Part shown: positions 1-64,000 of the stretch, piece after piece
Position numbering within the stretch: position 1 is the first letter of the stretch
How the letters are laid out: each line of letters starts with the position of its first letter
From: Balneola sp.
GTDB taxonomy: Bacteria > Bacteroidota > Rhodothermia > Balneolales > Balneolaceae
NCBI GenBank assembly: GCA_002696035.1
Contig: NZQV01000018.1
Coordinates: 124,001 to 188,000 of the forward strand
Length of the DNA stretch: 64,000 nt
Reading direction: 5' to 3'
Translations under genes and position numbers: made by a program
Notes under the pieces: model-generated
What the model was told of the DNA's origin: nothing
The model's database searches: none
The model's input: the letters and a program-made list of their open reading frames with translations, nothing else

Positions 1-1692
1 TTCTTCTTTCTTTCTCTTGAATTCTGCCAGCTGTTCTTTGCGGCCTTCTACGCGCTGCTGTACTTCGGCTTCAATTTTACGCCTGGCATTTTCAAGTTCC
101 TGACTCACCGTTTGTCGCAAAGCATTCATAAATAGATCATCCACATTGGAACGAACGCGAACCCGCAGCGGGCCATCCACGTTATCCACCAAAGCTGAAA
201 CGTCGATGCGATCGGTACTGCCTATGGCGTCTCTTACCAAACGCTCCAGCCGATTTTTGGGCTGCCCTGCAGAAGCAAAATCAAAACTGATATCCCGGGC
301 CAGATAATCGATCCGGCTGTCAATGCGCTTATCTATGATACTCAAATTCACGCTCACATCACCCTTCCCTGAACTGAGTTCATAAGGCAGCAGGTCGGAA
401 CCAGAAAAGCGGGCTTTGGAAAGGGTAAACCCTTCATAAGCAAGGGTGAAACTTTCGCGGGGCTCTTCCTCCAGGTAATTAAACTCCCCGTTTAGGGAAA
501 GCCTGACTTCATTCTCATCCCTGCCTCCCACTTCAAACTTCACAGGCTCTCCTGTTTTTTTCTGACTGCTGCTGATCCCCGTCACCATACCGGAGATCTC
601 TACATCCGACTTCGTTCTGCCCGAAAGCTCAATATTCTTAAACCAGAAACCGGGCAGGTCATATTTATCGGTGAAGTGATAATCAATACCTTCATAACGG
701 GGAATTTCTTCGGTTGAATCTTCCGCGCCCACCAAACGACTGCCATATTCCCGGGCAATGGCTACGTATTCTAAATAAGCCGCATAATCACCCAGTAAAT
801 TGCTACCAAACAACGCTTTCCCGATATTCTGCACATCCAGGTCCGGAAGTTTGGCCACACTTAATGCCCGCTGATAATCGGCACGAATCCAGTCATCAAC
901 CTGAGAAAGGTCTTCCCTGGTGGTTCCGTAATCCTGCTCAAATTCCTGCTTTATGGTTTCAGCGCGTGTCTTCAGGGAATCAACTTGTTTGCGAAGCTTT
1001 TGCACATTCTCGATAGCCTCTACAAGCTGTTTAGGCTGCTTGATCTCTTTTGGCTTGATGGCATTTACCGTTGTTTCAACCTGCGCAATCTCTTTTCGAA
1101 CATTGGTATTTTTAAACGTGCTATCCCATTTGGAATAGGTCTTTTCAACTCCTTTTCGCAGCGAGTCTATCTTTTGGGGTGATTGGATATTCACTTTCGC
1201 CATCAGGCTGTCCACGTTCAGGTCATCACGGGCATCGGTAAAACGGACTTCCGCATTTTGTTGAGCCTGACTGCTCACCTGATTTACCACACCGTACAAA
1301 AATCCGGGCTCGGCATCAGTCTCCTCTTCCGGCACTTCGAATGCTCCATCGGTTTCACGCTCCGTTGCCAGTTCAAATCCCGTTACTTGCATATTGTTGA
1401 CGATCACCTTACTGGCAAGAACCAGCGGCCAGAATTCAACCTGAAATTCAGTTTCACCGGTTTCAAAGGTATTTTCCATGGTACTGTTTGGATTGGTAAC
1501 CTGAAGACGATCCCATCGTAAATGCAAATTCATCAGATCAAAAACCAACCCATCCACTTCTACTTTGGCTTCGTTGATGACACTTGCCTGATACTCGATC
1601 TGTTCTTCCACCCATTCATCGGTGATGAAATACGTGGCCGCAAAGCTAATTCCTGCTAAAATCAATACAACTATAATTCCCCAGATTCTCAT
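1..1692 (-). CDS. TIGR03545-type membrane-anchored protein (C-terminus off the left edge)
   Basis: The frame is open from an ATG at 1692 to the window edge (564 codons seen). The first residues, MRIWGIIVVLILAGISF, form one N-terminal membrane anchor. The rest is a long, charged, coiled-coil-rich and beta-rich extracytoplasmic region; residues near the left edge are strongly helical (many E, K, R, Q). The size, anchor and tight linkage to the multi-spanning protein just upstream (3 nt apart) match the TIGR03545/TIGR03546 pair found in marine bacteria, whose function is unknown. I assign the family from memory of that pairing and the N-terminus. The C-terminal part is missing because of the window boundary. 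Confidence 0.75.
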   Translation of the reverse strand, partial: MRIWGIIVVLILAGISFAATYFITDEWVEEQIEYQASVINEAKVEVDGLVFDLMNLHLRWDRLQVTNPNSTMENTFETGETEFQVEFWPLVLASKVIVNNMQVTGFELATERETDGAFEVPEEETDAEPGFLYGVVNQVSSQAQQNAEVRFTDARDDLNVDSLMAKVNIQSPQKIDSLRKGVEKTYSKWDSTFKNTNVRKEIAQVETTVNAIKPKEIKQPKQLVEAIENVQKLRKQVDSLKTRAETIKQEFEQDYGTTREDLSQVDDWIRADYQRALSVAKLPDLDVQNIGKALFGSNLLGDYAAYLEYVAIAREYGSRLVGAEDSTEEIPRYEGIDYHFTDKYDLPGFWFKNIELSGRTKSDVEISGMVTGISSSQKKTGEPVKFEVGGRDENEVRLSLNGEFNYLEEEPRESFTLAYEGFTLSKARFSGSDLLPYELSSGKGDVSVNLSIIDKRIDSRIDYLARDISFDFASAGQPKNRLERLVRDAIGSTDRIDVSALVDNVDGPLRVRVRSNVDDLFMNALRQTVSQELENARRKIEAEVQQRVEGRKEQLAEFKRKKEE

Positions 1693-1695
1693 GAC

Positions 1696-2220
1696 CTATC
1701 CTCTCACTCGGCTTACGGTTTGGTAGATGGTATAAAACTTGGTGCCTTTGAATGCCTGCACGATTTTCCATTTTTGCACCTTGGCATGAATGTGTTCCCG
1801 ATATTGAACCACTCCGTACATCACCAGTGGAAACATCGGTCCTGAAAGAATTAAGGCCGACACAAAACTGCCCATCACCACGGTGTTATAGAAATTTGTG
1901 AAGGCCCACCATTCATTATTATACATCGAGGTCCAGGTCTCCTGCATGCTTTCCAGCTCCAGCAAATAGGTTCCAAAACTGTGAAAAAGTGGGTCAGCCA
2001 GGTATGCAATTCCACTGAAGATGGTGAATGACAAAATTGCCATCCCAAAATTCACTTTAAAAATCAGGATCAAAACCAATATGATCAGGTTGTGAGGAGA
2101 TGAAAGTGGAGTTAATCCAATGATCATCCCCAAAATCACACCACCCGCAATCTGAGCCGGTGATGCTTCTGATGCCAAGGCTTTCAACAACTTGGCGATG
2201 TAGCGCATTATTAAAAACAT
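1696..2220 (-). CDS. TIGR03546-type small integral membrane protein
   Basis: A 174-residue polytopic protein with hydrophobic stretches around residues 25-60 and 110-140. The N-terminal part (LASEASPAQIAGGVILGMIIG) resembles DUF2062-like membrane proteins and is typical of TIGR03546. It sits directly upstream of the TIGR03545-type gene on the same strand with 3 nt between them, so the two are almost certainly cotranscribed and probably act together in the envelope. No catalytic motif is visible and the function is unknown. The start ATG (2220) is followed after four codons by another ATG, so the exact start is uncertain by a few residues. Confidence 0.8.
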   Translation of the reverse strand: MFLIMRYIAKLLKALASEASPAQIAGGVILGMIIGLTPLSSPHNLIILVLILIFKVNFGMAILSFTIFSGIAYLADPLFHSFGTYLLELESMQETWTSMYNNEWWAFTNFYNTVVMGSFVSALILSGPMFPLVMYGVVQYREHIHAKVQKWKIVQAFKGTKFYTIYQTVSRVRG

Positions 2221-2401
2221 AGTAAGGCCGTTTTTTTTACTCTCTGTTATTCTTGAAAGTAACTTAAATTAACATGAATTTCTGTATGTTACGCATGTGG
2301 GATTTGATTTATAGTAACATTTAAGGATTCTGTTTCGTTACTATAATTCGTTTTCAGATCTTGTATTTTTACTTTCATCGACACTTTAAACCTGATGCGC
2401 T

Positions 2402-3757
2402 ATGATCCACCGATTTTCTTTTCTTGCTATACTTCTTGTATTCGGATTTTTTATGAGTTCCTGCAACCTCTCCAATTCAAAAGAAACATCCGATGCCCCT
2501 TTCCCCTGTGAAGATGGATTTGCCAACGGCTTTGCCTGCGATAACGTGGATCTGTTTTCTCACGTGTCTATCTTTGATCTGGCCGGAGATTCCAGCGGTG
2601 TTTTTTTGAATGACATCTGGGGATGGACCGATCCGCAAACCGCTAAAGAATATGCCTTAGTTGGCCTCACCAATGGAACAGCCTTTGTGGATATATCAGA
2701 TCCTGAAAATCCGGTTGTTGTAGGCCGGCTTCCGGAGTCGAATATCAGAGGCAAATTCAAGCAGCTTACTTTAGATAATTATCCTGCCTGTAATGTTGGT
2801 ATTGGTTCTATCAGCCGTTCAAAGTCTCTGGCTCAGGGAACTGCCTGGCGTGATGTTAAAGTATACGACAACCACGCTTTTGTGGTAAGTGATGCTCAGC
2901 CACATGGAATGCAGGTGTTTGACCTGACCCGACTTCGCGAATATGACGGCGTGGTTATGGAGTTTGAGCACGATGCTTTATACGACAAATTTGGTCCTGC
3001 TCATAACATTGTGATCAATCCAGAAACCGGTTTTGCATATGGAGTCGGAATCACCCAATCGGAAATGTGTGGAAGTCGTGATAGCACCGGTTTGCATATG
3101 ATCGACATCCGAAATCCAAAAGCCCCGGAATTTGCAGGATGTTACATCGACTCTTCTCCCGGAAATTATAGAATTGCCCCAGGTTATATTCATGATGCGC
3201 AATGTGTGGTATATGATGGCCCCGATGGCAGATACTCCGGTCAGGAAATTTGCTTTAATTCAGCTGAAGGAAATGTGGTTATAGCAGATGTAACCGACAA
3301 AGAAGACCCAAAAACAGTTGGATTCAAACGCCAAGCCGACATGCAGTATTCTCATCAGGGCTGGTTGACAGAAGATCATGCCTATTTCTTAATGAACGAC
3401 GAGCTGGATGAACGCAATCTTGGGCGTGGCACCAAAACCTATATCTGGGATGTTCGGGACTTAGAAGATCCTGAATTCATGGGCTATTACGAGCATCAAT
3501 CCTACTCCATCGATCACAATTTATATGTTCGGGGAGAATATGCATTCGAAACGAACTACAATGCGGGATTACAAATTCTGGATCTCTCCAATATTGAAGA
3601 TGCCGAACTTGAACGCGTTGCCTATTTCGACACTCGACCCCGAACCGATGCTGCCGAGTTTACCGGCACCTGGAGCAACTACCCCTATTTCGGCAGCGGA
3701 ATGGTTGTTTTAAGTGACATTGAAACCGGCCTGTTTATTGTACGCCCCAATCTGTAA
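2402..3757 (+). CDS. choice-of-anchor-B/LVIVD-repeat secreted lipoprotein
   Basis: A 451-residue protein with a lipoprotein signal peptide (lipobox ending at Cys21, FMSSC). The body is a series of blade-like units of the type V.I.D.S.P..P..VG, for example near residues 97-115 (FVDISDPENPVVVG), 230-245 (IDIRNPKAPEFAG) and 300-315. These are LVIVD repeats, which fold as a beta-propeller, and the arrangement matches the choice-of-anchor-B family common in marine Bacteroidota. It is probably a surface or periplasmic lipoprotein; its ligand is unknown. It is transcribed alone, divergent from the membrane pair. Family assignment is from the repeat pattern; no enzymatic role is claimed. Confidence 0.8.
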   Translation: MIHRFSFLAILLVFGFFMSSCNLSNSKETSDAPFPCEDGFANGFACDNVDLFSHVSIFDLAGDSSGVFLNDIWGWTDPQTAKEYALVGLTNGTAFVDISDPENPVVVGRLPESNIRGKFKQLTLDNYPACNVGIGSISRSKSLAQGTAWRDVKVYDNHAFVVSDAQPHGMQVFDLTRLREYDGVVMEFEHDALYDKFGPAHNIVINPETGFAYGVGITQSEMCGSRDSTGLHMIDIRNPKAPEFAGCYIDSSPGNYRIAPGYIHDAQCVVYDGPDGRYSGQEICFNSAEGNVVIADVTDKEDPKTVGFKRQADMQYSHQGWLTEDHAYFLMNDELDERNLGRGTKTYIWDVRDLEDPEFMGYYEHQSYSIDHNLYVRGEYAFETNYNAGLQILDLSNIEDAELERVAYFDTRPRTDAAEFTGTWSNYPYFGSGMVVLSDIETGLFIVRPNL

Positions 3758-3855
3758 CTAAAATTTAACAACCACACTTTCCAGTTCCAGGCTTTGCATA
3801 ATGTCAGCCCGTCCACGGGTTTATATTTCCCGGATGTTATGATATAGCCGGTTCT

Positions 3856-3886
3856 TTTGAGTTGAAGGCATATTTACGTACATTTA
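3856..3886 (+). promoter_or_regulatory. Bacteroidota-type promoter of the alpha-oxoamine synthase gene
   Basis: TTTG at 3856-3859, a 19-nt spacer and TACATTTA at 3879-3886 match the known Bacteroidota pattern (-33 TTTG, -7 TAnnTTTG) with one mismatch. Transcription would start near 3893, giving a leader of about 60 nt before the ATG at 3956. Confidence 0.55.
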
Positions 3887-3955
3887 CCACGTTTTAAATA
3901 CGGCACTGAATGCCGTTCAAATCACAAATTAAAGCGATAATTTCAGCGCAACTTT

Positions 3956-5182
3956 ATGGATTTATTTGACAAACTTGAGGGCCGACCAAGTCCACTGGGC
4001 CAATTTACTTCTGAAGGATACGGGTACTACACTTTTCCAAAATTAGAAGGACCATTAGGTCCGGAAATGCAATTCAATGGCAAGGATATGGTCGTTTGGA
4101 GTATCAACGACTATCTTGGAATTGGAAGCAACCCGGAGATCAAAAAAGTAGATGTTGAAGCTACTGAAAAATATAGTCTCAGTGCGCCAATGGGTGCTCG
4201 TCTTATGACCGGCAACTCTACTGAGCACGAGAAACTGGAAGAAGAACTGGCGGCTTTTGTTCATAAAGAAGATGCGCAGCTTCTCAACTTTGGGTACCAG
4301 GGCATCATGAGTACCATCCATGCGTTGGTTGACCGTAACGACATTCTTATTTACGACGAACTGAGCCATGCATGCATCGTTGATGGAAAACAGCTTTCTA
4401 TGGCTGATAAGTATGTATTTAAGCACAACGATCTTGAAAGCTTCAAAAAGCAGCTTTTCCGTGCTAAAAAGAAAATGAATGAGAACACTTCTATACTCGT
4501 GGTAACAGAAGGTGTTTTTGGAATGACCGGAGACCTCGGTATTCTGAAAGAGATCATTGAGCTCAAAAAAGAAGTTCCTTTCCGTTTATTGGTAGATGAC
4601 GCTCACGGAATTGGAACCATGGGTGAAGACGGATCCGGCACAGGAACCCATTTAGGTGTTCAGGATGGAATTGACGTTTATTTTGGAACCTTTGCCAAAT
4701 CCTTTGCACTGATCGGTGCCTTTATTGCATCTGAACCACGGGTTATTGAATTCCTGAAAGCGAATTCCAGAAGTCAGGTTTTTGCAAAGTCACTTCCATT
4801 GCCGTTGGTTGTAACCGCCCGCAAGCGATTGCAGATGATCAAAGACAATCCTCAGTGGCGCGAAACCCTTTGGAACAACACCCTGAAACTGCGCGATGGA
4901 CTTCGTGATCTGGGCTATACCGTTCTTCCTTCAGAAAGTCCGGTTACTCCGGTGCTCACTAAAGGAAGTACAGAACTCTGTACCGACATCATGCGCAAGC
5001 TTCGTGAAGAACACGGCGTATTTGTGAGTGGTGTTGCATACCCCGTTGTACCAAGAGGCACCGTATTGATCCGTATCATACCAACAGCAGCGCATACCGA
5101 TGCACACATTGACAAAACGCTGAAGGCTTTTGATGCTATCAAAGAATACGTTTTTGAAGCCGCTGAAAAGATGAGTGCTTAA
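3956..5182 (+). CDS. PLP-dependent alpha-oxoamine synthase (serine palmitoyltransferase / cysteate acyltransferase / KBL type)
   Basis: A 408-residue class II aminotransferase-fold enzyme. Family residues are clear: SHAC with the ring-stacking His138, the DDAHG motif (Asp214/215, His217), and the PLP lysine K248 in FGTFAKSF. Such enzymes condense an amino acid with an acyl-CoA. The sequence is closest in style to the Bacteroidota homologues with the opening GPLGxFxSxxxGYYxFPKLEGP, which are variously annotated as 2-amino-3-ketobutyrate CoA ligase, serine palmitoyltransferase or, in sulfonolipid makers, cysteate fatty acyltransferase. I therefore expect a role in sphingolipid or sulfonolipid base synthesis rather than threonine breakdown, since no threonine dehydrogenase is adjacent. 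Substrate choice cannot be read from the sequence. It has its own promoter and terminator. Confidence 0.8.
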   Translation: MDLFDKLEGRPSPLGQFTSEGYGYYTFPKLEGPLGPEMQFNGKDMVVWSINDYLGIGSNPEIKKVDVEATEKYSLSAPMGARLMTGNSTEHEKLEEELAAFVHKEDAQLLNFGYQGIMSTIHALVDRNDILIYDELSHACIVDGKQLSMADKYVFKHNDLESFKKQLFRAKKKMNENTSILVVTEGVFGMTGDLGILKEIIELKKEVPFRLLVDDAHGIGTMGEDGSGTGTHLGVQDGIDVYFGTFAKSFALIGAFIASEPRVIEFLKANSRSQVFAKSLPLPLVVTARKRLQMIKDNPQWRETLWNNTLKLRDGLRDLGYTVLPSESPVTPVLTKGSTELCTDIMRKLREEHGVFVSGVAYPVVPRGTVLIRIIPTAAHTDAHIDKTLKAFDAIKEYVFEAAEKMSA

Positions 5183-5205
5183 CGAGCATTTCAGCTTAGA
5201 AATTC

Positions 5206-5240
5206 AAGTCCGTTCGGTGAAAGCTGAACGGACTTTTTTT
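5206..5240 (+). terminator. Rho-independent terminator after the alpha-oxoamine synthase gene
   Basis: A 10-bp perfect stem (AAGTCCGTTC / GAACGGACTT, 5206-5215 and 5225-5234) with a 9-nt loop runs into a T tract (5234-5240). It overlaps the stop codon of the convergent birA gene. Confidence 0.85.
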
Positions 5241-6057
5241 ATGTGGATGGATCTTCTAACACCCGGATTTGCTGGTAGGTATATTTTTGAACATCAAGAT
5301 CTTTTTTCATTGCCAGAAACTCCCCCGACTCATTCACCCCTAAAAATTTATACTTTTCCTCCAGCACATCTCCATTAATCTCGATATCACACCACTTTCC
5401 AACTCCTCTCATCAAGCCATTTACCTCCTTAACCAGCTCCTTACTTTGGTGCGTCCACTGCCGGTATTTGTATTCGATCCTTTGCAACAGATGGGCCAAC
5501 AGCTCTTCCCTGCTTATCGCTTCATTCGATTCCAAACAGACCGAAGTAGCCTTCTCTGCCATTTGCCCGGGGAACTGAGTCTGTGCTACATTCAGTCCGA
5601 TCCCAACAACCACCCGATCCAGCCTATTCCCTATAAAAACCGTCTCTGTCAGAATTCCGCAGATCTTTTTGTTGGCTATAAGGATATCATTCGGCCACTT
5701 GATCTTCCCCTGTATTCCAGCAATTTCTTCTAGAGATTCTTGAACAGCCAAGGCACAGGCAAGCGTCAATAGATTCAGGCGATCTGCATTTTTGGGCTCG
5801 AAGATTATGGAGAAGGTCAGATTTTTCCCGGGATCAACCGTCCACTTTCGATCGTATTGCCCCCGTCCTCCAGACTGATAATCCGTTAAAATAAGCGTGC
5901 CATGCATCGAGTTATCTCCCTCCCTTTTTTTGGCTAATGAATTGGTAGAAGGCAGTTCCTCAAAAAAAGAAAAGCTACGCCCCAACCAGGACGTAGCTAA
6001 TTTCGATTCAAATAACGTTGTATCAAACAAAATCCGGGATCTGATGTTTTGGCTCAC
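5239..6057 (-). CDS. birA: biotin--[acetyl-CoA-carboxylase] ligase
   Basis: A 272-residue protein that activates biotin with ATP and transfers it to the biotin carrier of carboxylases. The biotin/ATP loop GRGQYDRKW is near residue 69, the KWPNDI motif near 125, and a C-terminal SH3-like domain closes the protein. There is no N-terminal helix-turn-helix, so this is the short, non-regulatory class I type. It lies 46 nt downstream of the CBM48 gene on the same strand and converges with the alpha-oxoamine synthase gene. Start at ATG 6057 gives normal length. Confidence 0.95.
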   Translation of the reverse strand: MSQNIRSRILFDTTLFESKLATSWLGRSFSFFEELPSTNSLAKKREGDNSMHGTLILTDYQSGGRGQYDRKWTVDPGKNLTFSIIFEPKNADRLNLLTLACALAVQESLEEIAGIQGKIKWPNDILIANKKICGILTETVFIGNRLDRVVVGIGLNVAQTQFPGQMAEKATSVCLESNEAISREELLAHLLQRIEYKYRQWTHQSKELVKEVNGLMRGVGKWCDIEINGDVLEEKYKFLGVNESGEFLAMKKDLDVQKYTYQQIRVLEDPST

Positions 6058-6103
6058 TTTCTAAAGTAAGGTAATCGCATCAATGTTCCCCATTAAAGCA
6101 GGA

Positions 6104-6403
6104 TTATTTACCTACCTTAATCACAGAATCTTCGGTACCATGCTCGTTGGTGACATATTCATCAGCGGCATCGTCGTTTTCCCAGCGCTCACCGTCAATA
6201 AAATATTTGAATTTATATTCATTCTCCGGCTTCAAGCGAAGTGTTGTGGTCCAGCCCCCTTTTTTCTTTTCCAGCTTATCGGCGTCAGTGTCCCAGTTGT
6301 TAAAGGTGCCAGCGACAGCTACTTCTTTTTCCGCCCATTCTTCAGGAATGGTTAGGGTTACTTTGCAAACCGTCCGTTTTGGAGTGAATTCTTTTGAGAT
6401 CAT
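6104..6403 (-). CDS. stand-alone CBM48 / isoamylase-N-terminal-like domain protein
   Basis: A 99-residue protein consisting of a single early-set domain of the CBM48/glycogen-binding kind: VAVAGTFNNWD followed by LRLKPENEYKFKYFIDGERWENDD. In larger proteins this module binds alpha-glucans or accompanies glycogen-branching enzymes and AMPK. Small free-standing versions are widespread in Bacteroidota and their role is not established. No signal peptide is visible, so it is probably cytoplasmic. It precedes birA on the same strand by 46 nt, but there is no obvious functional link. Confidence 0.85.
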   Translation of the reverse strand: MISKEFTPKRTVCKVTLTIPEEWAEKEVAVAGTFNNWDTDADKLEKKKGGWTTTLRLKPENEYKFKYFIDGERWENDDAADEYVTNEHGTEDSVIKVGK

Positions 6404-6871
6404 AACAGTAAAGTTTTATTCGATGAGTGAGTGAGTGAGAACTAAAAATACTGCATTATTTAGCATCAACAAAATTTTACTAATATTAATTAATGAATAA
6501 TTAAGTAATTATATAAATTTTTTACTTAATTATAATTTTTAACTAATTAATTTAGTTATGGAAGCGATTTTTCATCTAATAATAGTCTCATCTTTTAACT
6601 CTACGACTAACAAAATAAAATTTTATACCTTCTTCTTGTAAACATTTCAACTAGTGTCATGTTAGTGTGCAAACACTGAGTAAAGACCTGCCATGTTTTA
6701 TCAAAACTTCCCCCCATACATATATAATTAAAGCTACAAAAACCTGACAGGTCTGCGGACACAAGTGTCTTAACTTTACACTAGTCTTTTTTTTTAATAA
6801 TCGTTGTATACAGCATTACTATCTTCTTTTTTACCTAAGCTAACATCAGTTGAATAAGCATAGCTAATTAA
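6404..6871. other. gene-free AT-rich stretch
   Basis: Between the divergent CBM48 and sialidase-fold genes. The first ~200 nt are very AT-rich with no ORF worth reporting; the second part (6650-6785) holds the MITE-like inverted-repeat element listed separately. Confidence 0.6.
6650..6785. repeat. MITE-like element with terminal inverted repeats
   Basis: Ends are ACTAGTGT (6650-6657) and ACACTAGT (6778-6785), a perfect 8-bp inverted pair. Similarity continues inward: ATGTTA against AAGTTA, then AGACCTG (6684-6690) against CAGGTCT (6748-6754). The element is 136 bp and non-coding. It also contains the palindromic ACACAAGTGT-like segment at 6760-6769. No clear target duplication was found, although CTAG occurs at both ends. 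Confidence 0.45.
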
Positions 6872-8050
6872 ATGAATTCCTTTAAGTTTTATAGTGCTGT
6901 TTTGTTAATTGCATTAGTTCCATTTTTGCTCTTGGCACAAAATTCTGAAAAACCTTTTTCTGTTGAACCAGTTTTCGACTTAGATCAACCTAAAACGGCA
7001 GGGCTTACCTTTGCAGATAATATCCAAACATTCACAATTTTCGCGCCAGATTCATCCCAAAATACCTACAACCATGGTGTGGTCTTGTATCCATTTAAAG
7101 GAAAATTATTCGCTATGTGGCAAAGCTCAGCCAGGGATGAAGATGCTGCTGACACCCAGGTTTATTACAGCGTAAGCCAAGATCTCAGATCATGGAGTGA
7201 CCCTATCACATTAACCAGGAAATCAGAGTCAGGGATAACAACAAGTGGTGGATGGTGGAGCCATAACGACACCCTCATCGCTTTTATCAATGTCTGGCCG
7301 GAGAATGAGGATACGCCCCGGCAGGGATACACCGCTTTCATGAGATCTACAGATGGGCAAAATTGGTCTGCCCTTAAAAGAGTAAAAGTAAATAATGGAA
7401 CTCCCATCAAAGGTATCATAGAACAAGATCTGAGAGCGCTGCCCGATGGCCGAATTATTACGAGCTTCCATATGCAACCCGGATTGATCGCAACTCCTTT
7501 TTATACGGATGATCCTTCTGCCACTACGGGATGGATCGCCGGAGAAATGACAAACCTGCTTTCCGACAAATTCATAAGCCGTGAGTTAGAACCCAGCTGG
7601 TTTTACCGGGAAGATGGCGCTGTAGTCATGATATTCAGAGACCAGCATAGTTCTCACAAAAAATTAGCCTCCATCAGTTATGATCGCGGGGAAAGTTGGT
7701 CAACCCCCGAACTTATTGATACGCCCGATTCCCGGTCTAAACAAAGTGCAGGAAACCTCCCCGATGGCACTGCTTTTATGGTGAATAATCCTTCTGCAGA
7801 TAAAACCCGATATCCACTTGCTATCACCCTAAGTGAACATGGATATACCTTTGACCGCGCCTTACTTATCCGAAGTGGCGGGGAAGACCTTCAACCCTTA
7901 CGATATTCCGGAAAGTACAAACGGGAAGGTTACAGCTATCCAAAAAGCATCGTTTGGGGAGACTATTTGTACGTGGGCTATGCCACGAATAAAGAAGATG
8001 TTGAGGGAAGCCGAATTCCCCTTTCAGCACTAAAATACTCAACTCATTAA
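6872..8050 (+). CDS. secreted sialidase-fold (BNR repeat) protein
   Basis: A 392-residue protein with an N-terminal signal peptide (hydrophobic core at residues 8-21, cleavage after LLLAQ). It carries repeated Asp-box-like signatures typical of six-bladed sialidase-fold propellers: SQDLRSWSDP, STDGQNWSAL and SYDRGESWSTP. The C-terminal YSYPKSIVWGDYLYVGYATNKED is characteristic of exo-sialidase-like proteins in polysaccharide-degrading Bacteroidota. Whether it is a true sialidase is unclear: the arginine triad cannot be fixed by eye and there is no neighbouring sialic-acid gene. Periplasmic or secreted glycan processing is the likely role. Transcribed alone. Confidence 0.75.
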   Translation: MNSFKFYSAVLLIALVPFLLLAQNSEKPFSVEPVFDLDQPKTAGLTFADNIQTFTIFAPDSSQNTYNHGVVLYPFKGKLFAMWQSSARDEDAADTQVYYSVSQDLRSWSDPITLTRKSESGITTSGGWWSHNDTLIAFINVWPENEDTPRQGYTAFMRSTDGQNWSALKRVKVNNGTPIKGIIEQDLRALPDGRIITSFHMQPGLIATPFYTDDPSATTGWIAGEMTNLLSDKFISRELEPSWFYREDGAVVMIFRDQHSSHKKLASISYDRGESWSTPELIDTPDSRSKQSAGNLPDGTAFMVNNPSADKTRYPLAITLSEHGYTFDRALLIRSGGEDLQPLRYSGKYKREGYSYPKSIVWGDYLYVGYATNKEDVEGSRIPLSALKYSTH

Positions 8051-8132
8051 TTGTTGAGTTCCGCCAAGCTGTCCGTATTTGTTAGCAATAAAAAATATGG
8101 CAGGATATTTGTAAAGATTAACTTCTAAACAG

Positions 8133-8163
8133 TTGAACCGCCCTGTTTATAAGGTTAACTTTA
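8133..8163 (+). promoter_or_regulatory. Bacteroidota-type promoter of secA
   Basis: TTG (8133-8135), a 20-nt spacer and TAACTTTA (8156-8163) fit the TTTG/TAnnTTTG pattern with one mismatch in the -7 box. It predicts a ~35-nt leader before the ATG at 8204. Confidence 0.5.
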
Positions 8164-8203
8164 ACGGTTCACGAAATTTTTAGAAGAGTACGAGTACCCC
8201 ATT

Positions 8204-11200
8204 ATGGATATATTAGAAACTGTCGGTAAAGCTATAACCAAAGTATTTGGTTCCAAGAGTGAAAGGGATATAAAAAAGATCCAGCCTATCGTAGATGAGA
8301 TCAAAAGCTACGAAGATGAAATGAAGCAGCTTAGTGACGAAGAGCTGAAAGCTAAGACCGAGGAGTTCAAGCAAAAGATCAAAGATGCCACGGCCGATAC
8401 GATCGCCCGCATCAAGGAAATAAAAACACAGCTTGATGATATTGAGACGCTCTCGCCGGCAGAACACCGGGAACTGGCTGAAGAACTGGATGCCATGGAG
8501 CAGCAGGAACTTGACATCATTGAGGAAGTGATGGATGAAATTCTCCCCGAGGCATTTGCGGTCCTCAAGGATACCTGTCGCCGCTTTGTGGGACAGTCCT
8601 GGAAAGTGGGCGGAAATGAGACTACCTGGGAGATGATCCCCTATGATGTACAGTTAGTTGGTGCCATTGTATTACACCAGGGTAAAGTGGCCGAAATGAA
8701 AACCGGTGAAGGTAAAACGCTGGTTGCTATTTTCCCGGCCTACCTGAATGCACTTGCAGGAAAAGGCGTGCACGTGATCACCGTTAATACCTACCTGGCT
8801 AAACGTGATGCTGAGTGGAATGAACCGATCTTTAACTTCCACGGACTGCAAGTTGACTGCATCGATCACTATCAACCCAGTACAGAGCAGCGTCGGCAGG
8901 CATACAAAGCGGACATCACTTACGGGACCAACAACGAGTTTGGCTTCGATTACTTACGTGATAACATGGTGATTGAACAAGAACAGCTGGTACAGCGCGA
9001 TCACCACTACACCATTATTGATGAGGTTGATTCCATTCTGATTGATGAGGCGCGTACTCCGCTGATCATTTCCGGTCCGGTTCCTCAGGATAATAAATCT
9101 GACAAGTATGTGGAGATCAAGCCCCGGGTTGAGTCGCTGGTGAATGCTCAGAAAAAACTGGTGGCTAACCTGGTTAAAGAAGGCAAGCAGCTTTTAGATG
9201 AAGGAGATGAAGAAAAAGCCGGACTTGCGTTATTCCGTGCTGTTCGTGGATTTCCGAAAAACTCCCAGTTGCGAAAACTTCAACAGGATCCAAAAGTTCA
9301 GAAACTGATCCAGAAAACGGAGTCCTTCTACCTGCAGGATAATGCCAAGAACATGCCCATTGTGGATGAGTATTTGTACTATGCAGTAGATCCGAAGATG
9401 AATTCTATTGAAATGACCGAGAAAGGCCGGGAATTCATCACTAAAAAAGGAGAAGATGAAGATTTCTTTGTGATTCCTGACCTGGGTGAAGAAACCGCCG
9501 AGATCGAAAAAGAAGTGGAAGCACTCGAGGAAGAGAAGGTCGAAGAGGTCAAGAACAATGAAGACCTGAGTGAGGATTACAAAGAGAAGAAGGTCAAAGA
9601 GATCAAAGATGAAATTCGCCAGGAGCGAGAAAAGAAATTTAATGATCTGCACCGGTTGTTTGCCGAACGCGGAGACCGTATCCATACGGTGAATCAGCTT
9701 CTGAAGGCATATACAAACTTTGAGCGCGAGGAAGAATACATCGTTCAGGATGGCAAAGTGCAGATCGTGGATGAGCATACCGGACGTGTACTTTCCGGCC
9801 GGCGTTATTCAGATGGACTGCACCAGGCTATTGAGGCCAAAGAGCAGGTGAAAGTTGAGGCTTCTACACAGACTTACGCCACCATCACCCTGCAGAATTA
9901 CTTCCGTATGTACAACAAACTTGCCGGTATGACCGGTACAGCTGAAACGGAAGAGGGTGAATTCAACGAAATTTATGAACTCGATGTAGTGGTTATTCCA
10001 ACCAACAAACCCATCGCGCGTGATGACAAAGAAGATCTCGTATTCAAGACCAAACGCGAGAAATTCAATGCTGCTATTCAGAAAATTCAGGAATATCACG
10101 AAAAAGGACAGCCGGTGTTGGTCGGTACTACCAGCGTGGATGTATCCGAGACCATGAGCCGGATGTTGAAACGTGCCGGCATTCCGCATAACGTATTGAA
10201 CGCCAAACAACATGCCCGCGAAAGTGAAATTGTGAAGCAGGCGGGTGAAATTGGAGCCGTAACCGTAGCTACCAACATGGCCGGTCGTGGTACCGATATC
10301 AAGCTTGCCAAGGGTGTTAAAGAGAAAGGCGGTTTGGCCATTCTTGGAACCGAACGTCACGAATCACGCCGTATTGACTTGCAGCTACGTGGACGTGCCG
10401 GTCGACAGGGTGATCCCGGTGAATCGCAATTCTATGTATCGCTGGAAGATGACCTGATGGCCATGTTTATGAGTGACCGTGTGGCCAATGTGATGGACAA
10501 ACTCAGTTTTGAAGAAGGCGAAGTCATTACCCACCCTTGGATCACCAAGTCGCTGGAGCGAGCTCAGAGTAAAGTTGAGCAGAATAACTTCAGTATTCGT
10601 AAAAAGCAGCTGGAGTATGATGATGTACTCAACAATCAGCGTAATGTGATCTATGCCCGTCGTAAGCACGCCCTTTCCGGTGAGCAGTTACGAACAGACA
10701 TCCTTGACATGCTGGATGATCTGGTGGAAAATCTTGTAGTGGATCACGTGGCTGCAGGAGATTATGACGGACTGCACGAAGCCATCATTCGTCACCTCGC
10801 CGTAGACGTGGATTACGACCGCGAAACCTGGTTCAAGATGGGTGAGAGTGAACTTACTGACCACATCCTGAATAAAGCCCTTGAAGCGTATCGCAAAAAA
10901 GAAGAACGCATAGCAGCTCCACTTTATAAGGTGATGCAGCGAATCAACGAAAGTAATCCTGAAAACCGTCCTGATAAAGTTCAGGTTATTTTCACGGATG
11001 GAATTCGCCGTATGCGCATTGTCGTGGATGTTGAAAGTGCTCTCGAAAATGAAGGTAAAGAAGTAGCACGTTCACTTGAGAAAAGTGCCATACTATCTAT
11101 TATCGATCAAAAATGGATGGAACACTTACGTGAACTGGACTCCGTGAAAGAAGGGATCGGTTTGCGTTCTTTTGCTCAGAAAGATCCGCTGCTGGAATAT

Positions 11201-11596
11201 AAGCGAGAGGCTTTTGATATGTTCAAGATGTTGCTGGATGACATCAATAAGGAAGCCACCTCACTTATCTGGAAAGCCGTTCCTGAAGTCAAAGATGACA
11301 GTAAATTACAACAGGCACAGAAGCAAAAATCCCGCTTCGATACTTCCTCAATGGAAACACAACATGCCGATTCAACCGGTATGGGACTTAATTCAGGTCA
11401 GGGACAGCAACAAGATGGAGGCCAACGCCCACAAGGCGGAAATGCCAAGCGTCAACCGGTAGAAGTTGCTGATGAACCCGGCCGAAATGATTACGTGACC
11501 GTTCAAAACATGGATTCTGGCGAAACCAAAGAAGTGAAGTGGAAATACGCCAAACGCATGGTGGATGAGGAAGGATGGATCGTGGTTGAAAAATAA
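8204..11596 (+). CDS. secA: protein translocase ATPase SecA
   Basis: An 1130-residue motor of the Sec pathway that pushes unfolded preproteins through SecYEG using ATP. Visible parts: Walker A in MKTGEGKTLVAIF (about residue 170), the preprotein-binding entry at VNTYLAKRD, the DEVDSILIDEARTPL box, a second helicase core with GRGTDIKLAKG and LRGRAGRQGDPG, and the helical scaffold DQKWMEHLRELD. It is longer than E. coli SecA (901) because of a charged insertion of roughly 180 residues after IISGP, a feature shared by SecA of this phylum. The C-terminus ends WIVVEK without the cysteine zinc-binding tail; a Q/G-rich linker precedes it. Single gene with its own promoter and terminator. Confidence 0.98.
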   Translation: MDILETVGKAITKVFGSKSERDIKKIQPIVDEIKSYEDEMKQLSDEELKAKTEEFKQKIKDATADTIARIKEIKTQLDDIETLSPAEHRELAEELDAMEQQELDIIEEVMDEILPEAFAVLKDTCRRFVGQSWKVGGNETTWEMIPYDVQLVGAIVLHQGKVAEMKTGEGKTLVAIFPAYLNALAGKGVHVITVNTYLAKRDAEWNEPIFNFHGLQVDCIDHYQPSTEQRRQAYKADITYGTNNEFGFDYLRDNMVIEQEQLVQRDHHYTIIDEVDSILIDEARTPLIISGPVPQDNKSDKYVEIKPRVESLVNAQKKLVANLVKEGKQLLDEGDEEKAGLALFRAVRGFPKNSQLRKLQQDPKVQKLIQKTESFYLQDNAKNMPIVDEYLYYAVDPKMNSIEMTEKGREFITKKGEDEDFFVIPDLGEETAEIEKEVEALEEEKVEEVKNNEDLSEDYKEKKVKEIKDEIRQEREKKFNDLHRLFAERGDRIHTVNQLLKAYTNFEREEEYIVQDGKVQIVDEHTGRVLSGRRYSDGLHQAIEAKEQVKVEASTQTYATITLQNYFRMYNKLAGMTGTAETEEGEFNEIYELDVVVIPTNKPIARDDKEDLVFKTKREKFNAAIQKIQEYHEKGQPVLVGTTSVDVSETMSRMLKRAGIPHNVLNAKQHARESEIVKQAGEIGAVTVATNMAGRGTDIKLAKGVKEKGGLAILGTERHESRRIDLQLRGRAGRQGDPGESQFYVSLEDDLMAMFMSDRVANVMDKLSFEEGEVITHPWITKSLERAQSKVEQNNFSIRKKQLEYDDVLNNQRNVIYARRKHALSGEQLRTDILDMLDDLVENLVVDHVAAGDYDGLHEAIIRHLAVDVDYDRETWFKMGESELTDHILNKALEAYRKKEERIAAPLYKVMQRINESNPENRPDKVQVIFTDGIRRMRIVVDVESALENEGKEVARSLEKSAILSIIDQKWMEHLRELDSVKEGIGLRSFAQKDPLLEYKREAFDMFKMLLDDINKEATSLIWKAVPEVKDDSKLQQAQKQKSRFDTSSMETQHADSTGMGLNSGQGQQQDGGQRPQGGNAKRQPVEVADEPGRNDYVTVQNMDSGETKEVKWKYAKRMVDEEGWIVVEK

Positions 11597-11635
11597 GTCA
11601 GGACTCAGTTTTAAATCATGTACTCAAATTACAAG

Positions 11636-11671
11636 AACTGGTTCAGGCATCCGCTTGGACCAGTTTTTTTA
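11636..11671 (+). terminator. Rho-independent terminator after secA
   Basis: AACTGGTTC (11636-11644) pairs with GGACCAGTT (11657-11665) with one mismatch, followed by a run of T residues. Confidence 0.75.
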
Positions 11672-11707
11672 TGGCTTAATATTTTCGGTCACCCTACCCC
11701 TAATTTG

Positions 11708-11873
11708 GGATCTTTTCAGTCTTAAGCGAAGCAGTGACTAAAAAGATATTAGCACGTCAAGTCTTCAGACTTGAGGCAAAGTCCGTGGCTCCACTCTAAG
11801 TCTCCGCTCGGATTACAGTTTTAGTCAAATCCGAAATTTATACTCGCTCAAGACTTAAGAGATCAGCGAGTCT
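11708..11873. repeat. structured intergenic repeat, copy 1
   Basis: About 165 bp, roughly 75-80% identical by eye to 12080-12243. The ends form an imperfect inverted repeat: GATCT.TT.AGTCTT.AGCGA at the left against the reverse complement of CGCTCAAGACTTAAGAGATC at the right. Inside are a near-perfect hairpin CAAGTCT-TC-AGACTTG (11759-11774) and a second stem TCGGATT/AATCCGA. No coding potential. Shape and duplication suggest a non-autonomous mobile element or a structured RNA-like repeat. Confidence 0.65.
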
Positions 11874-11952
11874 TTTCGCAAGAAAACTGTCGGTGATGCT
11901 CGTAATCCAATTATTTTCCAGGAATCATTCTCTGATTTTATGACAACATTTA

Positions 11953-12050
11953 GATTCGCGTCTGAACGGGAATGACGGTTTCGATAGATGAGATATATAG
12001 ATAACGAATGCGGAAACCAACCAAGGGTCATTCCCGCAAAGGCGGGAATC
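11953..12050. repeat. inverted pair of CGGGAATGAC repeats
   Basis: GATTCGCGTCTGAACGGGAATGAC (11953-11976, shown here as two parts: GATTCGCG and CGGGAATGAC) faces its near reverse complement at 12027-12050 (GTCATTCCCG ... CGGGAATC). The right copy alone is a strong hairpin (ATTCCCGCAAAGGCGGGAAT). This GCGGGAATGAC motif is a common extragenic repeat in many bacteria. Confidence 0.5.
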
Positions 12051-12079
12051 TGATTGTCTTTTGTTTACAATTCCCCCGA

Positions 12080-12243
12080 GATCTGTTCAGTCTTGAGCGA
12101 AGCGGTGACTGAAAAGTAGTAGCAAAACAAGTCTTCTGACTTGAGGAAACCCCATGGCACCAACTCTTAAGTCTCCGCTCGGATTGCATGTTTACCCGAA
12201 TCATACATTTTGAACTCGCTCAAGACTTAAGAGATCAGCGGAG
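12080..12243. repeat. structured intergenic repeat, copy 2
   Basis: Second copy of the element at 11708-11873, same orientation. The internal hairpin is preserved with a changed loop (CAAGTC-TTCT-GACTTG), and the terminal inverted repeat is better conserved here (GATCTGTTCAGTCTTGAGCGA at the left). Conserved segments include AGTCTCCGCTCGGATT and CTCGCTCAAGACTTAAGAG. Confidence 0.65.
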
Positions 12244-12288
12244 ATTATGAATTGATCCCCACAAATTTGCTCAGCGAGCCGATCTACG

Positions 12289-13770
12289 TTAATCTAAATC
12301 TGCCGTGATAGGCTGGTTATTTTCGAAATCGAATAGCGTAAGTCGGCGAAGATTATAATAGCCTGTCCAGTAGTTACGAAGCGCCTGAACGTAACTTCGG
12401 CGCGCACTGTCCTTTTCATTTTGAGCTATGAAGAGGTTCGTTACATCGATCTTTCCGATCAGATACCGGTTCTGTGCCACGTTATACCTCCGGTCGGCAA
12501 TTTCGTCCGATACTTTAGCCAATTCCACCTGATCCCGAAGCTGTGAAAACTCACGCACTGTACTACGAACATTCAGATCGAACTGTAGCTTTTGATAGGC
12601 AATGGTATTTGCCGTAGCCGCCTGTTGATTCCGTGCAGCCTGAATTTCCGCTGTATTTTTGCCCCAGTTAAAGATCGGGACCTGAAAGCCTAACGTGAAA
12701 AACTGCCGATTTTGGGGGTCATTATAGAGCTGATCAAAATCTTCGGAAGTTTGGTTCAGTCCATAACTCGCTTGTAAAGTCGCTGAAAAGCCAGCCTCCT
12801 TCCTTGCCTGATCATAGGCCTGATTTGCCTGTATCTCATTTAACTCGAACTCCAGGGAAGTACTATTGTTTTCGCGTGCAAGCTGCAAAGCTCTGTCCAC
12901 ATCTATATTCAGTTCAGGAGCTTCTTCCGGAGCGTTTACATTAACTTGTGTTTCATCGGGGATTCCAAGCAGTGCCTTGAAATTTTCCTCAGCTCGTTCA
13001 AAATTCAACAATGAAGTAGTTAGGGAGTTTTCCGCATTTCGAAGCGCCAGCTCACTTTGCAAAAGATCATTTTCAGCTATACTTCCCACCTGATATCTGC
13101 CTCTCGAAATATTATAGATAGAATCATTCACCGTAACATTGAACTCAGCTACTTCCACGTTGATCTTGGCCAACAGAAAATCGAAAAAACTCTGCGTGGT
13201 ATTGAAAGCCAGGTCCTCCATGTCCTCCACATATTGCTTCTGAGCGATCTGATATCGAAGCGGCTCAGTCTTGTTTCTCCATTTCAAGCTATTGAACTGA
13301 AATAATGGCTGAAAGTAGGTTGCCACCAACGGTGTACTTTGCCAGAAATATACATTCTCACCATCTACACCCCGGTCAAATAAAATAAGCCGGTTGATGC
13401 CACTCGACAACGAAAGCCGCCCACCGGTTGGCATAATGTTTTGGTTGATGGACAGGTTCACAGACGACTGCGACTGACTTTCTTCCTGATACACCGTTGA
13501 GCCATCATCCAGCCGGTTTGAGGTGATCGCACGGTTAAAACCCGGAACGTCTCCGTCAAGGTCAAGACTTGGAAGTAGGTCGGCCTGAAACGATTTATAA
13601 CGCCATTTTGAAGAGATCAGGGCAAAGTTTGCAGCACGGGAAAGCGGACTGTTTTGCTTGGCAATTTCAATACTTTCTTCGAGGGTAAGCGTTTGCTGAT
13701 CCTGTGCATGCAGGTTAAATGAACCTACGATAAAAACCAGGATCAGGAATGCGGGATAAAATTTATTCAT
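12289..13770 (-). CDS. TolC-family outer-membrane efflux protein
   Basis: A 493-residue protein with a signal peptide (cleavage near LHAQ, residue 22) and two long helical repeats rich in N/Q/A/E, typical of TolC: TLEESIEIAKQNSP at the start of the first and DVDRALQLARENN opening the second. It would form the outer-membrane duct for the adaptor and permease encoded upstream. Its start overlaps the permease stop by 8 nt, so the three genes form one operon with this gene last. The substrate is unknown. Confidence 0.92.
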   Translation of the reverse strand: MNKFYPAFLILVFIVGSFNLHAQDQQTLTLEESIEIAKQNSPLSRAANFALISSKWRYKSFQADLLPSLDLDGDVPGFNRAITSNRLDDGSTVYQEESQSQSSVNLSINQNIMPTGGRLSLSSGINRLILFDRGVDGENVYFWQSTPLVATYFQPLFQFNSLKWRNKTEPLRYQIAQKQYVEDMEDLAFNTTQSFFDFLLAKINVEVAEFNVTVNDSIYNISRGRYQVGSIAENDLLQSELALRNAENSLTTSLLNFERAEENFKALLGIPDETQVNVNAPEEAPELNIDVDRALQLARENNSTSLEFELNEIQANQAYDQARKEAGFSATLQASYGLNQTSEDFDQLYNDPQNRQFFTLGFQVPIFNWGKNTAEIQAARNQQAATANTIAYQKLQFDLNVRSTVREFSQLRDQVELAKVSDEIADRRYNVAQNRYLIGKIDVTNLFIAQNEKDSARRSYVQALRNYWTGYYNLRRLTLFDFENNQPITADLD

Positions 13771-15133
13771 GGCGTAATGCGTGTACTGGGTCGTGTTGAG
13801 CCGCTCTTTTTGCGGGATAGTATCCGAATATCACCCCAATAACCAGGGCAACTCCAAAGGATATAAAAATGGACATGGGGGTTACAACCGTTGCAATGTC
13901 TGCGGTAGCTTCAATGGTGTAGCTGAAGCCCATCCCCAAAATAATTCCGATAAAACCGCCGGTTATACTAATGGTCAGTGCCTCTGTTAAAAACTGAAGT
14001 TCGATATCCTTTTTCTGTGCTCCTACGGCCATTCTCACCCCGATCTCCCGATAGCGTTCTACAACCGAAGCAAGCATAATATTCATGATCCCGATCCCCC
14101 CAACGATCAATGAGATGGACGCGATGGAGGAAAGGACAATATTGAAGATCCGCTTGGTGCGTTGTTCCTGCTGAAGGAGTTGCTCGGGGACAATGATCTC
14201 GAAGTCAACCACATCGTTGTGGCGGCGTTTTAGCATCCGCGACAGAACATCTGCAATGGCTCCACTGAATCTGGTATCCGTAACTTTTACGATGAGCTTA
14301 TCGAGCTGATGGTAGTTCGGGTCAGACGTTGAGCTACTGCTGCTTCCGCCCGATGTTGTGATCATAGCTCCGCCCATAAATACAACCGAACTTCCCCCAC
14401 TGCCCTGCAGGTCCTGACCTGTCAGGATCGCCCTGTTTTTGAATCGAAGTAAAACCGTGGTGGCAGGGGCATAGATATCAAGATTGAAATTTCGAATTCC
14501 CAGGTTTTCAATGTTTTCTGAAGAAACTTCTTTCTTTTCGATCACCCCGATCACCGTAAGCCACAAATGCCCTACTTTAATTTGCTTACCAATGGGACTT
14601 TCGCCACCAAAAAATCTCGTTTTCACATCATAACCGATCACAGCTACCGGGTCTGCATTATCGAGCTGTATATTGCTGAAATTACTACCTTCCACAATAT
14701 TGAAGTTGGTAATGTCAAAATAATCTCCATTCACCCCCACCAGCTTTCCGCTTCGCATGCGGGCATTCCGTATGAAGGATGTCTCATACATGATCTCCGG
14801 ACTCACCTTCTCTACCTCAGGAACCAGTTCTTTGATACTTTCTAGATCTTTAAGAGTGAGTCCCGGCGAATATTTATTTTGATTTCCCTGATCGCTTTGA
14901 TCATTCAGATTGCCCTCTACCTGCTCTATTACCGGCTGAACGATCACATTATTTGTACCTAAAAGCTCCATTTGCTGTAGCACTTCCTGTTGAGCTCCGG
15001 TACCGATCGCCAGCATTGCGATCACAGAAGAAACCCCAAATATAATTCCCAGGGAAGTAAGAAAAGCCCGCAGTTTATTTCGCTGAATGGCTTCCAGGGC
15101 AATGTCGAAATTGTAGAGAATTTTCTGAAGCAT
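13763..15133 (-). CDS. MacB-like ABC transporter permease (FtsX-type), no ATPase domain
   Basis: A 456-residue membrane protein with an N-terminal MacB core domain (RNKLRAFLTSLGIIFGVSSV, one TM), a large periplasmic domain (residues ~50-310) and three C-terminal TM segments in the FtsX style (IMNIMLASVVERYREIGVRMAVGA near 345-370). E. coli MacB carries its nucleotide-binding domain on the same chain; here that domain is absent and no ATPase gene is adjacent, so it must be supplied from elsewhere. It sits between adaptor and TolC genes (6 nt from the adaptor stop). Role: export of a lipophilic compound or peptide, substrate unknown. Confidence 0.9.
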   Translation of the reverse strand: MLQKILYNFDIALEAIQRNKLRAFLTSLGIIFGVSSVIAMLAIGTGAQQEVLQQMELLGTNNVIVQPVIEQVEGNLNDQSDQGNQNKYSPGLTLKDLESIKELVPEVEKVSPEIMYETSFIRNARMRSGKLVGVNGDYFDITNFNIVEGSNFSNIQLDNADPVAVIGYDVKTRFFGGESPIGKQIKVGHLWLTVIGVIEKKEVSSENIENLGIRNFNLDIYAPATTVLLRFKNRAILTGQDLQGSGGSSVVFMGGAMITTSGGSSSSSTSDPNYHQLDKLIVKVTDTRFSGAIADVLSRMLKRRHNDVVDFEIIVPEQLLQQEQRTKRIFNIVLSSIASISLIVGGIGIMNIMLASVVERYREIGVRMAVGAQKKDIELQFLTEALTISITGGFIGIILGMGFSYTIEATADIATVVTPMSIFISFGVALVIGVIFGYYPAKRAAQHDPVHALRHE

Positions 15134-15139
15134 GAGCTC

Positions 15140-16399
15140 TTAGTTTGATGTGATCTCTTCTTCCAGAAATACCCGCTCAATACCGGCGGTATCTTCGGGA
15201 ACCGTCAAATAGACCACATCATCCATAGATAAACCACGGTGAACGATGACCTGATTCTCGTTCATCAAACCAAGCTCAACTTCTTGCATCACCGGATAAA
15301 GGCCTGATCTTTTGAATACAAAACTGGAAGAATCCTGCACGTGTATAGTTTCCAGTGGAATGAACATAGCGTCCTCTACCCTGTTCACAACAATGCGGTT
15401 GCTGGTTGTCATAGCAGGGCGCAGAACACTGTCTGTTTCTGAAATTTCTATGATCACCTCATATACTTTGGAATTAGAGTTGGGACGCTGCTCACCAATG
15501 TTTGCAACCTCTGTTACTTTACCACTTAATTTTTTATCAGGGATGGCATCCAGTCCAATTTCTACATTTTGGTTAACCGTTACTTTCTGAACATCCACTT
15601 CATTGACGTATGTAATGGATTCCATGGTAGTAAAATCAGGCAGTTCTGCCACAACCGGATCCCAAGCACTGATGTCGCTCCCTTCGGCCACTTTACTTCC
15701 GTCCCTGTTTCGTCTATAGATGATCATCCCCTGAGCCGGAGCTAAAACCGTAAACTGTGTCAGTAAACTTCTGATCTTATCCACTTCATTTTGCTCCTCC
15801 TGAAGGTCTGCCTCAACCTCACTCATGCGGGCTTCTGCCTGCTTTACTTTGGTTACATAATTCTTTTTCTCCTGAGCAAGTTGACGCCTGGCTTTATCAA
15901 GATCAATTTCTGCCTGACGTTGAACAGCCGGTGACTCATAAATAGATTGATCTAAAGCGATCTGACGTTCTTCTAAAGCGTACTCCAAATTAATAAGATT
16001 ATCGCGTGCTTGCGATAAGGTAAGGGTGCTGTCCAGCGAAACCTGTGTTACCTGAGACTGAGCCTGCTGTAACTCCAGCATCGCATCCTGAATACGTCCG
16101 GTGATCTCTGAACGATCAAGCTCAGCTACAAAATCACCCTCTTTAACAATGGTGCCTTCCGGTATCAGGCGCTGTATTTTCAGATTGAATAAACGCACTT
16201 CCCTGGCGCGTTGTGGGCCCCGGATCTCTACCGAACTTTTTGCCCTTAACTCGCCTGTTGTGGTTACATCGACTACAAATTCTCCCGATTGAGGTGTTGT
16301 GGTTAGTTCAACGGATTCTGATTGATCTCCTCCAAAAATGAACCAGGCTATCAAGGAAAGCCCAATCACAATAGCAGGTATTAAATATTTTTTCTTCAT
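15140..16399 (-). CDS. MacA/HlyD-family periplasmic adaptor
   Basis: A 419-residue membrane-fusion protein: one N-terminal TM anchor (residues 5-22), barrel-sandwich halves around a long coiled coil (residues ~105-215, rich in Q, E, R, K: LELQQAQSQVTQ ... EADLQEEQNEVDKIRSLL), then the beta-barrel domain (QNVEIGLDAIPDKKLSGKV). It bridges the inner-membrane permease to the TolC duct. It is the first gene of the adaptor-permease-TolC operon. The coiled coil is fairly long, as for MacA/EmrA-type adaptors. Confidence 0.92.
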   Translation of the reverse strand: MKKKYLIPAIVIGLSLIAWFIFGGDQSESVELTTTPQSGEFVVDVTTTGELRAKSSVEIRGPQRAREVRLFNLKIQRLIPEGTIVKEGDFVAELDRSEITGRIQDAMLELQQAQSQVTQVSLDSTLTLSQARDNLINLEYALEERQIALDQSIYESPAVQRQAEIDLDKARRQLAQEKKNYVTKVKQAEARMSEVEADLQEEQNEVDKIRSLLTQFTVLAPAQGMIIYRRNRDGSKVAEGSDISAWDPVVAELPDFTTMESITYVNEVDVQKVTVNQNVEIGLDAIPDKKLSGKVTEVANIGEQRPNSNSKVYEVIIEISETDSVLRPAMTTSNRIVVNRVEDAMFIPLETIHVQDSSSFVFKRSGLYPVMQEVELGLMNENQVIVHRGLSMDDVVYLTVPEDTAGIERVFLEEEITSN

Positions 16400-16527
16400 T
16401 TGTTCAGTAATTTATAAATGTTCTGAAAATATACTCTTTTTATGTGTAGACGACTTTACTAAAAAAATAGTTTTACAATTTTGCCACAGAAATGGATCAA
16501 ATCTCTAGCGCCAAATTATTGCTCTAT

Positions 16528-18750
16528 TTATTCATTTTGCATCAGAACATCCCCAAAGGAGATCTCTTCAGCCGCAAGGATAAGCAATGTAGTAGGTAAC
16601 CCTTTCAGACGTTCCTGAATTTCAGAATAGTAAGCAGTGAAGTTTTCATCCGGTTTAGCCATCCCCAGTAAGATCAGGTCCGCATCAGAAGAAGATTCAT
16701 GCAAGATAGTGTTAAAAGAACGGCCATTTGAGACAATGATCTCGGGAGTAGCTCCGGTCCTTGCCTTTTCGATCAAGTTGGTAAGATTGTTATGAGCATC
16801 CTCAGCAGCTTTTTCGGAGTCAACTACCATCTTAAGCCTAACTTCAGCATCCCACCAGGCTCGGCTACTATTTAACAGATAGGCAACCATCATCATCAAT
16901 CCGCCATTGCCTTTTAAACCACCCCACCACACATCAATATATTTTTTATCTCCAAACCCCTTCTCTTTATCATCGTGAACGATCATCACGTTGCGACTCA
17001 TTTCATAGAAATCCTTGATCATTTTGCAATACTGATCTCTGATCTCTTCATTTTCACTGTCACCCAGAATGATGGTATTTGGCACCAATGCACCAAGCCC
17101 ATATGCTCTTACCAATCGCTCAGAACCTTCGAATGCATTCTCGGCTGTTGTCACTCTTACCAAGGCCTGCACGCTCCGTTTAGCTAAAAACTCACGGATA
17201 TTCTTCTCCATCTTATTGATCTGCGGAGTAGAAATGTTCTTGCTGGTAAGAACAGTGGCCACCGTCATCAGGCCACGATTGTGCGTCAACGAAAGGGCAA
17301 AATCAATGAGATGCCAGCGTTTTGTGGGCGCCCCTGACAGTACCAATGGATTGGGCCTCCATGTTTTTGCCTCTTCCTGGGCACTCAGGTTAAATAAGCC
17401 GGTTCGGGTAATGGCCATCCAAACTCCCCTGCGCACGTCTCCCCACGCAGACTGAAGCTCTCTTCCTTCCAGCCAAAGAAAAATGAGTACCACAAAAATA
17501 AAAGCAATTATGGTTGCAAAGGTGTTGATCAAAAACATCACGGCAATACAACCTGCTGCCCCTAATAGTGAAAATGACCAGTGGACTTTAAATTCTGGCC
17601 GAAAAGAAGGACTCTTTAGCAAACGCTCAATACCGGCCGTTATGTTGAGCATTCCATAAGTGGTCAGGAAAAACATGGTGAGAATGGGAGCGATCAAATT
17701 CAGGTTCCCGAAATAAACGGCAGTTAATGCTATTCCCAACGTAAGCACGGTTCCTAACCGGGGAGTGTCTTCTTCTCCCTCGCCTTTGCCCAGCCAACTT
17801 AGCCAGCGGGGAAGAACTTTATCTCGCGCCAGTGCCTGAAGTACACGGGGCGCACCCAAAATACTGCCCATCGCACTGGAAAGGGTAGCTCCCCAAACAC
17901 CGATGAGAATAGCATCTCCCCAATACGAAAGTTTTCGCATGATCAAAGGATCTTCAATGAGTGTGAGTGCATCAGCCCGGTTTGCCAGGATGATCGGCAA
18001 CAGCATGTAGATCACATATCCAACTCCGATAGCATAAAATGTACCTTTCGGGATCGACTTCTTGGGGTCTTTCAGATCTCCAGACATATTAACGCCGGCC
18101 ATGATCCCGGTAACCGCAGGAAAGAAGACCGCAAATACCACCCAGAATCCTGCTGAATTTTCTGATGAAGCTCCCCACATTTCAATATTAGACTGCTCAA
18201 TAGGACTTCCAAAAATAAGAGATAACAAAGACAGCACGATACCAAACATGATAAAATACTGGACACGAATGGCTGCTTTAGCTGAGACCAATGCAAAAAT
18301 AGCCACCAAGATGGTAGTAACAATTCCCACGGCGGTCATATCCAATTCAGGGAACACGCTAACCACACTTTCAGCAAAACCTATGGTATACAGTGCAATG
18401 GAAAGAGCTTGCGCAAGATAGAGTGGGATGCCAATAGCTCCGCCAGATTCAATTCCCAGGGAGCGACTGATCATATAATAAGCACCGCCTGTACGCACCC
18501 TCTGATCGGTAGCAATAGAAGCAATGGATAGTGCTGTTAGAAAAGTAATTGAAGTGGCTACGGTAACAATGATTAGCGTACCGATAAGCCCCACATTTCC
18601 GACTACCCAACCGAAACGGAGGTACATAATTACGCCAAGAATAGTAAGAATAGAAGGCGTAAAAACTCCGCCGAATGTCCCTAATCCCGTTTCACTCCCT
18701 TTGACGACTTCTTCTTTGGGGGGGAACATTCGCTTAAACCGTTCTCTCAT
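16528..18750 (-). CDS. SLC12-type cation-chloride cotransporter / amino-acid permease-like protein
   Basis: A 740-residue protein. Residues ~18-440 hold about 12 TM segments of the APC fold, beginning with LGTFGGVFTPSILTILGVIMYLR, the opening found in Na-K-Cl cotransporters. Residues ~470-740 are a soluble C-terminal domain like that of eukaryotic SLC12 proteins (NGGLMMMVAYLLNSSRAW is typical). Probable role: electroneutral cation-chloride or potassium transport at the inner membrane. It is the third gene of panC-panD-transporter, 36 nt after panD; a link to pantothenate synthesis is not evident. Confidence 0.88.
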   Translation of the reverse strand: MRERFKRMFPPKEEVVKGSETGLGTFGGVFTPSILTILGVIMYLRFGWVVGNVGLIGTLIIVTVATSITFLTALSIASIATDQRVRTGGAYYMISRSLGIESGGAIGIPLYLAQALSIALYTIGFAESVVSVFPELDMTAVGIVTTILVAIFALVSAKAAIRVQYFIMFGIVLSLLSLIFGSPIEQSNIEMWGASSENSAGFWVVFAVFFPAVTGIMAGVNMSGDLKDPKKSIPKGTFYAIGVGYVIYMLLPIILANRADALTLIEDPLIMRKLSYWGDAILIGVWGATLSSAMGSILGAPRVLQALARDKVLPRWLSWLGKGEGEEDTPRLGTVLTLGIALTAVYFGNLNLIAPILTMFFLTTYGMLNITAGIERLLKSPSFRPEFKVHWSFSLLGAAGCIAVMFLINTFATIIAFIFVVLIFLWLEGRELQSAWGDVRRGVWMAITRTGLFNLSAQEEAKTWRPNPLVLSGAPTKRWHLIDFALSLTHNRGLMTVATVLTSKNISTPQINKMEKNIREFLAKRSVQALVRVTTAENAFEGSERLVRAYGLGALVPNTIILGDSENEEIRDQYCKMIKDFYEMSRNVMIVHDDKEKGFGDKKYIDVWWGGLKGNGGLMMMVAYLLNSSRAWWDAEVRLKMVVDSEKAAEDAHNNLTNLIEKARTGATPEIIVSNGRSFNTILHESSSDADLILLGMAKPDENFTAYYSEIQERLKGLPTTLLILAAEEISFGDVLMQNE

Positions 18751-18786
18751 TTCCCTACTCCCACACAGCTAAAAAATAAAATGATC

Positions 18787-19218
18787 TCAGCCCCCTTGAT
18801 CAACTAATGTGTTATCAACCAAACCGGTTTCAAGGTCATAAGAAGTGCCCGGCTGGGTGTTGTCTATTACATCTTTGGGATCGTTATTTTCATCTACAAT
18901 AACCACACGAGGCTTGTGGTCTTTGGCTTCCTCGGGGGTCATTTCTGCATAACTGATAACAATGATTCGATCTCCGACCTGCGTCATACGAGCTGCAGCG
19001 CCATTTAGACAACAAACACGGCTTCCTCGTTCTCCGGGAATGGTATAAGTTTCGAGCCGGGCTCCGTTGGTGATATTTAATACCTGCACTTTTTCATAAG
19101 GAAGAAGATTAGCGGCATCCAGCAGATCCTGATCGATGGTAATACTACCTTCGTACATCAGGTTTGCTTCGGTTACTGCCATTTGGTGCAGTTTAGATTT
19201 AAACATCGTGATTTTCAT
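18787..19218 (-). CDS. panD: aspartate 1-decarboxylase
   Basis: A 143-residue pyruvoyl enzyme converting aspartate to beta-alanine for pantothenate. The self-cleavage site is at Gly24-Ser25 in YEGSITID, which leaves Ser25 as the pyruvoyl group. K9, Y22 and the [11 protein letters not shown] segment are as in the family. It is somewhat longer than E. coli PanD (126) because of a C-terminal tail (residues 120-143). It follows panC by 9 nt, so the beta-alanine made is used directly by the neighbouring enzyme. Confidence 0.97.
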
Positions 19219-19227
19219 AGGTATTGC

Positions 19228-20088
19228 TCAGAGGTCTAAAATTATGTTATCGATCAGGCGGGTTTGTCCTACATAAACCGCGCCGGCTAAAATATATTTA
19301 TTACCGGTTTCCAACTTTTCTACCGGCTCCATCGTTTTCATGGAAAACACATTAAGATAATCATTTTTGAAGCCTTTCGCTTCCAGTTCATCTTGTTGAT
19401 GATCTAACAACAATTTGGGCTCCATCACTCCATCTTTGATCTGGCGTTCCACATACTGCAGTGCCCTGTATAAACCGGGGGCTATCTTCCTTTGTTCATC
19501 ATTTAAATACGCATTCCGGCTGCTCAGCGCGAGACCGTCATTGGCACGTGCTATAGGCGCGGCAATCAACTCAACATCATGGTTGAATTCGTGCACCATC
19601 TGCTTCAGGATCTGAAACTGCTGAATATCCTTTTGACCAAAAATTGCCACATTCGGCTCTATGATGTTGAAGAATTTATTCACCACTAACACAATCCCTT
19701 CAAAAAAACCGGGGCGGCTTCCCCCATCCATATACTCATTCAAGGTATCCACCTCAATGCGAAAATACTTTTTCCCGGAACCATACATGACCTTATCATT
19801 CGGAGTAAAAACCAATGAGGCTCCCTCCTTTTCACATGCATCCAAATCAACCTGAACCTGCCGAGGATAGTCCTCAAAATCTTCATTCGGCCCAAACTGC
19901 TCTGGATTTACATAAATGGAAACCACCACTTCATCTGCTTTTTTCTTTGCAAGGCGAATCAGCGACAAGTGTCCTTCATGCAATGCTCCCATAGTTGGAA
20001 CAAAAGCGATAGTCTTACCTTGTTTTTTCAGGGCTGAAATTTCCTTCCTGATCTCATCAATGGAAGTACACTGTTTCATGAACGACAA
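19228..20088 (-). CDS. panC: pantoate--beta-alanine ligase
   Basis: A 286-residue ATP-dependent ligase joining pantoate and beta-alanine to give pantothenate. Motifs: FVPTMGALHEGHLSL (HxGH nucleotide site, near residue 35), VVSIYVNPEQFGPNEDF, FGQKDIQQ, and the KMSKS-equivalent region with GLALSSRN. First gene of the panC-panD-transporter operon, convergent with nothing and downstream of typA's terminator. Confidence 0.97.
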   Translation of the reverse strand: MSFMKQCTSIDEIRKEISALKKQGKTIAFVPTMGALHEGHLSLIRLAKKKADEVVVSIYVNPEQFGPNEDFEDYPRQVQVDLDACEKEGASLVFTPNDKVMYGSGKKYFRIEVDTLNEYMDGGSRPGFFEGIVLVVNKFFNIIEPNVAIFGQKDIQQFQILKQMVHEFNHDVELIAAPIARANDGLALSSRNAYLNDEQRKIAPGLYRALQYVERQIKDGVMEPKLLLDHQQDELEAKGFKNDYLNVFSMKTMEPVEKLETGNKYILAGAVYVGQTRLIDNIILDL

Positions 20089-20238
20089 TGGTTAATTTTG
20101 AAAGGGCATAAAGGTACTGATTTATTTGATGAAGTTTGAATATTCATACGTTCCAAAAAAGTGTTTGGTGCAGTTGGAGCTTACACCTGTATTCGGTATC
20201 TATGGAAGGCTTGATCTTTTCTATAAAGTAGTTGAAAC

Positions 20239-20274
20239 AAAAAAAGGCTTTCGATATTTCCATCGAAAGCCTTT
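20239..20274 (-). terminator. Rho-independent terminator after typA
   Basis: A 13-bp perfect stem (AAAGGCTTTCGAT / ATCGAAAGCCTTT, 20243-20255 and 20262-20274). On the minus strand it ends in a T tract (the A run at 20239-20245). Confidence 0.9.
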
Positions 20275-20299
20275 TATCAATTCAATTTGAAGAGCGATT

Positions 20300-22120
20300 C
20301 TAAACGCCTGCTTTTTGCTTCTCAGCTCTTTTACGTTCGTTGTGATCAAGATGCATTTTACGAATTCGAAGACTTTTTGGCGTTACTTCCAACAGCTCAT
20401 CATTATCAATAAATTCGATACACTGCTCAAGACTTAACTTCCTGGCTTGATTTAATTTTACTGAATCGGACGTCTGTGTAGCTCGGTGGTTGGTCAGGTT
20501 TTTCTTCTTCACCACATTCACCACCATATCGTCGCTGCGTTTGTTTTGGCCAACAACCTGTCCTGCATATACAGGATCTCCGGGCTTAACAAAAAATTCT
20601 CCGCGATCTTGTACGCCTTCCAGGGCATAGCCTGTTACATCGCCTTGTTCCAGTGCAATCAGCGCTCCGCGGGTTCTTCCGGGGATCTCGCCTGCATAGG
20701 GCTCATAGGCATCAAACTGCTGGTGCATAATTCCGGTTCCACGCGTTTCCGTCAACATTTCGCCACGGAATCCGATCAACCCACGGGAAGGAACACGGAA
20801 TTCAATTCGGTTGTTTTCCCCTTCTTGGCTCATGGAGGTCATGATCCCTTTTCGTTTCTGAAGGTTATCGATCACCCGGTTGCTGTAATCAGTCAATACA
20901 TCAACTACTACTTCTTCCACCGGTTCGTGAGTTACTCCATCAACTTCTTTGAAAAGTACTTCCGGTCGGGAAACCGAGAATTCAAATCCTTCACGGCGCA
21001 TGGTTTCAATTAAAATAGCCATCTGTAATTCACCACGACCAGAAACTTTATAGATATCAGGACTTTCCGTCTGCTCTACACGCATAGCTACATTGGTGCG
21101 AACTTCTTTTGTCAACCGGTCTTTCAACTGATTAGAAGTCACATAATCCCCTTCTTTTCCTGCAAAAGGAGAATTGTTTACGCGGAAATACATCGCGATA
21201 GTCGGTTTATCCATGTCCACATATTCCAGGGGACTCATGTCTGCGGTATCGGTCAGTGTATCGCCTACATTTACTTCTTCATAGCCCGCAAGTGCGATGA
21301 TGTCTCCAGCTACGGCGTGTTCAACCGGCTCTCGTTGCAGTCCGTTAAAAGTATACAATTTGGTGGCACGGGCTTTTTCCCGAACCTCTCCTTTACCATT
21401 CATCAGCGCAACTTCTTGCCCAATTTTGATAGTGCCTTGTTCTATCCTTCCAACGGCAATACGGCCTACATAGTCATTCCAGTCGATGCTGCTTACCAGC
21501 ATTTTGAATTTGGCTTCAGTGTTTTGCTCAGGTGCAGGCACATGCTCCACGATCTTATCAAGAAGGGGAGCCAGATCTACATCTTCGTCTTCCAGATTCT
21601 CTTTGGCTATACCGTTTACTGCAACTGCGTACAGTACAGGGAAGTCGAGCTGTTCGTTTGTTGCATCAAGCATTACAAACAAGTCAAAAATTTCATCTAA
21701 TACGGCATCAGGGCGGGCATCTTTCCGGTCGATCTTATTGATAACTACGATCGGCTGATATCCCAGACTCAACGACTTTCGAAGTACGAACTTTGTTTGT
21801 GGAAGTGGTCCCTCAGCAGCATCTACCAAAAGGATCACTCCGTTCACCATTTTCAGGATACGTTCCACTTCACCCCCAAAATCGGCGTGACCCGGTGTAT
21901 CCACGATATTGATCTTCGTGTCATTCCAATTAACAGCCGTGTTTTTTGAACTGATGGTGATTCCGCGTTCCTTTTCCAGATCGCCGGAATCCATGACCCT
22001 CTCGTCTACCTGTTGGTTCTCTCTAAACGTTCCACTCTGTTTTAGAATTTGATCTACCAGTGTGGTTTTGCCATGATCTACGTGAGCAATGATGGCGATA
22101 TTTCTTAAATCTTGTGACAT
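20300..22120 (-). CDS. typA: ribosome-associated GTPase TypA/BipA
   Basis: A 606-residue translational GTPase. G1 is AHVDHGKTTL (near residue 14), G2 includes RGITI, G3 is DTPGHADFGGEVER and G4 is VINKIDRKDARP; domains like those of EF-G follow, then the BipA-specific C-terminal domain (SQEGENNRIEFRVPSRGLIGFR; TNHRATQTSDSVKLNQARK). It assists 50S assembly and growth under stress or low temperature. Monocistronic with a strong terminator. Confidence 0.98.
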   Translation of the reverse strand: MSQDLRNIAIIAHVDHGKTTLVDQILKQSGTFRENQQVDERVMDSGDLEKERGITISSKNTAVNWNDTKINIVDTPGHADFGGEVERILKMVNGVILLVDAAEGPLPQTKFVLRKSLSLGYQPIVVINKIDRKDARPDAVLDEIFDLFVMLDATNEQLDFPVLYAVAVNGIAKENLEDEDVDLAPLLDKIVEHVPAPEQNTEAKFKMLVSSIDWNDYVGRIAVGRIEQGTIKIGQEVALMNGKGEVREKARATKLYTFNGLQREPVEHAVAGDIIALAGYEEVNVGDTLTDTADMSPLEYVDMDKPTIAMYFRVNNSPFAGKEGDYVTSNQLKDRLTKEVRTNVAMRVEQTESPDIYKVSGRGELQMAILIETMRREGFEFSVSRPEVLFKEVDGVTHEPVEEVVVDVLTDYSNRVIDNLQKRKGIMTSMSQEGENNRIEFRVPSRGLIGFRGEMLTETRGTGIMHQQFDAYEPYAGEIPGRTRGALIALEQGDVTGYALEGVQDRGEFFVKPGDPVYAGQVVGQNKRSDDMVVNVVKKKNLTNHRATQTSDSVKLNQARKLSLEQCIEFIDNDELLEVTPKSLRIRKMHLDHNERKRAEKQKAGV

Positions 22121-22335
22121 GTAGGTGTGTAAAATCTATTATTTAAAATGAGGTAGCTGACCGGTTTATCTTTTTGATCGAAATTGACAAGTAACGATCT
22201 TTAGTTATCCACTAATTCACCGAAAAACAGCAAGCCTTAAATATACGGTTTATTTGGCGATTTCCGTATTAATTAATTGAGAATAAATTTTGATCACAAT
22301 TAAAAGACCACTGTACTATTCTGGAAAGATTTCGC

Positions 22336-22359
22336 TATCTTTGCATAAATATATATGCA
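22336..22359 (+). promoter_or_regulatory. promoter/operator of the vapBC pair
   Basis: A perfect Bacteroidota -7 box TATCTTTG (22336-22343) runs into the inverted repeat TGCATA-N6-TATGCA (22342-22347, 22354-22359), 17 nt before the vapB ATG. The arrangement fits autoregulation by the VapB-VapC complex, as known for these modules. No clear -33 box was found. Confidence 0.5.
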
Positions 22360-22376
22360 TCAATACATATAATATC

Positions 22377-22574
22377 ATGAGAACAACATTAGACATACCT
22401 GAAAAACTGATCGATGAGGCTATGAAGGCAACTGGAGCAAAAACTAAAAGTCAGCTCATCAAAGATGCTTTACAGGAGCAAATTGACCGTTCAAAGCGTA
22501 AAAAATTGATTGCGCTTAAAGGCACTGTCGATCTGGATATCGACCTGGATACTCTCAGAGATCGTAAACTGTAA
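22377..22574 (+). CDS. vapB: VapB-type antitoxin
   Basis: A 65-residue protein with a ribbon-helix-helix N-terminus (MRTTLDIPEKLIDEAMKATG, then KTKSQLIKDALQEQI) and an acidic tail (DLDIDLDTLRD) for toxin binding. Such proteins neutralise a PIN-domain RNase and repress their own operon. An upstream in-frame ATG at 22290 would add 29 residues without family support and would start ahead of the promoter/operator, so I chose 22377. The toxin gene starts 3 nt after the stop. Confidence 0.88.
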   Translation: MRTTLDIPEKLIDEAMKATGAKTKSQLIKDALQEQIDRSKRKKLIALKGTVDLDIDLDTLRDRKL

Positions 22575-22577
22575 ACA

Positions 22578-22973
22578 ATGTCTCGATATAAGGTTTTAGT
22601 AGATAGTTCAGTATGGATAGATTATTTCAAGAATGGAAATTATCCTGAGTTGGATTTCCTTATTGAAGAAGAGCTTGCCTGCATCAATGAACTGATCTTA
22701 ACTGAAATAGCTCCTCTACTGAAGAAGAAGAAAAAAGACGATTTACTTGAAGGTTTACGTGCCATTGAGAAGATTCCTTTGAATATTGATTGGGAGATTA
22801 TTCGCCATTATCAATTGGCAAATTTAAAAACTGGCATAAATAAAGTGGGTATTCCTGACCTGATTATTTTACAACAAGTAATTGATGAAAAAATTTCACT
22901 TTTTTCTTTGGACAAGCATTTTAGAATGATGAAAGAACATTTACATTTTGATCTTTTCAACTTCAATAGATAA
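22578..22973 (+). CDS. vapC: VapC-type PIN-domain ribonuclease toxin
   Basis: A 131-residue PIN protein. The four acidic metal-binding residues are all present: D9 in VLVDSSVWIDYF, E43 in ILTEIA, D94 in GIPDLII and D112 in SLDKHF. VapC enzymes cut tRNA or rRNA when the antitoxin is lost. Coding overlap with vapB is nearly zero (3 nt gap), the usual arrangement. The gene looks intact, so the module is probably functional. A lysine run at residues 49-53 is a local oddity. Confidence 0.9.
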   Translation: MSRYKVLVDSSVWIDYFKNGNYPELDFLIEEELACINELILTEIAPLLKKKKKDDLLEGLRAIEKIPLNIDWEIIRHYQLANLKTGINKVGIPDLIILQQVIDEKISLFSLDKHFRMMKEHLHFDLFNFNR

Positions 22974-22975
22974 AC

Positions 22976-23932
22976 ATGCTCATCCCTATTCTCTGGCTCA
23001 TTTTTGGGCTGATATTTTTACTTAAAGGTGCCGACTGGCTCGTTGATGGCGCTTCAGCACTCGCAAAAAAATTCAATATTTCTGATCTGGCAATAGGACT
23101 TACCATCGTTGCTTTTGGAACTTCAGCCCCGGAATTGGTGGTGAATGTAATGGGAAGTATGCAGGGACATCACGAGATCGTTTTCGCAAATGTGATCGGA
23201 AGTAACAATTTCAATCTTCTGGTGATTTTGGGAATCTCCGGTTTGATAACCCCGCTTGTGGTGCAATCCAGTACCGTTTGGAAAGAAATACCCATATCCC
23301 TTTTTGGAGCAATTTTACTTTTCATCGTAGCTAATGACTTTTGGTCCCCCAAGACCTTCACACTTTCCCGTATCGACGGCTTCCTTTTTCTGCTCCTATT
23401 CGCAGGATTTCTGTTCTATGTGTATAAACAACTTTCTTCTGATTCTGCAGAAACCGGGTCACCGGAAAAACCATATTCACAATTCAAGATCTGGAGCTTC
23501 ATCATTATCGGATTAGCCGGACTGGTATTTGGAGGACGGTTGGTGGTCAACAATGCCATTGAAATTGCAACGGTATTAGGAATCAGTGAAAAGATCATTG
23601 GGTTAACCATCATCGCCGCTGGAACTTCCCTGCCGGAACTGGCTACTTCCATTGTAGCCGCCATGCGTAAGAATGTAGATATCGCTGTGGGGAATATCAT
23701 TGGCTCCAACATCTTCAATATCTTTCTGATCCTGGGAATTAGTTCCCTGGTAAATCCGATCAGCTACAATCCCTCTTTTAATTCGGAAATGTACCTGCTG
23801 GGCGGGGGAACTTTACTCCTGTTTATCGGGATGTTTACCGGACAGAAGAAAAAGCTGGATCGCTGGGAAGCTGCCCTTTTGCTGCTGATCTTTTTGGGAT
23901 ATACCGGGTATTTGATTGCCGGGGAGATTTGA
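22976..23932 (+). CDS. calcium/sodium antiporter (CaCA family, YrbG-like)
   Basis: A 318-residue inner-membrane protein with ten or so TM segments and the duplicated alpha-repeat motifs: GLTIVAFGTSAPELVVNV (near residue 40) and GLTIIAAGTSLPELATSI (near residue 205), each followed by GNVIGSN / GNIIGSN. It exchanges Ca2+ or another cation for Na+ or H+. It begins 3 nt after vapC, but this is likely chance adjacency to the toxin-antitoxin pair rather than a functional link. Confidence 0.93.
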   Translation: MLIPILWLIFGLIFLLKGADWLVDGASALAKKFNISDLAIGLTIVAFGTSAPELVVNVMGSMQGHHEIVFANVIGSNNFNLLVILGISGLITPLVVQSSTVWKEIPISLFGAILLFIVANDFWSPKTFTLSRIDGFLFLLLFAGFLFYVYKQLSSDSAETGSPEKPYSQFKIWSFIIIGLAGLVFGGRLVVNNAIEIATVLGISEKIIGLTIIAAGTSLPELATSIVAAMRKNVDIAVGNIIGSNIFNIFLILGISSLVNPISYNPSFNSEMYLLGGGTLLLFIGMFTGQKKKLDRWEAALLLLIFLGYTGYLIAGEI

Positions 23933-23957
23933 AACATCGGCCCCAATGCCCGGGAAA

Positions 23958-24000
23958 CGCTCGCTGGTTCTAACACTTTTGTTTGATCCTGCAGCGAGCG
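23958..24000. repeat. GC-rich inverted repeat
   Basis: CGCTCGCTG (23958-23966) and CAGCGAGCG (23992-24000) form a 9-bp perfect inverted repeat with a 25-nt loop. There is no T tract, so it is not a standard terminator. It resembles the GCGAG-rich repeat at 25417-25450. Confidence 0.5.
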
Positions 24001-24113
24001 ATAGATCCTGAGAGCCTTGCGAAAATGATGGATTCATTACTGTCATTTCATCAGTTTATGTTGATTTAATGCTCTGGTAACCGTTTAGTAATATTTGGAT
24101 TCCATATTCCAAT

Positions 24114-24713
24114 ATGAAATCATGTTACCACATACTCTTTCTTCTGACCGCTATTTTGCACATTCCTTTTAGTCTTGCATCTGCCCAGGATGCCAAAGAT
24201 GAGATCGAAAAATCTATATCTCGTGATGCAATGCCAGCCAGTGCCTTATCACAGATAAATCAATTTTGGAATGAGCAGAAAAAAGTAGATTTTTATCTTC
24301 AATCACACGGTGAAATGATCAGCTATGAAGCAAAGCTTGATTGGGAAGGTCATCAATACAGTATCGAATTTGATTCAACTGGTTCGCTCATCGACGTTGA
24401 GCAGCTTATCAAGTTTGAGCAACTTCCCGAAGCTTTGCGGAACACCATCACAGAAGAAATAGACAAACAGTACACCCGGTTCAAATTCACCCGGATACAG
24501 CGTCAGTTTTCAGCTTCGGAAGAAGATGACAATGACGAGGTTCTGGAAGATGTGCTTGATGAAGATTTCGAAGACCTAATAATTAACTTTGAAATAGAAA
24601 TTGATGCACAAAACAAAAAAGTACTTGGGTCATTTGAGTTACTGTTTGACGAACATGGAAATTTAATTCAGAAACGTAGAATTGTGAGACGTTCGCTGGA
24701 TAACATCTGGTAA
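24114..24713 (+). CDS. secreted hypothetical protein, PepSY-like
   Basis: A 199-residue protein with a signal peptide (cleavage near SLASAQ, residue 25). The body has two similar alpha/beta segments around VDFYLQSHGEMISYEAKLDWEG and EFDSTGSLIDVE, reminiscent of PepSY-like/BLIP-like proteins that bind at the cell envelope, but I cannot name the family with certainty. An acidic stretch (residues 138-156) lies in the middle. It precedes the DUF2490 gene by 3 nt, so the two are probably cotranscribed. Confidence 0.6.
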   Translation: MKSCYHILFLLTAILHIPFSLASAQDAKDEIEKSISRDAMPASALSQINQFWNEQKKVDFYLQSHGEMISYEAKLDWEGHQYSIEFDSTGSLIDVEQLIKFEQLPEALRNTITEEIDKQYTRFKFTRIQRQFSASEEDDNDEVLEDVLDEDFEDLIINFEIEIDAQNKKVLGSFELLFDEHGNLIQKRRIVRRSLDNIW

Positions 24714-24716
24714 TAC

Positions 24717-25400
24717 ATGAAGTTTTTAAAAACCTGGGCGCTACTGGCAGTGGCAACACTGCTTCCGGTATGTGCATTTTCGCAACAAGCAGAACTCATC
24801 TGGAATCCTGAACTTTCCTATTCCTGGAAATCATCTGACCGAATTGGATTTAATGCCAAGCTCTCGGTCTTCAATTCCATCCGGGATTTTAATAATGATG
24901 GTGCTATTCAATACATCGAGCCACAATTTTCATTTTCTTATGGTCTTTCTGCAGGAACCAAAATTGGCGGCGGATATTACTACCGGCTCTCAACTCCCCT
25001 GATCGATGGCTATCAATATGAGCATCGTTTCCTGCAACAAATCGGGTTTATTTCCTATATCGGAGATCGAAGATTGGCTCACCGGGTTCGGCTCGAGCAA
25101 CGCGTTCGTTCAAGTTCATACCAAAACAGACTACGCTATCGTCTGAGCTACGATTTTCCGCTACAAGGCGAAAAACTCGACCCCGGCGAAAAATACCTCA
25201 TCCTGAAAGACGAGATGATGACTGCTTTCAACAAAAATGAAGCTGATGCGGAGAACCGTGCTTCCGTTGGACTAGGCTGGTATTTCAATTCAAAACAAAA
25301 ATTTGAGCTGGGACTCCAATACCGCACGCAAGATATCTTCAGCGATGGGGGGATCAGTCATCTTTTCCTGATCAGTACTTCGTATTATTTGAATAGGTAA
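24717..25400 (+). CDS. DUF2490-type outer-membrane beta-barrel protein
   Basis: A 227-residue protein with a signal peptide (cleavage near CAFSQ, residue 23). The rest alternates hydrophobic and polar residues as in a beta-barrel and ends in an aromatic pattern (YYLNR). Pieces such as LEQRVRSSSYQNRLRYRLSY are typical of DUF2490 proteins in Bacteroidota. Function unknown. It is likely cotranscribed with the PepSY-like gene. Confidence 0.75.
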   Translation: MKFLKTWALLAVATLLPVCAFSQQAELIWNPELSYSWKSSDRIGFNAKLSVFNSIRDFNNDGAIQYIEPQFSFSYGLSAGTKIGGGYYYRLSTPLIDGYQYEHRFLQQIGFISYIGDRRLAHRVRLEQRVRSSSYQNRLRYRLSYDFPLQGEKLDPGEKYLILKDEMMTAFNKNEADAENRASVGLGWYFNSKQKFELGLQYRTQDIFSDGGISHLFLISTSYYLNR

Positions 25401-25416
25401 GATAAGTTTTGGGCCG

Positions 25417-25450
25417 AACGCTGCGAGGTCTTGGGGACGCTCGCAGCGTT
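25417..25450. repeat. perfect 11-bp inverted repeat in the intergenic gap
   Basis: AACGCTGCGAG (25417-25427) and CTCGCAGCGTT (25440-25450), 12-nt loop; a further CCTCGCAGCGTGCGG occurs at 25478-25492. This may be an extragenic palindromic repeat shared with 23958-24000; it could also limit read-through. Confidence 0.55.
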
Positions 25451-25588
25451 CTACATCCTTTTTTATTCCGCAGCAACCTCGCAGCGTGCGGTAGCTCCTG
25501 TACCGATATTTTCGGGATTGCGAAATGATTGTTGAAATAGACTCCACTCAATTCTACTTTTCTAAATAACGAAATAATCTGAAAGATC

Positions 25589-26365
25589 ATGGACCTTAAA
25601 CTCACCAACCAACGATTTGTAGTATGCGGAGCTTCCAGCGGTTTTGGGGAAGCCATTGCCCGACAGCTTTTGCAGGAAGGCGCACACGTAGTTTTAATTG
25701 CTCGCCGGGGAGAACTACTTCGGGAAAAATTCGATCATTTTAAAGAGCAAACCGAGATTATTGAAGGCAGCCTGATCTATGGCGAAACACTGGACAAGAT
25801 CGAACAATCGGTTCAAGCCAAAGAAACGCATGGAATTGTATTTAATGCAGGAGGACCTCCCACCGGAACGCCGCTCGAAACCAACATGGACGACTGGGAT
25901 TCCTCCTGGAAATTAGTGATGCGGTGGAAAATAGATCTGGCCCTACGACTGGCTCCCTACTTCAAAGAAAAAGAATATGGGCGAATGATCTTTGTGGAAA
26001 GTCAGTCGGTGAAGCAGCCTTTGCCTTCTCTTTCACTCAGCAACAGTTTTCGTGCCGGAGTGGTTGGGTTTGCGAAGTCGCTGGCATTGGAAATTGCCAA
26101 ATCGGGAGTTACTGTGAATGTTCTGGCTCCTGGTTCACACGAAACACCGGCCATTGAACGAGTGATCGAAAAGAATAAAGCTTCCCTGAATATCAGTTTT
26201 GAGGAAGCCAAGGAAAAGATGGAAGAGAATATTCCGGTAGGCCGAATGGGAAAAGCTGAGGAATTTGCGTCACTTGCAGCCTGGTTACTTTCACCGCATG
26301 CAGGTTATGTAACAGGGCAAACCATCAGTCACGATGGCGGTAGCATCAAAGGATTGTTTGGATAA
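25589..26365 (+). CDS. SDR-family oxidoreductase with an atypical active site
   Basis: A 258-residue short-chain dehydrogenase/reductase fold: the NAD(P)-binding CGASSGFGEAIAR is near residue 13, NAGGPP near 86, and a PGSHETPA-type loop follows. A Gly-rich C-terminus (GQTISHDGGS) completes it. The catalytic YxxxK is missing: the aligned positions read S151-N-S-F-R155 (SLSNSFRAGVVGFAKSLA). This LSNxxRAGxxG variant occurs in many FabG-like proteins of uncertain activity. Its substrate is unknown. Confidence 0.88.
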   Translation: MDLKLTNQRFVVCGASSGFGEAIARQLLQEGAHVVLIARRGELLREKFDHFKEQTEIIEGSLIYGETLDKIEQSVQAKETHGIVFNAGGPPTGTPLETNMDDWDSSWKLVMRWKIDLALRLAPYFKEKEYGRMIFVESQSVKQPLPSLSLSNSFRAGVVGFAKSLALEIAKSGVTVNVLAPGSHETPAIERVIEKNKASLNISFEEAKEKMEENIPVGRMGKAEEFASLAAWLLSPHAGYVTGQTISHDGGSIKGLFG

Positions 26366-26367
26366 AA

Positions 26368-26396
26368 AAAAGAGAGAGCGTCAAACTCCCTCTTTT
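26368..26396. terminator. weak bidirectional terminator between SDR and carbonic anhydrase genes
   Basis: AAAGAGAGAG (26369-26378) pairs imperfectly with CTCCCTCTTT (26386-26395); A and T runs flank it, so it could end both convergent genes. Confidence 0.5.
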
Positions 26397-26419
26397 GCTT
26401 AGCTACTTTAACTTCAAAA

Positions 26420-27154
26420 TCACTCTATAAAGGTGACTTTTCCGGTATCCAGGTCATAAAATGCTCCGGCGATAACCACATCACCATTGCGCTCCAATTC
26501 CGCAATGATGGGGCTGTTCTCGCGCATTACAGAAATGGTGTTGCGAACATTATTATTCACCACTTCAGTTACATACTCATTGTTGGCTGTTGAGCGGTCG
26601 CCCTGATAGCTGGCCGTCATCTCAATAGCCGGCTCGATCTTATCCAGCATGGCCGTGATATTGCCCATTTCCACACCATCAATAGCAGCTTTTACAGCTC
26701 CACAGGCTTCGTGGCCCATTATAACTACAACTTTTGAACCGGCCACAGCAGTAGCAAATTCTGAACTGCCTAGGATATCTTCATTCACGAAATTACCGGC
26801 CACCCGTGCAACAAAAATGTCTCCGACTCCTTTGTCGAACACTTTTTCAACGGGTACACGGCTGTCTACACAAGAGATTACAATAGCCTCCGGATATTGT
26901 CCTTTAGCAGTTGCTTTTACCTGAGCTTGATAGTCGCGGGGAGTCAAAGCGTTATTAGCATACCGCTCGTTTCCTTCCTTCATTCCTTGAATGATCTGTT
27001 CAGGAGTTAGCTTATCCTGATCGTTGTCTGTGATCACATTTGATGTGAGAGTCGCTGTTGCCACTTGCATGTTTTGGTCATAGCTCTTTTCTGTGCAGGC
27101 GGTGATTAACAATCCGGTTACAAATAGAGAAAAAATAATTTTAAATGATCTCAT
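26420..27154 (-). CDS. beta-class carbonic anhydrase, predicted lipoprotein
   Basis: A 244-residue zinc enzyme hydrating CO2 to bicarbonate. Zinc and active-site residues are present: C95, D97, R99 (CVDSR), H148 and C151 (GHEACGAV). The N-terminus looks like a lipoprotein signal (LLITAC, Cys20) followed by a ~30-residue linker, so the enzyme is probably exported and anchored rather than cytoplasmic. The fold ends at GAFYDLDTGKVTFIE, as usual for the family. It converges with the SDR gene, with no clear operon partners. Confidence 0.92.
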   Translation of the reverse strand: MRSFKIIFSLFVTGLLITACTEKSYDQNMQVATATLTSNVITDNDQDKLTPEQIIQGMKEGNERYANNALTPRDYQAQVKATAKGQYPEAIVISCVDSRVPVEKVFDKGVGDIFVARVAGNFVNEDILGSSEFATAVAGSKVVVIMGHEACGAVKAAIDGVEMGNITAMLDKIEPAIEMTASYQGDRSTANNEYVTEVVNNNVRNTISVMRENSPIIAELERNGDVVIAGAFYDLDTGKVTFIE

Positions 27155-27324
27155 TGGTTTACATGATCTAAGATTAATATGGATGTAATGATGTCATCAA
27201 AGGTCATGTGCCCTTACCTTTATTTGTTGAAGAATAGTTTCAGGATATAAATCAGCCCAACTAAGGCGTACTTATTCCATAGAATAATTTCCTATAAATT
27301 GATGACATGAATGTTGAGACGGGC

Positions 27325-27624
27325 TTAGATCATGTCGGGCGGCGGAGTAGCCACTGATGGAACGTACAAGTTCCGGAAGACCATGTAGGTGTTTCTGGCT
27401 TTCTTCAATGGAGAAATAAAAACGGGATCGGCATCCTCATGCTCAATTTCGTCTTCACTGCCATGCTCTTCAATCACGTCGGGCAGAGGCACCGGAGAAG
27501 TATCAGCCACAGTTTGCACTGGAGATGGCGGAATCAACCAGCCAAATTCGTGCATTATAGTGAAGCTGAAGAACAATAAAATCGCTCCCACAACACCGGC
27601 AATATTTTTACGTGAATTTTTCAT
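27325..27624 (-). CDS. hypothetical membrane-anchored protein
   Basis: A 99-residue protein with one N-terminal TM helix (residues 8-27, IAGVVGAILLFFSF) and an extracytoplasmic acidic/proline-rich tail. It resembles no family I can name. Divergent from the TonB receptor gene and downstream of nothing obvious. Coding status is supported only by length, start codon and a plausible membrane topology. Confidence 0.45.
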   Translation of the reverse strand: MKNSRKNIAGVVGAILLFFSFTIMHEFGWLIPPSPVQTVADTSPVPLPDVIEEHGSEDEIEHEDADPVFISPLKKARNTYMVFRNLYVPSVATPPPDMI

Positions 27625-27775
27625 GGATAATTTATTTGCCGAGATAACTGAACTTTAAGTTAGGGAGTTCCAATTTTTTTGAAATCTTTTTCACCATATA
27701 ACCCTTTGCCTTGGAACGCCTTTCCAATATAAATCTGTTGTTCACATCTGAATAAACAAAATTAAAACTTAACTG

Positions 27776-30151
27776 TTGGCCATGAAGCTTAATCGGCTAT
27801 TCATCATTTTCATTATTTTAGGATTCCAGACCTCCATTTTTGCACAAACTACAGGAACAATAACGGGCACTGTTACCGATGCTAAAACCGGGGAGCCGCT
27901 CATCGGAGCTACGGTAATTTTGGAGGGAACTCAACTGGGAGATGCTACCAACACCGAAGGCCGCTATACCATCAACAACATTCCCACAAAAACATACAAT
28001 GTGAAAGCTTCATTTGTGGGATTTGTGGAGCAAACCAAATTCAACGTAGTCGTTCGCTCGGAGGGGAATATTGACCTTAATTTTGAGCTTCAGGAACAGG
28101 TGAGTGAACTGGATGAGATCAACATCACCCCAAACCCTTTTGCCAAAGAAGAGGTCACCCCGCTTTCGATTCAGAAATTCAGGCAGGAAGAAATTGCTGC
28201 CTATCCCGGCGGTAATAACGATATTGCCAAGGTAGTGCAATCGCTGCCCGGAGTTTCAGGCTCGGTAGGTGGATTTCGGAATGATGTGATCATCCGCGGA
28301 GGCGCTCCAAACGAGAATGTGTATTATCTGGATGGCATTCCCATTCCCAATATCAATCATTTCTCAACACAGGGCAGCGCGGGCGGTCCTGTGGGATTGC
28401 TGAATGTATCATTCTTTGAAGGCGTGTCACTGACGGCCAGTTCTTTTGATGCCGAATATGAGAATGTGCTTTCCGGCGTCCTTCAATTCAATCAGCGAAA
28501 TGGAAATGATCGGGAGTTTGCCGGAAATTTGCGTGTTAGCTCCAGCGAGGCAGCCCTGACCGTGGAAGGCCCGCTTTTTAAGGGTAATGATTCTGAAGCC
28601 AACACAACCTACATCGCCTCTGTACGGAGGTCCTATTTACAGCTGTTGTTCCAGGTCATCGGCTTACCCTTTCTGCCGGATTACTGGGATTATCAGTACA
28701 AAGTAAATCACCGCATCGATGATAAGAACCGGATATATATTACAGGCGTTGGCTCCATTGATGATCTTGCCATCAACAATATAGAGGAATTCGATCCTGA
28801 ACAGGAAGCTATCCAAAATCAGATCCCGGTTATACGCCAAAACAGCAACACCGTGGGTATCGGGTGGCGGCGACAGTTTGACGATAACTCCGGATTTATG
28901 GAAACCGTACTCAGCAACAATACCCTAGGTAATTTCTTTTATCGGTATGAGGATAATGTGAATGAAACCGGACTTTATCTGAAGAATGAATCCCGGGAAA
29001 CAGAAACGCATCTTCGGTACCAAGCCACTAAGTTTGTGGATAACTGGACGCTTTCAGGTGGGTTGAATGTCATCAACGCTGATTACAATAATACGACCGA
29101 AGATCTCATCAATGATCTGAATTTTGAGACCAGCCTGAATTTCTTCCGTTACGGGATCTTTGCACAGAGCTCCGCCAATTTCTATAACAACCGGCTGGGC
29201 CTTTCCTTTGGACTAAGAGCCGACGGCAACACCTTTACCGAATCAGGTAACGAGATCTACCGCACAGTGAGTCCCCGGTTCTCCATTTCCTACAAACTCA
29301 CTGAGAACGAAAAGTGGACTGCAAATGCATCGGTGGGCCGGTACTTCAAGATCCTCCCCTACACCACCCTTGGGTTTCAAACAAATTCCGGGAATTTTCC
29401 CAATACCACCTCCGCTTACATTCAAAGCGATCACCTTGTAGCAGGAATTGAATATTTACTGAATGAGCGTGCGCGGATATCAGCCGAAGGCTTTTTGAAG
29501 CTTTACGATAACTACCCAATTTCCACTACAGACAGTGTTTCACTGGCTAACAAAGGAGGCGATTTTGAGGTTTTTGGGAGTGAGGAAATAACTAGTGAAG
29601 GAGAAGGACGTACCTATGGAGTGGAGTTGCTTTACCAGCAAAAATTCACCGGTAAGTTCTACGGCGTTGCCGCTTTCACTTTCTACAAAAGTGAATTCAC
29701 CAACCTGTTTAGCAACGATTATAAACCGGCTGTTTGGGATAACGGCGTGTTGATATCTCTGTTAGGAGGCTACAAATTTGGCAATAACTGGGAAGTTAGC
29801 TCTCGGTATCGTTTTCTTGGGAAAGCACCCTACCCACCGGTTGACCAGCAGCAAACTCTGGAAAACTATCCCGCAGTATTTCGGGATTATGAAGAGCTAG
29901 GCTCCGTTCGGCTTGATCCGCTTAGTCAACTTGATGTCCGCATCGACAAAAAATTCAATTTTGAAAACCTGAGCCTGGATGTATATCTGGAAGTGCAAAA
30001 TGTACTCGCTCAGCCAAGTCCTTCTGAACCCCGCTATGGGTTAGACCGGAATGAAAGTGGGGAGATCATCAGACCAAGAGAATTGGTTCGCGTGAGCGCC
30101 ACTGAAAGTGGTGAAGTGTTGCCATCAATAGGACTTGTGCTGAATTTTTAG
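27776..30151 (+). CDS. TonB-dependent receptor with N-terminal carboxypeptidase-regulatory domain
   Basis: A 791-residue outer-membrane receptor. Order: signal peptide (cleavage near SIFAQ), a CarboxypepD_reg-like domain (residues ~28-110, GTVTDAKTGEPLIGATVILEGTQLGD), a plug domain (~120-230, with FRNDVIIRGGAPNENVYYLDGIPIPN) and a 22-strand barrel ending in GLVLNF. It imports a large substrate using TonB energy. There is no SusD-like partner next to it and the ligand is unknown. Monocistronic; convergent with the ybbR gene 16 nt downstream. Confidence 0.93.
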   Translation: MAMKLNRLFIIFIILGFQTSIFAQTTGTITGTVTDAKTGEPLIGATVILEGTQLGDATNTEGRYTINNIPTKTYNVKASFVGFVEQTKFNVVVRSEGNIDLNFELQEQVSELDEINITPNPFAKEEVTPLSIQKFRQEEIAAYPGGNNDIAKVVQSLPGVSGSVGGFRNDVIIRGGAPNENVYYLDGIPIPNINHFSTQGSAGGPVGLLNVSFFEGVSLTASSFDAEYENVLSGVLQFNQRNGNDREFAGNLRVSSSEAALTVEGPLFKGNDSEANTTYIASVRRSYLQLLFQVIGLPFLPDYWDYQYKVNHRIDDKNRIYITGVGSIDDLAINNIEEFDPEQEAIQNQIPVIRQNSNTVGIGWRRQFDDNSGFMETVLSNNTLGNFFYRYEDNVNETGLYLKNESRETETHLRYQATKFVDNWTLSGGLNVINADYNNTTEDLINDLNFETSLNFFRYGIFAQSSANFYNNRLGLSFGLRADGNTFTESGNEIYRTVSPRFSISYKLTENEKWTANASVGRYFKILPYTTLGFQTNSGNFPNTTSAYIQSDHLVAGIEYLLNERARISAEGFLKLYDNYPISTTDSVSLANKGGDFEVFGSEEITSEGEGRTYGVELLYQQKFTGKFYGVAAFTFYKSEFTNLFSNDYKPAVWDNGVLISLLGGYKFGNNWEVSSRYRFLGKAPYPPVDQQQTLENYPAVFRDYEELGSVRLDPLSQLDVRIDKKFNFENLSLDVYLEVQNVLAQPSPSEPRYGLDRNESGEIIRPRELVRVSATESGEVLPSIGLVLNF

Positions 30152-30167
30152 GCAGCGTGTTAAATGG

Positions 30168-31178
30168 CTAATTCAGTACCGTAAAATATGCAACGGCTTT
30201 GGGCTGAAAACTTCGGAGCCGAATTTCATATTCGTTCTCAGTTAGTTCAATATCGGGTGTAACAAACCCTGTTTCGTCTTCCACGATCTTGGAATAGGGA
30301 ACGTAAACATCATAAGGCTGGGTCTTCATTACATCGGAATATTGCTCAATAGGCACATCAAACTTGATGGTTACCGAAGAAGGATTGTAGTTCACATTTT
30401 GCCCCCTCGGCAAGCCCCGTGTTCGGATGTAAACCGTTGTCTCGCCTTCAGTAAATTCTGAGACATCGGCACGGAATGTGATCTCCTGTTCCGACAACTC
30501 GATCACTCCTTCAGATCCTTTCAGGGCAAGCGTAGTTCGAATGTCATCTCTTATTCCCGTCATATGAAGCGTATCCCTTACCTCCCACTGACTGATCTCC
30601 GCTACCTTGGATTCTGCGCCTGTAACCGTAATGCTATCGGGAGAATAGGAAGGCTCTCCTACCAATCCATACCGGGTTTGAAACTGAAGATCCGTGTTGA
30701 TCTTGACCGGCACTTTTTTGGATACCTTGGGCTCCATATTTACTGAAAGAATGAGTGGCTGTACTTTGGCGATATCCACTTCCTGCAAATAACTTAAGCG
30801 TTGCCGAACCTGATCAAATAAATTGATCTCACTCTCTTCAATATTGATCACAACCGAGGGAGGATCATTATATAAATTCAGAAGCTGCCAGCCGTCTCCT
30901 GAAATACTTACTTGCACAAATTCCGGGAGATCTTCGGTGAGCGCCATATCTTCCGGGATATTTCCTGCCTCAACAGGAACATTGAGTGTGAGGCTGAAGC
31001 TTCCACTCAAATTCACAATAAACCAGAGTGAGACCGCCATAATATAAGCACCAATAAATACAACGATCTTCTCACGCCTTAGGAAGCGTGCTTCTTCCTC
31101 ATTGGCACCGGGCTTGGTTCCGGGCTTGATCAAATTCTTTAAGCGATTAATAAGTTGGTTTTCGGAGATCTCTGGCAT
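30168..31178 (-). CDS. YbbR-domain protein (CdaR-like)
   Basis: A 336-residue protein with a single N-terminal TM helix (residues ~33-52, VVFIGAYIMAVSLWFIV) and several YbbR beta domains, each with patterns such as PVEAGNIPEDMAL and PVKINTDLQFQ. In Firmicutes, CdaR regulates the diadenylate cyclase CdaA; no cyclase gene is beside this one, so its role is open. Last gene of the recF-dciA-ybbR operon, 34 nt after dciA. Confidence 0.85.
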   Translation of the reverse strand: MPEISENQLINRLKNLIKPGTKPGANEEEARFLRREKIVVFIGAYIMAVSLWFIVNLSGSFSLTLNVPVEAGNIPEDMALTEDLPEFVQVSISGDGWQLLNLYNDPPSVVINIEESEINLFDQVRQRLSYLQEVDIAKVQPLILSVNMEPKVSKKVPVKINTDLQFQTRYGLVGEPSYSPDSITVTGAESKVAEISQWEVRDTLHMTGIRDDIRTTLALKGSEGVIELSEQEITFRADVSEFTEGETTVYIRTRGLPRGQNVNYNPSSVTIKFDVPIEQYSDVMKTQPYDVYVPYSKIVEDETGFVTPDIELTENEYEIRLRSFQPKAVAYFTVLN

Positions 31179-31212
31179 AGCCGAATATAGATGCAGGATT
31201 CAGGTTTATCAA

Positions 31213-31506
31213 CTAACTGCGAACAATGATATCAGAAACAACATCACCTTTAACTTTTGAATTCAAACGTTTGGCGATACTGAACCGGTTTGCGTGAATT
31301 TCAGCCCGCCATGAGGGATGCTTAACTTTTATGGCAAGTTTAGTTCCTTCAAAGTGAAGATCTTCAACTTCTGAGGCCATCCGCTCTCCCACTACTTCTG
31401 CAAAGGCAGACAATATCATTCCCTGCTTCAGCTTTCGTTTTTGGGGAAATTTCTCAATGAATTCTTCCAGCACTGAGCTCAGTGATTTAGGGGTATCGAA
31501 TCTCAT
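31213..31506 (-). CDS. DUF721 family protein, DciA-like helicase-associated factor
   Basis: A 97-residue protein of the DUF721/DciA type: VLEEFIEKFPQKRKLKQGMILSAFAEVVGERMASEV, then HPSWRAEIHANRFSIAKRLN. DciA is the ancestral helicase operator that helps load DnaB at origins in bacteria lacking DnaC/DnaI. It overlaps recF by 4 nt (ATGA-type overlap), consistent with translational coupling and a role in DNA replication or repair. Confidence 0.85.
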   Translation of the reverse strand: MRFDTPKSLSSVLEEFIEKFPQKRKLKQGMILSAFAEVVGERMASEVEDLHFEGTKLAIKVKHPSWRAEIHANRFSIAKRLNSKVKGDVVSDIIVRS

Positions 31507-32636
31507 TTTTTCACCTCGGTTACTTCTCCTTGTTCTACCCGGTAGATACGATTATTTGTTCTATCAAATTCAACATAATCCTCAAAAGGAACCGGATTGG
31601 CGGAAGTTATAAATATTTGACCTTTGTGTTGTTGAAGAGCTTCCAGTAAAATTTCAGTTTTATGAGGATCCAGATCACCAAATACATCATCGAGCATCAG
31701 TATTGGCAGGTCATCCAGTTCATCGGAATAATAATGTAACTGTGCCATTTTCAAAGAAAGTGCAAACAGCCTGTGCTGACCCTGTGAGCCATACTTGCGC
31801 AGTTCAAAATCATCCAGATAAAAAACGATCTCATCCCGATGCGGGCCCACCGTTGTCACTTCCCGGTCTATTTCTTTTTCCTGTACTTTTTCAAGTTCTG
31901 CGTAATATTTATTCTCGATCTCTTTTGCATCTGCAGAGGGTTCGCAAAAAGTTTGATATGTCAGATTGGTGGTCAGGTCCATCCCCGATATCATGGCATA
32001 ATCTTTTTCCAGATATGCTTTCAGGTTTTCGAGTACTTCATATCGTTTGGCAATGATGCGCGAACCGGCTTCCACCAGCTGCACGTTCCAGGGTTCCAGG
32101 TACGCTTCAAGAACAGATGTTGGCCCTCTAAATTCCTGCAAAAGAGAATTCCGTTGCTTCCGGACTTTACGATACTCGATCAGGTCCCGAAGGTAGGCCG
32201 GTGAAATCTGACTGATAAAGGAGTCGATGAAACTGCGCCTTTCAGTAGGCCCTTCTAGCGTAAGTTTTTTGTCATCCGGAGTGAGCGTAACCACCGGCAC
32301 CATTCCAATCAGGTCCGACAACCGATCGAGCGGAGAGTCATTCACAAAGATCTTCTTTCCATCTCCCCTCGAATACGAACACGATACTTCAAATTCAGAC
32401 CTGATCTGTCCTTCAAAATGCCCTTTCACCATAAAGTAAGTTTCATCCTGATTGACGACATACATGTCGCTGGTAGAAATAAAACTTCGCGACATGCACA
32501 GGTAATGAATGGCATCTATAAGGCTGGTTTTGCCGGAGCCGTTTGGTCCTGTTATCACATTCAGGTGTGGAGCCCATTCAACCTTGGTGCCCAGATGATT
32601 GCGAAAATTAAGAAGTTCGGTATGGGTATTGCGCAT
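31503..32636 (-). CDS. recF: DNA replication and repair protein RecF
   Basis: A 377-residue SMC-like ATPase that, with RecO and RecR, loads RecA at gaps. Walker A GPNGSGKTSL (near residue 30), the signature region KYGSQGQHRL, and Walker B ILMLDDVFGDLD near the C-terminus are all present. Here recF is not beside dnaA/dnaN, which lies about 5 kb away; it begins an operon with dciA and a YbbR protein. An intrinsic terminator stands just upstream (32684-32719). Confidence 0.97.
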   Translation of the reverse strand: MRNTHTELLNFRNHLGTKVEWAPHLNVITGPNGSGKTSLIDAIHYLCMSRSFISTSDMYVVNQDETYFMVKGHFEGQIRSEFEVSCSYSRGDGKKIFVNDSPLDRLSDLIGMVPVVTLTPDDKKLTLEGPTERRSFIDSFISQISPAYLRDLIEYRKVRKQRNSLLQEFRGPTSVLEAYLEPWNVQLVEAGSRIIAKRYEVLENLKAYLEKDYAMISGMDLTTNLTYQTFCEPSADAKEIENKYYAELEKVQEKEIDREVTTVGPHRDEIVFYLDDFELRKYGSQGQHRLFALSLKMAQLHYYSDELDDLPILMLDDVFGDLDPHKTEILLEALQQHKGQIFITSANPVPFEDYVEFDRTNNRIYRVEQGEVTEVKK

Positions 32637-32683
32637 GCATTTATGGTACGCATTCTATGACTTTTAAGCAGATAGTTTTCCCA

Positions 32684-32719
32684 TAAAAAAAGAGCCGGCT
32701 CCCCTATAAAACCGGCTCT
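32684..32719 (-). terminator. Rho-independent terminator upstream of recF
   Basis: AGAGCCGG (32691-32698) and CCGGCTCT (32712-32719) form an 8-bp stem; the A run at 32684-32690 is a T tract on the minus strand. It lies 48 nt before the recF start and is separate from the eno terminator, so it ends a transcript starting in the gap, or acts as an attenuator. Confidence 0.8.
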
Positions 32720-33005
32720 GAAAAGCTACTATGTATAGAGTAAGAGCGATCTCAAGCCAATTCCTTACAAAAAAAATTCAGAAAAGTACTTCCTCCTATA
32801 AAAAACATATTGTTATCAATAACAATAATTGGAAGATTTTTCAGCTCATTTCGAGTATTTCATTGCTCATCAATTAGGTGACAACGCGGAGCGCATATCA
32901 CCAGGCATAGGAGAATGTTCTTGAACTTTAATACCAGCTACATACGCTCTGCGTAGTAGCGAATATGAGCCATTTAAAACGTGAATCACAAAGAGTGAAA
33001 AATGT
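32720..33005 (-). ncRNA. possible small RNA between two intrinsic terminators
   Basis: A ~285-nt segment without an ORF that lies downstream of the eno terminator and ends in its own strong terminator. This is the usual shape of a small-RNA gene. I see no convincing -7 box on the minus strand and no match to a known RNA family, so the call is tentative. A leader of recF ending in an attenuator is the main alternative. Confidence 0.25.
32885..32965. repeat. REP-like palindromic repeat
   Basis: CGCGGAGCGCATA (32885-32897) is nearly complementary to CATACGCTCTGCG (32941-32953). The core CGCTCTGCGTNGNAGCGAATA (32945-32965) recurs at 41723-41743. Confidence 0.5.
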
Positions 33006-33012
33006 ATTCAAT

Positions 33013-33042
33013 AAAAAAAGCCCCTGAATGTTCAGGGGCTTT
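33013..33042 (-). terminator. Rho-independent terminator after eno
   Basis: AAAGCCCCTGAA (33017-33028) and TTCAGGGGCTTT (33031-33042) form a perfect 12-bp stem with a 2-nt loop; minus-strand T tract from the A run at 33013-33019. Confidence 0.9.
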
Positions 33043-33067
33043 CATAAAATTGATATGGACTTTGTTA

Positions 33068-34372
<1,305 letters not shown>

Positions 34373-34512
34373 TTAGTGATTAAGAGTCTTTAAGGTACCA
34401 CGATTTAACATGTACTTAAAGCCATTTCATGTGAAGTTTCGTAACTTTAGTTGAAGATTTGATTAACTAATTGTGAAAATTCACAATATTAAACCCTTAA
34501 AACCTATTCGTC

Positions 34513-35223
34513 TTGCAGCAAGATAAGCAGCACCCCTGGGTCATCCTTTTTGATATTGATGGCACCCTCTTAACCGTAGACAGTAAATACAACCGCAGCC
34601 ACCTTCGCCGAATTCTGGATGAACTTGATATTGATTATCCGGATATGGAAACCGACTCTTTCTCAGGCCGCACCGATCACGACATTTTTACTTCGTTTCT
34701 GGTGAACCATGATTTTGATGAGGAACTGTATCAGCAATTCAAAACCAGGTATCTCCATTACCTGCAAAATGTACTTTTAGCTAAAACCGAACGTGTGCAA
34801 AGGCACGACCATATTGATGAAGCCCTCGAGTACTTTTTTGAGGGAGATTTTATTTGCGGATTGCTTACAGGAAATTACCCTCAGGCTGCGCACATCAAAT
34901 TAAAAGCAGCAGATATTGACCGTGATTTTTCTTTTGGTGCTTTTGGGGAATTTGAAAAGGATAGAAATAAGCTGCCGGGTCTGGCTCTTCAAGAAGTTGA
35001 AAAGCACTTTGAATTCAGCCCTGATCCTTCTCGCTTTCTTATTTTGGGAGATACTCCACGCGACATAAAGTGCGCAAAAAATTCAGGAATGAGATGCGTG
35101 GCAGTAACTACTGGTAAATATGATCGAGAAGAGCTGGAAGAGCATGGCCCGAATCTTGTGATCGACAATCTGGCGCAACCTGAAAAGTGGTTCAACGAGA
35201 TCAACAAGAACGGAAAAGCTTAG
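34513..35223 (+). CDS. HAD-superfamily hydrolase (phosphoglycolate phosphatase-like)
   Basis: A 236-residue protein with HAD motif I LFDIDGTLL, a cap domain, motif II GLLTGN and motif IV ILGDTPRDIKCAKNSGMRCVAV. These enzymes dephosphorylate small phosphometabolites; the substrate cannot be read here. The start is a TTG at 34513, because no in-frame ATG lies before motif I. Transcribed alone, divergent from eno. Confidence 0.85.
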   Translation: MQQDKQHPWVILFDIDGTLLTVDSKYNRSHLRRILDELDIDYPDMETDSFSGRTDHDIFTSFLVNHDFDEELYQQFKTRYLHYLQNVLLAKTERVQRHDHIDEALEYFFEGDFICGLLTGNYPQAAHIKLKAADIDRDFSFGAFGEFEKDRNKLPGLALQEVEKHFEFSPDPSRFLILGDTPRDIKCAKNSGMRCVAVTTGKYDREELEEHGPNLVIDNLAQPEKWFNEINKNGKA

Positions 35224-35273
35224 ATAGATTTTCTAAACCCTGTAACCCACACCAAGTAGCCCGAAACTCATTC

Positions 35274-36122
35274 TTACCACATCCACCCAAAGATGAAAGA
35301 GATCTGAGCGGAACCAAAATACTTACGCGGACCGTTTGCTTTTTCAAGTGGGGCAAAATCATCCTGCCCAACCTGAACCGCATCAACATTGCCTAAACCA
35401 CATGGATTTATGGCCTGCTGATTTATTCGGTTCAGATCCGGGGCACAAGGCTCCAGCACCTGAATTCCCTTGCTGAAATAATTCATCGTATACCCAAACT
35501 GTACACTGGAAAGGCTACTGAATTTCTCCCCAAAATCAATTCCTACAACAAACTCGCCACCAAATCCCCAATGACTATCGGCTTGTTTCCAACCGGTAAA
35601 AATATCATTCACTCTTTCTGAATAATTATAAATATTCACGTTGTTCTCTCTGAATCCATTCTCGTTTGCGTCATCAAAATAAGGGTATGAAAAAGCATAG
35701 GTTGGTCCTGCACTCAGCGATGAAAAGACTCTGAAATTATCTGAAATATCCTCTGCGAATAATCTTTTTTTCAACCCAACATACAGCGGGAAAGAGAGCA
35801 CTCTTTTATACTTTTCGGGTACCGTTCTGAATCCAAAATAATAATCAACATACGTTTGTTCGGTAGGATCTTTAAGAGCCGCAGCTTTTAGCGTGATGAT
35901 AGCCTCGGTATAAGAATCTAAGCCAATGCGAAACTGCCCTCCGGCTCCCACACCAAAATCATTCAGGGAAAAATTAAAGCCAAATCCTGTGCGAAATCCT
36001 TCATCATAGAGATTACGGGGTTTCTCTCTTTCGAGCACATCTGGTTCACTAAATTGAGCTAAAATCGGAAAGCCGGCAGCTGAAAACGCAAACACCAGGG
36101 TAAAAATCAGAAGTTTTTTCAT
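35274..36122 (-). CDS. outer-membrane beta-barrel protein, uncharacterised
   Basis: A 282-residue protein with a signal peptide (cleavage near FPILAQ, residue 22) and amphipathic strands (FRTGFGFNFSLNDFGVGAGGQFRIGL and later GPTYAFSYPYFD). The C-terminal AQISFIFGWMW looks like a barrel end with terminal aromatic. Many Bacteroidota have such secreted/porin-like proteins; I cannot name the family. Converges with the HAD gene. Confidence 0.6.
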   Translation of the reverse strand: MKKLLIFTLVFAFSAAGFPILAQFSEPDVLEREKPRNLYDEGFRTGFGFNFSLNDFGVGAGGQFRIGLDSYTEAIITLKAAALKDPTEQTYVDYYFGFRTVPEKYKRVLSFPLYVGLKKRLFAEDISDNFRVFSSLSAGPTYAFSYPYFDDANENGFRENNVNIYNYSERVNDIFTGWKQADSHWGFGGEFVVGIDFGEKFSSLSSVQFGYTMNYFSKGIQVLEPCAPDLNRINQQAINPCGLGNVDAVQVGQDDFAPLEKANGPRKYFGSAQISFIFGWMW

Positions 36123-36277
36123 TCAAAAAGTGGTTTAAAAACGGTTTTGAGTACATTTCCTATAAATGGAACGAATTTTTCAATAAAAACTTATTGTGTT
36201 AATATAATATCCTTTTATTTTCAGCACGAATTTTCTATTCAACAAAGCTTTAAAATAATTAATTCAAGCTACAAAGC

Positions 36278-36664
36278 ATGAATTCACACACAACTTATTT
36301 TGTATTTGGGCCAACTGCAACGCTTCGCAGGATGTCTTCGAAAATGTTCAAAGAACATCCCCCAAAATTTTTGTACGAGTATTCTCCTGAAGACTCTAAA
36401 GAAACAATTTATGTAGCCGTTTATGAGGAGTATGAAAAACAGATCAACTCTAGTGTAACGCTTACTTGTATTGTGGAGAGTCTTGGGAAACACAACAAGA
36501 TCGTACTGAAAAAGACCGGAGGACGTATGGGCTTCAGAGGTAGTTCTTTATCTGAAGAACGAAATGTAGAATCGAATGTTATTGATTTTATACTCGACTT
36601 TTCCAAACGTCATGGCCTTACTCTTCAGGAGGAGCAACCCCCCAAGCAAGCAGAGGAAGAATAA
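36278..36664 (+). CDS. hypothetical protein upstream of prmC
   Basis: A 128-residue soluble protein with no signal peptide. It begins MNSHTTYFVFGPTATLRRMSS and has a small alpha/beta pattern (TIYVAVYEEYE, SVTLTCIVESLGKHNKIVLKKTGG) and a charged tail ending in EEQPPKQAEEE. I do not recognise it. It is 4 nt before the prmC start and so is probably cotranscribed with it, which makes it a real gene. It may belong to a small Bacteroidota-specific family. Confidence 0.6.
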   Translation: MNSHTTYFVFGPTATLRRMSSKMFKEHPPKFLYEYSPEDSKETIYVAVYEEYEKQINSSVTLTCIVESLGKHNKIVLKKTGGRMGFRGSSLSEERNVESNVIDFILDFSKRHGLTLQEEQPPKQAEEE

Positions 36665-36667
36665 TTC

Positions 36668-37540
36668 ATGCCTAAAGTTCCCTCCGTATGGACGGTACTT
36701 AGCATGCTTGAATGGGCCACTGCTTATTTTGAGGAAAACGAAGTAAAGTCTCCCCGTTTTAGTATTGAGTGGCTACTGGCTGATGTCCTTTCTATAAAAA
36801 GACTTGACCTTTACCTCGAATATGATCGTCCGCTATCATCGGCTGAGCTGGAGAAGTTGCGTCCATTAGTGAAAAGGCGAGCCGGCCACGAACCACTGCA
36901 ATATATTACCGGTGAAACTGATTTTTATAATGTAAAAATAAAAGTTGAGCCCGGCGTATTGATCCCACGACAAGAAACAGAAGAACTTGTTGACTGGATC
37001 TTGCAAAGCTATCCAAAAGATGCTGAACTTAATGTTCTGGATATTGGAACTGGTTCCGGATGCATCCCCATTGCCTTAAAAAATGAACGGCCAAACTGGA
37101 ATATATACGCAACGGACATTTCCCCTCAGGCTCTTGACATCGCCAAGACCAACGCAGAGCTAAACAGTACGGAGATTCATCTCCAGCAAGACGACCTTTT
37201 CTCTCCAAAGGCTTTCCAGGATACCTCTTTCCACCTGATCATCTCAAACCCTCCTTACATCCTGCGATCAGAAAAATCCGGACTGGATGAGGAAGTCAAA
37301 AAATACGAGCCCGAGCTTGCCCTTTTTTGTGAGTCTACAGAGAAAATGTATGGCGCACTCGAAGAACTCAGCCGCTCAAAACTTTCTGAAGATGGAGACT
37401 TATTTTTAGAGCTCCACGAGGACTATTCGGAAGAAGTTCATCAGCTTTTTAAAACACGTGGCTGGAACGGGACCATTAAGAATGACTATAGTGGTAAGCC
37501 TCGTTTTTTTAAGGGTGAAAAAAGTAAAACTTCCAGTTGA
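36668..37540 (+). CDS. prmC: release-factor glutamine methyltransferase PrmC/HemK
   Basis: A 290-residue SAM-dependent enzyme that methylates the GGQ glutamine of RF1 and RF2. It has an N-terminal helical domain (residues 1-90), the SAM motif VLDIGTGSGCIPIAL (near residue 123) and the catalytic NPPY in IISNPPYIL (near residue 196). Upstream partner is the small hypothetical gene; downstream is the putative origin and dnaA. Confidence 0.96.
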   Translation: MPKVPSVWTVLSMLEWATAYFEENEVKSPRFSIEWLLADVLSIKRLDLYLEYDRPLSSAELEKLRPLVKRRAGHEPLQYITGETDFYNVKIKVEPGVLIPRQETEELVDWILQSYPKDAELNVLDIGTGSGCIPIALKNERPNWNIYATDISPQALDIAKTNAELNSTEIHLQQDDLFSPKAFQDTSFHLIISNPPYILRSEKSGLDEEVKKYEPELALFCESTEKMYGALEELSRSKLSEDGDLFLELHEDYSEEVHQLFKTRGWNGTIKNDYSGKPRFFKGEKSKTSS

Positions 37541-37908
37541 ATTTGATTCTTTTTTTTGGAGTCAAAAACTCAACATCAGAATGTGGAAAACTTGTGGAAA
37601 AATTATTCACTCTAATTTCAGTTGCATAACAAAAAGGTTGTTTCCGTGTTACGGCAATGTTACGCAGTGTCAAGGCGTTTTTGAGTATTTTTTGGGAAAA
37701 TTGTTAATACGCTGACACTCAATGGTTTACGCGGTTAACGACTATGTGGATAACTTTTCAAACTTAACCATTCTTCCGTTTGACAAGTGCCGGATAAATT
37801 GCCATTTTCAACTCGCTTCAAAGGCAGCTATTTTTTTACAGCGTGTGGATAACTGACTTTGGTTTGATCTATAACATTAAGCTTCACCTCACAGGGGGAT
37901 TGAAAAAA
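37541..37908. other. putative chromosomal origin (oriC) region upstream of dnaA
   Basis: A 368-nt non-coding gap before dnaA. Consensus DnaA boxes (TGTGGATAA, i.e. TTATCCACA reversed) lie at 37745-37753 and 37844-37852; single-mismatch forms TGTGGAAAA are at 37582-37590 and 37593-37601, and a weaker TTATTCACT is at 37604-37612. AT-rich tracts separate them. This clustering beside dnaA is typical of bacterial origins; the exact unwinding element cannot be located by eye. Confidence 0.7.
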
Positions 37909-39354
37909 TTGCACGAGCTATCGGTTGAGTCGGCATGGGAAAAGTGCCTTGATATTATAAAGGACAACATTAGTTATCAAAAGTATAAGTCTTGGTTTGA
38001 ACCGATCAAACCTGTATCACTGACAAACGGCACGCTCACTATTCAGGTACCCAGTCAATTTTGGTATGAATGGCTGGAAGAGCATTACTATAATATGCTA
38101 CGTTCTACGCTCGCAAAAGTGCTTGGCCCTGAAGGCAAACTTGAGTATTCCATAGTGATGGAAAAGTCTGACCAGTTTGAAAATAATCGCTCAGTCAGAA
38201 TGCCGCAACGTCCCATGGGTCCTGTTCAACCTCAGGAATCAAATGGCTTCCCTGAAAATCATCCCGATCGCATCGAAAACCCTTTTGTGATACCGGGCAT
38301 TCGAAAGACAAAGATAGACTCCAATCTTAATAACAATTACGTATTCGACCGTTTTATTGAAGGCGACTGTAACCGTTTAGCTAGATCAGCGGCGATGGCT
38401 ATTGCTGATAATCCCGGAAGTAATTCTTTCAACCCATTTTTTGTATACGGCCCTACCGGTTTGGGAAAAACACATCTTGTTCAAAGTATTGGAAATAAGA
38501 TCAAGGAGAAGTTTGGCGATGAGAAATCAGTTCTTTATATATCCTCGGAAGCTTTTACCAACGAGTTTGTACACGCCATCAGAAATAATCGCGCCAGCGA
38601 ATTTTCAATGTTCTACCGGAGTATTGATGTTTTAATGGTAGATGATATTCAGTTTTTTAGCGGAAAAGAGAAAACACAGGAAGAATTTTTCCACATCTTC
38701 AACGCACTTCATCAGGATGGAAAACAAATTATACTGAGCAGTGATCGCGCCCCCAAAGATGTTCCTGATATTGAAGAACGCCTGATCTCCCGATTTGGCT
38801 GGGGACTAAGTGCAGATTTGAAAATGCCTGAGTATGAAACCCGATATGCCATCCTTGAACGCAAAGCAAATGACAATGGCATCGAGATCGACCCTCAGAT
38901 CATTGAGTTTATAGCACACAATTTTAAATCAAACGTGCGAGACCTCGAAGGGGCGGTTATAAAGCTTTTGGCTCATGCATCTCTGCAAAATATTGATGAC
39001 ATCGACCTGGCCATGGCTAAGCGTGTGCTTAAGGATATGGTGAAAGATTCCAACACGCAGATCTCCATCGAGCAAATTCAGAATTATGTATGCGATTATT
39101 TTGGTATTGATACCAATAAAGTCCGCGAAAAAACACGTAAACAAGAAATTGTTGAAGCACGGCAAATTGCGATGTTTCTCTCCAAAAAATTCACCAAATC
39201 CAGCTTAAAGACCATCGGTCTCCATTTTGGCGGTCGAGATCACTCCACGGTAATTCATGCCATCTCAACGGTTGAAGAGCGCATCTCAACCAGTGCCAAG
39301 CATAAGCGAATGGTTGAAGAATTGCACCAACGTATTGAAGTAGCGAGCCTCTGA
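37909..39354 (+). CDS. dnaA: chromosomal replication initiator DnaA
   Basis: A protein of about 481 residues. Order: domain I (ESAWEKCLDIIKDNISYQKYKSWF), a variable linker, the AAA+ domain with Walker A GPTGLGKTHL and Walker B VLMVDDIQFF, and the C-terminal helix-turn-helix domain with the DnaA-box signature GGRDHSTVIHA. It binds oriC and opens it. The in-frame GTG at 37843 would start inside a DnaA box and add 22 residues unlike family N-termini. I favour TTG 37909, which has AGGGGGA about 9 nt upstream; TTG 37900 is possible. First gene of an operon with folB, folK and others. Confidence 0.93.
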   Translation: MHELSVESAWEKCLDIIKDNISYQKYKSWFEPIKPVSLTNGTLTIQVPSQFWYEWLEEHYYNMLRSTLAKVLGPEGKLEYSIVMEKSDQFENNRSVRMPQRPMGPVQPQESNGFPENHPDRIENPFVIPGIRKTKIDSNLNNNYVFDRFIEGDCNRLARSAAMAIADNPGSNSFNPFFVYGPTGLGKTHLVQSIGNKIKEKFGDEKSVLYISSEAFTNEFVHAIRNNRASEFSMFYRSIDVLMVDDIQFFSGKEKTQEEFFHIFNALHQDGKQIILSSDRAPKDVPDIEERLISRFGWGLSADLKMPEYETRYAILERKANDNGIEIDPQIIEFIAHNFKSNVRDLEGAVIKLLAHASLQNIDDIDLAMAKRVLKDMVKDSNTQISIEQIQNYVCDYFGIDTNKVREKTRKQEIVEARQIAMFLSKKFTKSSLKTIGLHFGGRDHSTVIHAISTVEERISTSAKHKRMVEELHQRIEVASL

Positions 39355-39358
39355 TACC

Positions 39359-39718
39359 ATGGATACCCTCACTATAAAAGGGATGCAGTTTAGGGGACTT
39401 CATGGAGTTCACGATCACGAAAAAGTAGAGGGAAATAGTTTTGAGGTAGACGTTATCTTTAAAGCAGACCTTAGTGCTCCCGGCTATTCAGATAAACTAA
39501 AGTATGCCATCGATTACACTAAAGTGCATGATATTTGCCGTGAAGTGATGGAGGGAGAGTCAAAAGATCTTATCGAACACCTTTGTTTTCAGATCGGACA
39601 AAAAATCATCAGCTCTATCTCAAATCAAATTAGTTTTGAAGTAGCCGTCAGAAAACTAAATCCTCCCCTTGATTTACCCGTTGAATATACCGAAGCGAGA
39701 TTATCATGGCCCAGGTAG
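39359..39718 (+). CDS. folB: dihydroneopterin aldolase
   Basis: A 119-residue folate enzyme that splits dihydroneopterin to hydroxymethyl-dihydropterin and glycolaldehyde. The family core is clear: MQFRGLHGVHDHEK with the catalytic region, then YAIDYTKVHDICREVMEG and LIEHLCFQIG. The start lies 4 nt after dnaA's stop, and folK overlaps its end by 13 nt, which fits translational coupling of two successive steps of folate synthesis. Confidence 0.93.
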   Translation: MDTLTIKGMQFRGLHGVHDHEKVEGNSFEVDVIFKADLSAPGYSDKLKYAIDYTKVHDICREVMEGESKDLIEHLCFQIGQKIISSISNQISFEVAVRKLNPPLDLPVEYTEARLSWPR

Positions 39719-40194
39719 TCATTGCGCTGGGTTCCAACCTAAACGATCCGCATAAACAAATAAAAGAAGCAGGTATTTTCTTAGCATCCATTTCCGAACA
39801 TCCTGTTAAGAAATCTGCAATTTACCAATCTGAACCGGTTGGCCCTTCTGAAAAGGATTTTTTGAATTCCGTTTGTGTGATCGAAACCTCCCTTCAACCC
39901 AAAAATCTTTTTGAGCAACTTAAACAGCAAGAACGTAAGCAAGGCCGGCCTTCACGGTATCCAAAATGGACGGCCCGCACATTAGATCTGGATATTATTG
40001 CCTGGGAGAACTTGGTCGTTGAAACAGATAACCTTATCATACCTCATCAAGAATATTCCCGGCGATTGTTTGTCCTAATGCCTTTAAAGGACGTTTTCCC
40101 GGATTGGAAAGATCCTGTTTCCGCTCAATCTATCGATAAGATGATAGAGCGTGCGCCGGACCTCAACATTGACAAAACAACGCTGAACTGGTAG
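39706..40194 (+). CDS. folK: 2-amino-4-hydroxy-6-hydroxymethyldihydropteridine pyrophosphokinase
   Basis: A 162-residue kinase that pyrophosphorylates hydroxymethyl-dihydropterin. Motifs: IALGSNLNDPHKQI at the start, SAIYQSEPVGPSEKDFLNSV, and GRPSRYPKWTARTLDLDII carrying the conserved R and D residues. It overlaps folB by 13 nt and precedes the deoxynucleoside kinase gene by 3 nt. Confidence 0.95.
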   Translation: MAQVVIALGSNLNDPHKQIKEAGIFLASISEHPVKKSAIYQSEPVGPSEKDFLNSVCVIETSLQPKNLFEQLKQQERKQGRPSRYPKWTARTLDLDIIAWENLVVETDNLIIPHQEYSRRLFVLMPLKDVFPDWKDPVSAQSIDKMIERAPDLNIDKTTLNW

Positions 40195-40197
40195 CAG

Positions 40198-40839
40198 ATG
40201 TCCAACTCTTATGATTTTATTGCAATAGAAGGTGTAATTGGAGCCGGCAAAACTTCGCTCGCTTCTTTACTTGCTGAACGGCAAAATGCCCGTTTGGTTT
40301 TGGAAGAATTTGAAGACAACCCCTTCCTCCCTAAATTTTACGAAGATCGTGAGCGTTACGCTTTTCAAACCCAGCTGGCTTTTTTGGCGAGCCGCTTTAA
40401 GCAACAGCAGAATATGATGAGCCAGGATCTGTTCCATCAGCTCACTATTTCGGATTACATTTTTGACAAGGACCGAATCTTTGCCCGACTGAATTTAGAT
40501 CCGGATGAAATGGCATTGTATGATAATATTTTCAGCATCATGACCGGAATTGCTGCCCAGCCTGATCTTATCATCTACATTCAGTCTTCTGTAGAACGGC
40601 TAATGGATAACATCGAAAACAGGGGGCGGGAATACGAGCGCCATATTACTCCCGAGTATCTGAAAGAACTGAACGATGCTTACAATCACTTTTTTCACCA
40701 TTACAACCGGGCACCACTCATTATTCTGAATGCTACGGAGGTAGATTTTGTGAATAATGTAGAACACCTTGATTATATAGAGCAGCAAATTTTTGAAGAG
40801 CCTGTTCGCACGAACACTCATATACATATTACGCCCTAA
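40198..40839 (+). CDS. deoxynucleoside kinase
   Basis: A 213-residue kinase of the dCK/dGK/TK2 family, which makes deoxynucleoside monophosphates for DNA salvage. P-loop IEGVIGAGKTSLASLL (near residue 9), the lid/base-recognition region with FEDNPFLPKFYEDRERYAFQTQLAFL, and SDYIFDKDRIFARL. It lies within the dnaA-folB-folK operon; the next gene follows by 5 nt. Substrate (dA, dG or dC/dT) cannot be set by eye. Confidence 0.9.
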   Translation: MSNSYDFIAIEGVIGAGKTSLASLLAERQNARLVLEEFEDNPFLPKFYEDRERYAFQTQLAFLASRFKQQQNMMSQDLFHQLTISDYIFDKDRIFARLNLDPDEMALYDNIFSIMTGIAAQPDLIIYIQSSVERLMDNIENRGREYERHITPEYLKELNDAYNHFFHHYNRAPLIILNATEVDFVNNVEHLDYIEQQIFEEPVRTNTHIHITP

Positions 40840-40844
40840 GCACC

Positions 40845-41042
40845 ATGCTTAAGTTTATATTTTTTATCATTATATTTTTCTTTGTCATACGATTCATAAA
40901 TCGATTGTTCTTACCTTCCAAAAAGCAACAACAATCGTTTGATCCGTTTAAAGGACGATCAAGCTCAGGTTTCAGCCGTAAAAAGGATTTTGATGAAATT
41001 GAAGAAGCCGAATACGAAGACCTATCAAATAAAGACAAGTAA
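40845..41042 (+). CDS. small membrane protein, DUF4834-like
   Basis: A 65-residue protein: one TM helix (residues 4-19, FIFFIIIFFFVIRFI), basic turn, then a charged cytoplasmic tail (KKDFDEIEEAEYEDLSN). This small helix-plus-tail layout is like the DUF4834 proteins of Bacteroidota, whose function is unknown. Tight spacing on both sides (5 and 12 nt) puts it in the dnaA operon. Confidence 0.7.
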   Translation: MLKFIFFIIIFFFVIRFINRLFLPSKKQQQSFDPFKGRSSSGFSRKKDFDEIEEAEYEDLSNKDK

Positions 41043-41054
41043 AAACCGCACTCC

Positions 41055-41603
41055 ATGAACTTTGAAGAGAAACTAAATAAAGGATTTGAATTACTACAAG
41101 AGAAAGACATTGATTATGCTCTGGATGTAGCTCGGGACCTGCAAAAAGAATTTCCCGATGCACATGAAGCCTGGTACTTAGAGGCTTTGGTAATGCAACA
41201 GCTAAATCAATGGGACCACAGCCAAAAGGCCATTGAAAAAGCAATAGAACTTTCGGATGAAAATGCTCCCTACTATAATTTAAGGGGAAACGTCCGCATG
41301 CAGCTTGAAAAACTGGATGAGGCAGGCAAAGATTTTGATAAGGCTATTGAGATCAATGATAGTTCTGCAGCACACCGTAATAAAGTATTGCTGATGCTGA
41401 TGACCGATCGTGGACAGGAAGCTATTCCCTATCTCATTCAGCGAATCAAGAACGACCCTAAGGATGCCGAGAACTGGATCCTGATGGGTGATATGATCCA
41501 GAAAGGTGGTCAGCCGGATAAGGCCCGGACCTACTACGAGCAAGCGCTGAAGATCGATCCCGATAACGAATACGCCAAACGACAGCTCGAAGAAGAAGGA
41601 TAA
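41055..41603 (+). CDS. tetratricopeptide-repeat protein
   Basis: A 182-residue soluble protein built of TPR helices: EAWYLEALVMQQLNQWDHSQKAIEKAIELSDENAPYY, then GNVRMQLEKLDEAGKDFDKAIEIND, and AENWILMGDMIQKGGQPDKARTYYEQALKIDPDNEYA near the end. It would act as a protein-interaction scaffold; no partner can be named. Last gene of the dnaA operon, 12 nt after the small membrane protein. Confidence 0.88.
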   Translation: MNFEEKLNKGFELLQEKDIDYALDVARDLQKEFPDAHEAWYLEALVMQQLNQWDHSQKAIEKAIELSDENAPYYNLRGNVRMQLEKLDEAGKDFDKAIEINDSSAAHRNKVLLMLMTDRGQEAIPYLIQRIKNDPKDAENWILMGDMIQKGGQPDKARTYYEQALKIDPDNEYAKRQLEEEG

Positions 41604-41722
41604 AGAATATCCAACATTGAACATTCAATAATGAATGTTCAAGTTTATTGGTGGACAGATACCCAAACTATCGCAAGCGTCCGCTTGTGATATGTGTTTT
41701 ACCGGCTTTTTCTCGCACCTAT

Positions 41723-41743
41723 CGCTCTGCGTTGGAGCGAATA
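41723..41743. repeat. REP-like repeat, second copy
   Basis: CGCTCTGCGTTGGAGCGAATA differs at two positions from the core at 32945-32965. It forms a TCGCTC/GAGCGA hairpin with a 7-nt loop. Confidence 0.5.
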
Positions 41744-41837
41744 CATGGATAAGCTATAGACTTGGGAAACTCGCCTTATTGTTGAAAAGAGCAGTTCGCC
41801 TAGACCGGTGGAATATCTGAATGGGTGAAAACACATC

Positions 41838-41877
41838 AAAAAGCCCCACACATAAATTTTGTGCAGGGCTTTTATTT
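41838..41877. terminator. bidirectional terminator
   Basis: AAAAGCCC (41839-41846) pairs with GGGCTTTT (41866-41873), with A and T runs outside. It ends the heme operon on the minus strand and may back up the dnaA operon. Confidence 0.8.
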
Positions 41878-41998
41878 TGGCCGGAAAAAATGTGGACGCC
41901 GTATACTGATCTGTAAATCTATTCAGCGACTCTGGAGAGACGCTGTACATTTCCTTCATGCCAAGGCTTGTATTTCACATACAACGCTCACAGGTCTT

Positions 41999-43699
41999 TT
42001 AGTGAGCATGCTCCATTGCCCCCTTTGAGGCAGTTGCCGGCTCTGCTACTTCTTCCCCATCATTAAAATGATCGATGGATTCCTGGATCAAACTTTCCAC
42101 CCACTCTACAAATAAAGGATGTGGAGCAAATCCTTCACCGTTGTGCTTGAATTCCAGATCGCCAAGCCAGCGCTGAGCATGTCCTCCTTGTGTAGTTCGA
42201 GCCGGAACAACGATCGCTGTACCGCCATCTTTCTGTGCTTCGGTTACCATATTTCGGACATTGGCAATGTGTTTATCTCGAAGATCAGGCCAGTCTTCAC
42301 GCCAGTTTTCAAATTTAAAATCCCTGAAGTTGTAGCCTTTTTCATCAGCTGTTGCTTCCATGTGAGCCGTGATACTCTCCAGATTCCTGAGCCAGCGGGC
42401 ATTCCCTTCTTCCGTTCGCGTACCATGACCAACCAGGATCACTGTTTCTTTTTCCGGAGTTTCACTCAGTCCTATAGCGCGATCAAGTAATGCTTCTGCA
42501 AAAAGCGGAGAATCTTCAAGTCCGCCTGTGGTGTAAAATTCACTGCTGCTTATCACACGTTTTGGAGCGCCCATACCGTGCATCATCATGCCTCCGTGCC
42601 CCATACTTTCGCGCATGCCAATGGTGTATTCAATGGAAGATTTGAAACTGGATTCCAAAGAAAAGATCCGCAGAACAGTGATGGCTGTTGCTCCCTCCTT
42701 CTCCAGTTTTCGGGTTGCCCTTTCGATGAGATCGGCATCTCCCATACTGAATGCATACTCGACCTTGTACTTGTCATGAAGTTCGGCAATTGCATCCATC
42801 ATGGTGCGGTTCCAGTTATAATCAGAACCATGTGGCATGAAGATAACCCCAAGGTTTTCTTTGGATACCGGGAGGTAACTATTGGCTTGCCGAGCTAACC
42901 AAAGCTCTACGGTCTCATGCGGAGTAATGTCCTTGCCATTGTAAAATGTTCCATCCTTGAGAACGATAGAACGAATTCTGGAACTAAAGGCCATCATTCC
43001 GTCTAACTTGCTGGTGAAACCGAAAGGAATAACTACCGGAGTCAAGCCTTTTTCCTGTATGACTGCGAGTGTTTCTTGCAGCTTTTTTTGAGCATCAGCT
43101 GACCTTCCACCGGCATCGCCAAAAACAACGACTTCTTCACTCTCAAAACTGAAGAATCCGTGATTCATATGCAGTATTTGTTCTACATCAGCTTTGATGG
43201 CTTTCTTTTCTTCCTCATTTGAAGCTCCTGCTGCTACTACAACCAGGGCTTCATTTTTAGAATCTTGTGACAATTCGTTAATTCGATCTACCAAGATCTC
43301 AGCTGTCAGAAAACTGTTGTTCATGGTTGAAGCAAATTCGACGGGAAGTTTGGTAAATTTTTTATCGCTTAGTCGCTCTAAAGCCAATTTGTACAGCGGA
43401 TGATCATCTGAAACAAACAACGGAAGGACCACCAGCTCATCCGCACCCTGCTCCTCCAGTGATTGAATTCCTTCTTTCAAAAACCGATCGGTTTCTTCGT
43501 GAGTGATAATGGAAAGACTGGTAGTATAATTCTCACTGAAACTGGCATGTAAATCACGAACTTCCTGATTCCCCATAAATCCACGGTCGGGTGACATTAC
43601 GAGAAAGCCGGTGTCTTGAGCCATGGAGCTATTCACCCCAAGAAATGGGAAAAGCGTCACTAAAAGCAGAATTCGAATATTATTTTTCAAAAAATTCAT
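41999..43699 (-). CDS. secreted CbiX/SirB-like chelatase-domain protein of the heme locus
   Basis: A 566-residue protein with a signal peptide (cleavage near SSMAQ, residue 28). Four chelatase-like half-domains can be traced, near residues 30-140, 150-250, 280-410 and 417-545. Class II chelatase histidines appear in the later ones: VIFMPHGSD (H290), VILVGHGTR (H425) and TQGGHAQ (H507); the first domain has lost the HG motif (MSPDRG) but has H100. A Met/His-rich loop (M362 to M376, with H368 and H374) and a C-terminal HAH could bind metal. Cytoplasmic relatives insert metals into sirohydrochlorin. Exported next to HmuY and a TonB receptor, this one may act on heme or cobalamin precursors. That is inference. 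Confidence 0.85.
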   Translation of the reverse strand: MNFLKNNIRILLLVTLFPFLGVNSSMAQDTGFLVMSPDRGFMGNQEVRDLHASFSENYTTSLSIITHEETDRFLKEGIQSLEEQGADELVVLPLFVSDDHPLYKLALERLSDKKFTKLPVEFASTMNNSFLTAEILVDRINELSQDSKNEALVVVAAGASNEEEKKAIKADVEQILHMNHGFFSFESEEVVVFGDAGGRSADAQKKLQETLAVIQEKGLTPVVIPFGFTSKLDGMMAFSSRIRSIVLKDGTFYNGKDITPHETVELWLARQANSYLPVSKENLGVIFMPHGSDYNWNRTMMDAIAELHDKYKVEYAFSMGDADLIERATRKLEKEGATAITVLRIFSLESSFKSSIEYTIGMRESMGHGGMMMHGMGAPKRVISSSEFYTTGGLEDSPLFAEALLDRAIGLSETPEKETVILVGHGTRTEEGNARWLRNLESITAHMEATADEKGYNFRDFKFENWREDWPDLRDKHIANVRNMVTEAQKDGGTAIVVPARTTQGGHAQRWLGDLEFKHNGEGFAPHPLFVEWVESLIQESIDHFNDGEEVAEPATASKGAMEHAH

Positions 43700-43739
43700 A
43701 ATAGAAGGTTAAGAGTCTAGAGTTATGGATGAATCAGGG

Positions 43740-44768
43740 TTACTCGAAATACACTGAACCGTCGGTTTGTACCGCATACTCAAATGTGAAATAACGAGCT
43801 TCGGGTCGGGTAGCAGAATCAGCAAACTCTTCGGTAGAGGTATCCGGATTGCCCTCGTAATAACTGATCATGCGGACTTTAGCGTACTTCCCATCGGGAG
43901 TTTGTACGATCAGGGTCAATCCATCCACAGGGAGTACAGCGTGGCTCGGAGGCGTATTCCCGGTATAAGAGTACCAGTTTGAATTGTCTTCTTCGTAGCC
44001 TTCGGTTGGCGCTTCAGTCACATCCGCAAAAGGAATATTCAAGTCTAGAATACCGCCGCCATTTTCAGCATTAGCGTTGATAGCCGTTCCGGAAAATGCA
44101 ATATCCCATTGAGAAGAAGACGCATCTTCTACGATCTCGCCGGTATCCAGATCAAAGTAGGTCTCGGTATCTTCGTGATATAGCTGGGTATTTTCAGCTT
44201 CGGTTTGCAAGGTGTAATTGAAGGTAAAAAAACGACTCTCGTTTTCTGTATCGGAATCCCTGTAATAACTCAGGATCTCAATTTTGGCAAACTCTCCTTC
44301 GGGCGTTTGCACTACAATAGAATGATCTTTTTTTGGGGTGATGAAATGCGTGTTAAAGTCATAATCGTACCAGGAACTTCGTTCTGTCTCCGAAGCATAT
44401 CCGTCGGCCGGAGCGTCTTGAAGATCAGCATATCCGGTGCTGATCACCTGAATTCCTCCACCATGACCAGCGTTCGCGATGAGTGTGGTACCTCCAAAGC
44501 CAATATCCCAGCTCGCATCGGTAGAGTCTTCAATAATTTCTCCGGTGTTTAGATCAAAGAACGTATAACCGGGATTGGTTTCGGTATTTCCTTCTACATT
44601 TTCTTCAGGAGCTCGTGTGGCACTCAGGGTATTTACGTTACCGGGGATGTCCTCAGCCATTTCTGCAACTACAGGTTGCGGTCCGTCATTTCCTGTCGAA
44701 TCACAAGCTGTGAAGGCTAAGGATGCAAACAGAAGTACTACTAATAATTTGTGTTGGGTTAATTGCAT
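43740..44768 (-). CDS. lipoprotein with two tandem HmuY domains
   Basis: A 342-residue protein starting at ATG 44768, giving a lipoprotein signal with Cys22 (SLAFTAC). The upstream ATG 44825 would put 19 polar residues in front and overlap the receptor gene. Two HmuY domains (residues ~66-190 and ~198-340) share the same order: FFDLNTGEII/YFDLDTGEIV, SWDIGF/QWDIAF, NA..GGGI, and IVVQTPEGEFAKIEILSYY/LIVQTPDGKYAKVRMISYY. HmuY captures heme outside the cell and passes it to a TonB receptor in Porphyromonas. Single-domain forms are usual, so the duplication is notable. It follows the receptor gene by 28 nt and precedes the chelatase-like gene by 40 nt. Confidence 0.88.
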   Translation of the reverse strand: MQLTQHKLLVVLLFASLAFTACDSTGNDGPQPVVAEMAEDIPGNVNTLSATRAPEENVEGNTETNPGYTFFDLNTGEIIEDSTDASWDIGFGGTTLIANAGHGGGIQVISTGYADLQDAPADGYASETERSSWYDYDFNTHFITPKKDHSIVVQTPEGEFAKIEILSYYRDSDTENESRFFTFNYTLQTEAENTQLYHEDTETYFDLDTGEIVEDASSSQWDIAFSGTAINANAENGGGILDLNIPFADVTEAPTEGYEEDNSNWYSYTGNTPPSHAVLPVDGLTLIVQTPDGKYAKVRMISYYEGNPDTSTEEFADSATRPEARYFTFEYAVQTDGSVYFE

Positions 44769-44796
44769 GGTGTATTTGGAGTGATTTTTTAAAGGA

Positions 44797-47145
44797 TTAA
44801 TAGAGTTGAATTTTAAATTGCGCATAAAATGTTCTGCCGGGATTTGAAGGCATAAACCTAGGACTTTGGAAATTCAGCAGATTATCGACGCCTACCTGAA
44901 GTCGGTATTTGCCGGCAAATATTTTTGAGAGGGAGGCATTGATCGTAGTCTTTTTCAGATACGATTCTGTTGTGCCCAGGAATGAAGAGGTAGCAATGTC
45001 TTTTGGATCCAGTGCATACTCACCCTCATCAGGGGTTTTGTTGTTGTTGGAATCGCCAAACCAGTATCGGCCGCGATATAGGAATCGCAGGTTGGAGTCA
45101 ATGCCCAGCCGATCAAAAGTATAAAACAGCTTTGCATTCCAGCTGTGCTTAGAACGGTTGAACATCGGGATATAATCTTTGCGGGTTTGGGTCACCACCC
45201 TCCCATCTACTACTTCATCAAATTCGCGGGTGATCTGTCGCCTGGCATCTAAATATTGATAGCCTATGCTGAACCTGAAGTTTTCAATTTCTGTGGAGCT
45301 AAACCTTAATTCCGTTTCAATTCCCTGCGTATAGATCTTATTCAGATTGAAATAAGAAAACACCGACTGGCCGTTACTCTTCACCGCAATACGCTGTGTA
45401 TCAATAAGATCTTGAACATCATTTCGGAAAGCATTTAACCGAAGCTGAATCCCATCAAAAGGAAACAGATCGAAGCCGACATTGTATGCGAATGATTGCT
45501 CGGATTTGATCTTCCCAATGCTATTCGGATTGATGAACAATTCCTCAATTTGTCCTTCCGATTCAAGACGATCGACTCCATCGCTTACGGTATTGGAACC
45601 AAATACGCTATATCCGGCCTGGGCATTTGTGAAATTCAAATACAGCTGACGGAACTCGGGAGCTTTAAATCCACCGCCCACTGAGGCGCGAATATGGATC
45701 AATTCATTGGGTTTATATAAGCCGGAGAACTTGGGACTCCACTGAGAAGCGTATTCATTATGAGCATCAAACCGAAAGCCGGTCGTAATAGATAATTCGT
45801 CTGTGATACTCCATTCATGCTGGCCGAATAGAAAATAACTTTGAAAAGGAGGGACATCGGTATAATTTTCTGATACCAACTCCTCGTGGTTCATTCCCAC
45901 CCCAAAAATGGACGTATGCTGCTTATTCCAGAATGTTGAACTTTTCAGCTCATATTTATTCAGTGTTTGATCGAAATTGCTGTTAGCATATAGTTCACCG
46001 CTCTCAATAAATTGAGATTCCGACTCGCTGTTAAATCGACTAAAAAATGCTGATGCATCAAAGACCTGTCGGTCTCCCAGCCTGAAACTTATTTCCGGAC
46101 TGGCACTGTAATTTTTCTGTCCTTCATCCTGGAGAATTCGCTGAATTCCACTTTCTCTGTCTATATCAACCAGGGAATTGTGCCCCTCCTGATAATAGCG
46201 GGACTGTACCGAAAACGATAAAGCCGGAGTCACATCATACTCTACTCCCCCTGAGAATGTGTAGCTGTTGTATTCAGGAATCGTTGGAGCAATGGTTTCT
46301 TCATTCAGATCAAAGCCATTCGATCCATTAGTATTAGCAAAAAATTGTCCACTAAGCTTTTCTTTTCGGAATGAAAGATTGGTAGATCCGTCAAAAGAAG
46401 CGTGGGATCCCAGCTGTCCGGTTACATCCCAGGACAACGGCTCATTGCCTTTTTCGGTGATGATATTGATGACCCCAGCCAGTGCATCACTGCCCCAAAG
46501 TGCGGAAGATGGCCCTTTTACGATCTCGATCTGCTTCACGTCGCCAATCGATAACCGATCCAAATTCAACGTGCCCGCAGAGCGACCGATCACAGGCTGA
46601 TTATCGATCATGATCAGCGTGTAATTCGGATCAAATCCCTGCATTTGCAGGCCCGTGCCATGATCAGAAATGATGTTGAGTCCCGTTTGCTCCAGTAAAA
46701 TATCACTAAGCCGGGTACTTCCACTTAATTCAATTTCTTCATCCGATATCACCGAAACCGGAATGCTAACTTCTTCCACATCGCGCTGTGTTCGGGTGGC
46801 CGTGATCACCATGGTTCCGGAATCATATACCGCTTCTTTTAAAACAATGATGACACTTCCTGCCGAGTTACTATTCAGGTCAATGCGCTTTTTTGCCGTT
46901 TCATATCCAAGTCGACTGACCACAAGATTTACAGATCCTTTGCTGATCTCTCCCACAAAGATCTCAAACTCCCCCGCTGAATTTGAGATGGTCGTAGAAC
47001 CGAATTCCTTTATATAAATATGTGACTCGGAAAGAGGTTCACCCTCTTCATTTTGGATGTTGCCCTGTATGGTTTGTGCTTGACCGGAAATCGCAGATAA
47101 TAGAAAAAGGAAGCTAAATGTGAATTTTAGCGCCATTAGGTTCAA
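44797..47145 (-). CDS. TonB-dependent receptor, probable heme receptor
   Basis: A 782-residue outer-membrane receptor. Signal peptide ends near SGQAQ (residue 23); a CarboxypepD_reg-like domain follows (about 27-105); the plug spans ~115-225 (DILLEQTGLNIISDHG, IVKGPSSALWGSDALAGVINIITEKG), then a barrel ending in FYAQFKIQLY. Its plug resembles the HmuR/BtuB/Cir group. With the HmuY lipoprotein and chelatase-like gene downstream it forms a heme-uptake operon in the hmuRY sense (order here receptor-HmuY-chelatase). A strong promoter with two palindromes lies upstream (47180-47230). Confidence 0.92.
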   Translation of the reverse strand: MNLMALKFTFSFLFLLSAISGQAQTIQGNIQNEEGEPLSESHIYIKEFGSTTISNSAGEFEIFVGEISKGSVNLVVSRLGYETAKKRIDLNSNSAGSVIIVLKEAVYDSGTMVITATRTQRDVEEVSIPVSVISDEEIELSGSTRLSDILLEQTGLNIISDHGTGLQMQGFDPNYTLIMIDNQPVIGRSAGTLNLDRLSIGDVKQIEIVKGPSSALWGSDALAGVINIITEKGNEPLSWDVTGQLGSHASFDGSTNLSFRKEKLSGQFFANTNGSNGFDLNEETIAPTIPEYNSYTFSGGVEYDVTPALSFSVQSRYYQEGHNSLVDIDRESGIQRILQDEGQKNYSASPEISFRLGDRQVFDASAFFSRFNSESESQFIESGELYANSNFDQTLNKYELKSSTFWNKQHTSIFGVGMNHEELVSENYTDVPPFQSYFLFGQHEWSITDELSITTGFRFDAHNEYASQWSPKFSGLYKPNELIHIRASVGGGFKAPEFRQLYLNFTNAQAGYSVFGSNTVSDGVDRLESEGQIEELFINPNSIGKIKSEQSFAYNVGFDLFPFDGIQLRLNAFRNDVQDLIDTQRIAVKSNGQSVFSYFNLNKIYTQGIETELRFSSTEIENFRFSIGYQYLDARRQITREFDEVVDGRVVTQTRKDYIPMFNRSKHSWNAKLFYTFDRLGIDSNLRFLYRGRYWFGDSNNNKTPDEGEYALDPKDIATSSFLGTTESYLKKTTINASLSKIFAGKYRLQVGVDNLLNFQSPRFMPSNPGRTFYAQFKIQLY

Positions 47146-47179
47146 ATCTAAATAGTAGTTAGCGGAATAATTTCTGCGC

Positions 47180-47210
47180 CAAACTTATTTAGACTTGTTA
47201 TAAATAACAA
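47180..47210 (-). promoter_or_regulatory. Bacteroidota-type promoter of the heme operon
   Basis: On the minus strand, TTG (47210-47208), a 20-nt spacer and TAAGTTTG (47187-47180) match TTTG-N19/20-TAnnTTTG with a perfect -7 box. Start of transcription would be near 47173, 28 nt before the ATG. Confidence 0.6.
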
Positions 47211-47230
47211 CACTATTTAGAATTATTCTA
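47195..47230 (-). promoter_or_regulatory. two palindromes, possible iron/heme operator
   Basis: TTGTTAT-AA-ATAACAA (47195-47210) covers the -33 region and spacer. TAGAAT-T-ATTCTA (47218-47230), a 6-1-6 palindrome of the shape seen in Fur boxes, lies just upstream. Which regulator binds is not known from the sequence. Confidence 0.45.
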
Positions 47231-47293
47231 TATAATTGTTTTGGGATTTCGGTATTGAAGAGATTAAATGGGGTTTAGCTTTTTTCGTTTTCA

Positions 47294-47594
47294 AACGTCA
47301 GACCATTTCCGAATTATTCAGGTAAACATTATGGTGGGCAAATAAGGCTATTCAATTCGGTTTTGCCTTTTCAGTGGTCAGACGAATTCTTTTCTTCGCA
47401 AGTTCTCGTCCGACGACTACAGCTCGTCCGACGAATGATTCTAGGCCAGATTGTTCTTTTTTGACCCTCAAACAGATTGCCCTTTCCAATCGTCGGACCA
47501 CTTCTTATTGGATTTTGCAACCTAATTGGTGGAGGGTAAAAGCTTATACCGAGGGTTTCTCGCTTCAGTGGCCAGACGAATTCTTTATTCTTCC
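47294..47594. repeat. cluster of GTCNGACGA-type motifs
   Basis: Related motifs: AACGTCAGACCATTTC (47294-47309, inverted), TCAGTGGTCAGACGAATTC (47371-47389), CTCGTCCGACGA twice (47405-47435), AATCGTCGGACCACTTC (47488-47504, inverted) and TCAGTGGCCAGACGAATTC (47565-47583). The first and last direct copies share TTCAGTGG.CAGACGAATTCTTT, about 194 bp apart. Confidence 0.55.
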
Positions 47595-47665
47595 ACATAC
47601 TTTTCCTGAATGAATTTTTAATTCAGCTTTTCTTTTAAGGAAACCGATCTTTTTGCAGGAAAGCA

Positions 47666-47697
47666 TTGAATTTTGAAAGCTAAAAGTGCTATCTTTG
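47666..47697 (+). promoter_or_regulatory. promoter of tRNA-Leu(GAG)
   Basis: TTG (47666-47668), 21-nt spacer, and a perfect TATCTTTG (47690-47697), 23 nt upstream of the tRNA 5' end. Confidence 0.6.
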
Positions 47698-47720
47698 TCG
47701 CCCTTCTAAAATGTATTTTT

Positions 47721-47804
47721 GCTCACGTGGCGGAACTGGTAGACGCGTGCGCTTGAGGGGCGTATGGCCTAACGGCCGTGGAGGTTCGATTCCTCTCGTG
47801 AGCA
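47721..47804 (+). tRNA. tRNA-Leu(GAG)
   Basis: An 84-nt class II tRNA. Acceptor GCTCACG pairs with CGTGAGC (47797-47803), discriminator A; anticodon stem TGCGC/GCGTA around loop TTGAGGG gives anticodon GAG; a long variable arm (ATGGCCTAACGGCCGT) follows, then T arm GAGG-TTCGATT-CCTC. CCA is not encoded. A terminator follows. Confidence 0.95.
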
Positions 47805-47814
47805 CATAAAAATT

Positions 47815-47851
47815 AAGCCAAGCTTTGTTTAATCAATAGCTTGGCTTTTTT
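47815..47851 (+). terminator. terminator after tRNA-Leu
   Basis: AAGCCAAGCT (47815-47824) and AGCTTGGCTT (47838-47847) form a perfect 10-bp stem followed by T residues. Confidence 0.9.
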
Positions 47852-47887
47852 GATTATCCCTACCTGAACAACATTTATACCACTTTT

Positions 47888-50347
47888 CTAAAACAACCGT
47901 GCCACACTCACTCCAAAAAAGAACCCAGGCTGATCTATACGATACGCCACATCCGCGCGGAAGAGGTTAAAGATATTACTGAGCGAAAGTCCGGCTTCAA
48001 TATGCAGATCCTCGGCCGTTATTGGGGATAATCCGTAACGGGAATTGAATTCATTGACCTGCTCCTGCTTCACCCAGGTTTTCCCAACCCCGCCAAATGC
48101 GATGATACTCAACCCGGTTTTGGAGGCATCCCTCCATCCCAGCATTTCCAGTGGAACACTTTTGAAGTTATGCTCGGCATTTAAAGCAAAATAGCTAGCC
48201 CCTTCATAAGGGATGAATCGCTTTGCGCGAAAAGCACCGAATGGGGTAAAAATTCCGGGAGCTACATCTAACACTTCATTTTTTTGGATGGGAAGATCTC
48301 CCAGATAAGTTCCTGCATTCACCCTCATGTTCAACGTGTTCGGGAAGAACCGCCGCTGATAAAAAGTTTCAAATTCACGATACAGATCTACTTTAAAACG
48401 GGTGTAATCCCAGCTGCTGCCCAAGAATGTAGCGGATTGTTCGACGGTGAATTCAAAGTCATCGGCTCCTATAATGCCATAAGCCTTTTTATTATTTCCG
48501 CCCCGCCAAGTAAACTGAACAGCACTCAGATTGCCTTCATCCACATAACTGTTGGGGCGCTGAATCTCATCCCGACCTAAAATATCGTAATCTGTTTTAT
48601 AGTCGATGCTACTGTGATCTTCATAGGCATAGGTTAATTCTAATCGTCCCGGAAAATCCGACATCAGGTAGGCGGCCCCCAGTGCAAATCTCTTATTCCG
48701 GTAATAATCAAAGTAATCGGGGTAGCCTATGATCGAAGTTACCGTGGTCATCTCCGGGGTGAACATATCGGAATTGTAACGAGTCTCATTTTTCACCCGG
48801 TATTCTGAAATCAGCCCAAACCTGCGGGTTGATTTCAATGGCCGCCAGCTCATCTCGATGCCGTATGAAAATGACTCTAAGCCCGAACCATACCCGGTAC
48901 TATATCCTGCAAATATCTCAGAGTATAACCGATTGTCTACATAACCCCGTGAATGCTTCAATCCGCCGTAAAAAGCGTCCACCCGGTTGAATTTTGCTTG
49001 CGGGGTGAGGTTTCTGGTCAGTGCAGAAAACAAGTTACTGCGCCCGCTTCTTGATGTAGTTGATGCGCTGTCGGTACCTGAACCGGAACCACTGCTTACC
49101 GATGCTCCTGATTCATCTTCATCCCAATCTATAAAACGGGTTAAAAATCCCTGAGGGCGAAATGCTTTTTCGAGAGTAGTGTTGCTATCTACCGTGGCGT
49201 AAGCGAATTCTTCCTCGGTATCCAGTGGAATGATCTCGATCTCATTTACAAACAAGGAATCCCCTGAATTGATGGTAGTCGAATCCACAGAAAAACGATC
49301 GTTGTCATTAAAAATTGAATCCGGATGCGTGATGTTTACCTCATAATCACTGAGTCGGGCCACCTGCCTGAAACCAATTGGGGGGAATCGAAGTCCAACC
49401 ACGCCAATCTCCACCAGGCCTTCGATACGGACATCCACAGGAAGCCAGAACTCTCCGCCAAAATTGCTGAATTGTTGTTTGTAGGAAAGATCAAAATCCT
49501 GAACCGGAGGAGGAAACTGAACCACGGAATTAGGTTTAAGATCCATTTCAAGGACCGCGTATTCTTCTCCCAAAACAAAAATGGTCCCTTCAAAAAGCGG
49601 CTGGAGTTTACGATCAGAGGATACAGACAGCTCATAAACCACCTGACCATCCAGCGACTGAATATCCTCGAGGGTGAAATTGTAGAACTTGAGGGCATCC
49701 GGGTGCGTAACGCCCACCATATTAAACCCGGCAATATCCAGATTATCATCATAGAAATTAGGGAGATAACTTACCCCGGCAAAGTTATCGGCCGCGTCAA
49801 TATTAGCTGTTTGTCTTCTTGATTTCAGGATCTCCCGAGATCCTTTTTCTTTATCCCAATAGGCTACTGAAATACTTTCGGTAATGGAAATGATGGTGGT
49901 ATCATTTCGGAGCTGCTGTCGCGTATAAGCTTCTGCCTTGTACGTTTTCAGATTGGCTCTCCACTCTTGCTTCCTTCGAATCACTTCCTTCATAATGGCC
50001 GTTGCAGGATCTTCGCCAGTCACCACGATCTCTCCCATTTGAGCAACGGAGGGTTTCAGAATAAAATCAATGGGACCGGAATTTGCATTTACGGTCTTTT
50101 CCTGACTTTCGAAACCTAAAAATCGCACCACCACTGTGACGGGAAACTCCTTTACGGAAAGACTGAATTCTCCATCCTGATTGGAGATTGTTCCTTTATA
50201 CGTATCTTTGATAATAACGTGGGCAGCAGGAAGAGGCTCTCCGGTCTCGGCGTCTACGATTTTACCGGATACTTTTTGTTGAGCCAGCGCTGGAAGTGTT
50301 CCAATTCCGAAGATAAGAAGAAGTACGAGGACCGAAGATCTATACAT
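47888..50347 (-). CDS. DUF5686/carboxypeptidase-regulatory outer-membrane protein
   Basis: An 819-residue protein: signal peptide (cleavage near LPALAQ, residue 22), a CarboxypepD_reg-like domain (~25-110, GKIVDAETGEPLPAAHVIIKD), then a DUF5686 region (KEVIRRKQEWRANLKTYKAEAYTRQ; QFSNFGGEFWLPVDVRIEG) and a C-terminal 16-strand-like barrel ending in FFFGVSVARLF. This layout is restricted to Bacteroidota and its function is not established; an outer-membrane transport or assembly role is plausible. Upstream lies tRNA-Arg (divergent). Confidence 0.88.
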   Translation of the reverse strand: MYRSSVLVLLLIFGIGTLPALAQQKVSGKIVDAETGEPLPAAHVIIKDTYKGTISNQDGEFSLSVKEFPVTVVVRFLGFESQEKTVNANSGPIDFILKPSVAQMGEIVVTGEDPATAIMKEVIRRKQEWRANLKTYKAEAYTRQQLRNDTTIISITESISVAYWDKEKGSREILKSRRQTANIDAADNFAGVSYLPNFYDDNLDIAGFNMVGVTHPDALKFYNFTLEDIQSLDGQVVYELSVSSDRKLQPLFEGTIFVLGEEYAVLEMDLKPNSVVQFPPPVQDFDLSYKQQFSNFGGEFWLPVDVRIEGLVEIGVVGLRFPPIGFRQVARLSDYEVNITHPDSIFNDNDRFSVDSTTINSGDSLFVNEIEIIPLDTEEEFAYATVDSNTTLEKAFRPQGFLTRFIDWDEDESGASVSSGSGSGTDSASTTSRSGRSNLFSALTRNLTPQAKFNRVDAFYGGLKHSRGYVDNRLYSEIFAGYSTGYGSGLESFSYGIEMSWRPLKSTRRFGLISEYRVKNETRYNSDMFTPEMTTVTSIIGYPDYFDYYRNKRFALGAAYLMSDFPGRLELTYAYEDHSSIDYKTDYDILGRDEIQRPNSYVDEGNLSAVQFTWRGGNNKKAYGIIGADDFEFTVEQSATFLGSSWDYTRFKVDLYREFETFYQRRFFPNTLNMRVNAGTYLGDLPIQKNEVLDVAPGIFTPFGAFRAKRFIPYEGASYFALNAEHNFKSVPLEMLGWRDASKTGLSIIAFGGVGKTWVKQEQVNEFNSRYGLSPITAEDLHIEAGLSLSNIFNLFRADVAYRIDQPGFFFGVSVARLF

Positions 50348-50452
50348 TTTGATGAACTATGTTGACGTGAAATAACAACGAACTTCTACTTATCTGAAGC
50401 TGATTAGTTACATCAACCTACGTATATTTTGCAAAAACATTGCCTTCTAAAT

Positions 50453-50525
50453 GACCCTGTAGTTCAATTGGATAGAATAGGGACCTCCTAAGTCCTAGAT
50501 CTGGGTTCGATTCCCGGCGGGGTCA
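50453..50525 (+). tRNA. tRNA-Arg(CCT)
   Basis: A 73-nt tRNA. Acceptor GACCCTG / CGGGGTC (50453-50459, 50518-50524), D stem GTTC/GAAT, anticodon stem GGGAC/GTCCT with loop CTCCTAA giving CCT, T arm CTGGG-TTCGATT-CCCGG, discriminator A. CCA is not encoded. A near -7 box TATTTTG-like element lies at 50423-50431. Confidence 0.95.
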
Positions 50526-50565
50526 CTAGAATTTTGAACATTGAATGTTGAATATCGAAGTGTTC

Positions 50566-51237
50566 TTAGTTTTCAGCCACAGTCAGCAGTTCTTCCAGCT
50601 TTTTCACGGAAAGGCCTTCAAAGTCATCTATTACCAGCGCGCAGGTGTTCATTTCTTCGTGGGTGTGGGTGGTAGCTACCCCTACAACTGTGGCGCCGGC
50701 ATCCTGTCCTGATCTCACCCCAGAGATGGAGTCTTCAAATACGATACATTTTTCAGGATCAACCCCAACTGTTTTTGCTGCTTTCAGGTAGGGTTCCGGA
50801 TCGGGTTTGCTTTTGGTGACGTGAGAGGAATTAAGCACCGCCTCGAAATGATCGATGATCCCCAGTTCGGCCAAAATATAATCGGCGTTCTCAGCCGGGG
50901 CGGAAGTGGCTACTACTTTTTTGATTCCGGCCTCATCCAGCAGATCCAGAAATTCGATGAGTCCCGGAACTACGTGTTCACTAGGTTTAAACACTTCACG
51001 AAACATCTGCTCTTTTTCATCCGCGAAGGCTTCTATGGTTTCCTGGGAGATATCATCCCCAAACACATTGGGAATCCAGTCCTGATTGGTGCGACCGTAT
51101 ACTTTTTCAAGAAGATCCTGCTCGGTAAGTTCCTGCCCTTTTTGATGACAGAATTTTTGCAAAATAACTTTATGCACGGGATTACTGTGTACAATAACAC
51201 CATCCATATCAAAGATAACAGCAGAAATGTTGCTCAT
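50566..51237 (-). CDS. HAD-superfamily hydrolase, beta-phosphoglucomutase-like
   Basis: A 223-residue phosphatase/phosphomutase: motif I VIFDMDGVIVHSNP (D9/D11 region), a helical cap domain, motif II VVATSAPAEN and motif IV CIVFEDSISGVRSGQDAGATVVGV. Close in layout to the PgmB/YcjU group that acts on sugar phosphates. The substrate is open. It lies 52 nt downstream of the GlsB-like gene on the same strand and may belong to that group. Confidence 0.88.
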   Translation of the reverse strand: MSNISAVIFDMDGVIVHSNPVHKVILQKFCHQKGQELTEQDLLEKVYGRTNQDWIPNVFGDDISQETIEAFADEKEQMFREVFKPSEHVVPGLIEFLDLLDEAGIKKVVATSAPAENADYILAELGIIDHFEAVLNSSHVTKSKPDPEPYLKAAKTVGVDPEKCIVFEDSISGVRSGQDAGATVVGVATTHTHEEMNTCALVIDDFEGLSVKKLEELLTVAEN

Positions 51238-51289
51238 GAATTTATGAAGTATTTGATCGAGTGAGTTAGATTCTAGAAAAGAATTAGGA

Positions 51290-51577
51290 TCAGGCTTTTA
51301 TTTTATTTCGCCCTCTTATAAGTGCACCCAGTACCGAAGTGAAAAGTGCGGCACCAATGATGGACCAGATCACAGGAAATGGATTTCCGCTGATTACAAT
51401 GGTCCACAGTTCCGGCAAGCCAAGTTCGGTTGCTATCCATTTGCCAAGGATGGCTCCTATAAAACCGACCCCGGATGTAACAAGGCAGCCACCAAAACTG
51501 TAGCCGCTTATGCTTTGTCCTATTCCTCCACAAATAGCTGCAATGAGTAGTAATAACAGAAATCCAAAAATTGACAT
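51290..51577 (-). CDS. GlsB/YeaQ/YmgE-family small membrane protein
   Basis: A 95-residue protein with three TM helices and the family's Gly-rich core (ICGGIGQSISGYSFGGCLVTSGVGFIGAILGKWIA). These transglycosylase-associated proteins are stress-linked but lack catalytic residues, and their role is unclear. Lies between the ABC ATPase and HAD genes, 25 nt after the former. Confidence 0.88.
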   Translation of the reverse strand: MSIFGFLLLLLIAAICGGIGQSISGYSFGGCLVTSGVGFIGAILGKWIATELGLPELWTIVISGNPFPVIWSIIGAALFTSVLGALIRGRNKIKA

Positions 51578-51602
51578 AATAATTGAGTTTAAGTGATACT
51601 GA

Positions 51603-52655
51603 TTAAGCGTTCGCTTTCTGTTCTAATACTACAGCCGGCTCCAGAGGTTTCACAACTACGGGCTCATCTACGTCAAAGATCAAACGATTGTCGGTGTGCA
51701 CGATGTATTTATCCCCTTTGAAAAGCACGTGATAGGTGATATCGTGTCCTCTGAATTCACGTCCCGTTATGATCCCTGTTTCTTTACCGTTGGGCTTACA
51801 TCGCTCTATGGTGAGATGTTCCGGGCGTATTGAACACAATATAAATCCTTCCGCCTCACGATTGATCTTAACAGGACCTAGTCTTGTTTCCACATTGTCA
51901 GAGCCATCAGCATGGGCACGGAATAAATTAGTTCTCCCCAAAAATTGGGCTACAAATTGTGTGTTGGGGTGATAGTATACCTCTTCCGGCGTACCGATCT
52001 GTTCGATCTGTCCATTATTCATCACTGCAATACGGTCTGCAAAAGAAAGAGCTTCTTCCTGATCATGTGTCACCAGGATCGCGCTCATTCCGGATTTCTT
52101 TAGGATGGCACGAACTTCCTTTCGGGTTGAATCCCGCAACATGGCATCCAATCCCGAGAACGGCTCATCCATTAAAACCAATTTTGGTTTGGGAGCAATG
52201 GCACGGGCTAAAGCTACGCGCTGTTGCTGTCCGCCTGAGAGCTCATCCGGCATGCGGTGTTTATATTTTTCCATTCCGGTGCGGCAAAGTACTTCTTCTG
52301 CCAGAACCGGTCGTTTTTTTCGCTCTACTTCCTTCAACCCAAAGGCTACATTTTCGAGCGCATTCATATGCGGAAATAGTGCATAATCCTGGAATACAAA
52401 CCCTACTTTTCTTTTTTGGGGTGACAAGTGTACTCCAGGGCTTTCAACCAGCTCACCTTCAATATGGATCTCACCGTCTTCACAATGCTCAAATCCTGCG
52501 ATGAGTCTAAGCGTAGTGGTTTTACCACACCCACTAGGCCCCAGCAGGGCAAATATTTCGTCTTCTTTCACTTCAAAGCCAACCTGATTTACAACAGGAC
52601 CACTTTGGTCAAAAGACTTGGTTAAGCCGGATATGTGTAGTAATGATTTTTTCAT
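51603..52655 (-). CDS. ABC transporter ATP-binding protein (FbpC/PotA type)
   Basis: A 350-residue ATPase: Walker A GPSGCGKTTT, Q-loop in VFQDYALFPHM, signature LSGGQQQRVAL, Walker B LVLMDEPFSGLD, and the switch histidine in VTHDQEEALSF. The C-terminal regulatory domain (residues ~240-350, HLTIERCKPNG) marks it as the Fe3+/spermidine-type importer group. No permease or binding-protein gene is adjacent, so the partners are encoded elsewhere. First of a likely three-gene set with GlsB and HAD genes. Confidence 0.93.
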   Translation of the reverse strand: MKKSLLHISGLTKSFDQSGPVVNQVGFEVKEDEIFALLGPSGCGKTTTLRLIAGFEHCEDGEIHIEGELVESPGVHLSPQKRKVGFVFQDYALFPHMNALENVAFGLKEVERKKRPVLAEEVLCRTGMEKYKHRMPDELSGGQQQRVALARAIAPKPKLVLMDEPFSGLDAMLRDSTRKEVRAILKKSGMSAILVTHDQEEALSFADRIAVMNNGQIEQIGTPEEVYYHPNTQFVAQFLGRTNLFRAHADGSDNVETRLGPVKINREAEGFILCSIRPEHLTIERCKPNGKETGIITGREFRGHDITYHVLFKGDKYIVHTDNRLIFDVDEPVVVKPLEPAVVLEQKANA

Positions 52656-52747
52656 GGGGTATACTGAACCAAAAAATCTTCATTTAGATTCAGTCTACAT
52701 AAGATACGGACAATTTCGTCATTTACGAAAGATTTGATGCCTGAATA

Positions 52748-52779
52748 TTTGTGAAACAGGGCGGGAAAATGTAAGTTTA
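52748..52779 (+). promoter_or_regulatory. promoter of the SPOR lipoprotein gene
   Basis: TTTG (52748-52751), 20-nt spacer and TAAGTTTA (52772-52779) match the Bacteroidota consensus with one mismatch. Leader about 47 nt. Confidence 0.5.
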
Positions 52780-52832
52780 ATTCACTGTAAGAAATACGAC
52801 TTACAAACAATGTTCACTTAACAATCTCTTTT

Positions 52833-53324
52833 ATGAAAAATTTAGGCATCTACACTTTGTTTTTAGCATTAATAATCGTGGTACAGGCATGTGGACCAAG
52901 TGAGGAAGAACGTAGAGCTGCAGAACAAGCTCGGTTAGATTCTCTCCGACAAGTGGAGGAGCAGCGCATTGCACAAATGATGGAAGCCCGTGAAGACAGT
53001 ATAGCCCGCGCAGAAGAACGACAGCAAATTGCTGAAGAAGAAGCAAAACCACAATTTGCGGAAGACGGGACATACGCTGTACAGGTAGGTGCTTTTCGTT
53101 CAGAAACTTCTGCCCAGAACTACAAAGAAGAACTCACAGGCCGTGAATACCCTCATGTTTATATTGTAAAGGTAGGTGAAGAGGAAACCGGGAACATTTG
53201 GTTCCGTCTTCGGGTAGGCTTTTTTGCTGAAAAAGCGGAAGCTGAAGAATTAGGCAAAGAACTTGGAACCGAACTTAATACGGGATACTGGGTTTCTAAG
53301 GTAGAACGATCGGCCGGATCTTAG
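52833..53324 (+). CDS. SPOR-domain lipoprotein
   Basis: A 163-residue protein. Lipoprotein signal with Cys20 (IIVVQAC), then a charged helical stretch (residues 22-72, rich in E, R, A, Q), and a SPOR domain (about residues 78-158, GTYAVQVGAFRSETSAQNY ... NIWFRLRVGFFAEKAEAEELGKEL). SPOR domains bind denuded glycan strands at the division septum, so a cell-envelope or division role is likely. Monocistronic with its own terminator. Confidence 0.88.
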   Translation: MKNLGIYTLFLALIIVVQACGPSEEERRAAEQARLDSLRQVEEQRIAQMMEAREDSIARAEERQQIAEEEAKPQFAEDGTYAVQVGAFRSETSAQNYKEELTGREYPHVYIVKVGEEETGNIWFRLRVGFFAEKAEAEELGKELGTELNTGYWVSKVERSAGS

Positions 53325-53418
53325 GTTTTTAAATATCAAATAATTTATAGTTGTATCTCTCCCAAGCATTTGCTTAATTATAGGAGCGCTCAAGTAGCGT
53401 CTCTCTTGATGAATAGTC

Positions 53419-53457
53419 AGCCCCGCGCATTAGATAAATGTGCGGGGCTATTTTTTT
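53419..53457 (+). terminator. terminator after the SPOR gene
   Basis: AGCCCCGC (53419-53426) and GCGGGGCT (53442-53449) form a strong stem, extended by CATT/AATG pairs, followed by seven T residues. Confidence 0.9.
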
Positions 53458-53570
53458 CTGCATCTTTTCTTATTGGCTCACGTAAGCCTTCATTCTTAAC
53501 ACTTTCCAAATTCTAAGGTTTACGTTATTATGCAGTTTCAACATCCCCATAAAACTTCAATTGAATTGGA

Positions 53571-53918
53571 ATGAAAAATTTCAGTATTGCTACACGCCAG
53601 AAACAAAACGTAAGTATACTGGATATCAAAGGAGAACTGGATGCACACACCGCCTCTCATTTGGAAAACGCACTAAAATCTTTGATTGACGAAGAGCGTT
53701 ATTCCATTGTTGTAAACTGCTCTGGCTTGGATTACATAGCCAGTGCCGGCCTCGGTGTTTTCATGGCATACATTGAAGATGTTCGAAGTTTAGGAGGCGA
53801 CATCAAACTCACAAACATGAACGACCGGGTATATAATGTATTCGATCTGCTGGGTTTTCCTACCCTTTATGATATCCTGGAAGAAGAAGAAGAAGCTTTG
53901 CAAAGCTTTAAGAACTAA
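53571..53918 (+). CDS. STAS-domain anti-sigma factor antagonist (SpoIIAA/RsbV-like)
   Basis: A 115-residue STAS protein: ISIATRQKQNVSILDIKGELD, then VVNCSGLDYIASAGLGVFMAYIEDV carrying the conserved serine that partner kinases phosphorylate (S in DYIASAGLG). It would sequester the anti-sigma kinase encoded next when dephosphorylated. First of three adjacent genes forming an Rsb-like module. Confidence 0.93.
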   Translation: MKNFSIATRQKQNVSILDIKGELDAHTASHLENALKSLIDEERYSIVVNCSGLDYIASAGLGVFMAYIEDVRSLGGDIKLTNMNDRVYNVFDLLGFPTLYDILEEEEEALQSFKN

Positions 53919-53936
53919 ATTAAAGAAAGAGAGCGC

Positions 53937-54359
53937 GTGGCTGGAACTAAAAACATACAATCCTTATCTGTTGAGGCTTCTACAAAGCACCTGGCTGAAG
54001 TGCGTGATTTTGTAGCGGCCCATGCTGAGCAGATCGGGCTGGATCAAAAAGATGTTTCGGAGATCCGGCTTGCTGTTGACGAGGCCTATACCAACATTAT
54101 CAAACACGCCTATAATAACAATGCCAGCATGAAAGTGAATATTGAAATTGGCTCTGATGGCGATCAGCTTTGGATCTCTTTAATGGATGAGGGTGATAGT
54201 TTTGACCCAAGCACCTATCATGAACCAGATCTCATGCAGCGTATCAAAGAAAAAAAGCGGGGTGGCATGGGCGTATATTTGATCCGCAAGTTGATGGATC
54301 AGGTGCAATACAACCGAAAGGGGAAAACCAACGAAATACGAATGGTTAAAAACCTTTGA
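53937..54359 (+). CDS. anti-sigma factor serine kinase (RsbW/SpoIIAB-like)
   Basis: A 140-residue HATPase_c protein starting at GTG 53937. N box EIRLAVDEAYTNIIKHAY, G1 region LMDEGDSFDPS and G2 MGVYLIRKLMDQVQY. Such kinases bind a sigma factor or phosphorylate the STAS antagonist. It lies 18 nt after the STAS gene and 6 nt before the phosphatase gene. The target sigma factor is not in the window. Confidence 0.92.
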   Translation: MAGTKNIQSLSVEASTKHLAEVRDFVAAHAEQIGLDQKDVSEIRLAVDEAYTNIIKHAYNNNASMKVNIEIGSDGDQLWISLMDEGDSFDPSTYHEPDLMQRIKEKKRGGMGVYLIRKLMDQVQYNRKGKTNEIRMVKNL

Positions 54360-54365
54360 GCCATT

Positions 54366-56099
54366 GTGAAAACACCCAATAACTTGTCTTTATCTGATTC
54401 TGAAGAACGGCAAAGTCGTTTCGAACTTCGCACCTTGCTCGAAACAAGCCGAATGCTCATTGAATCTCAGGATCCTGATTTCGTTTTAAACAATCTCCTG
54501 CTCATTACCATGGGTAAACTGCTGGTCCCCAAAGGCATGATCCTGATCAATCAGGGCTCAGACCACTTGTACCAGATCAGTAAAATTAAGGGGCGAAACC
54601 CTCTGGAAGAAGGAGAAGTCATTCAAATTGACTTCCCTGAAAAAAAACTCGATCAATCTGCCTTTTCAGGGAACGAAATACCTGAGATCACCGAAAAACT
54701 GGGACTGGGCGAGAATAGCACCTTTTTTAACCTGCGTACCTCCAATCACCATTTGGGCTTTTTATGTCTTGGAACAAAGGGAACCAGGCAAGTACTTTCT
54801 GAACATGAACTCGAATTCATTGAAAGCCTGACCATCATATCTTCGGTGGCCATAGCAAACTCGCGAATGTTCCAAGAATTGCGGCTCATCAACAGAAAGC
54901 TGGACCGGAAAGTCCATGATCTGCATACTTTGCTTGAGCTCAGTAAGGATTTTAACATGATGGTGGATCAGGATGAAATAGCCCGGACCTTCAAATTCGC
55001 CATGCTGGGACAAATGCTCATCCGCACTTTCTTTTTTGTGCTGGATGAAAACGGGGAAAAGTCGATAGTAGCCAGCAGCGGATTGAATGACAAACCCTCC
55101 CAGAAAGAAATTCAACAGATGTTTGAGCTGGAAGATGTATTCTATTGTGAAGAAGAGCACGATTGCCCTTTTTTAGATAATAATGACATCAAATTACTTA
55201 TTGGACTTCGCTTTCAAAATGAAAAGATCGGGGTGGTTGGCGTAGGCGCACCGGCTAACAAAGAAAACTACAGTAAAGAGCAGGTAAACTTTTTACAGTC
55301 CCTGGGAAATCTCGCACTGCTTACCATTCAGAAAACCTACCTGCTGGAAGAGCGCATTGAGAAAAAGCGTATGGAAGAAGAGCTTGGATTGGCTAAGACC
55401 ATTCAGCAAGGCCTCCTCCCGTCTCCCATCCCCACGATCGAAGGATTCGACCTGGCAGCAACCAACGTCTCATCCTATCAGGTTGGGGGCGATTTTTTTG
55501 ACATTGTGGATACCCCCGATGGAGGACATCTTCTCGCGATCGCCGATGTAACCGGGAAAGGAGTCCCTGCCTCATTGCTGATGGCTAACCTACAATCCAT
55601 GTTGCATGCTCTTGCTCCTATTGATATTTCTCTCTCAGGAGCCACCGACAGCATCAACGATATCATTCACACCAACACCCCTGATGACAAGTTCATTACT
55701 TTTTTCTGGGGAAAGATCTCTGCTGACGGCAAACAATTTGAATATGTGAATGCCGGGCACAACAATCCCATGCTTTTTCGGAAAGGAGAAGACAAGCCCA
55801 TTGAACTTGAAGAAGGCGGACTGATTTTAGGGGCTATGTCAACAATCACTCCCTATAAATCATCGGTTGTTGAATTTCAGTCGGGCGATGTACTGGTTTT
55901 TTACACGGATGGAGTGACCGAAGCTATGAGTCCTGATCTAGATGAAGAGTATGAAAGCGAACGGTTAACAAAATGCCTCAAAGCCAATCTTGACGGCTCA
56001 TCAGAAGAGATCATGAATGCCGTTATCGATGATATCATGGCGTTTTCAAAAGGCGTTCAATACGATGATATCACCCTGATGGTCTTGAAAGTCAATTAA
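54366..56099 (+). CDS. GAF-domain PP2C/SpoIIE-type serine phosphatase
   Basis: A 577-residue protein starting at GTG 54366. Two GAF-like sensory domains (about 20-170 and 195-330), a short linker helix (RIEKKRMEEELGLAKTIQQGLLP) and a SpoIIE/PP2C phosphatase domain (370-577) with metal aspartates in SYQVGGDFFDIVD, IADVTGKGVPASLLMA and VFYTDGVTEA; ends YDDITLMVLKV. Its job would be to dephosphorylate the STAS antagonist in response to a small-molecule or redox signal. Its 3' end overlaps the convergent MltF gene by 8 nt. Confidence 0.95.
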   Translation: MKTPNNLSLSDSEERQSRFELRTLLETSRMLIESQDPDFVLNNLLLITMGKLLVPKGMILINQGSDHLYQISKIKGRNPLEEGEVIQIDFPEKKLDQSAFSGNEIPEITEKLGLGENSTFFNLRTSNHHLGFLCLGTKGTRQVLSEHELEFIESLTIISSVAIANSRMFQELRLINRKLDRKVHDLHTLLELSKDFNMMVDQDEIARTFKFAMLGQMLIRTFFFVLDENGEKSIVASSGLNDKPSQKEIQQMFELEDVFYCEEEHDCPFLDNNDIKLLIGLRFQNEKIGVVGVGAPANKENYSKEQVNFLQSLGNLALLTIQKTYLLEERIEKKRMEEELGLAKTIQQGLLPSPIPTIEGFDLAATNVSSYQVGGDFFDIVDTPDGGHLLAIADVTGKGVPASLLMANLQSMLHALAPIDISLSGATDSINDIIHTNTPDDKFITFFWGKISADGKQFEYVNAGHNNPMLFRKGEDKPIELEEGGLILGAMSTITPYKSSVVEFQSGDVLVFYTDGVTEAMSPDLDEEYESERLTKCLKANLDGSSEEIMNAVIDDIMAFSKGVQYDDITLMVLKVN

Positions 56100-57600
56100 G
56101 GGTTTGTAAACCAAAAACACCGGGTGCTGAGCCGGATTTACTTTCACTATACGCCAGAATAGTTTGATAGGTATTGTAGCGATTCATGATCTCACTCACG
56201 TACCGAACCGTTTCAATTCCCCTGGCAAATCCATACCGGGCCTGCTGATAATACTTACGCTGCATCAGTTTCAACATGGACTCTGATACCTCATCCCAGT
56301 TATTCGGATTTTTGTTGTGATCGATCGCTAAACGACGCGCATCTGCCACATGTCCCATTCCTGCATTATAGGTAGCCAGTGCAAAGGCCCATTGATTGGT
56401 AGAATCCATATAGGAATAATGTTTGAGATGGGAAGCCATGATCTTAGCCCCTTCCCTGATATTAACTTCGGGGATATACAGTGAATCAGACGAGATCTCC
56501 GAAAAGCGAGGCATCACCTGCATAATACCTACCGCGCCGGCCCAGCTAACCGACCTTGGGTTGAACTTAGATTCCTGTGCCGCAATGGCTGTCAACATCA
56601 CCCAGTCCAGCTCATACTCTTCTGCCACCTGCTTGATCATATCATCATAAGGTGAGATCACCCCAAACTGATCTCCCCGAAAGTTCGGGCTAAAATAATC
56701 TGCAATTTGATCACCAGACCGGAAGTATTTTTTACGAAGGACATTCAGAAATGCAGAACGCTTGGGCACTCCATTTTCATCAAACCGGAAGTGCTTATAT
56801 AAAAACTGATTTAGTTTATGTTCAAGATCCGGGGCATTTTTACGGACGGCCCAGGCAATAGTGTCGTTCTCAGCGATCAGCGGACCTTTATTAAAACCGG
56901 TCATATACTTGCTGGCTGCTGCATAGATATTATTATCGGCAACGGTGGCCTCATAAGTGCCATCTGCTACCTGAAACAATACACTTTCCGTATCCATGTC
57001 TTCAGGGATGATCTGCATCTCAACCGGAAAGCCTTCATCCTGAAGTTCTTTTAAACGCACATAATAAGAGCTATTTCTGCGTACACTGATCGTAATATCC
57101 TGCATTTCAGAAATGCTGTTGGGCGTTCTGCCAACCTGATCCGAAACTATGATCAGCTGATCCACCAAATTATACGGACGGGTGAATTCAACATACTGCT
57201 TTCTTTCTTTGGTGATGGTGTAGTTGGCAGCAATGATATCTCCCTGACCACTATTCAGAAGATCGTATGGACTTTCTTCAGGTCCCGTGATCACCACTTC
57301 CAGGGCAAGGTCATTTTGTTTGGTGAACTCCTTCAGAAGTTCATATTCAAACCCAACCTGCACGCCCTTGTACAGAAAGTAAGAACCGGAACTGTAGCTT
57401 GTTATCATCCGCAACACGCCATTCTGTTTGATCTCAGCAAAATCTTTTTTGACGGGCTCAACCACCGAAACAGGCAGGTCGCCGGAAGATGAAGCCTCAT
57501 CAGTATTCCCCGCAGAACAACCTGCAAGCAACAGAATGCCAACTCCTCCCAGCAATAAGTATTTTGATACCCCTGATATCTTGTTCTCTTTATAAAGCAT
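56092..57600 (-). CDS. mltF: MltF-like membrane-bound lytic murein transglycosylase
   Basis: A 502-residue lipoprotein (Cys28 in LLLAGC). An amino-acid-binding-protein-like SBP_bac_3 domain (residues ~60-290, with ELLKEFTKQNDLALEV and RPYNLVDQLIIVSD) is followed by an SLT transglycosylase domain (320-502) with catalytic Glu343 in AAQESKFNPRSVS and the motifs GAVGIMQVMP and ATYNAGMGHV. It cleaves the peptidoglycan MurNAc-GlcNAc bond; the N-terminal half may sense muropeptides. Convergent with the phosphatase gene; a TAATTTTG -7-like box is near 57623-57630. Confidence 0.95.
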   Translation of the reverse strand: MLYKENKISGVSKYLLLGGVGILLLAGCSAGNTDEASSSGDLPVSVVEPVKKDFAEIKQNGVLRMITSYSSGSYFLYKGVQVGFEYELLKEFTKQNDLALEVVITGPEESPYDLLNSGQGDIIAANYTITKERKQYVEFTRPYNLVDQLIIVSDQVGRTPNSISEMQDITISVRRNSSYYVRLKELQDEGFPVEMQIIPEDMDTESVLFQVADGTYEATVADNNIYAAASKYMTGFNKGPLIAENDTIAWAVRKNAPDLEHKLNQFLYKHFRFDENGVPKRSAFLNVLRKKYFRSGDQIADYFSPNFRGDQFGVISPYDDMIKQVAEEYELDWVMLTAIAAQESKFNPRSVSWAGAVGIMQVMPRFSEISSDSLYIPEVNIREGAKIMASHLKHYSYMDSTNQWAFALATYNAGMGHVADARRLAIDHNKNPNNWDEVSESMLKLMQRKYYQQARYGFARGIETVRYVSEIMNRYNTYQTILAYSESKSGSAPGVFGLQTLN

Positions 57601-57851
57601 GAAGCGGTGTTGTTTACATTATCAAAATTAAATAACTCTACAATTCCATCTGCTGATCAATAATACACTAAATAGATGGGAAATTCTGATTATTTAGTAA
57701 TGTCTAATTTAACCCACGTTTATAACGATAGAAAACTGAACAAGGTTCATCAATACCCTATCTGTATGTTTTTCAATTATTTGTATTCAATAAATATTTT
57801 TACTGAAGCATAAATCTTGCTCATACAGAATATTCTAATCTTCGTTCTCTC

Positions 57852-58811
57852 TTAATGGTCTTTTGCTTGTTTCCTGGGTTTACGTTTCCAGGTTAATACC
57901 ACCCCAACTAAAGTAACAGCTATGGCTATGAATGAAAGCACAGCAGGTAATTCACCTAAAATAAAGAAGGCGAGAATAGTGGCAAAAATGGGTTCTGTAA
58001 GGATAAGGGTTGAAAGCAGTGTCGGCGACACATATTTAACGGCATAATTCAGTGAACCATGCCCCATTAGCTGCGGACCGACAGCCAACCCAATTCCTAC
58101 CCAAATCACGATGGGATCAATAGAACCTGGGATTCCTTCCACAACCAGTAAAACAGCCAAACATGTAGCAGCTGCATACCCGTATACCGGGAAAACATAT
58201 CCCAGCCAGGAGCGGTTTTGCCTAACCTTCCGGCCGATCAGAAAGTACACAGCGAAGATGGCAGCTGCCGCAAAGGCCATTCCATTCCCTAACACAGGAT
58301 TCAAAAATTCACTCTCTGTATTGTAATCTGAAACACCAAGCAGAACTGATCCCGAAAAAGCCACAAAAACCCCGATCCAAACTGTCATCGGGAATTTCAT
58401 TTTATACAGTGCCCGTTCTGCAACAATAAGCATGATCGGGTGAATGGTGACAAGTACTGAAGCTGAGGCCACAGAAGTGTAGTACAAAGAACTGATCCAC
58501 AGGATGAAATGAAGTCCCAGCGCAATGCCCGCCAGCGCCATCCATTTGGTTTCATTGCCTACGGGCTTTACATCATATTTCTTGCTCTTTTTTTGGTAGA
58601 GATAAAAGGGGACCAGCATTAAAAAAGCGCCAACGGTACGAATAGCTACCAACAGCAAAGCAGAATGTTCTGTGGCAAATTTTACCAGGATAGGCGCAAA
58701 ACCAAAGGTGGTCAAACCAATGGCCAGTACTATAAAAACCTTAATTTTTGAATAAGATTGACTCAAAATTCTCCTACCGGATCCGGTCCATAGAACGAAC
58801 CAGTTCTTCAT
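57852..58811 (-). CDS. EamA-family (DMT) transporter
   Basis: A 319-residue inner-membrane protein with ten TM helices and two EamA repeats (IVLAIGLTTFGFAPILVKF; later NPVLGNGMAFAAAAIFAVYFLIGR). These export metabolites or amino acids; the substrate is unknown. The ATG at 58811 overlaps the DUF4293 gene by 38 nt; a TTG at 58766 (before SQSYSKIKV) would give a 7-nt gap and may be the true start. Confidence 0.9.
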   Translation of the reverse strand: MKNWFVLWTGSGRRILSQSYSKIKVFIVLAIGLTTFGFAPILVKFATEHSALLLVAIRTVGAFLMLVPFYLYQKKSKKYDVKPVGNETKWMALAGIALGLHFILWISSLYYTSVASASVLVTIHPIMLIVAERALYKMKFPMTVWIGVFVAFSGSVLLGVSDYNTESEFLNPVLGNGMAFAAAAIFAVYFLIGRKVRQNRSWLGYVFPVYGYAAATCLAVLLVVEGIPGSIDPIVIWVGIGLAVGPQLMGHGSLNYAVKYVSPTLLSTLILTEPIFATILAFFILGELPAVLSFIAIAVTLVGVVLTWKRKPRKQAKDH

Positions 58812-59181
58812 CCTTCCGGATATATCGCAAAGCCAGGATCTCGAGGATCAATCCTAAGGCAATCAGCCCTGTACCGAGCGCTTCATCCCAAAGATAGGTT
58901 CCAACACCCCCGAGCGATAGTAACACGCCCACACCAAAAGCAAAGGCGATCACTTGCACTAAAGCAGTTCGTTTCACCCAAACGATCTGGTTTTTTCGAT
59001 TTTGATAGAGAAAGATGCATACCACATTCATGATCATGGGGATCATCAGCGAAACTGCGAGTCCGTACCCGATCCAGGCCTGTGGGTCAGCCATGGCCTT
59101 ATCATAAATGGGAGTAAAATAAACAGACAGGTTTAACAGGGAAGCAAGTGCTAAAAATACGGTTTGAAGTCGTTGTATCAC
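58774..59181 (-). CDS. DUF4293-type membrane protein
   Basis: About 135 residues with four TM helices, beginning IQRLQTVFLALASLLNLSVYF, the usual DUF4293 opening. I place the start at GTG 59181; the in-frame ATG at 59232 would add 17 polar residues not seen in the family. Function unknown. Together with the EamA gene downstream it may be a small operon. Confidence 0.75.
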   Translation of the reverse strand: MIQRLQTVFLALASLLNLSVYFTPIYDKAMADPQAWIGYGLAVSLMIPMIMNVVCIFLYQNRKNQIVWVKRTALVQVIAFAFGVGVLLSLGGVGTYLWDEALGTGLIALGLILEILALRYIRKDEELVRSMDRIR

Positions 59182-59294
59182 GGATATGAATTTTCTTTTT
59201 TGATTTTGAGCAAAGATAAAAGTTTTAACCATTAAAAAAGATGGTTTCCAAGAACCTTTTTTGCGTAAATGAGATCAATTATATACCCGAAGGG

Positions 59295-59326
59295 TTCGGT
59301 AAAAATGCAAAAACACTGTACCTTTG
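59295..59326 (+). promoter_or_regulatory. Bacteroidota-type promoter of an EamA transporter gene
   Basis: TTCG (59295-59298), 20-nt spacer and a perfect TACCTTTG (59319-59326). The leader is only ~16 nt, which supports the TTG start at 59349. Confidence 0.55.
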
Positions 59327-59348
59327 ACCTCACTTAAAATTACAGCCG

Positions 59349-60248
59349 TTGTTCCGCAAATACTTAATTGACTTAAGTCTCATCCTGGTAGCTATTATCT
59401 GGGCTCTGAATTTCAGTATCGTCAAGGTTTCCCTCCGTGAAATGGACCCGTATAGCTTCAACGCACTTCGGTTCATTTTTGCCACGGCATTGCTGTCTTA
59501 TGCTGCACACAAACGGGGCTTTTCCCTTAAAGTGAAAAAAGAACACTTCTGGAAACTGGTTGCAATAGGAATTTTGGGGAATGTCTTCTATCAGCTTTTT
59601 TTCATTATAGGAGTGAATTACACCTACGCCGCAAATGCAGCTGTAATGCTGGGCACCATCCCCATTTGGGTGGCACTACTCTCTCAATTCTTTACCGATG
59701 AGAAACTCACCCTTTTTACCGGAATGGGCGTTTTGTTTGCCTTTGCCGGCGTAGCATTCATCATTATGGGCGGAGATGGAACACTCTCTTTCGAATCAGA
59801 AACATTTGTTGGGAACCTGATCACGCTTCTGGCGGCAGTCTGCTGGGCCAGCTTTACCATACTCTCACGAAAATATTTACGGGTGTACAGTCCGCTGCAA
59901 TATTCCGCCTTTATGTCGGTTGTGGGACTTGTGGGCTTGCTGCTCATCGGACTCCCCTTTTTGATCAAACTGGATTGGTCTCAAATTTCCATTATTGGTT
60001 ACGGAGGGGTTTTCTATAGCGGTGCTCTTTCTGTGGGACTAGCCTACATCATCTGGAATTATGGAATCAAGAAAATTGGAGCCGTCCGAACAGCTGCCTA
60101 CCAAAATCTGGTCCCGGTTTTAGGCCTGGTATTTGGATTGGTATTATTAGGTGAAGAACTCTCGGTTCTTCAATATATTGGGGCGGCCTTGGTTATCACC
60201 GGAATTGTTCTTGCACGCCTGAAATTAAATCGAATATTCAAAAAATAA
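59349..60248 (+). CDS. EamA-family (DMT) transporter
   Basis: A 299-residue ten-TM EamA protein starting at TTG 59349 (TTG-TTC-CGC-AAA). Repeats are LVAIIWALNFSIVKVSLREMDPYSFNALRF and LLAAVCWASFTILSRKYLRVYSPLQYSAF. It probably exports a metabolite; substrate unknown. It is 3 nt upstream of the polysaccharide export gene and may share its transcript. Confidence 0.9.
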   Translation: MFRKYLIDLSLILVAIIWALNFSIVKVSLREMDPYSFNALRFIFATALLSYAAHKRGFSLKVKKEHFWKLVAIGILGNVFYQLFFIIGVNYTYAANAAVMLGTIPIWVALLSQFFTDEKLTLFTGMGVLFAFAGVAFIIMGGDGTLSFESETFVGNLITLLAAVCWASFTILSRKYLRVYSPLQYSAFMSVVGLVGLLLIGLPFLIKLDWSQISIIGYGGVFYSGALSVGLAYIIWNYGIKKIGAVRTAAYQNLVPVLGLVFGLVLLGEELSVLQYIGAALVITGIVLARLKLNRIFKK

Positions 60249-60251
60249 CGA

Positions 60252-61973
60252 ATGAAGCTTTCAACATTTTTTACGTGTAGCGTAGTTTTTATTACTCTTA
60301 TGCTGTTCTCCGGCACATTGCACGCTCAGGATACGGAGAATCAACAACAACGCAGTTCAGCAACTTCTCCTTTAGATCTGAATTTCGACTTTAACTCCCT
60401 GCTTGGTGGCTATTACTACCAGGATGCTCTTCTTTCTATTCTGGGAGATGAACTGGCGGGCATGGAATCTATTGACAGGGAAACATACCAGCTTGGTCCC
60501 AACGATGTAATATCTATACGCATTACCGGAAATCAGCAAATTTTAATGCGCGGACTTTTTGTTAATACCCAGGGTGATGTCGTGCTTCCGGTTATTGGCA
60601 ACGTCAATCTCTCAGGACAAACTATTACACAGGCTGAAGAAACCCTTAAAAAAGTCACCTCTGAAACCTTTCGCGATCCGGAAGTATCAGTAACTTTAGA
60701 ATACGCAAAACCGGTGGTGTACTTTGTAAATGGTGATATCCCCTATCCCGGAAAATTCACCCTGCCCCCACAAACCCGTGTGGATCAAGCTATCTACCCT
60801 GCCATTGTAGAAAGTGGCTCCGGCAATCAAAAGAATTTACGAACCAGTGAACTTTTAAATCAGTCTGCCTATTCATACCGTAATATCCTGATCAAGCATC
60901 AGGATGGAACTTCAAGCCGGGCCGACCTTGTCTCCTATTTCAAGACCGGCAAGCTCGAGGATAACCCAATCATCCGAAGTGGTGATCAGGTTTCATTGAA
61001 GCGGCTCACAAACCGAAGTCCAAAGGTTAGCATTTCAGGCGCAGTAAATTCCAGTGCCGAGCTTGAATATTCCAACAGTGACACCCCCTCTTTATTGATA
61101 GAGATCGCAGGCGGTCTGACCAATGATGCCGATTCTTCCAAATTATACATCTACCGGCGAGCCCAAAATGAAACCAGTCGTATTGAGCTAAGCAGAAATG
61201 AATGGGATTCTTTCACAGTCCAACCCAACGACCGTATAGTGGTACCGGAACTTCCCCTGAGTAATCAAGCCGCTTCAGCATGGATCACCGGCGAAGTAAA
61301 CATGCCCGGTAATTTCCCTATTGAAAGTGGCGAAACCACGGCACTTGAGCTGTTGGATATTGCCGGCGAATTAACGTCACAAGCCTTGCCATCTGCTGCA
61401 TACATGATCCGTGCCGGGTCCCCTGAGAATGAGATCCCCAACAAATTCAATTCCGACTTACTTAAGCGTACCTCCGATCAGCTTGCACAGGGATTTGAGT
61501 ATTTGGATCTGGAAACACAGGTAAGCCGAAACAAAGTTTTTATTGACCTGAACGATGAGGATCAGCTTTCGAAAGTAAAGATCTATGACGGCGATCGTAT
61601 TTTTGTGCCACGCGATGAAGAAACCATCTTCGTTTTTGGTCAGGTAAATAACCCCGGTTACTACCCATTTACCGATCCTAATGAATCAGTTACAGATTAC
61701 ATACAACGCGCCGGAGGCTTTGCCCTTTCTGCCGATCAGGAACGAATTTTCATCATCAAAGCAGGCAGTGGCACCTGGTACAGGCCTCAGGAAACGGAAC
61801 TTCAGTCAGGTGATCGTATTTTCATTGACCGGATTCCTTATGATGAGTTGAATGCCAGACGTACATATGAAGTACAAAAAGAACAGATCAAGAATACCCG
61901 CATTCAGCTTATTCTCACAGGGATCTCAACCATTACCGGAATTATTACTACGTATGTAGCTATTACCCGGTAA
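60252..61973 (+). CDS. polysaccharide export protein (Wza-like, SLBB domains)
   Basis: A 573-residue secreted protein (signal peptide ends near TLHAQ). The Poly_export domain is near residues 75-155 (LGPNDVISIRITGNQQ), followed by at least three SLBB domains, e.g. YFVNGDIPYPGKF, ASAWITGEVNMPGNFPIESGE and IFVFGQVNNPGYYPFTD. A C-terminal TM helix (near 550-570) closes the protein. It would form the outer-membrane pore for an exported polysaccharide. Faces a ligase gene and a chain-length gene on the opposite strand. Confidence 0.93.
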   Translation: MKLSTFFTCSVVFITLMLFSGTLHAQDTENQQQRSSATSPLDLNFDFNSLLGGYYYQDALLSILGDELAGMESIDRETYQLGPNDVISIRITGNQQILMRGLFVNTQGDVVLPVIGNVNLSGQTITQAEETLKKVTSETFRDPEVSVTLEYAKPVVYFVNGDIPYPGKFTLPPQTRVDQAIYPAIVESGSGNQKNLRTSELLNQSAYSYRNILIKHQDGTSSRADLVSYFKTGKLEDNPIIRSGDQVSLKRLTNRSPKVSISGAVNSSAELEYSNSDTPSLLIEIAGGLTNDADSSKLYIYRRAQNETSRIELSRNEWDSFTVQPNDRIVVPELPLSNQAASAWITGEVNMPGNFPIESGETTALELLDIAGELTSQALPSAAYMIRAGSPENEIPNKFNSDLLKRTSDQLAQGFEYLDLETQVSRNKVFIDLNDEDQLSKVKIYDGDRIFVPRDEETIFVFGQVNNPGYYPFTDPNESVTDYIQRAGGFALSADQERIFIIKAGSGTWYRPQETELQSGDRIFIDRIPYDELNARRTYEVQKEQIKNTRIQLILTGISTITGIITTYVAITR

Positions 61974-61977
61974 AGCT

Positions 61978-63234
61978 CTAAGCTGTTTTCGGGTCCATAG
62001 AAAAATCCCAACCCGAAAGCAGCTTTTTATGGGCTAAGATTAGCCCGATGTTTAGCATTAAGATACTGTCAAATAAGCCTCCTCCATAAAATTGGTAGAA
62101 TAGTACGTATCCGCAGAAAGATGAAAACAGCGTCACAGAGATTATTTTATCAATTGTTGAGTCGGATTTTTTAATATTCCCAAAAGCATCCCGAAATAAG
62201 AAAAATACGATCACGCCAAAAATGAAGAACCCTTGCATTCCAAGTTCTGACAAGATCGTATAGGTAATATTATGTGGTTCAATTACTCCAATAGTTTGCT
62301 GTGGACTATAATAGTCTGTGAAATGATTACCAAACGCATCAAATCCTATTCCTAACCCATAGGAATCAATAAACATTTTGATGCTTGCCAATCCTAGTAA
62401 AACCCTAATTCCAGAAGAGGCATCTCCTATACCTGAAAGCAAGCTAATAATGCGTTCTGAATATGAAAACATGGTCAGCCTTAAACTTGGTATCGCGAAT
62501 ACTATAACTATAGCTATCAACCCTAAAATTAAAAAAGGCTTGAATCTTCTGAAGAAGTAAATACAAAGAGCACAAATCACCACAACTGCTAAAAAGCCAC
62601 TACGTGAATATGATGTTATAATTCCTCCTAGAATAGCTAAGAATATAAATCCTCCTACCACCCGATATTTCATATCTAATCGGGAATTCATCACGGCAAA
62701 TCCAAATGAGAGCGGTAAAAACAGGGAAGCAGCAAACCGGTTAGGATCAGTATAAATACCACCGGCAGCGGATCGTGTAATACTGGCACCTTGGCTTAAG
62801 AAATTCTGTATAACCGTTTGAGGATTAAAAAGACTTTCAGCAACAGATACCATTGATAGTGCGATACAAATTAAACTCCCTAGAATGAGCCCTTTTAGTA
62901 TCTGTTTTTGAGAAATAACGAGGTTTGTTATCAGACCAACAAATAAAAGAAGTACCAAGAACCTAATACCGTTAAAAAAACCATTCGTACGGTCTTCGCT
63001 GTAAATCAGCGATAGAAATATCAATCCAGAAAAAATGATTAGCGGAATAGCATAATCATTATAGTATATCTGAAAATCATCACTGAAAATTTTATACCCA
63101 ACAAAGATCAAAAAAGAAAAAATCAGGATAACCTGAAATAAACTCACCGGTGAATTCTCGCTATTAAGTACTGCCAGAATACCTCCCAGGAATACCCCTG
63201 AAATGAGCAGATATAAAAGTGCTCCATTTTTCAT
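61978..63234 (-). CDS. O-antigen ligase/polymerase (Wzy/WaaL-like)
   Basis: A 418-residue polytopic protein with 10-12 TM helices. A large loop and the RxxxR-type segment (RSAAGGIYTDPNRFAASLFLPLSFG; GEASSGIRVLLGLASIK) match the O-antigen ligase family that polymerises or ligates polysaccharide repeats. It lies 46 nt downstream of the Wzz-like gene on the minus strand and converges with the export gene. Confidence 0.88.
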   Translation of the reverse strand: MKNGALLYLLISGVFLGGILAVLNSENSPVSLFQVILIFSFLIFVGYKIFSDDFQIYYNDYAIPLIIFSGLIFLSLIYSEDRTNGFFNGIRFLVLLLFVGLITNLVISQKQILKGLILGSLICIALSMVSVAESLFNPQTVIQNFLSQGASITRSAAGGIYTDPNRFAASLFLPLSFGFAVMNSRLDMKYRVVGGFIFLAILGGIITSYSRSGFLAVVVICALCIYFFRRFKPFLILGLIAIVIVFAIPSLRLTMFSYSERIISLLSGIGDASSGIRVLLGLASIKMFIDSYGLGIGFDAFGNHFTDYYSPQQTIGVIEPHNITYTILSELGMQGFFIFGVIVFFLFRDAFGNIKKSDSTIDKIISVTLFSSFCGYVLFYQFYGGGLFDSILMLNIGLILAHKKLLSGWDFSMDPKTA

Positions 63235-63280
63235 TCAGTCATCCATTTTGGATAATAGCGTCCTAATTCTACAGAACAAG

Positions 63281-64000
63281 TTAATTATTGGATTTAGAAA
63301 AGGATGTAAATCTAAGCTCTTCTTTAAGACGATCCATTTTCTGATTATACTCTGAATCCCCATTTTCTCTTAGCTCTCTAAGGAAAACAACAAACAAGGA
63401 TAGAAACACAGCAAAGAAAAATCCTCCTAAAACAATAAAAGCTCTTTTGGGGGAATGTTTATAGGTTGGCAAATCAGGACTGTCAATTACTCGTATTCCA
63501 CTACTGTTGTTCGCAACATATAATCTCTGCTGTTCTAACTGAGGAACCAAAAATTCATAAATGGTATTTTGAATTTCGACTTCTCGGAATAAGCGAGTAT
63601 AGCGAAGCATTAGATCCGGCATATCAAATAATGAATAAAAAGCATCGTTATCTTTTGCTAAGTTTTCGCTCTCTTGGATCATATTCTCATAAGCTCTTTG
63701 CAAGGCTAAAATCTCCTGTTTTTTTTGAGCTATCTGATTAGAATTCTTTTCTAACCGATCTTCCATCACCTCAAGCTCTATCTCCTCCTGAATAATCGTA
63801 GATTTAAGCTGTCCCAAATTTGATATTAAAGCTCCAAGTTGACTCGATATTTCTAAAATCCCATATTCTTTCTGAAAAGCGTTTAAAGCCATTTCAGCTT
63901 TTCTTAAATTAATTTCATTTTGCTGAAAACGCTGTTCTATAATTTGCAAATTTTCTTGAGACCCCTCCAAATTAATCTCTTCCATTCTATTCTGTAGCTC
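63281..64000 (-). CDS. Wzz-like chain-length determinant/exopolysaccharide transport protein (N-terminus off the right edge)
   Basis: Partial: the frame is open through the right edge (GAG-CTA-CAG-AAT-AGA before M at 63985), so the start lies outside. The visible 234+ residues contain the long coiled coil (QENLQIIEQRFQQNEINLRKAEMALNAF to ~110), the LPDLMLRYTRLFREVEIQNTIYEFLVPQLEQQ hinge region, and a C-terminal TM helix (AFIVLGGFFFAVFLSLFVVFL). This is the usual Wzz/GumC C-terminal layout. No tyrosine kinase domain follows; it ends soon after the TM helix. Confidence 0.9.
   Translation of the reverse strand, partial: ELQNRMEEINLEGSQENLQIIEQRFQQNEINLRKAEMALNAFQKEYGILEISSQLGALISNLGQLKSTIIQEEIELEVMEDRLEKNSNQIAQKKQEILALQRAYENMIQESENLAKDNDAFYSLFDMPDLMLRYTRLFREVEIQNTIYEFLVPQLEQQRLYVANNSSGIRVIDSPDLPTYKHSPKRAFIVLGGFFFAVFLSLFVVFLRELRENGDSEYNQKMDRLKEELRFTSFSKSNN

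Follow-up and report, generated by a model that had tools for sequence, protein, structure and literature searches.

Chelatase-like proteins outside the cytoplasm

De-chelation of heme iron has been demonstrated only recently, for HmuS: this extracytoplasmic protein has HmuY and a TonB receptor as partners, contains a Met-rich insertion and is described as holding heme by Met and His (PMC12583661). HmuS is a class I, CobN-type membrane protein of more than 1400 residues, and class II chelatase-like proteins have been linked to heme outside the cytoplasm as well. In Porphyromonas, IhtB/FetB is exported, belongs to a TonB-receptor system and has been proposed to remove iron from heme; the same reports present it as a CbiK-like lipoprotein that goes with the IhtC-E transporter proteins and is reportedly not regulated by PgFur (PMC10913741; PMC6460266). 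CbiKP of Desulfovibrio vulgaris is, by the titles of the papers on it, a periplasmic cobaltochelatase and a haem binding protein. The metal site of SirB is numbered His10-Glu43-His76 (PMC11301274). According to a review, CbiX-S sandwiches its substrate between histidines of both subunits, whereas the two-lobe chelatases covered there hold both histidines within one lobe (PMC7689651).

The locus described here lies in a 64-kb stretch of Balneola DNA (the window; its genome is G000 below). An initial annotation had proposed that it pairs heme capture with periplasmic metal handling, an arrangement taken to be undescribed. The pairing has held up, in that a chelatase-fold protein is encoded beside HmuY and a TonB receptor; the claim to novelty was too strong, because IhtB/FetB and CbiKP are already in print as exported class II chelatase-like heme proteins. 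The window protein shares with HmuS its HmuY and TonB-receptor partners and the Met-rich insertion, but it is a class II fold of 566 residues with no CobN match. It resembles IhtB/FetB in its class, its apparent export and its TonB-receptor partner, and differs in appearing CbiX-like and in being paired with HmuY, preceded by an iron-type palindrome and, in its long form, built of tandem units. CbiKP is likewise an exported class II chelatase; as far as titles and structure allow the comparison, it differs in being of the CbiK family and having one unit. Over the N-terminal unit of the window protein, Z is 16.1 to FetB (9b86) and 16.2 to CbiKP (2xvz); the sequence match to FetB in the PDB is weak (E 0.26).

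The operon, its receptor and its lipoprotein

The operon in the window is a run of three genes, all on the minus strand as first annotated (Table 1), with no reductase gene among them. The receptor more likely starts at the ATG at 47136 than at the edge of its reading frame. It has plug (Pfam 6.2e-19) and barrel (4.5e-36) domains, and its top NCBIfam match is TonB-hemin, at 133.9 bits under the cut-off of 316.85. FRAP/NPNL is a heme-receptor motif; a single regular expression for FRAP/NPNL-like motifs matched one of 20 receptors, only the window's. In an alignment of 17 receptors, His162 and His462 are present in 16 and His667 in all 17. We draw nothing from the motif or the histidines. At one relative of the locus (L057), an MxcH-like siderophore-type receptor, below that model's cut-off, lies adjacent.

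Table 1. Features of the locus, in window coordinates
Feature	Position	Strand	Remarks
TonB-dependent outer-membrane receptor	44797..47136	-	operon's first gene; ORF open to 47145
Lipoprotein with two HmuY domains	43740..44768	-	ORF open to 44825; Pfam HmuY 2.8e-18
HmuY domain 1	44214..44567	-	genome search, G000:C22:168214-168567
HmuY domain 2	43848..44171	-	genome search, G000:C22:167848-168171
Exported protein, two tandem SirB-like class II chelatase units, 566 residues	41999..43699	-	CbiX E 1.2e-8
N-terminal chelatase-like unit, residues 29-279	42863..43615	-	Z 20.1 to SirB 5zt7_A
C-terminal chelatase-like unit, residues 281-548	42056..42859	-	Z 19.3 to SirB 5zt8_B for residues 275-551
His290, SirB His10 equivalent, lobe 1 of C-terminal unit	42830..42832	-	72/72
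Met319, at Glu of CbiX 3lyh (SirB Glu43 / CfbA Glu42)	42743..42745	-	70/72
His425, second "His10", lobe 2 of C-terminal unit	42425..42427	-	70/72
Met/His-rich loop, residues 366-380	42560..42604	-	
Operator-like palindrome 1	47186..47206	.	1 mismatch to TATTTAGAN5TCTAAATA
Operator-like palindrome 2	47214..47234	.	1 mismatch to TATTTAGAN5TCTAAATA
ABC transporter ATPase with TOBE domain	51603..52655	-	same putative regulon
Palindrome 5' of ABC ATPase gene	52681..52701	.	2 mismatches

The lipoprotein belongs to the HmuY family, scoring 67 bits against Pfam PF14064 (cut-off 27), and its likelier start, the ATG at 44768, yields a lipobox-like LAFTAC. The tandem HmuY of the first reading was recovered: two HmuY stretches were found by sequence, and the fold match covers domain 1 (Z 16.5 to 8b6a and 15.2 to 3h8t, both HmuY structures), the second being barely probed in a structure model that is only fair (mean pLDDT 75.0, pTM 0.60). 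The tandem is not needed, since many relatives carry a single HmuY domain. The lipoprotein comes closest to HmuY Bf-2 of B. fragilis, whose preference is for metal-free porphyrin, without iron coordination; the runner-up in the sequence search, HmuY Bf-3, has been described as a binder of neither heme nor porphyrin. Given a nearest relative that prefers porphyrin, heme as the ligand and the direction of any reaction are things that we infer. The heme-iron ligands of P. gingivalis HmuY are His134 and His166 (PMC12106395): the His134 loop is shorter here, and a loop His is frequent near the place of His166 but offset by some residues.

Fold and conserved site of the exported protein

Structure prediction had been set beforehand as the test of the chelatase fold, and the protein passed it. 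In the AlphaFold model (mean pLDDT 88.6, pTM 0.86), residues 29-279 superpose on SirB over 231 residues at 3.2 A and residues 275-551 over 233 residues at 2.8 A (Z 20.1 and 19.3), so that what had been read as four CbiX/SirB-like half-domains is better described as two complete SirB-like units in tandem. The ranking of fold matches, here as for HmuY, speaks only for families contained in the structure library. The C-terminal unit is the one common to the short forms of the family. The N-terminal unit carries a PDRGF.GN stretch and has Arg at the "His10" place (judged by eye) in 45/45 long forms. Among 27 members, Pfam CbiX hits occur in 21, Ferrochelatase hits in two and a CbiK hit in one (PF06180, 8.6e-4); against the NCBIfam CfbA equivalog the window protein reaches 39.3 bits, below the cut-off of 120. 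CbiX and SirB enzymes are cytoplasmic. The window protein differs: by a crude test, it has a hydrophobic N-terminal segment, as do 59 of 72 family sequences, which suggests export.

The protein keeps the fold of SirB, CfbA and CbiX and the first histidine of their site, but the site itself has changed. His290 is invariant, Met stands where SirB has Glu43 (the register is taken from the 3lyh alignment), the second lobe keeps a "His10" of its own, and no His is conserved at the His76 place. The set H290-M319-H425 occurs as a whole in 70/72 sequences; the other two, from one genome, carry E and Y together. Of the three histidines singled out by the initial annotation, H290 and H425 are conserved and H507 is not (6/45 long forms, 0/27 short forms); M319, which matters, had gone unlisted. 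Since histidines come from both subunits in CbiX-S and from one lobe in the two-lobe enzymes, one per lobe is a different pattern, and it could grip heme from both faces. The Met/His-rich loop also proved real, with Met+His reaching two or more times the average of the same protein in 50/72 sequences; such a loop is not unique, since the His-rich loop of CfbA lies at the same place.

These counts rest on 72 sequences (45 long and 27 short forms; 70 of the 72 rows, after two more were dropped, make up the tree) and leave out proteins under 280 residues or at 100 bits or less, as well as loci L073, L074, L075 and L078, which repeat genes of genomes G282, G092, G151 and G199. The 42 contig loci were retrieved with PDRGF[ML]GN or PHGS[DE]Y[NTD]W as peptide patterns, a choice that guarantees an invariant PDRG stretch and, in part, an invariant H290; M319 and H425 lie outside these patterns.

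Control of the operon

Two palindromes precede the operon, and a third stands before an ABC ATPase gene in the window. The same palindrome heads a gene run in G360, is found at 10 of the 16 tested chelatase genes that are unlinked (nine with at most one core mismatch, that of G199 with two), and precedes sufB, feoAB, DUF4856/imelysin and TonB-receptor genes. Because the operon has it in common with sufB, feoAB and imelysin genes, control looks iron-type and the palindrome is a putative operator, presumably the target of an iron regulator. The argument is one of position and of recurrence among relatives rather than of numbers: the core has 6 matches in the window where 5.1 are expected, genome-wide the palindrome is not enriched in G000 (10 sites, one of them inside an ORF, against 9 for the reversed control), although G282 has 18 against 6, and it is missing in 8 of 19 loci with all three genes (five of family f5, G305, G030 and L110). 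The ABC ATPase and the solute-binding protein of the putative regulon are nearest to NCBIfam phosphonate and polyamine types, below cut-off, and not to ferric ones, so "iron ABC importer" is only a guess.

A cobalamin connection was also considered. Rfam matches in window positions 41500-48500 and seven related loci were to tRNA only, with no riboswitch of any family, cobalamin included. A gene of about 1210 residues that precedes the short form in some loci was first read as MetH; its N-terminus resembles, by eye, that of 2-oxoglutarate dehydrogenase E1, and the lead was dropped.

Distribution and other routes to heme iron

A neighbourhood search for HmuY, chelatase and TonB receptor, as had been suggested, showed that the trio recurs across lineages. 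HmuY is present in 32 of 40 chelatase-positive genomes of the phylum (it was not found in the other eight) compared with 100 of the 354 remaining genomes (Fisher p 2.4e-10, ignoring kinship), and it adjoins the chelatase-like gene in 16 of the 32 genomes that have both and not in the other 16. The long form is present, too, on contigs with Nitrospirota, Ignavibacteriae, Acidobacteria and other labels, and the trio on an Ignavibacteriae-labelled contig (L110) and, with altered gene order, on Nitrospirota-labelled L088, L089 and L104; these labels are record titles, mostly of metagenome bins, and mis-binning is possible.

The locus has the HmuY and TonB receptor of an hmuYRSTUV operon. The HmuS and the HmuU (which we take to be a FecCD-family permease) of such an operon have no counterpart in G000, where neither the CobN family nor FecCD was found. 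CobN-family (PF02514)/HmuS matches are likewise missing from all 32 genomes with both genes, and 123 of 132 HmuY-bearing genomes of the phylum have no CobN-family match. Mutual exclusion of the chelatase-like gene and CobN/HmuS was not significant (CobN in 0/32 against 9/100, p 0.11). No PF01126 heme oxygenase was found in 19 genomes, G000 among them, nor FeoB or FTR1 in G000.

A possible heme de-chelatase and its alternatives

The reading that we prefer, at a probability of about 0.48, is that the exported protein is a periplasmic heme de-chelatase filling the role of HmuS with an unrelated class II scaffold. On the cell surface, HmuY would capture heme or another metalloporphyrin akin to it, under iron-starvation-type control, and the TonB receptor would move it inward and hand it over to the exported protein. 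The C-terminal unit would be the working one: H290 and H425, one per lobe, and M319 would hold heme between the lobes, and with Met rather than the Glu of SirB at position 319 the site might let iron leave. The Met/His-rich loop may be a landing place for the released metal, whose passage across the inner membrane could fall to whichever of Feo, FTR1, Nramp or ABC transporters an organism has.

The two-lobed fold might instead receive, hold or pass on heme with its iron still in, as a periplasmic carrier. Loss of the canonical metal-insertion triad fits this, as do the resemblance of the heme-binding head and neck of HmuS to class II chelatases and binding proteins (PMC12583661) and the "haem binding protein" in the title on CbiKP. 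In Foldseek, too, periplasmic binding proteins and LacI-type folds rank high, although they superpose poorly. However, no FecCD permease that might receive intact heme was found in G000, G282 or G092; the Met/His loop, and the operon of one genome (G074) that extends to a gene for an FTR1 iron permease-cytochrome c fusion, point to free metal. We regard a carrier as rather unlikely.

Distinctly improbable, in our judgement, is that the porphyrin brought in by HmuY is metal-free or foreign and has its metal inserted or exchanged by the exported protein. The class II fold and the closeness of the lipoprotein to Bf-2 would suit such a role, and according to a review P. gingivalis FetB forms MnPPIX (PMC13402209); but the His-Glu-His insertion site has not been retained, the palindrome is of iron type, and all 19 genomes examined have the ferrochelatase HemH. 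That the lipoprotein and the chelatase-like protein take iron from some other tetrapyrrole or a siderophore is more doubtful still: the binding behaviour of Bf-3, the sub-threshold hemin score of the receptor and the siderophore-type neighbour at L057 would allow it, but the fold and the family are those of tetrapyrrole chelatases.

Implications

If the protein is a heme de-chelatase, an insertion enzyme would have been reversed through one retained His per lobe and a Glu-to-Met swap. More tentatively, these proteins may make up an unnamed, widespread exported class II family in which an insertion site became a His-Met-His heme-stripping site, an independent, oxygen-free release of iron that would replace HmuS and heme oxygenase in Balneolota/Rhodothermota, Ignavibacteriota, Nitrospirota and others. 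The exported chelatase-fold protein is a small, probably soluble and testable candidate for obtaining heme iron where HmuY-bearing genomes mostly have no CobN, and since it also turns up on contigs from Nitrospira and other environmental sources, the use of heme iron would reach far beyond host-associated bacteria.

Known heme and porphyrin systems

In the initial annotation, a possible pairing of heme capture with periplasmic metal removal or insertion through an unrelated chelatase fold counted as an undescribed arrangement. As a claim about principle this goes too far: Porphyromonas gingivalis IhtB/FetB, a CbiK-like exported lipoprotein of a TonB-receptor system, has already been proposed to remove iron from heme, as far as the available portions of the papers show (PMC10913741; PMC6460266), and a review is seen in part to credit FetB with making MnPPIX (PMC13402209). 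In the accessible parts of the literature searched, which lay mostly outside subscription papers, there was no description of HmuY together with an exported CbiX-type protein, or of a His-Met-His site.

Conservation and control of the operon

The operon is a real, conserved and iron-linked system. Its genes are separated by 28 and 40 bases (from the preferred start codons) in a 3.97 Mb genome of 97.16% completeness (G000; the window is G000:C22:124001-188000). Besides the tRNA, there were no Rfam matches around the operon.

Coordinates of the operon, its surroundings and the loci compared with it
Feature	Contig or locus	Positions	Strand	Remark
Operon	window	41999-47136	-	transcription order: TonB-dependent receptor, two-domain HmuY lipoprotein, exported CbiX-like protein
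Palindrome 1	window	47186-47206		upstream of receptor gene; one mismatch to TATTTAGAN5TCTAAATA
Palindrome 2	window	47214-47234		upstream of receptor gene; one mismatch to TATTTAGAN5TCTAAATA
tRNA-Leu (gag)	window	47721-47805	+	directly upstream of operon, opposite strand
ABC ATPase	window	51603-52655		palindrome upstream, to 52701
Short paralog	L049 (G000:C25)	9114-10067		
Gene run with two CbiX proteins	L092 (Nitrospira)	2339-13401		
Operon with FTR1 fusion	L050 (G074)	7043-13826		
Locus with receptor stub	L034 (G092)	8645-10788		
Locus with H-E-Y proteins	L052 (G173)	9064-12341		

Of 19 loci that combine receptor, HmuY and chelatase-like genes, 11 have the palindrome core (up to two mismatches) ahead of the receptor gene or receptor pair (for genome G151, 6% of shuffles were equally good), as do all eight receptor-HmuY loci without an adjacent chelatase gene. 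More telling is its presence at chelatase genes apart from HmuY. Sixteen such genes were tested: nine have a site within one mismatch of the core, G199 has one at two mismatches, and the second short paralog of G282, a member of the window's genus, has a marginal site with two. The G360 gene has no site directly upstream and two at the head of its gene run; the palindrome is absent at G000's own short paralog and at the G159, G348 and G297 genes. In the window's genus, the short paralogs L049, L061 and L070 have neither a hydrophobic N-terminus nor a site within one mismatch. The copies that look cytoplasmic are thus also those without a good palindrome, and perhaps have a different, cytoplasmic role.

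In both G000 and G282, the palindrome precedes sufB and genes for a solute-binding lipoprotein, the ABC ATPase, a DUF4856 protein with imelysin, and a class III cytochrome c (identities from Pfam on one member of each G000/G282 pair); in G282 it also precedes feoAB, two further TonB receptors and a stand-alone long form (two tandem chelatase units). Judged from the sequences, the genes sharing it look like an iron regulon. The lipoprotein gene (L132) is on a different contig from the window, the cytochrome gene is accompanied by a divergent 189-residue gene (L131, L137), and a 151-residue protein (L135, L143) also has the palindrome in both genomes. The palindrome resembles the Irr iron control element (TTTAGAANNNTTCTAAA). 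One paper names that element, without its sequence, in the text available (PMC3413700), and the accessible literature, where the shared palindrome was sought only as an Irr element, gave no description of it.

Association with HmuY and receptors

Across 394 genomes of the phylum, the chelatase-like protein occurs in 40, HmuY in 132 and both in 32 (the probabilities calculated for this co-occurrence ignore relatedness). In half of those 32 (16) HmuY lies within 3 kb of the chelatase-like gene, in the order receptor, HmuY, chelatase, with one extra gene between in G074. Receptor-profile matches, some of them weak, fall in the chelatase gene's own run at 23 of 38 non-duplicate contig loci. HmuY was identified by Pfam on a contig labelled Nitrospira (L089, 6.3e-19) and by our own profile at L088 and L104. 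Among named contigs, Gracilimonas mengyeensis has the closest long form (L073, 78% identity).

Some relatives have other partners. A single run in L092 encodes HlyD and FtsX/MacB-type exporter proteins, TonB, a long form, a TonB receptor, a second CbiX protein and a PepSY_TM-like membrane protein; L090 and L094 resemble it in gene layout. The order in L052 is TonB, CbiX-like, PepSY_TM-like, CbiX-like, both CbiX-like proteins being lipoproteins. PepSY_TM proteins can act as periplasmic iron reductases. The L050 operon consists of receptor, HmuY, a 203-residue CbiX, a short chelatase-like protein and a cytochrome c/FTR1 iron permease fusion. The G092 locus (L034) has the window's upstream neighbours without HmuY, and a 131-residue receptor stub with two palindromes upstream before the chelatase-like gene; receptor and tandem HmuY are on a separate contig (L062).

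Fold and metal site of the chelatase-like protein

The initial annotation had guessed, correctly, that the 566-residue protein has a chelatase-type structure: the AlphaFold model (27 sequences; mean pLDDT 88.6, pTM 0.86) matches SirB in both units. Using VIA-align 2, residues 29-279 superpose on 5zt7_A with Z 20.1 over 231 residues at 3.2 A, while residues 275-551 superpose on 5zt8_B with Z 19.3 over 233 residues at 2.8 A (18% identity). Because each half superposes on SirB, the protein comprises two complete chelatase-like units, so the fold in the "four half-domains" proposal stands and the four loose segments do not. The next-ranked matches to the N-terminal unit were ferrochelatases (Z 16 to 17), Salmonella CbiK (16.3), Desulfovibrio CbiKP (16.2; compared through PDB entries and paper titles only) and P. 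gingivalis FetB (16.1). Short relatives of about 300-330 residues have the second unit only. In a quick tree of that unit, built by a brief search and containing several long branches, a single group with support 98 unites 44 long forms with one short form (G085), so the long form looks to have arisen in one event and later spread among phyla, G085 perhaps being a secondary loss.

In the text available, the Bacillus subtilis SirB metal site is His10, Glu43 and His76, and CfbA has two His-Glu-His sets, with Arg134 and Leu200 of SirB at second-set positions (PMC11301274). The accessible part of a review describes two-lobe enzymes in which just one of the lobes, either the first or the second, retains the histidine pair, and a small symmetric enzyme in which histidines of both subunits sandwich the substrate (PMC7689651). 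Here both lobes of the C-terminal unit have the His10 equivalent (H290 and H425) and Met (M319) occupies the Glu position. There is no conserved His at the His76 place: CfbA His75 aligns into an insertion, and between residues 340 and 361 any one column has His in at most 14 of 72 sequences. The H-M-H triplet is present in 70 of the 72, and by homology we infer that H290 and H425 lie opposite one another in the cleft. Both exceptions come from one genome (G173, locus L052) and read H-E-Y, with Glu in the position of Met319 and Tyr in that of His425. Arg39 of the N-terminal unit, by eye at the His10 position, is present in 45/45 long forms. In 50 of the 72 sequences, Met plus His in the Met/His-rich loop is at least twice the protein average.

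Proposed iron release and its alternatives

A survey of 19 genomes, G000 included, found HemH in all, FeoB in nine (not found in G000), FTR1 in four, Nramp in 13 (G000 among them) and PF01126 heme oxygenase in none. FecCD-type permeases were found in 16, and not in the related genomes G000, G282 and G092; the palindrome also occurs at siderophore-type TonB receptors of G282 (L139, L142). CobN-family matches occur in 103 of the 394 genomes, family f25 accounting for 85; they occur in 9 of the 132 with HmuY, and in none of the 32 with both HmuY and the chelatase-like gene. Since G000, at 97.16% completeness, has no obvious heme permease (the FecCD type was sought) and no HmuS, iron release outside the inner membrane is favoured. 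HmuY would catch heme and the receptor would move it inward. The exported chelatase-like protein would then hold the heme between H290 and H425, M319 lying close to the iron; the iron would exit in reduced form via the Met/His loop, and the porphyrin would be released.

The weak point is heme as the ligand, because the operon's HmuY is nearest Bacteroides fragilis HmuY Bf-2 (8b6a; E 2.2e-25 versus 2.2e-14 for P. gingivalis HmuY; Z 16.5 versus 15.2), with Bf-3 (8b61, E 1e-16) second by sequence. In the available text, Bf-2 prefers protoporphyrin without iron coordination, and Bf-3 binds neither heme nor porphyrin (PMC12106395). The chelatase-like protein could possibly be a porphyrin metal exchanger instead, or a heme carrier. 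HmuS likewise has a Met-rich insertion, and holds heme by Met79 and His254, according to the accessible part of its description (PMC12583661). If the proposed mechanism is true, HmuS and the chelatase-like protein would be two unrelated scaffolds that reached like features.
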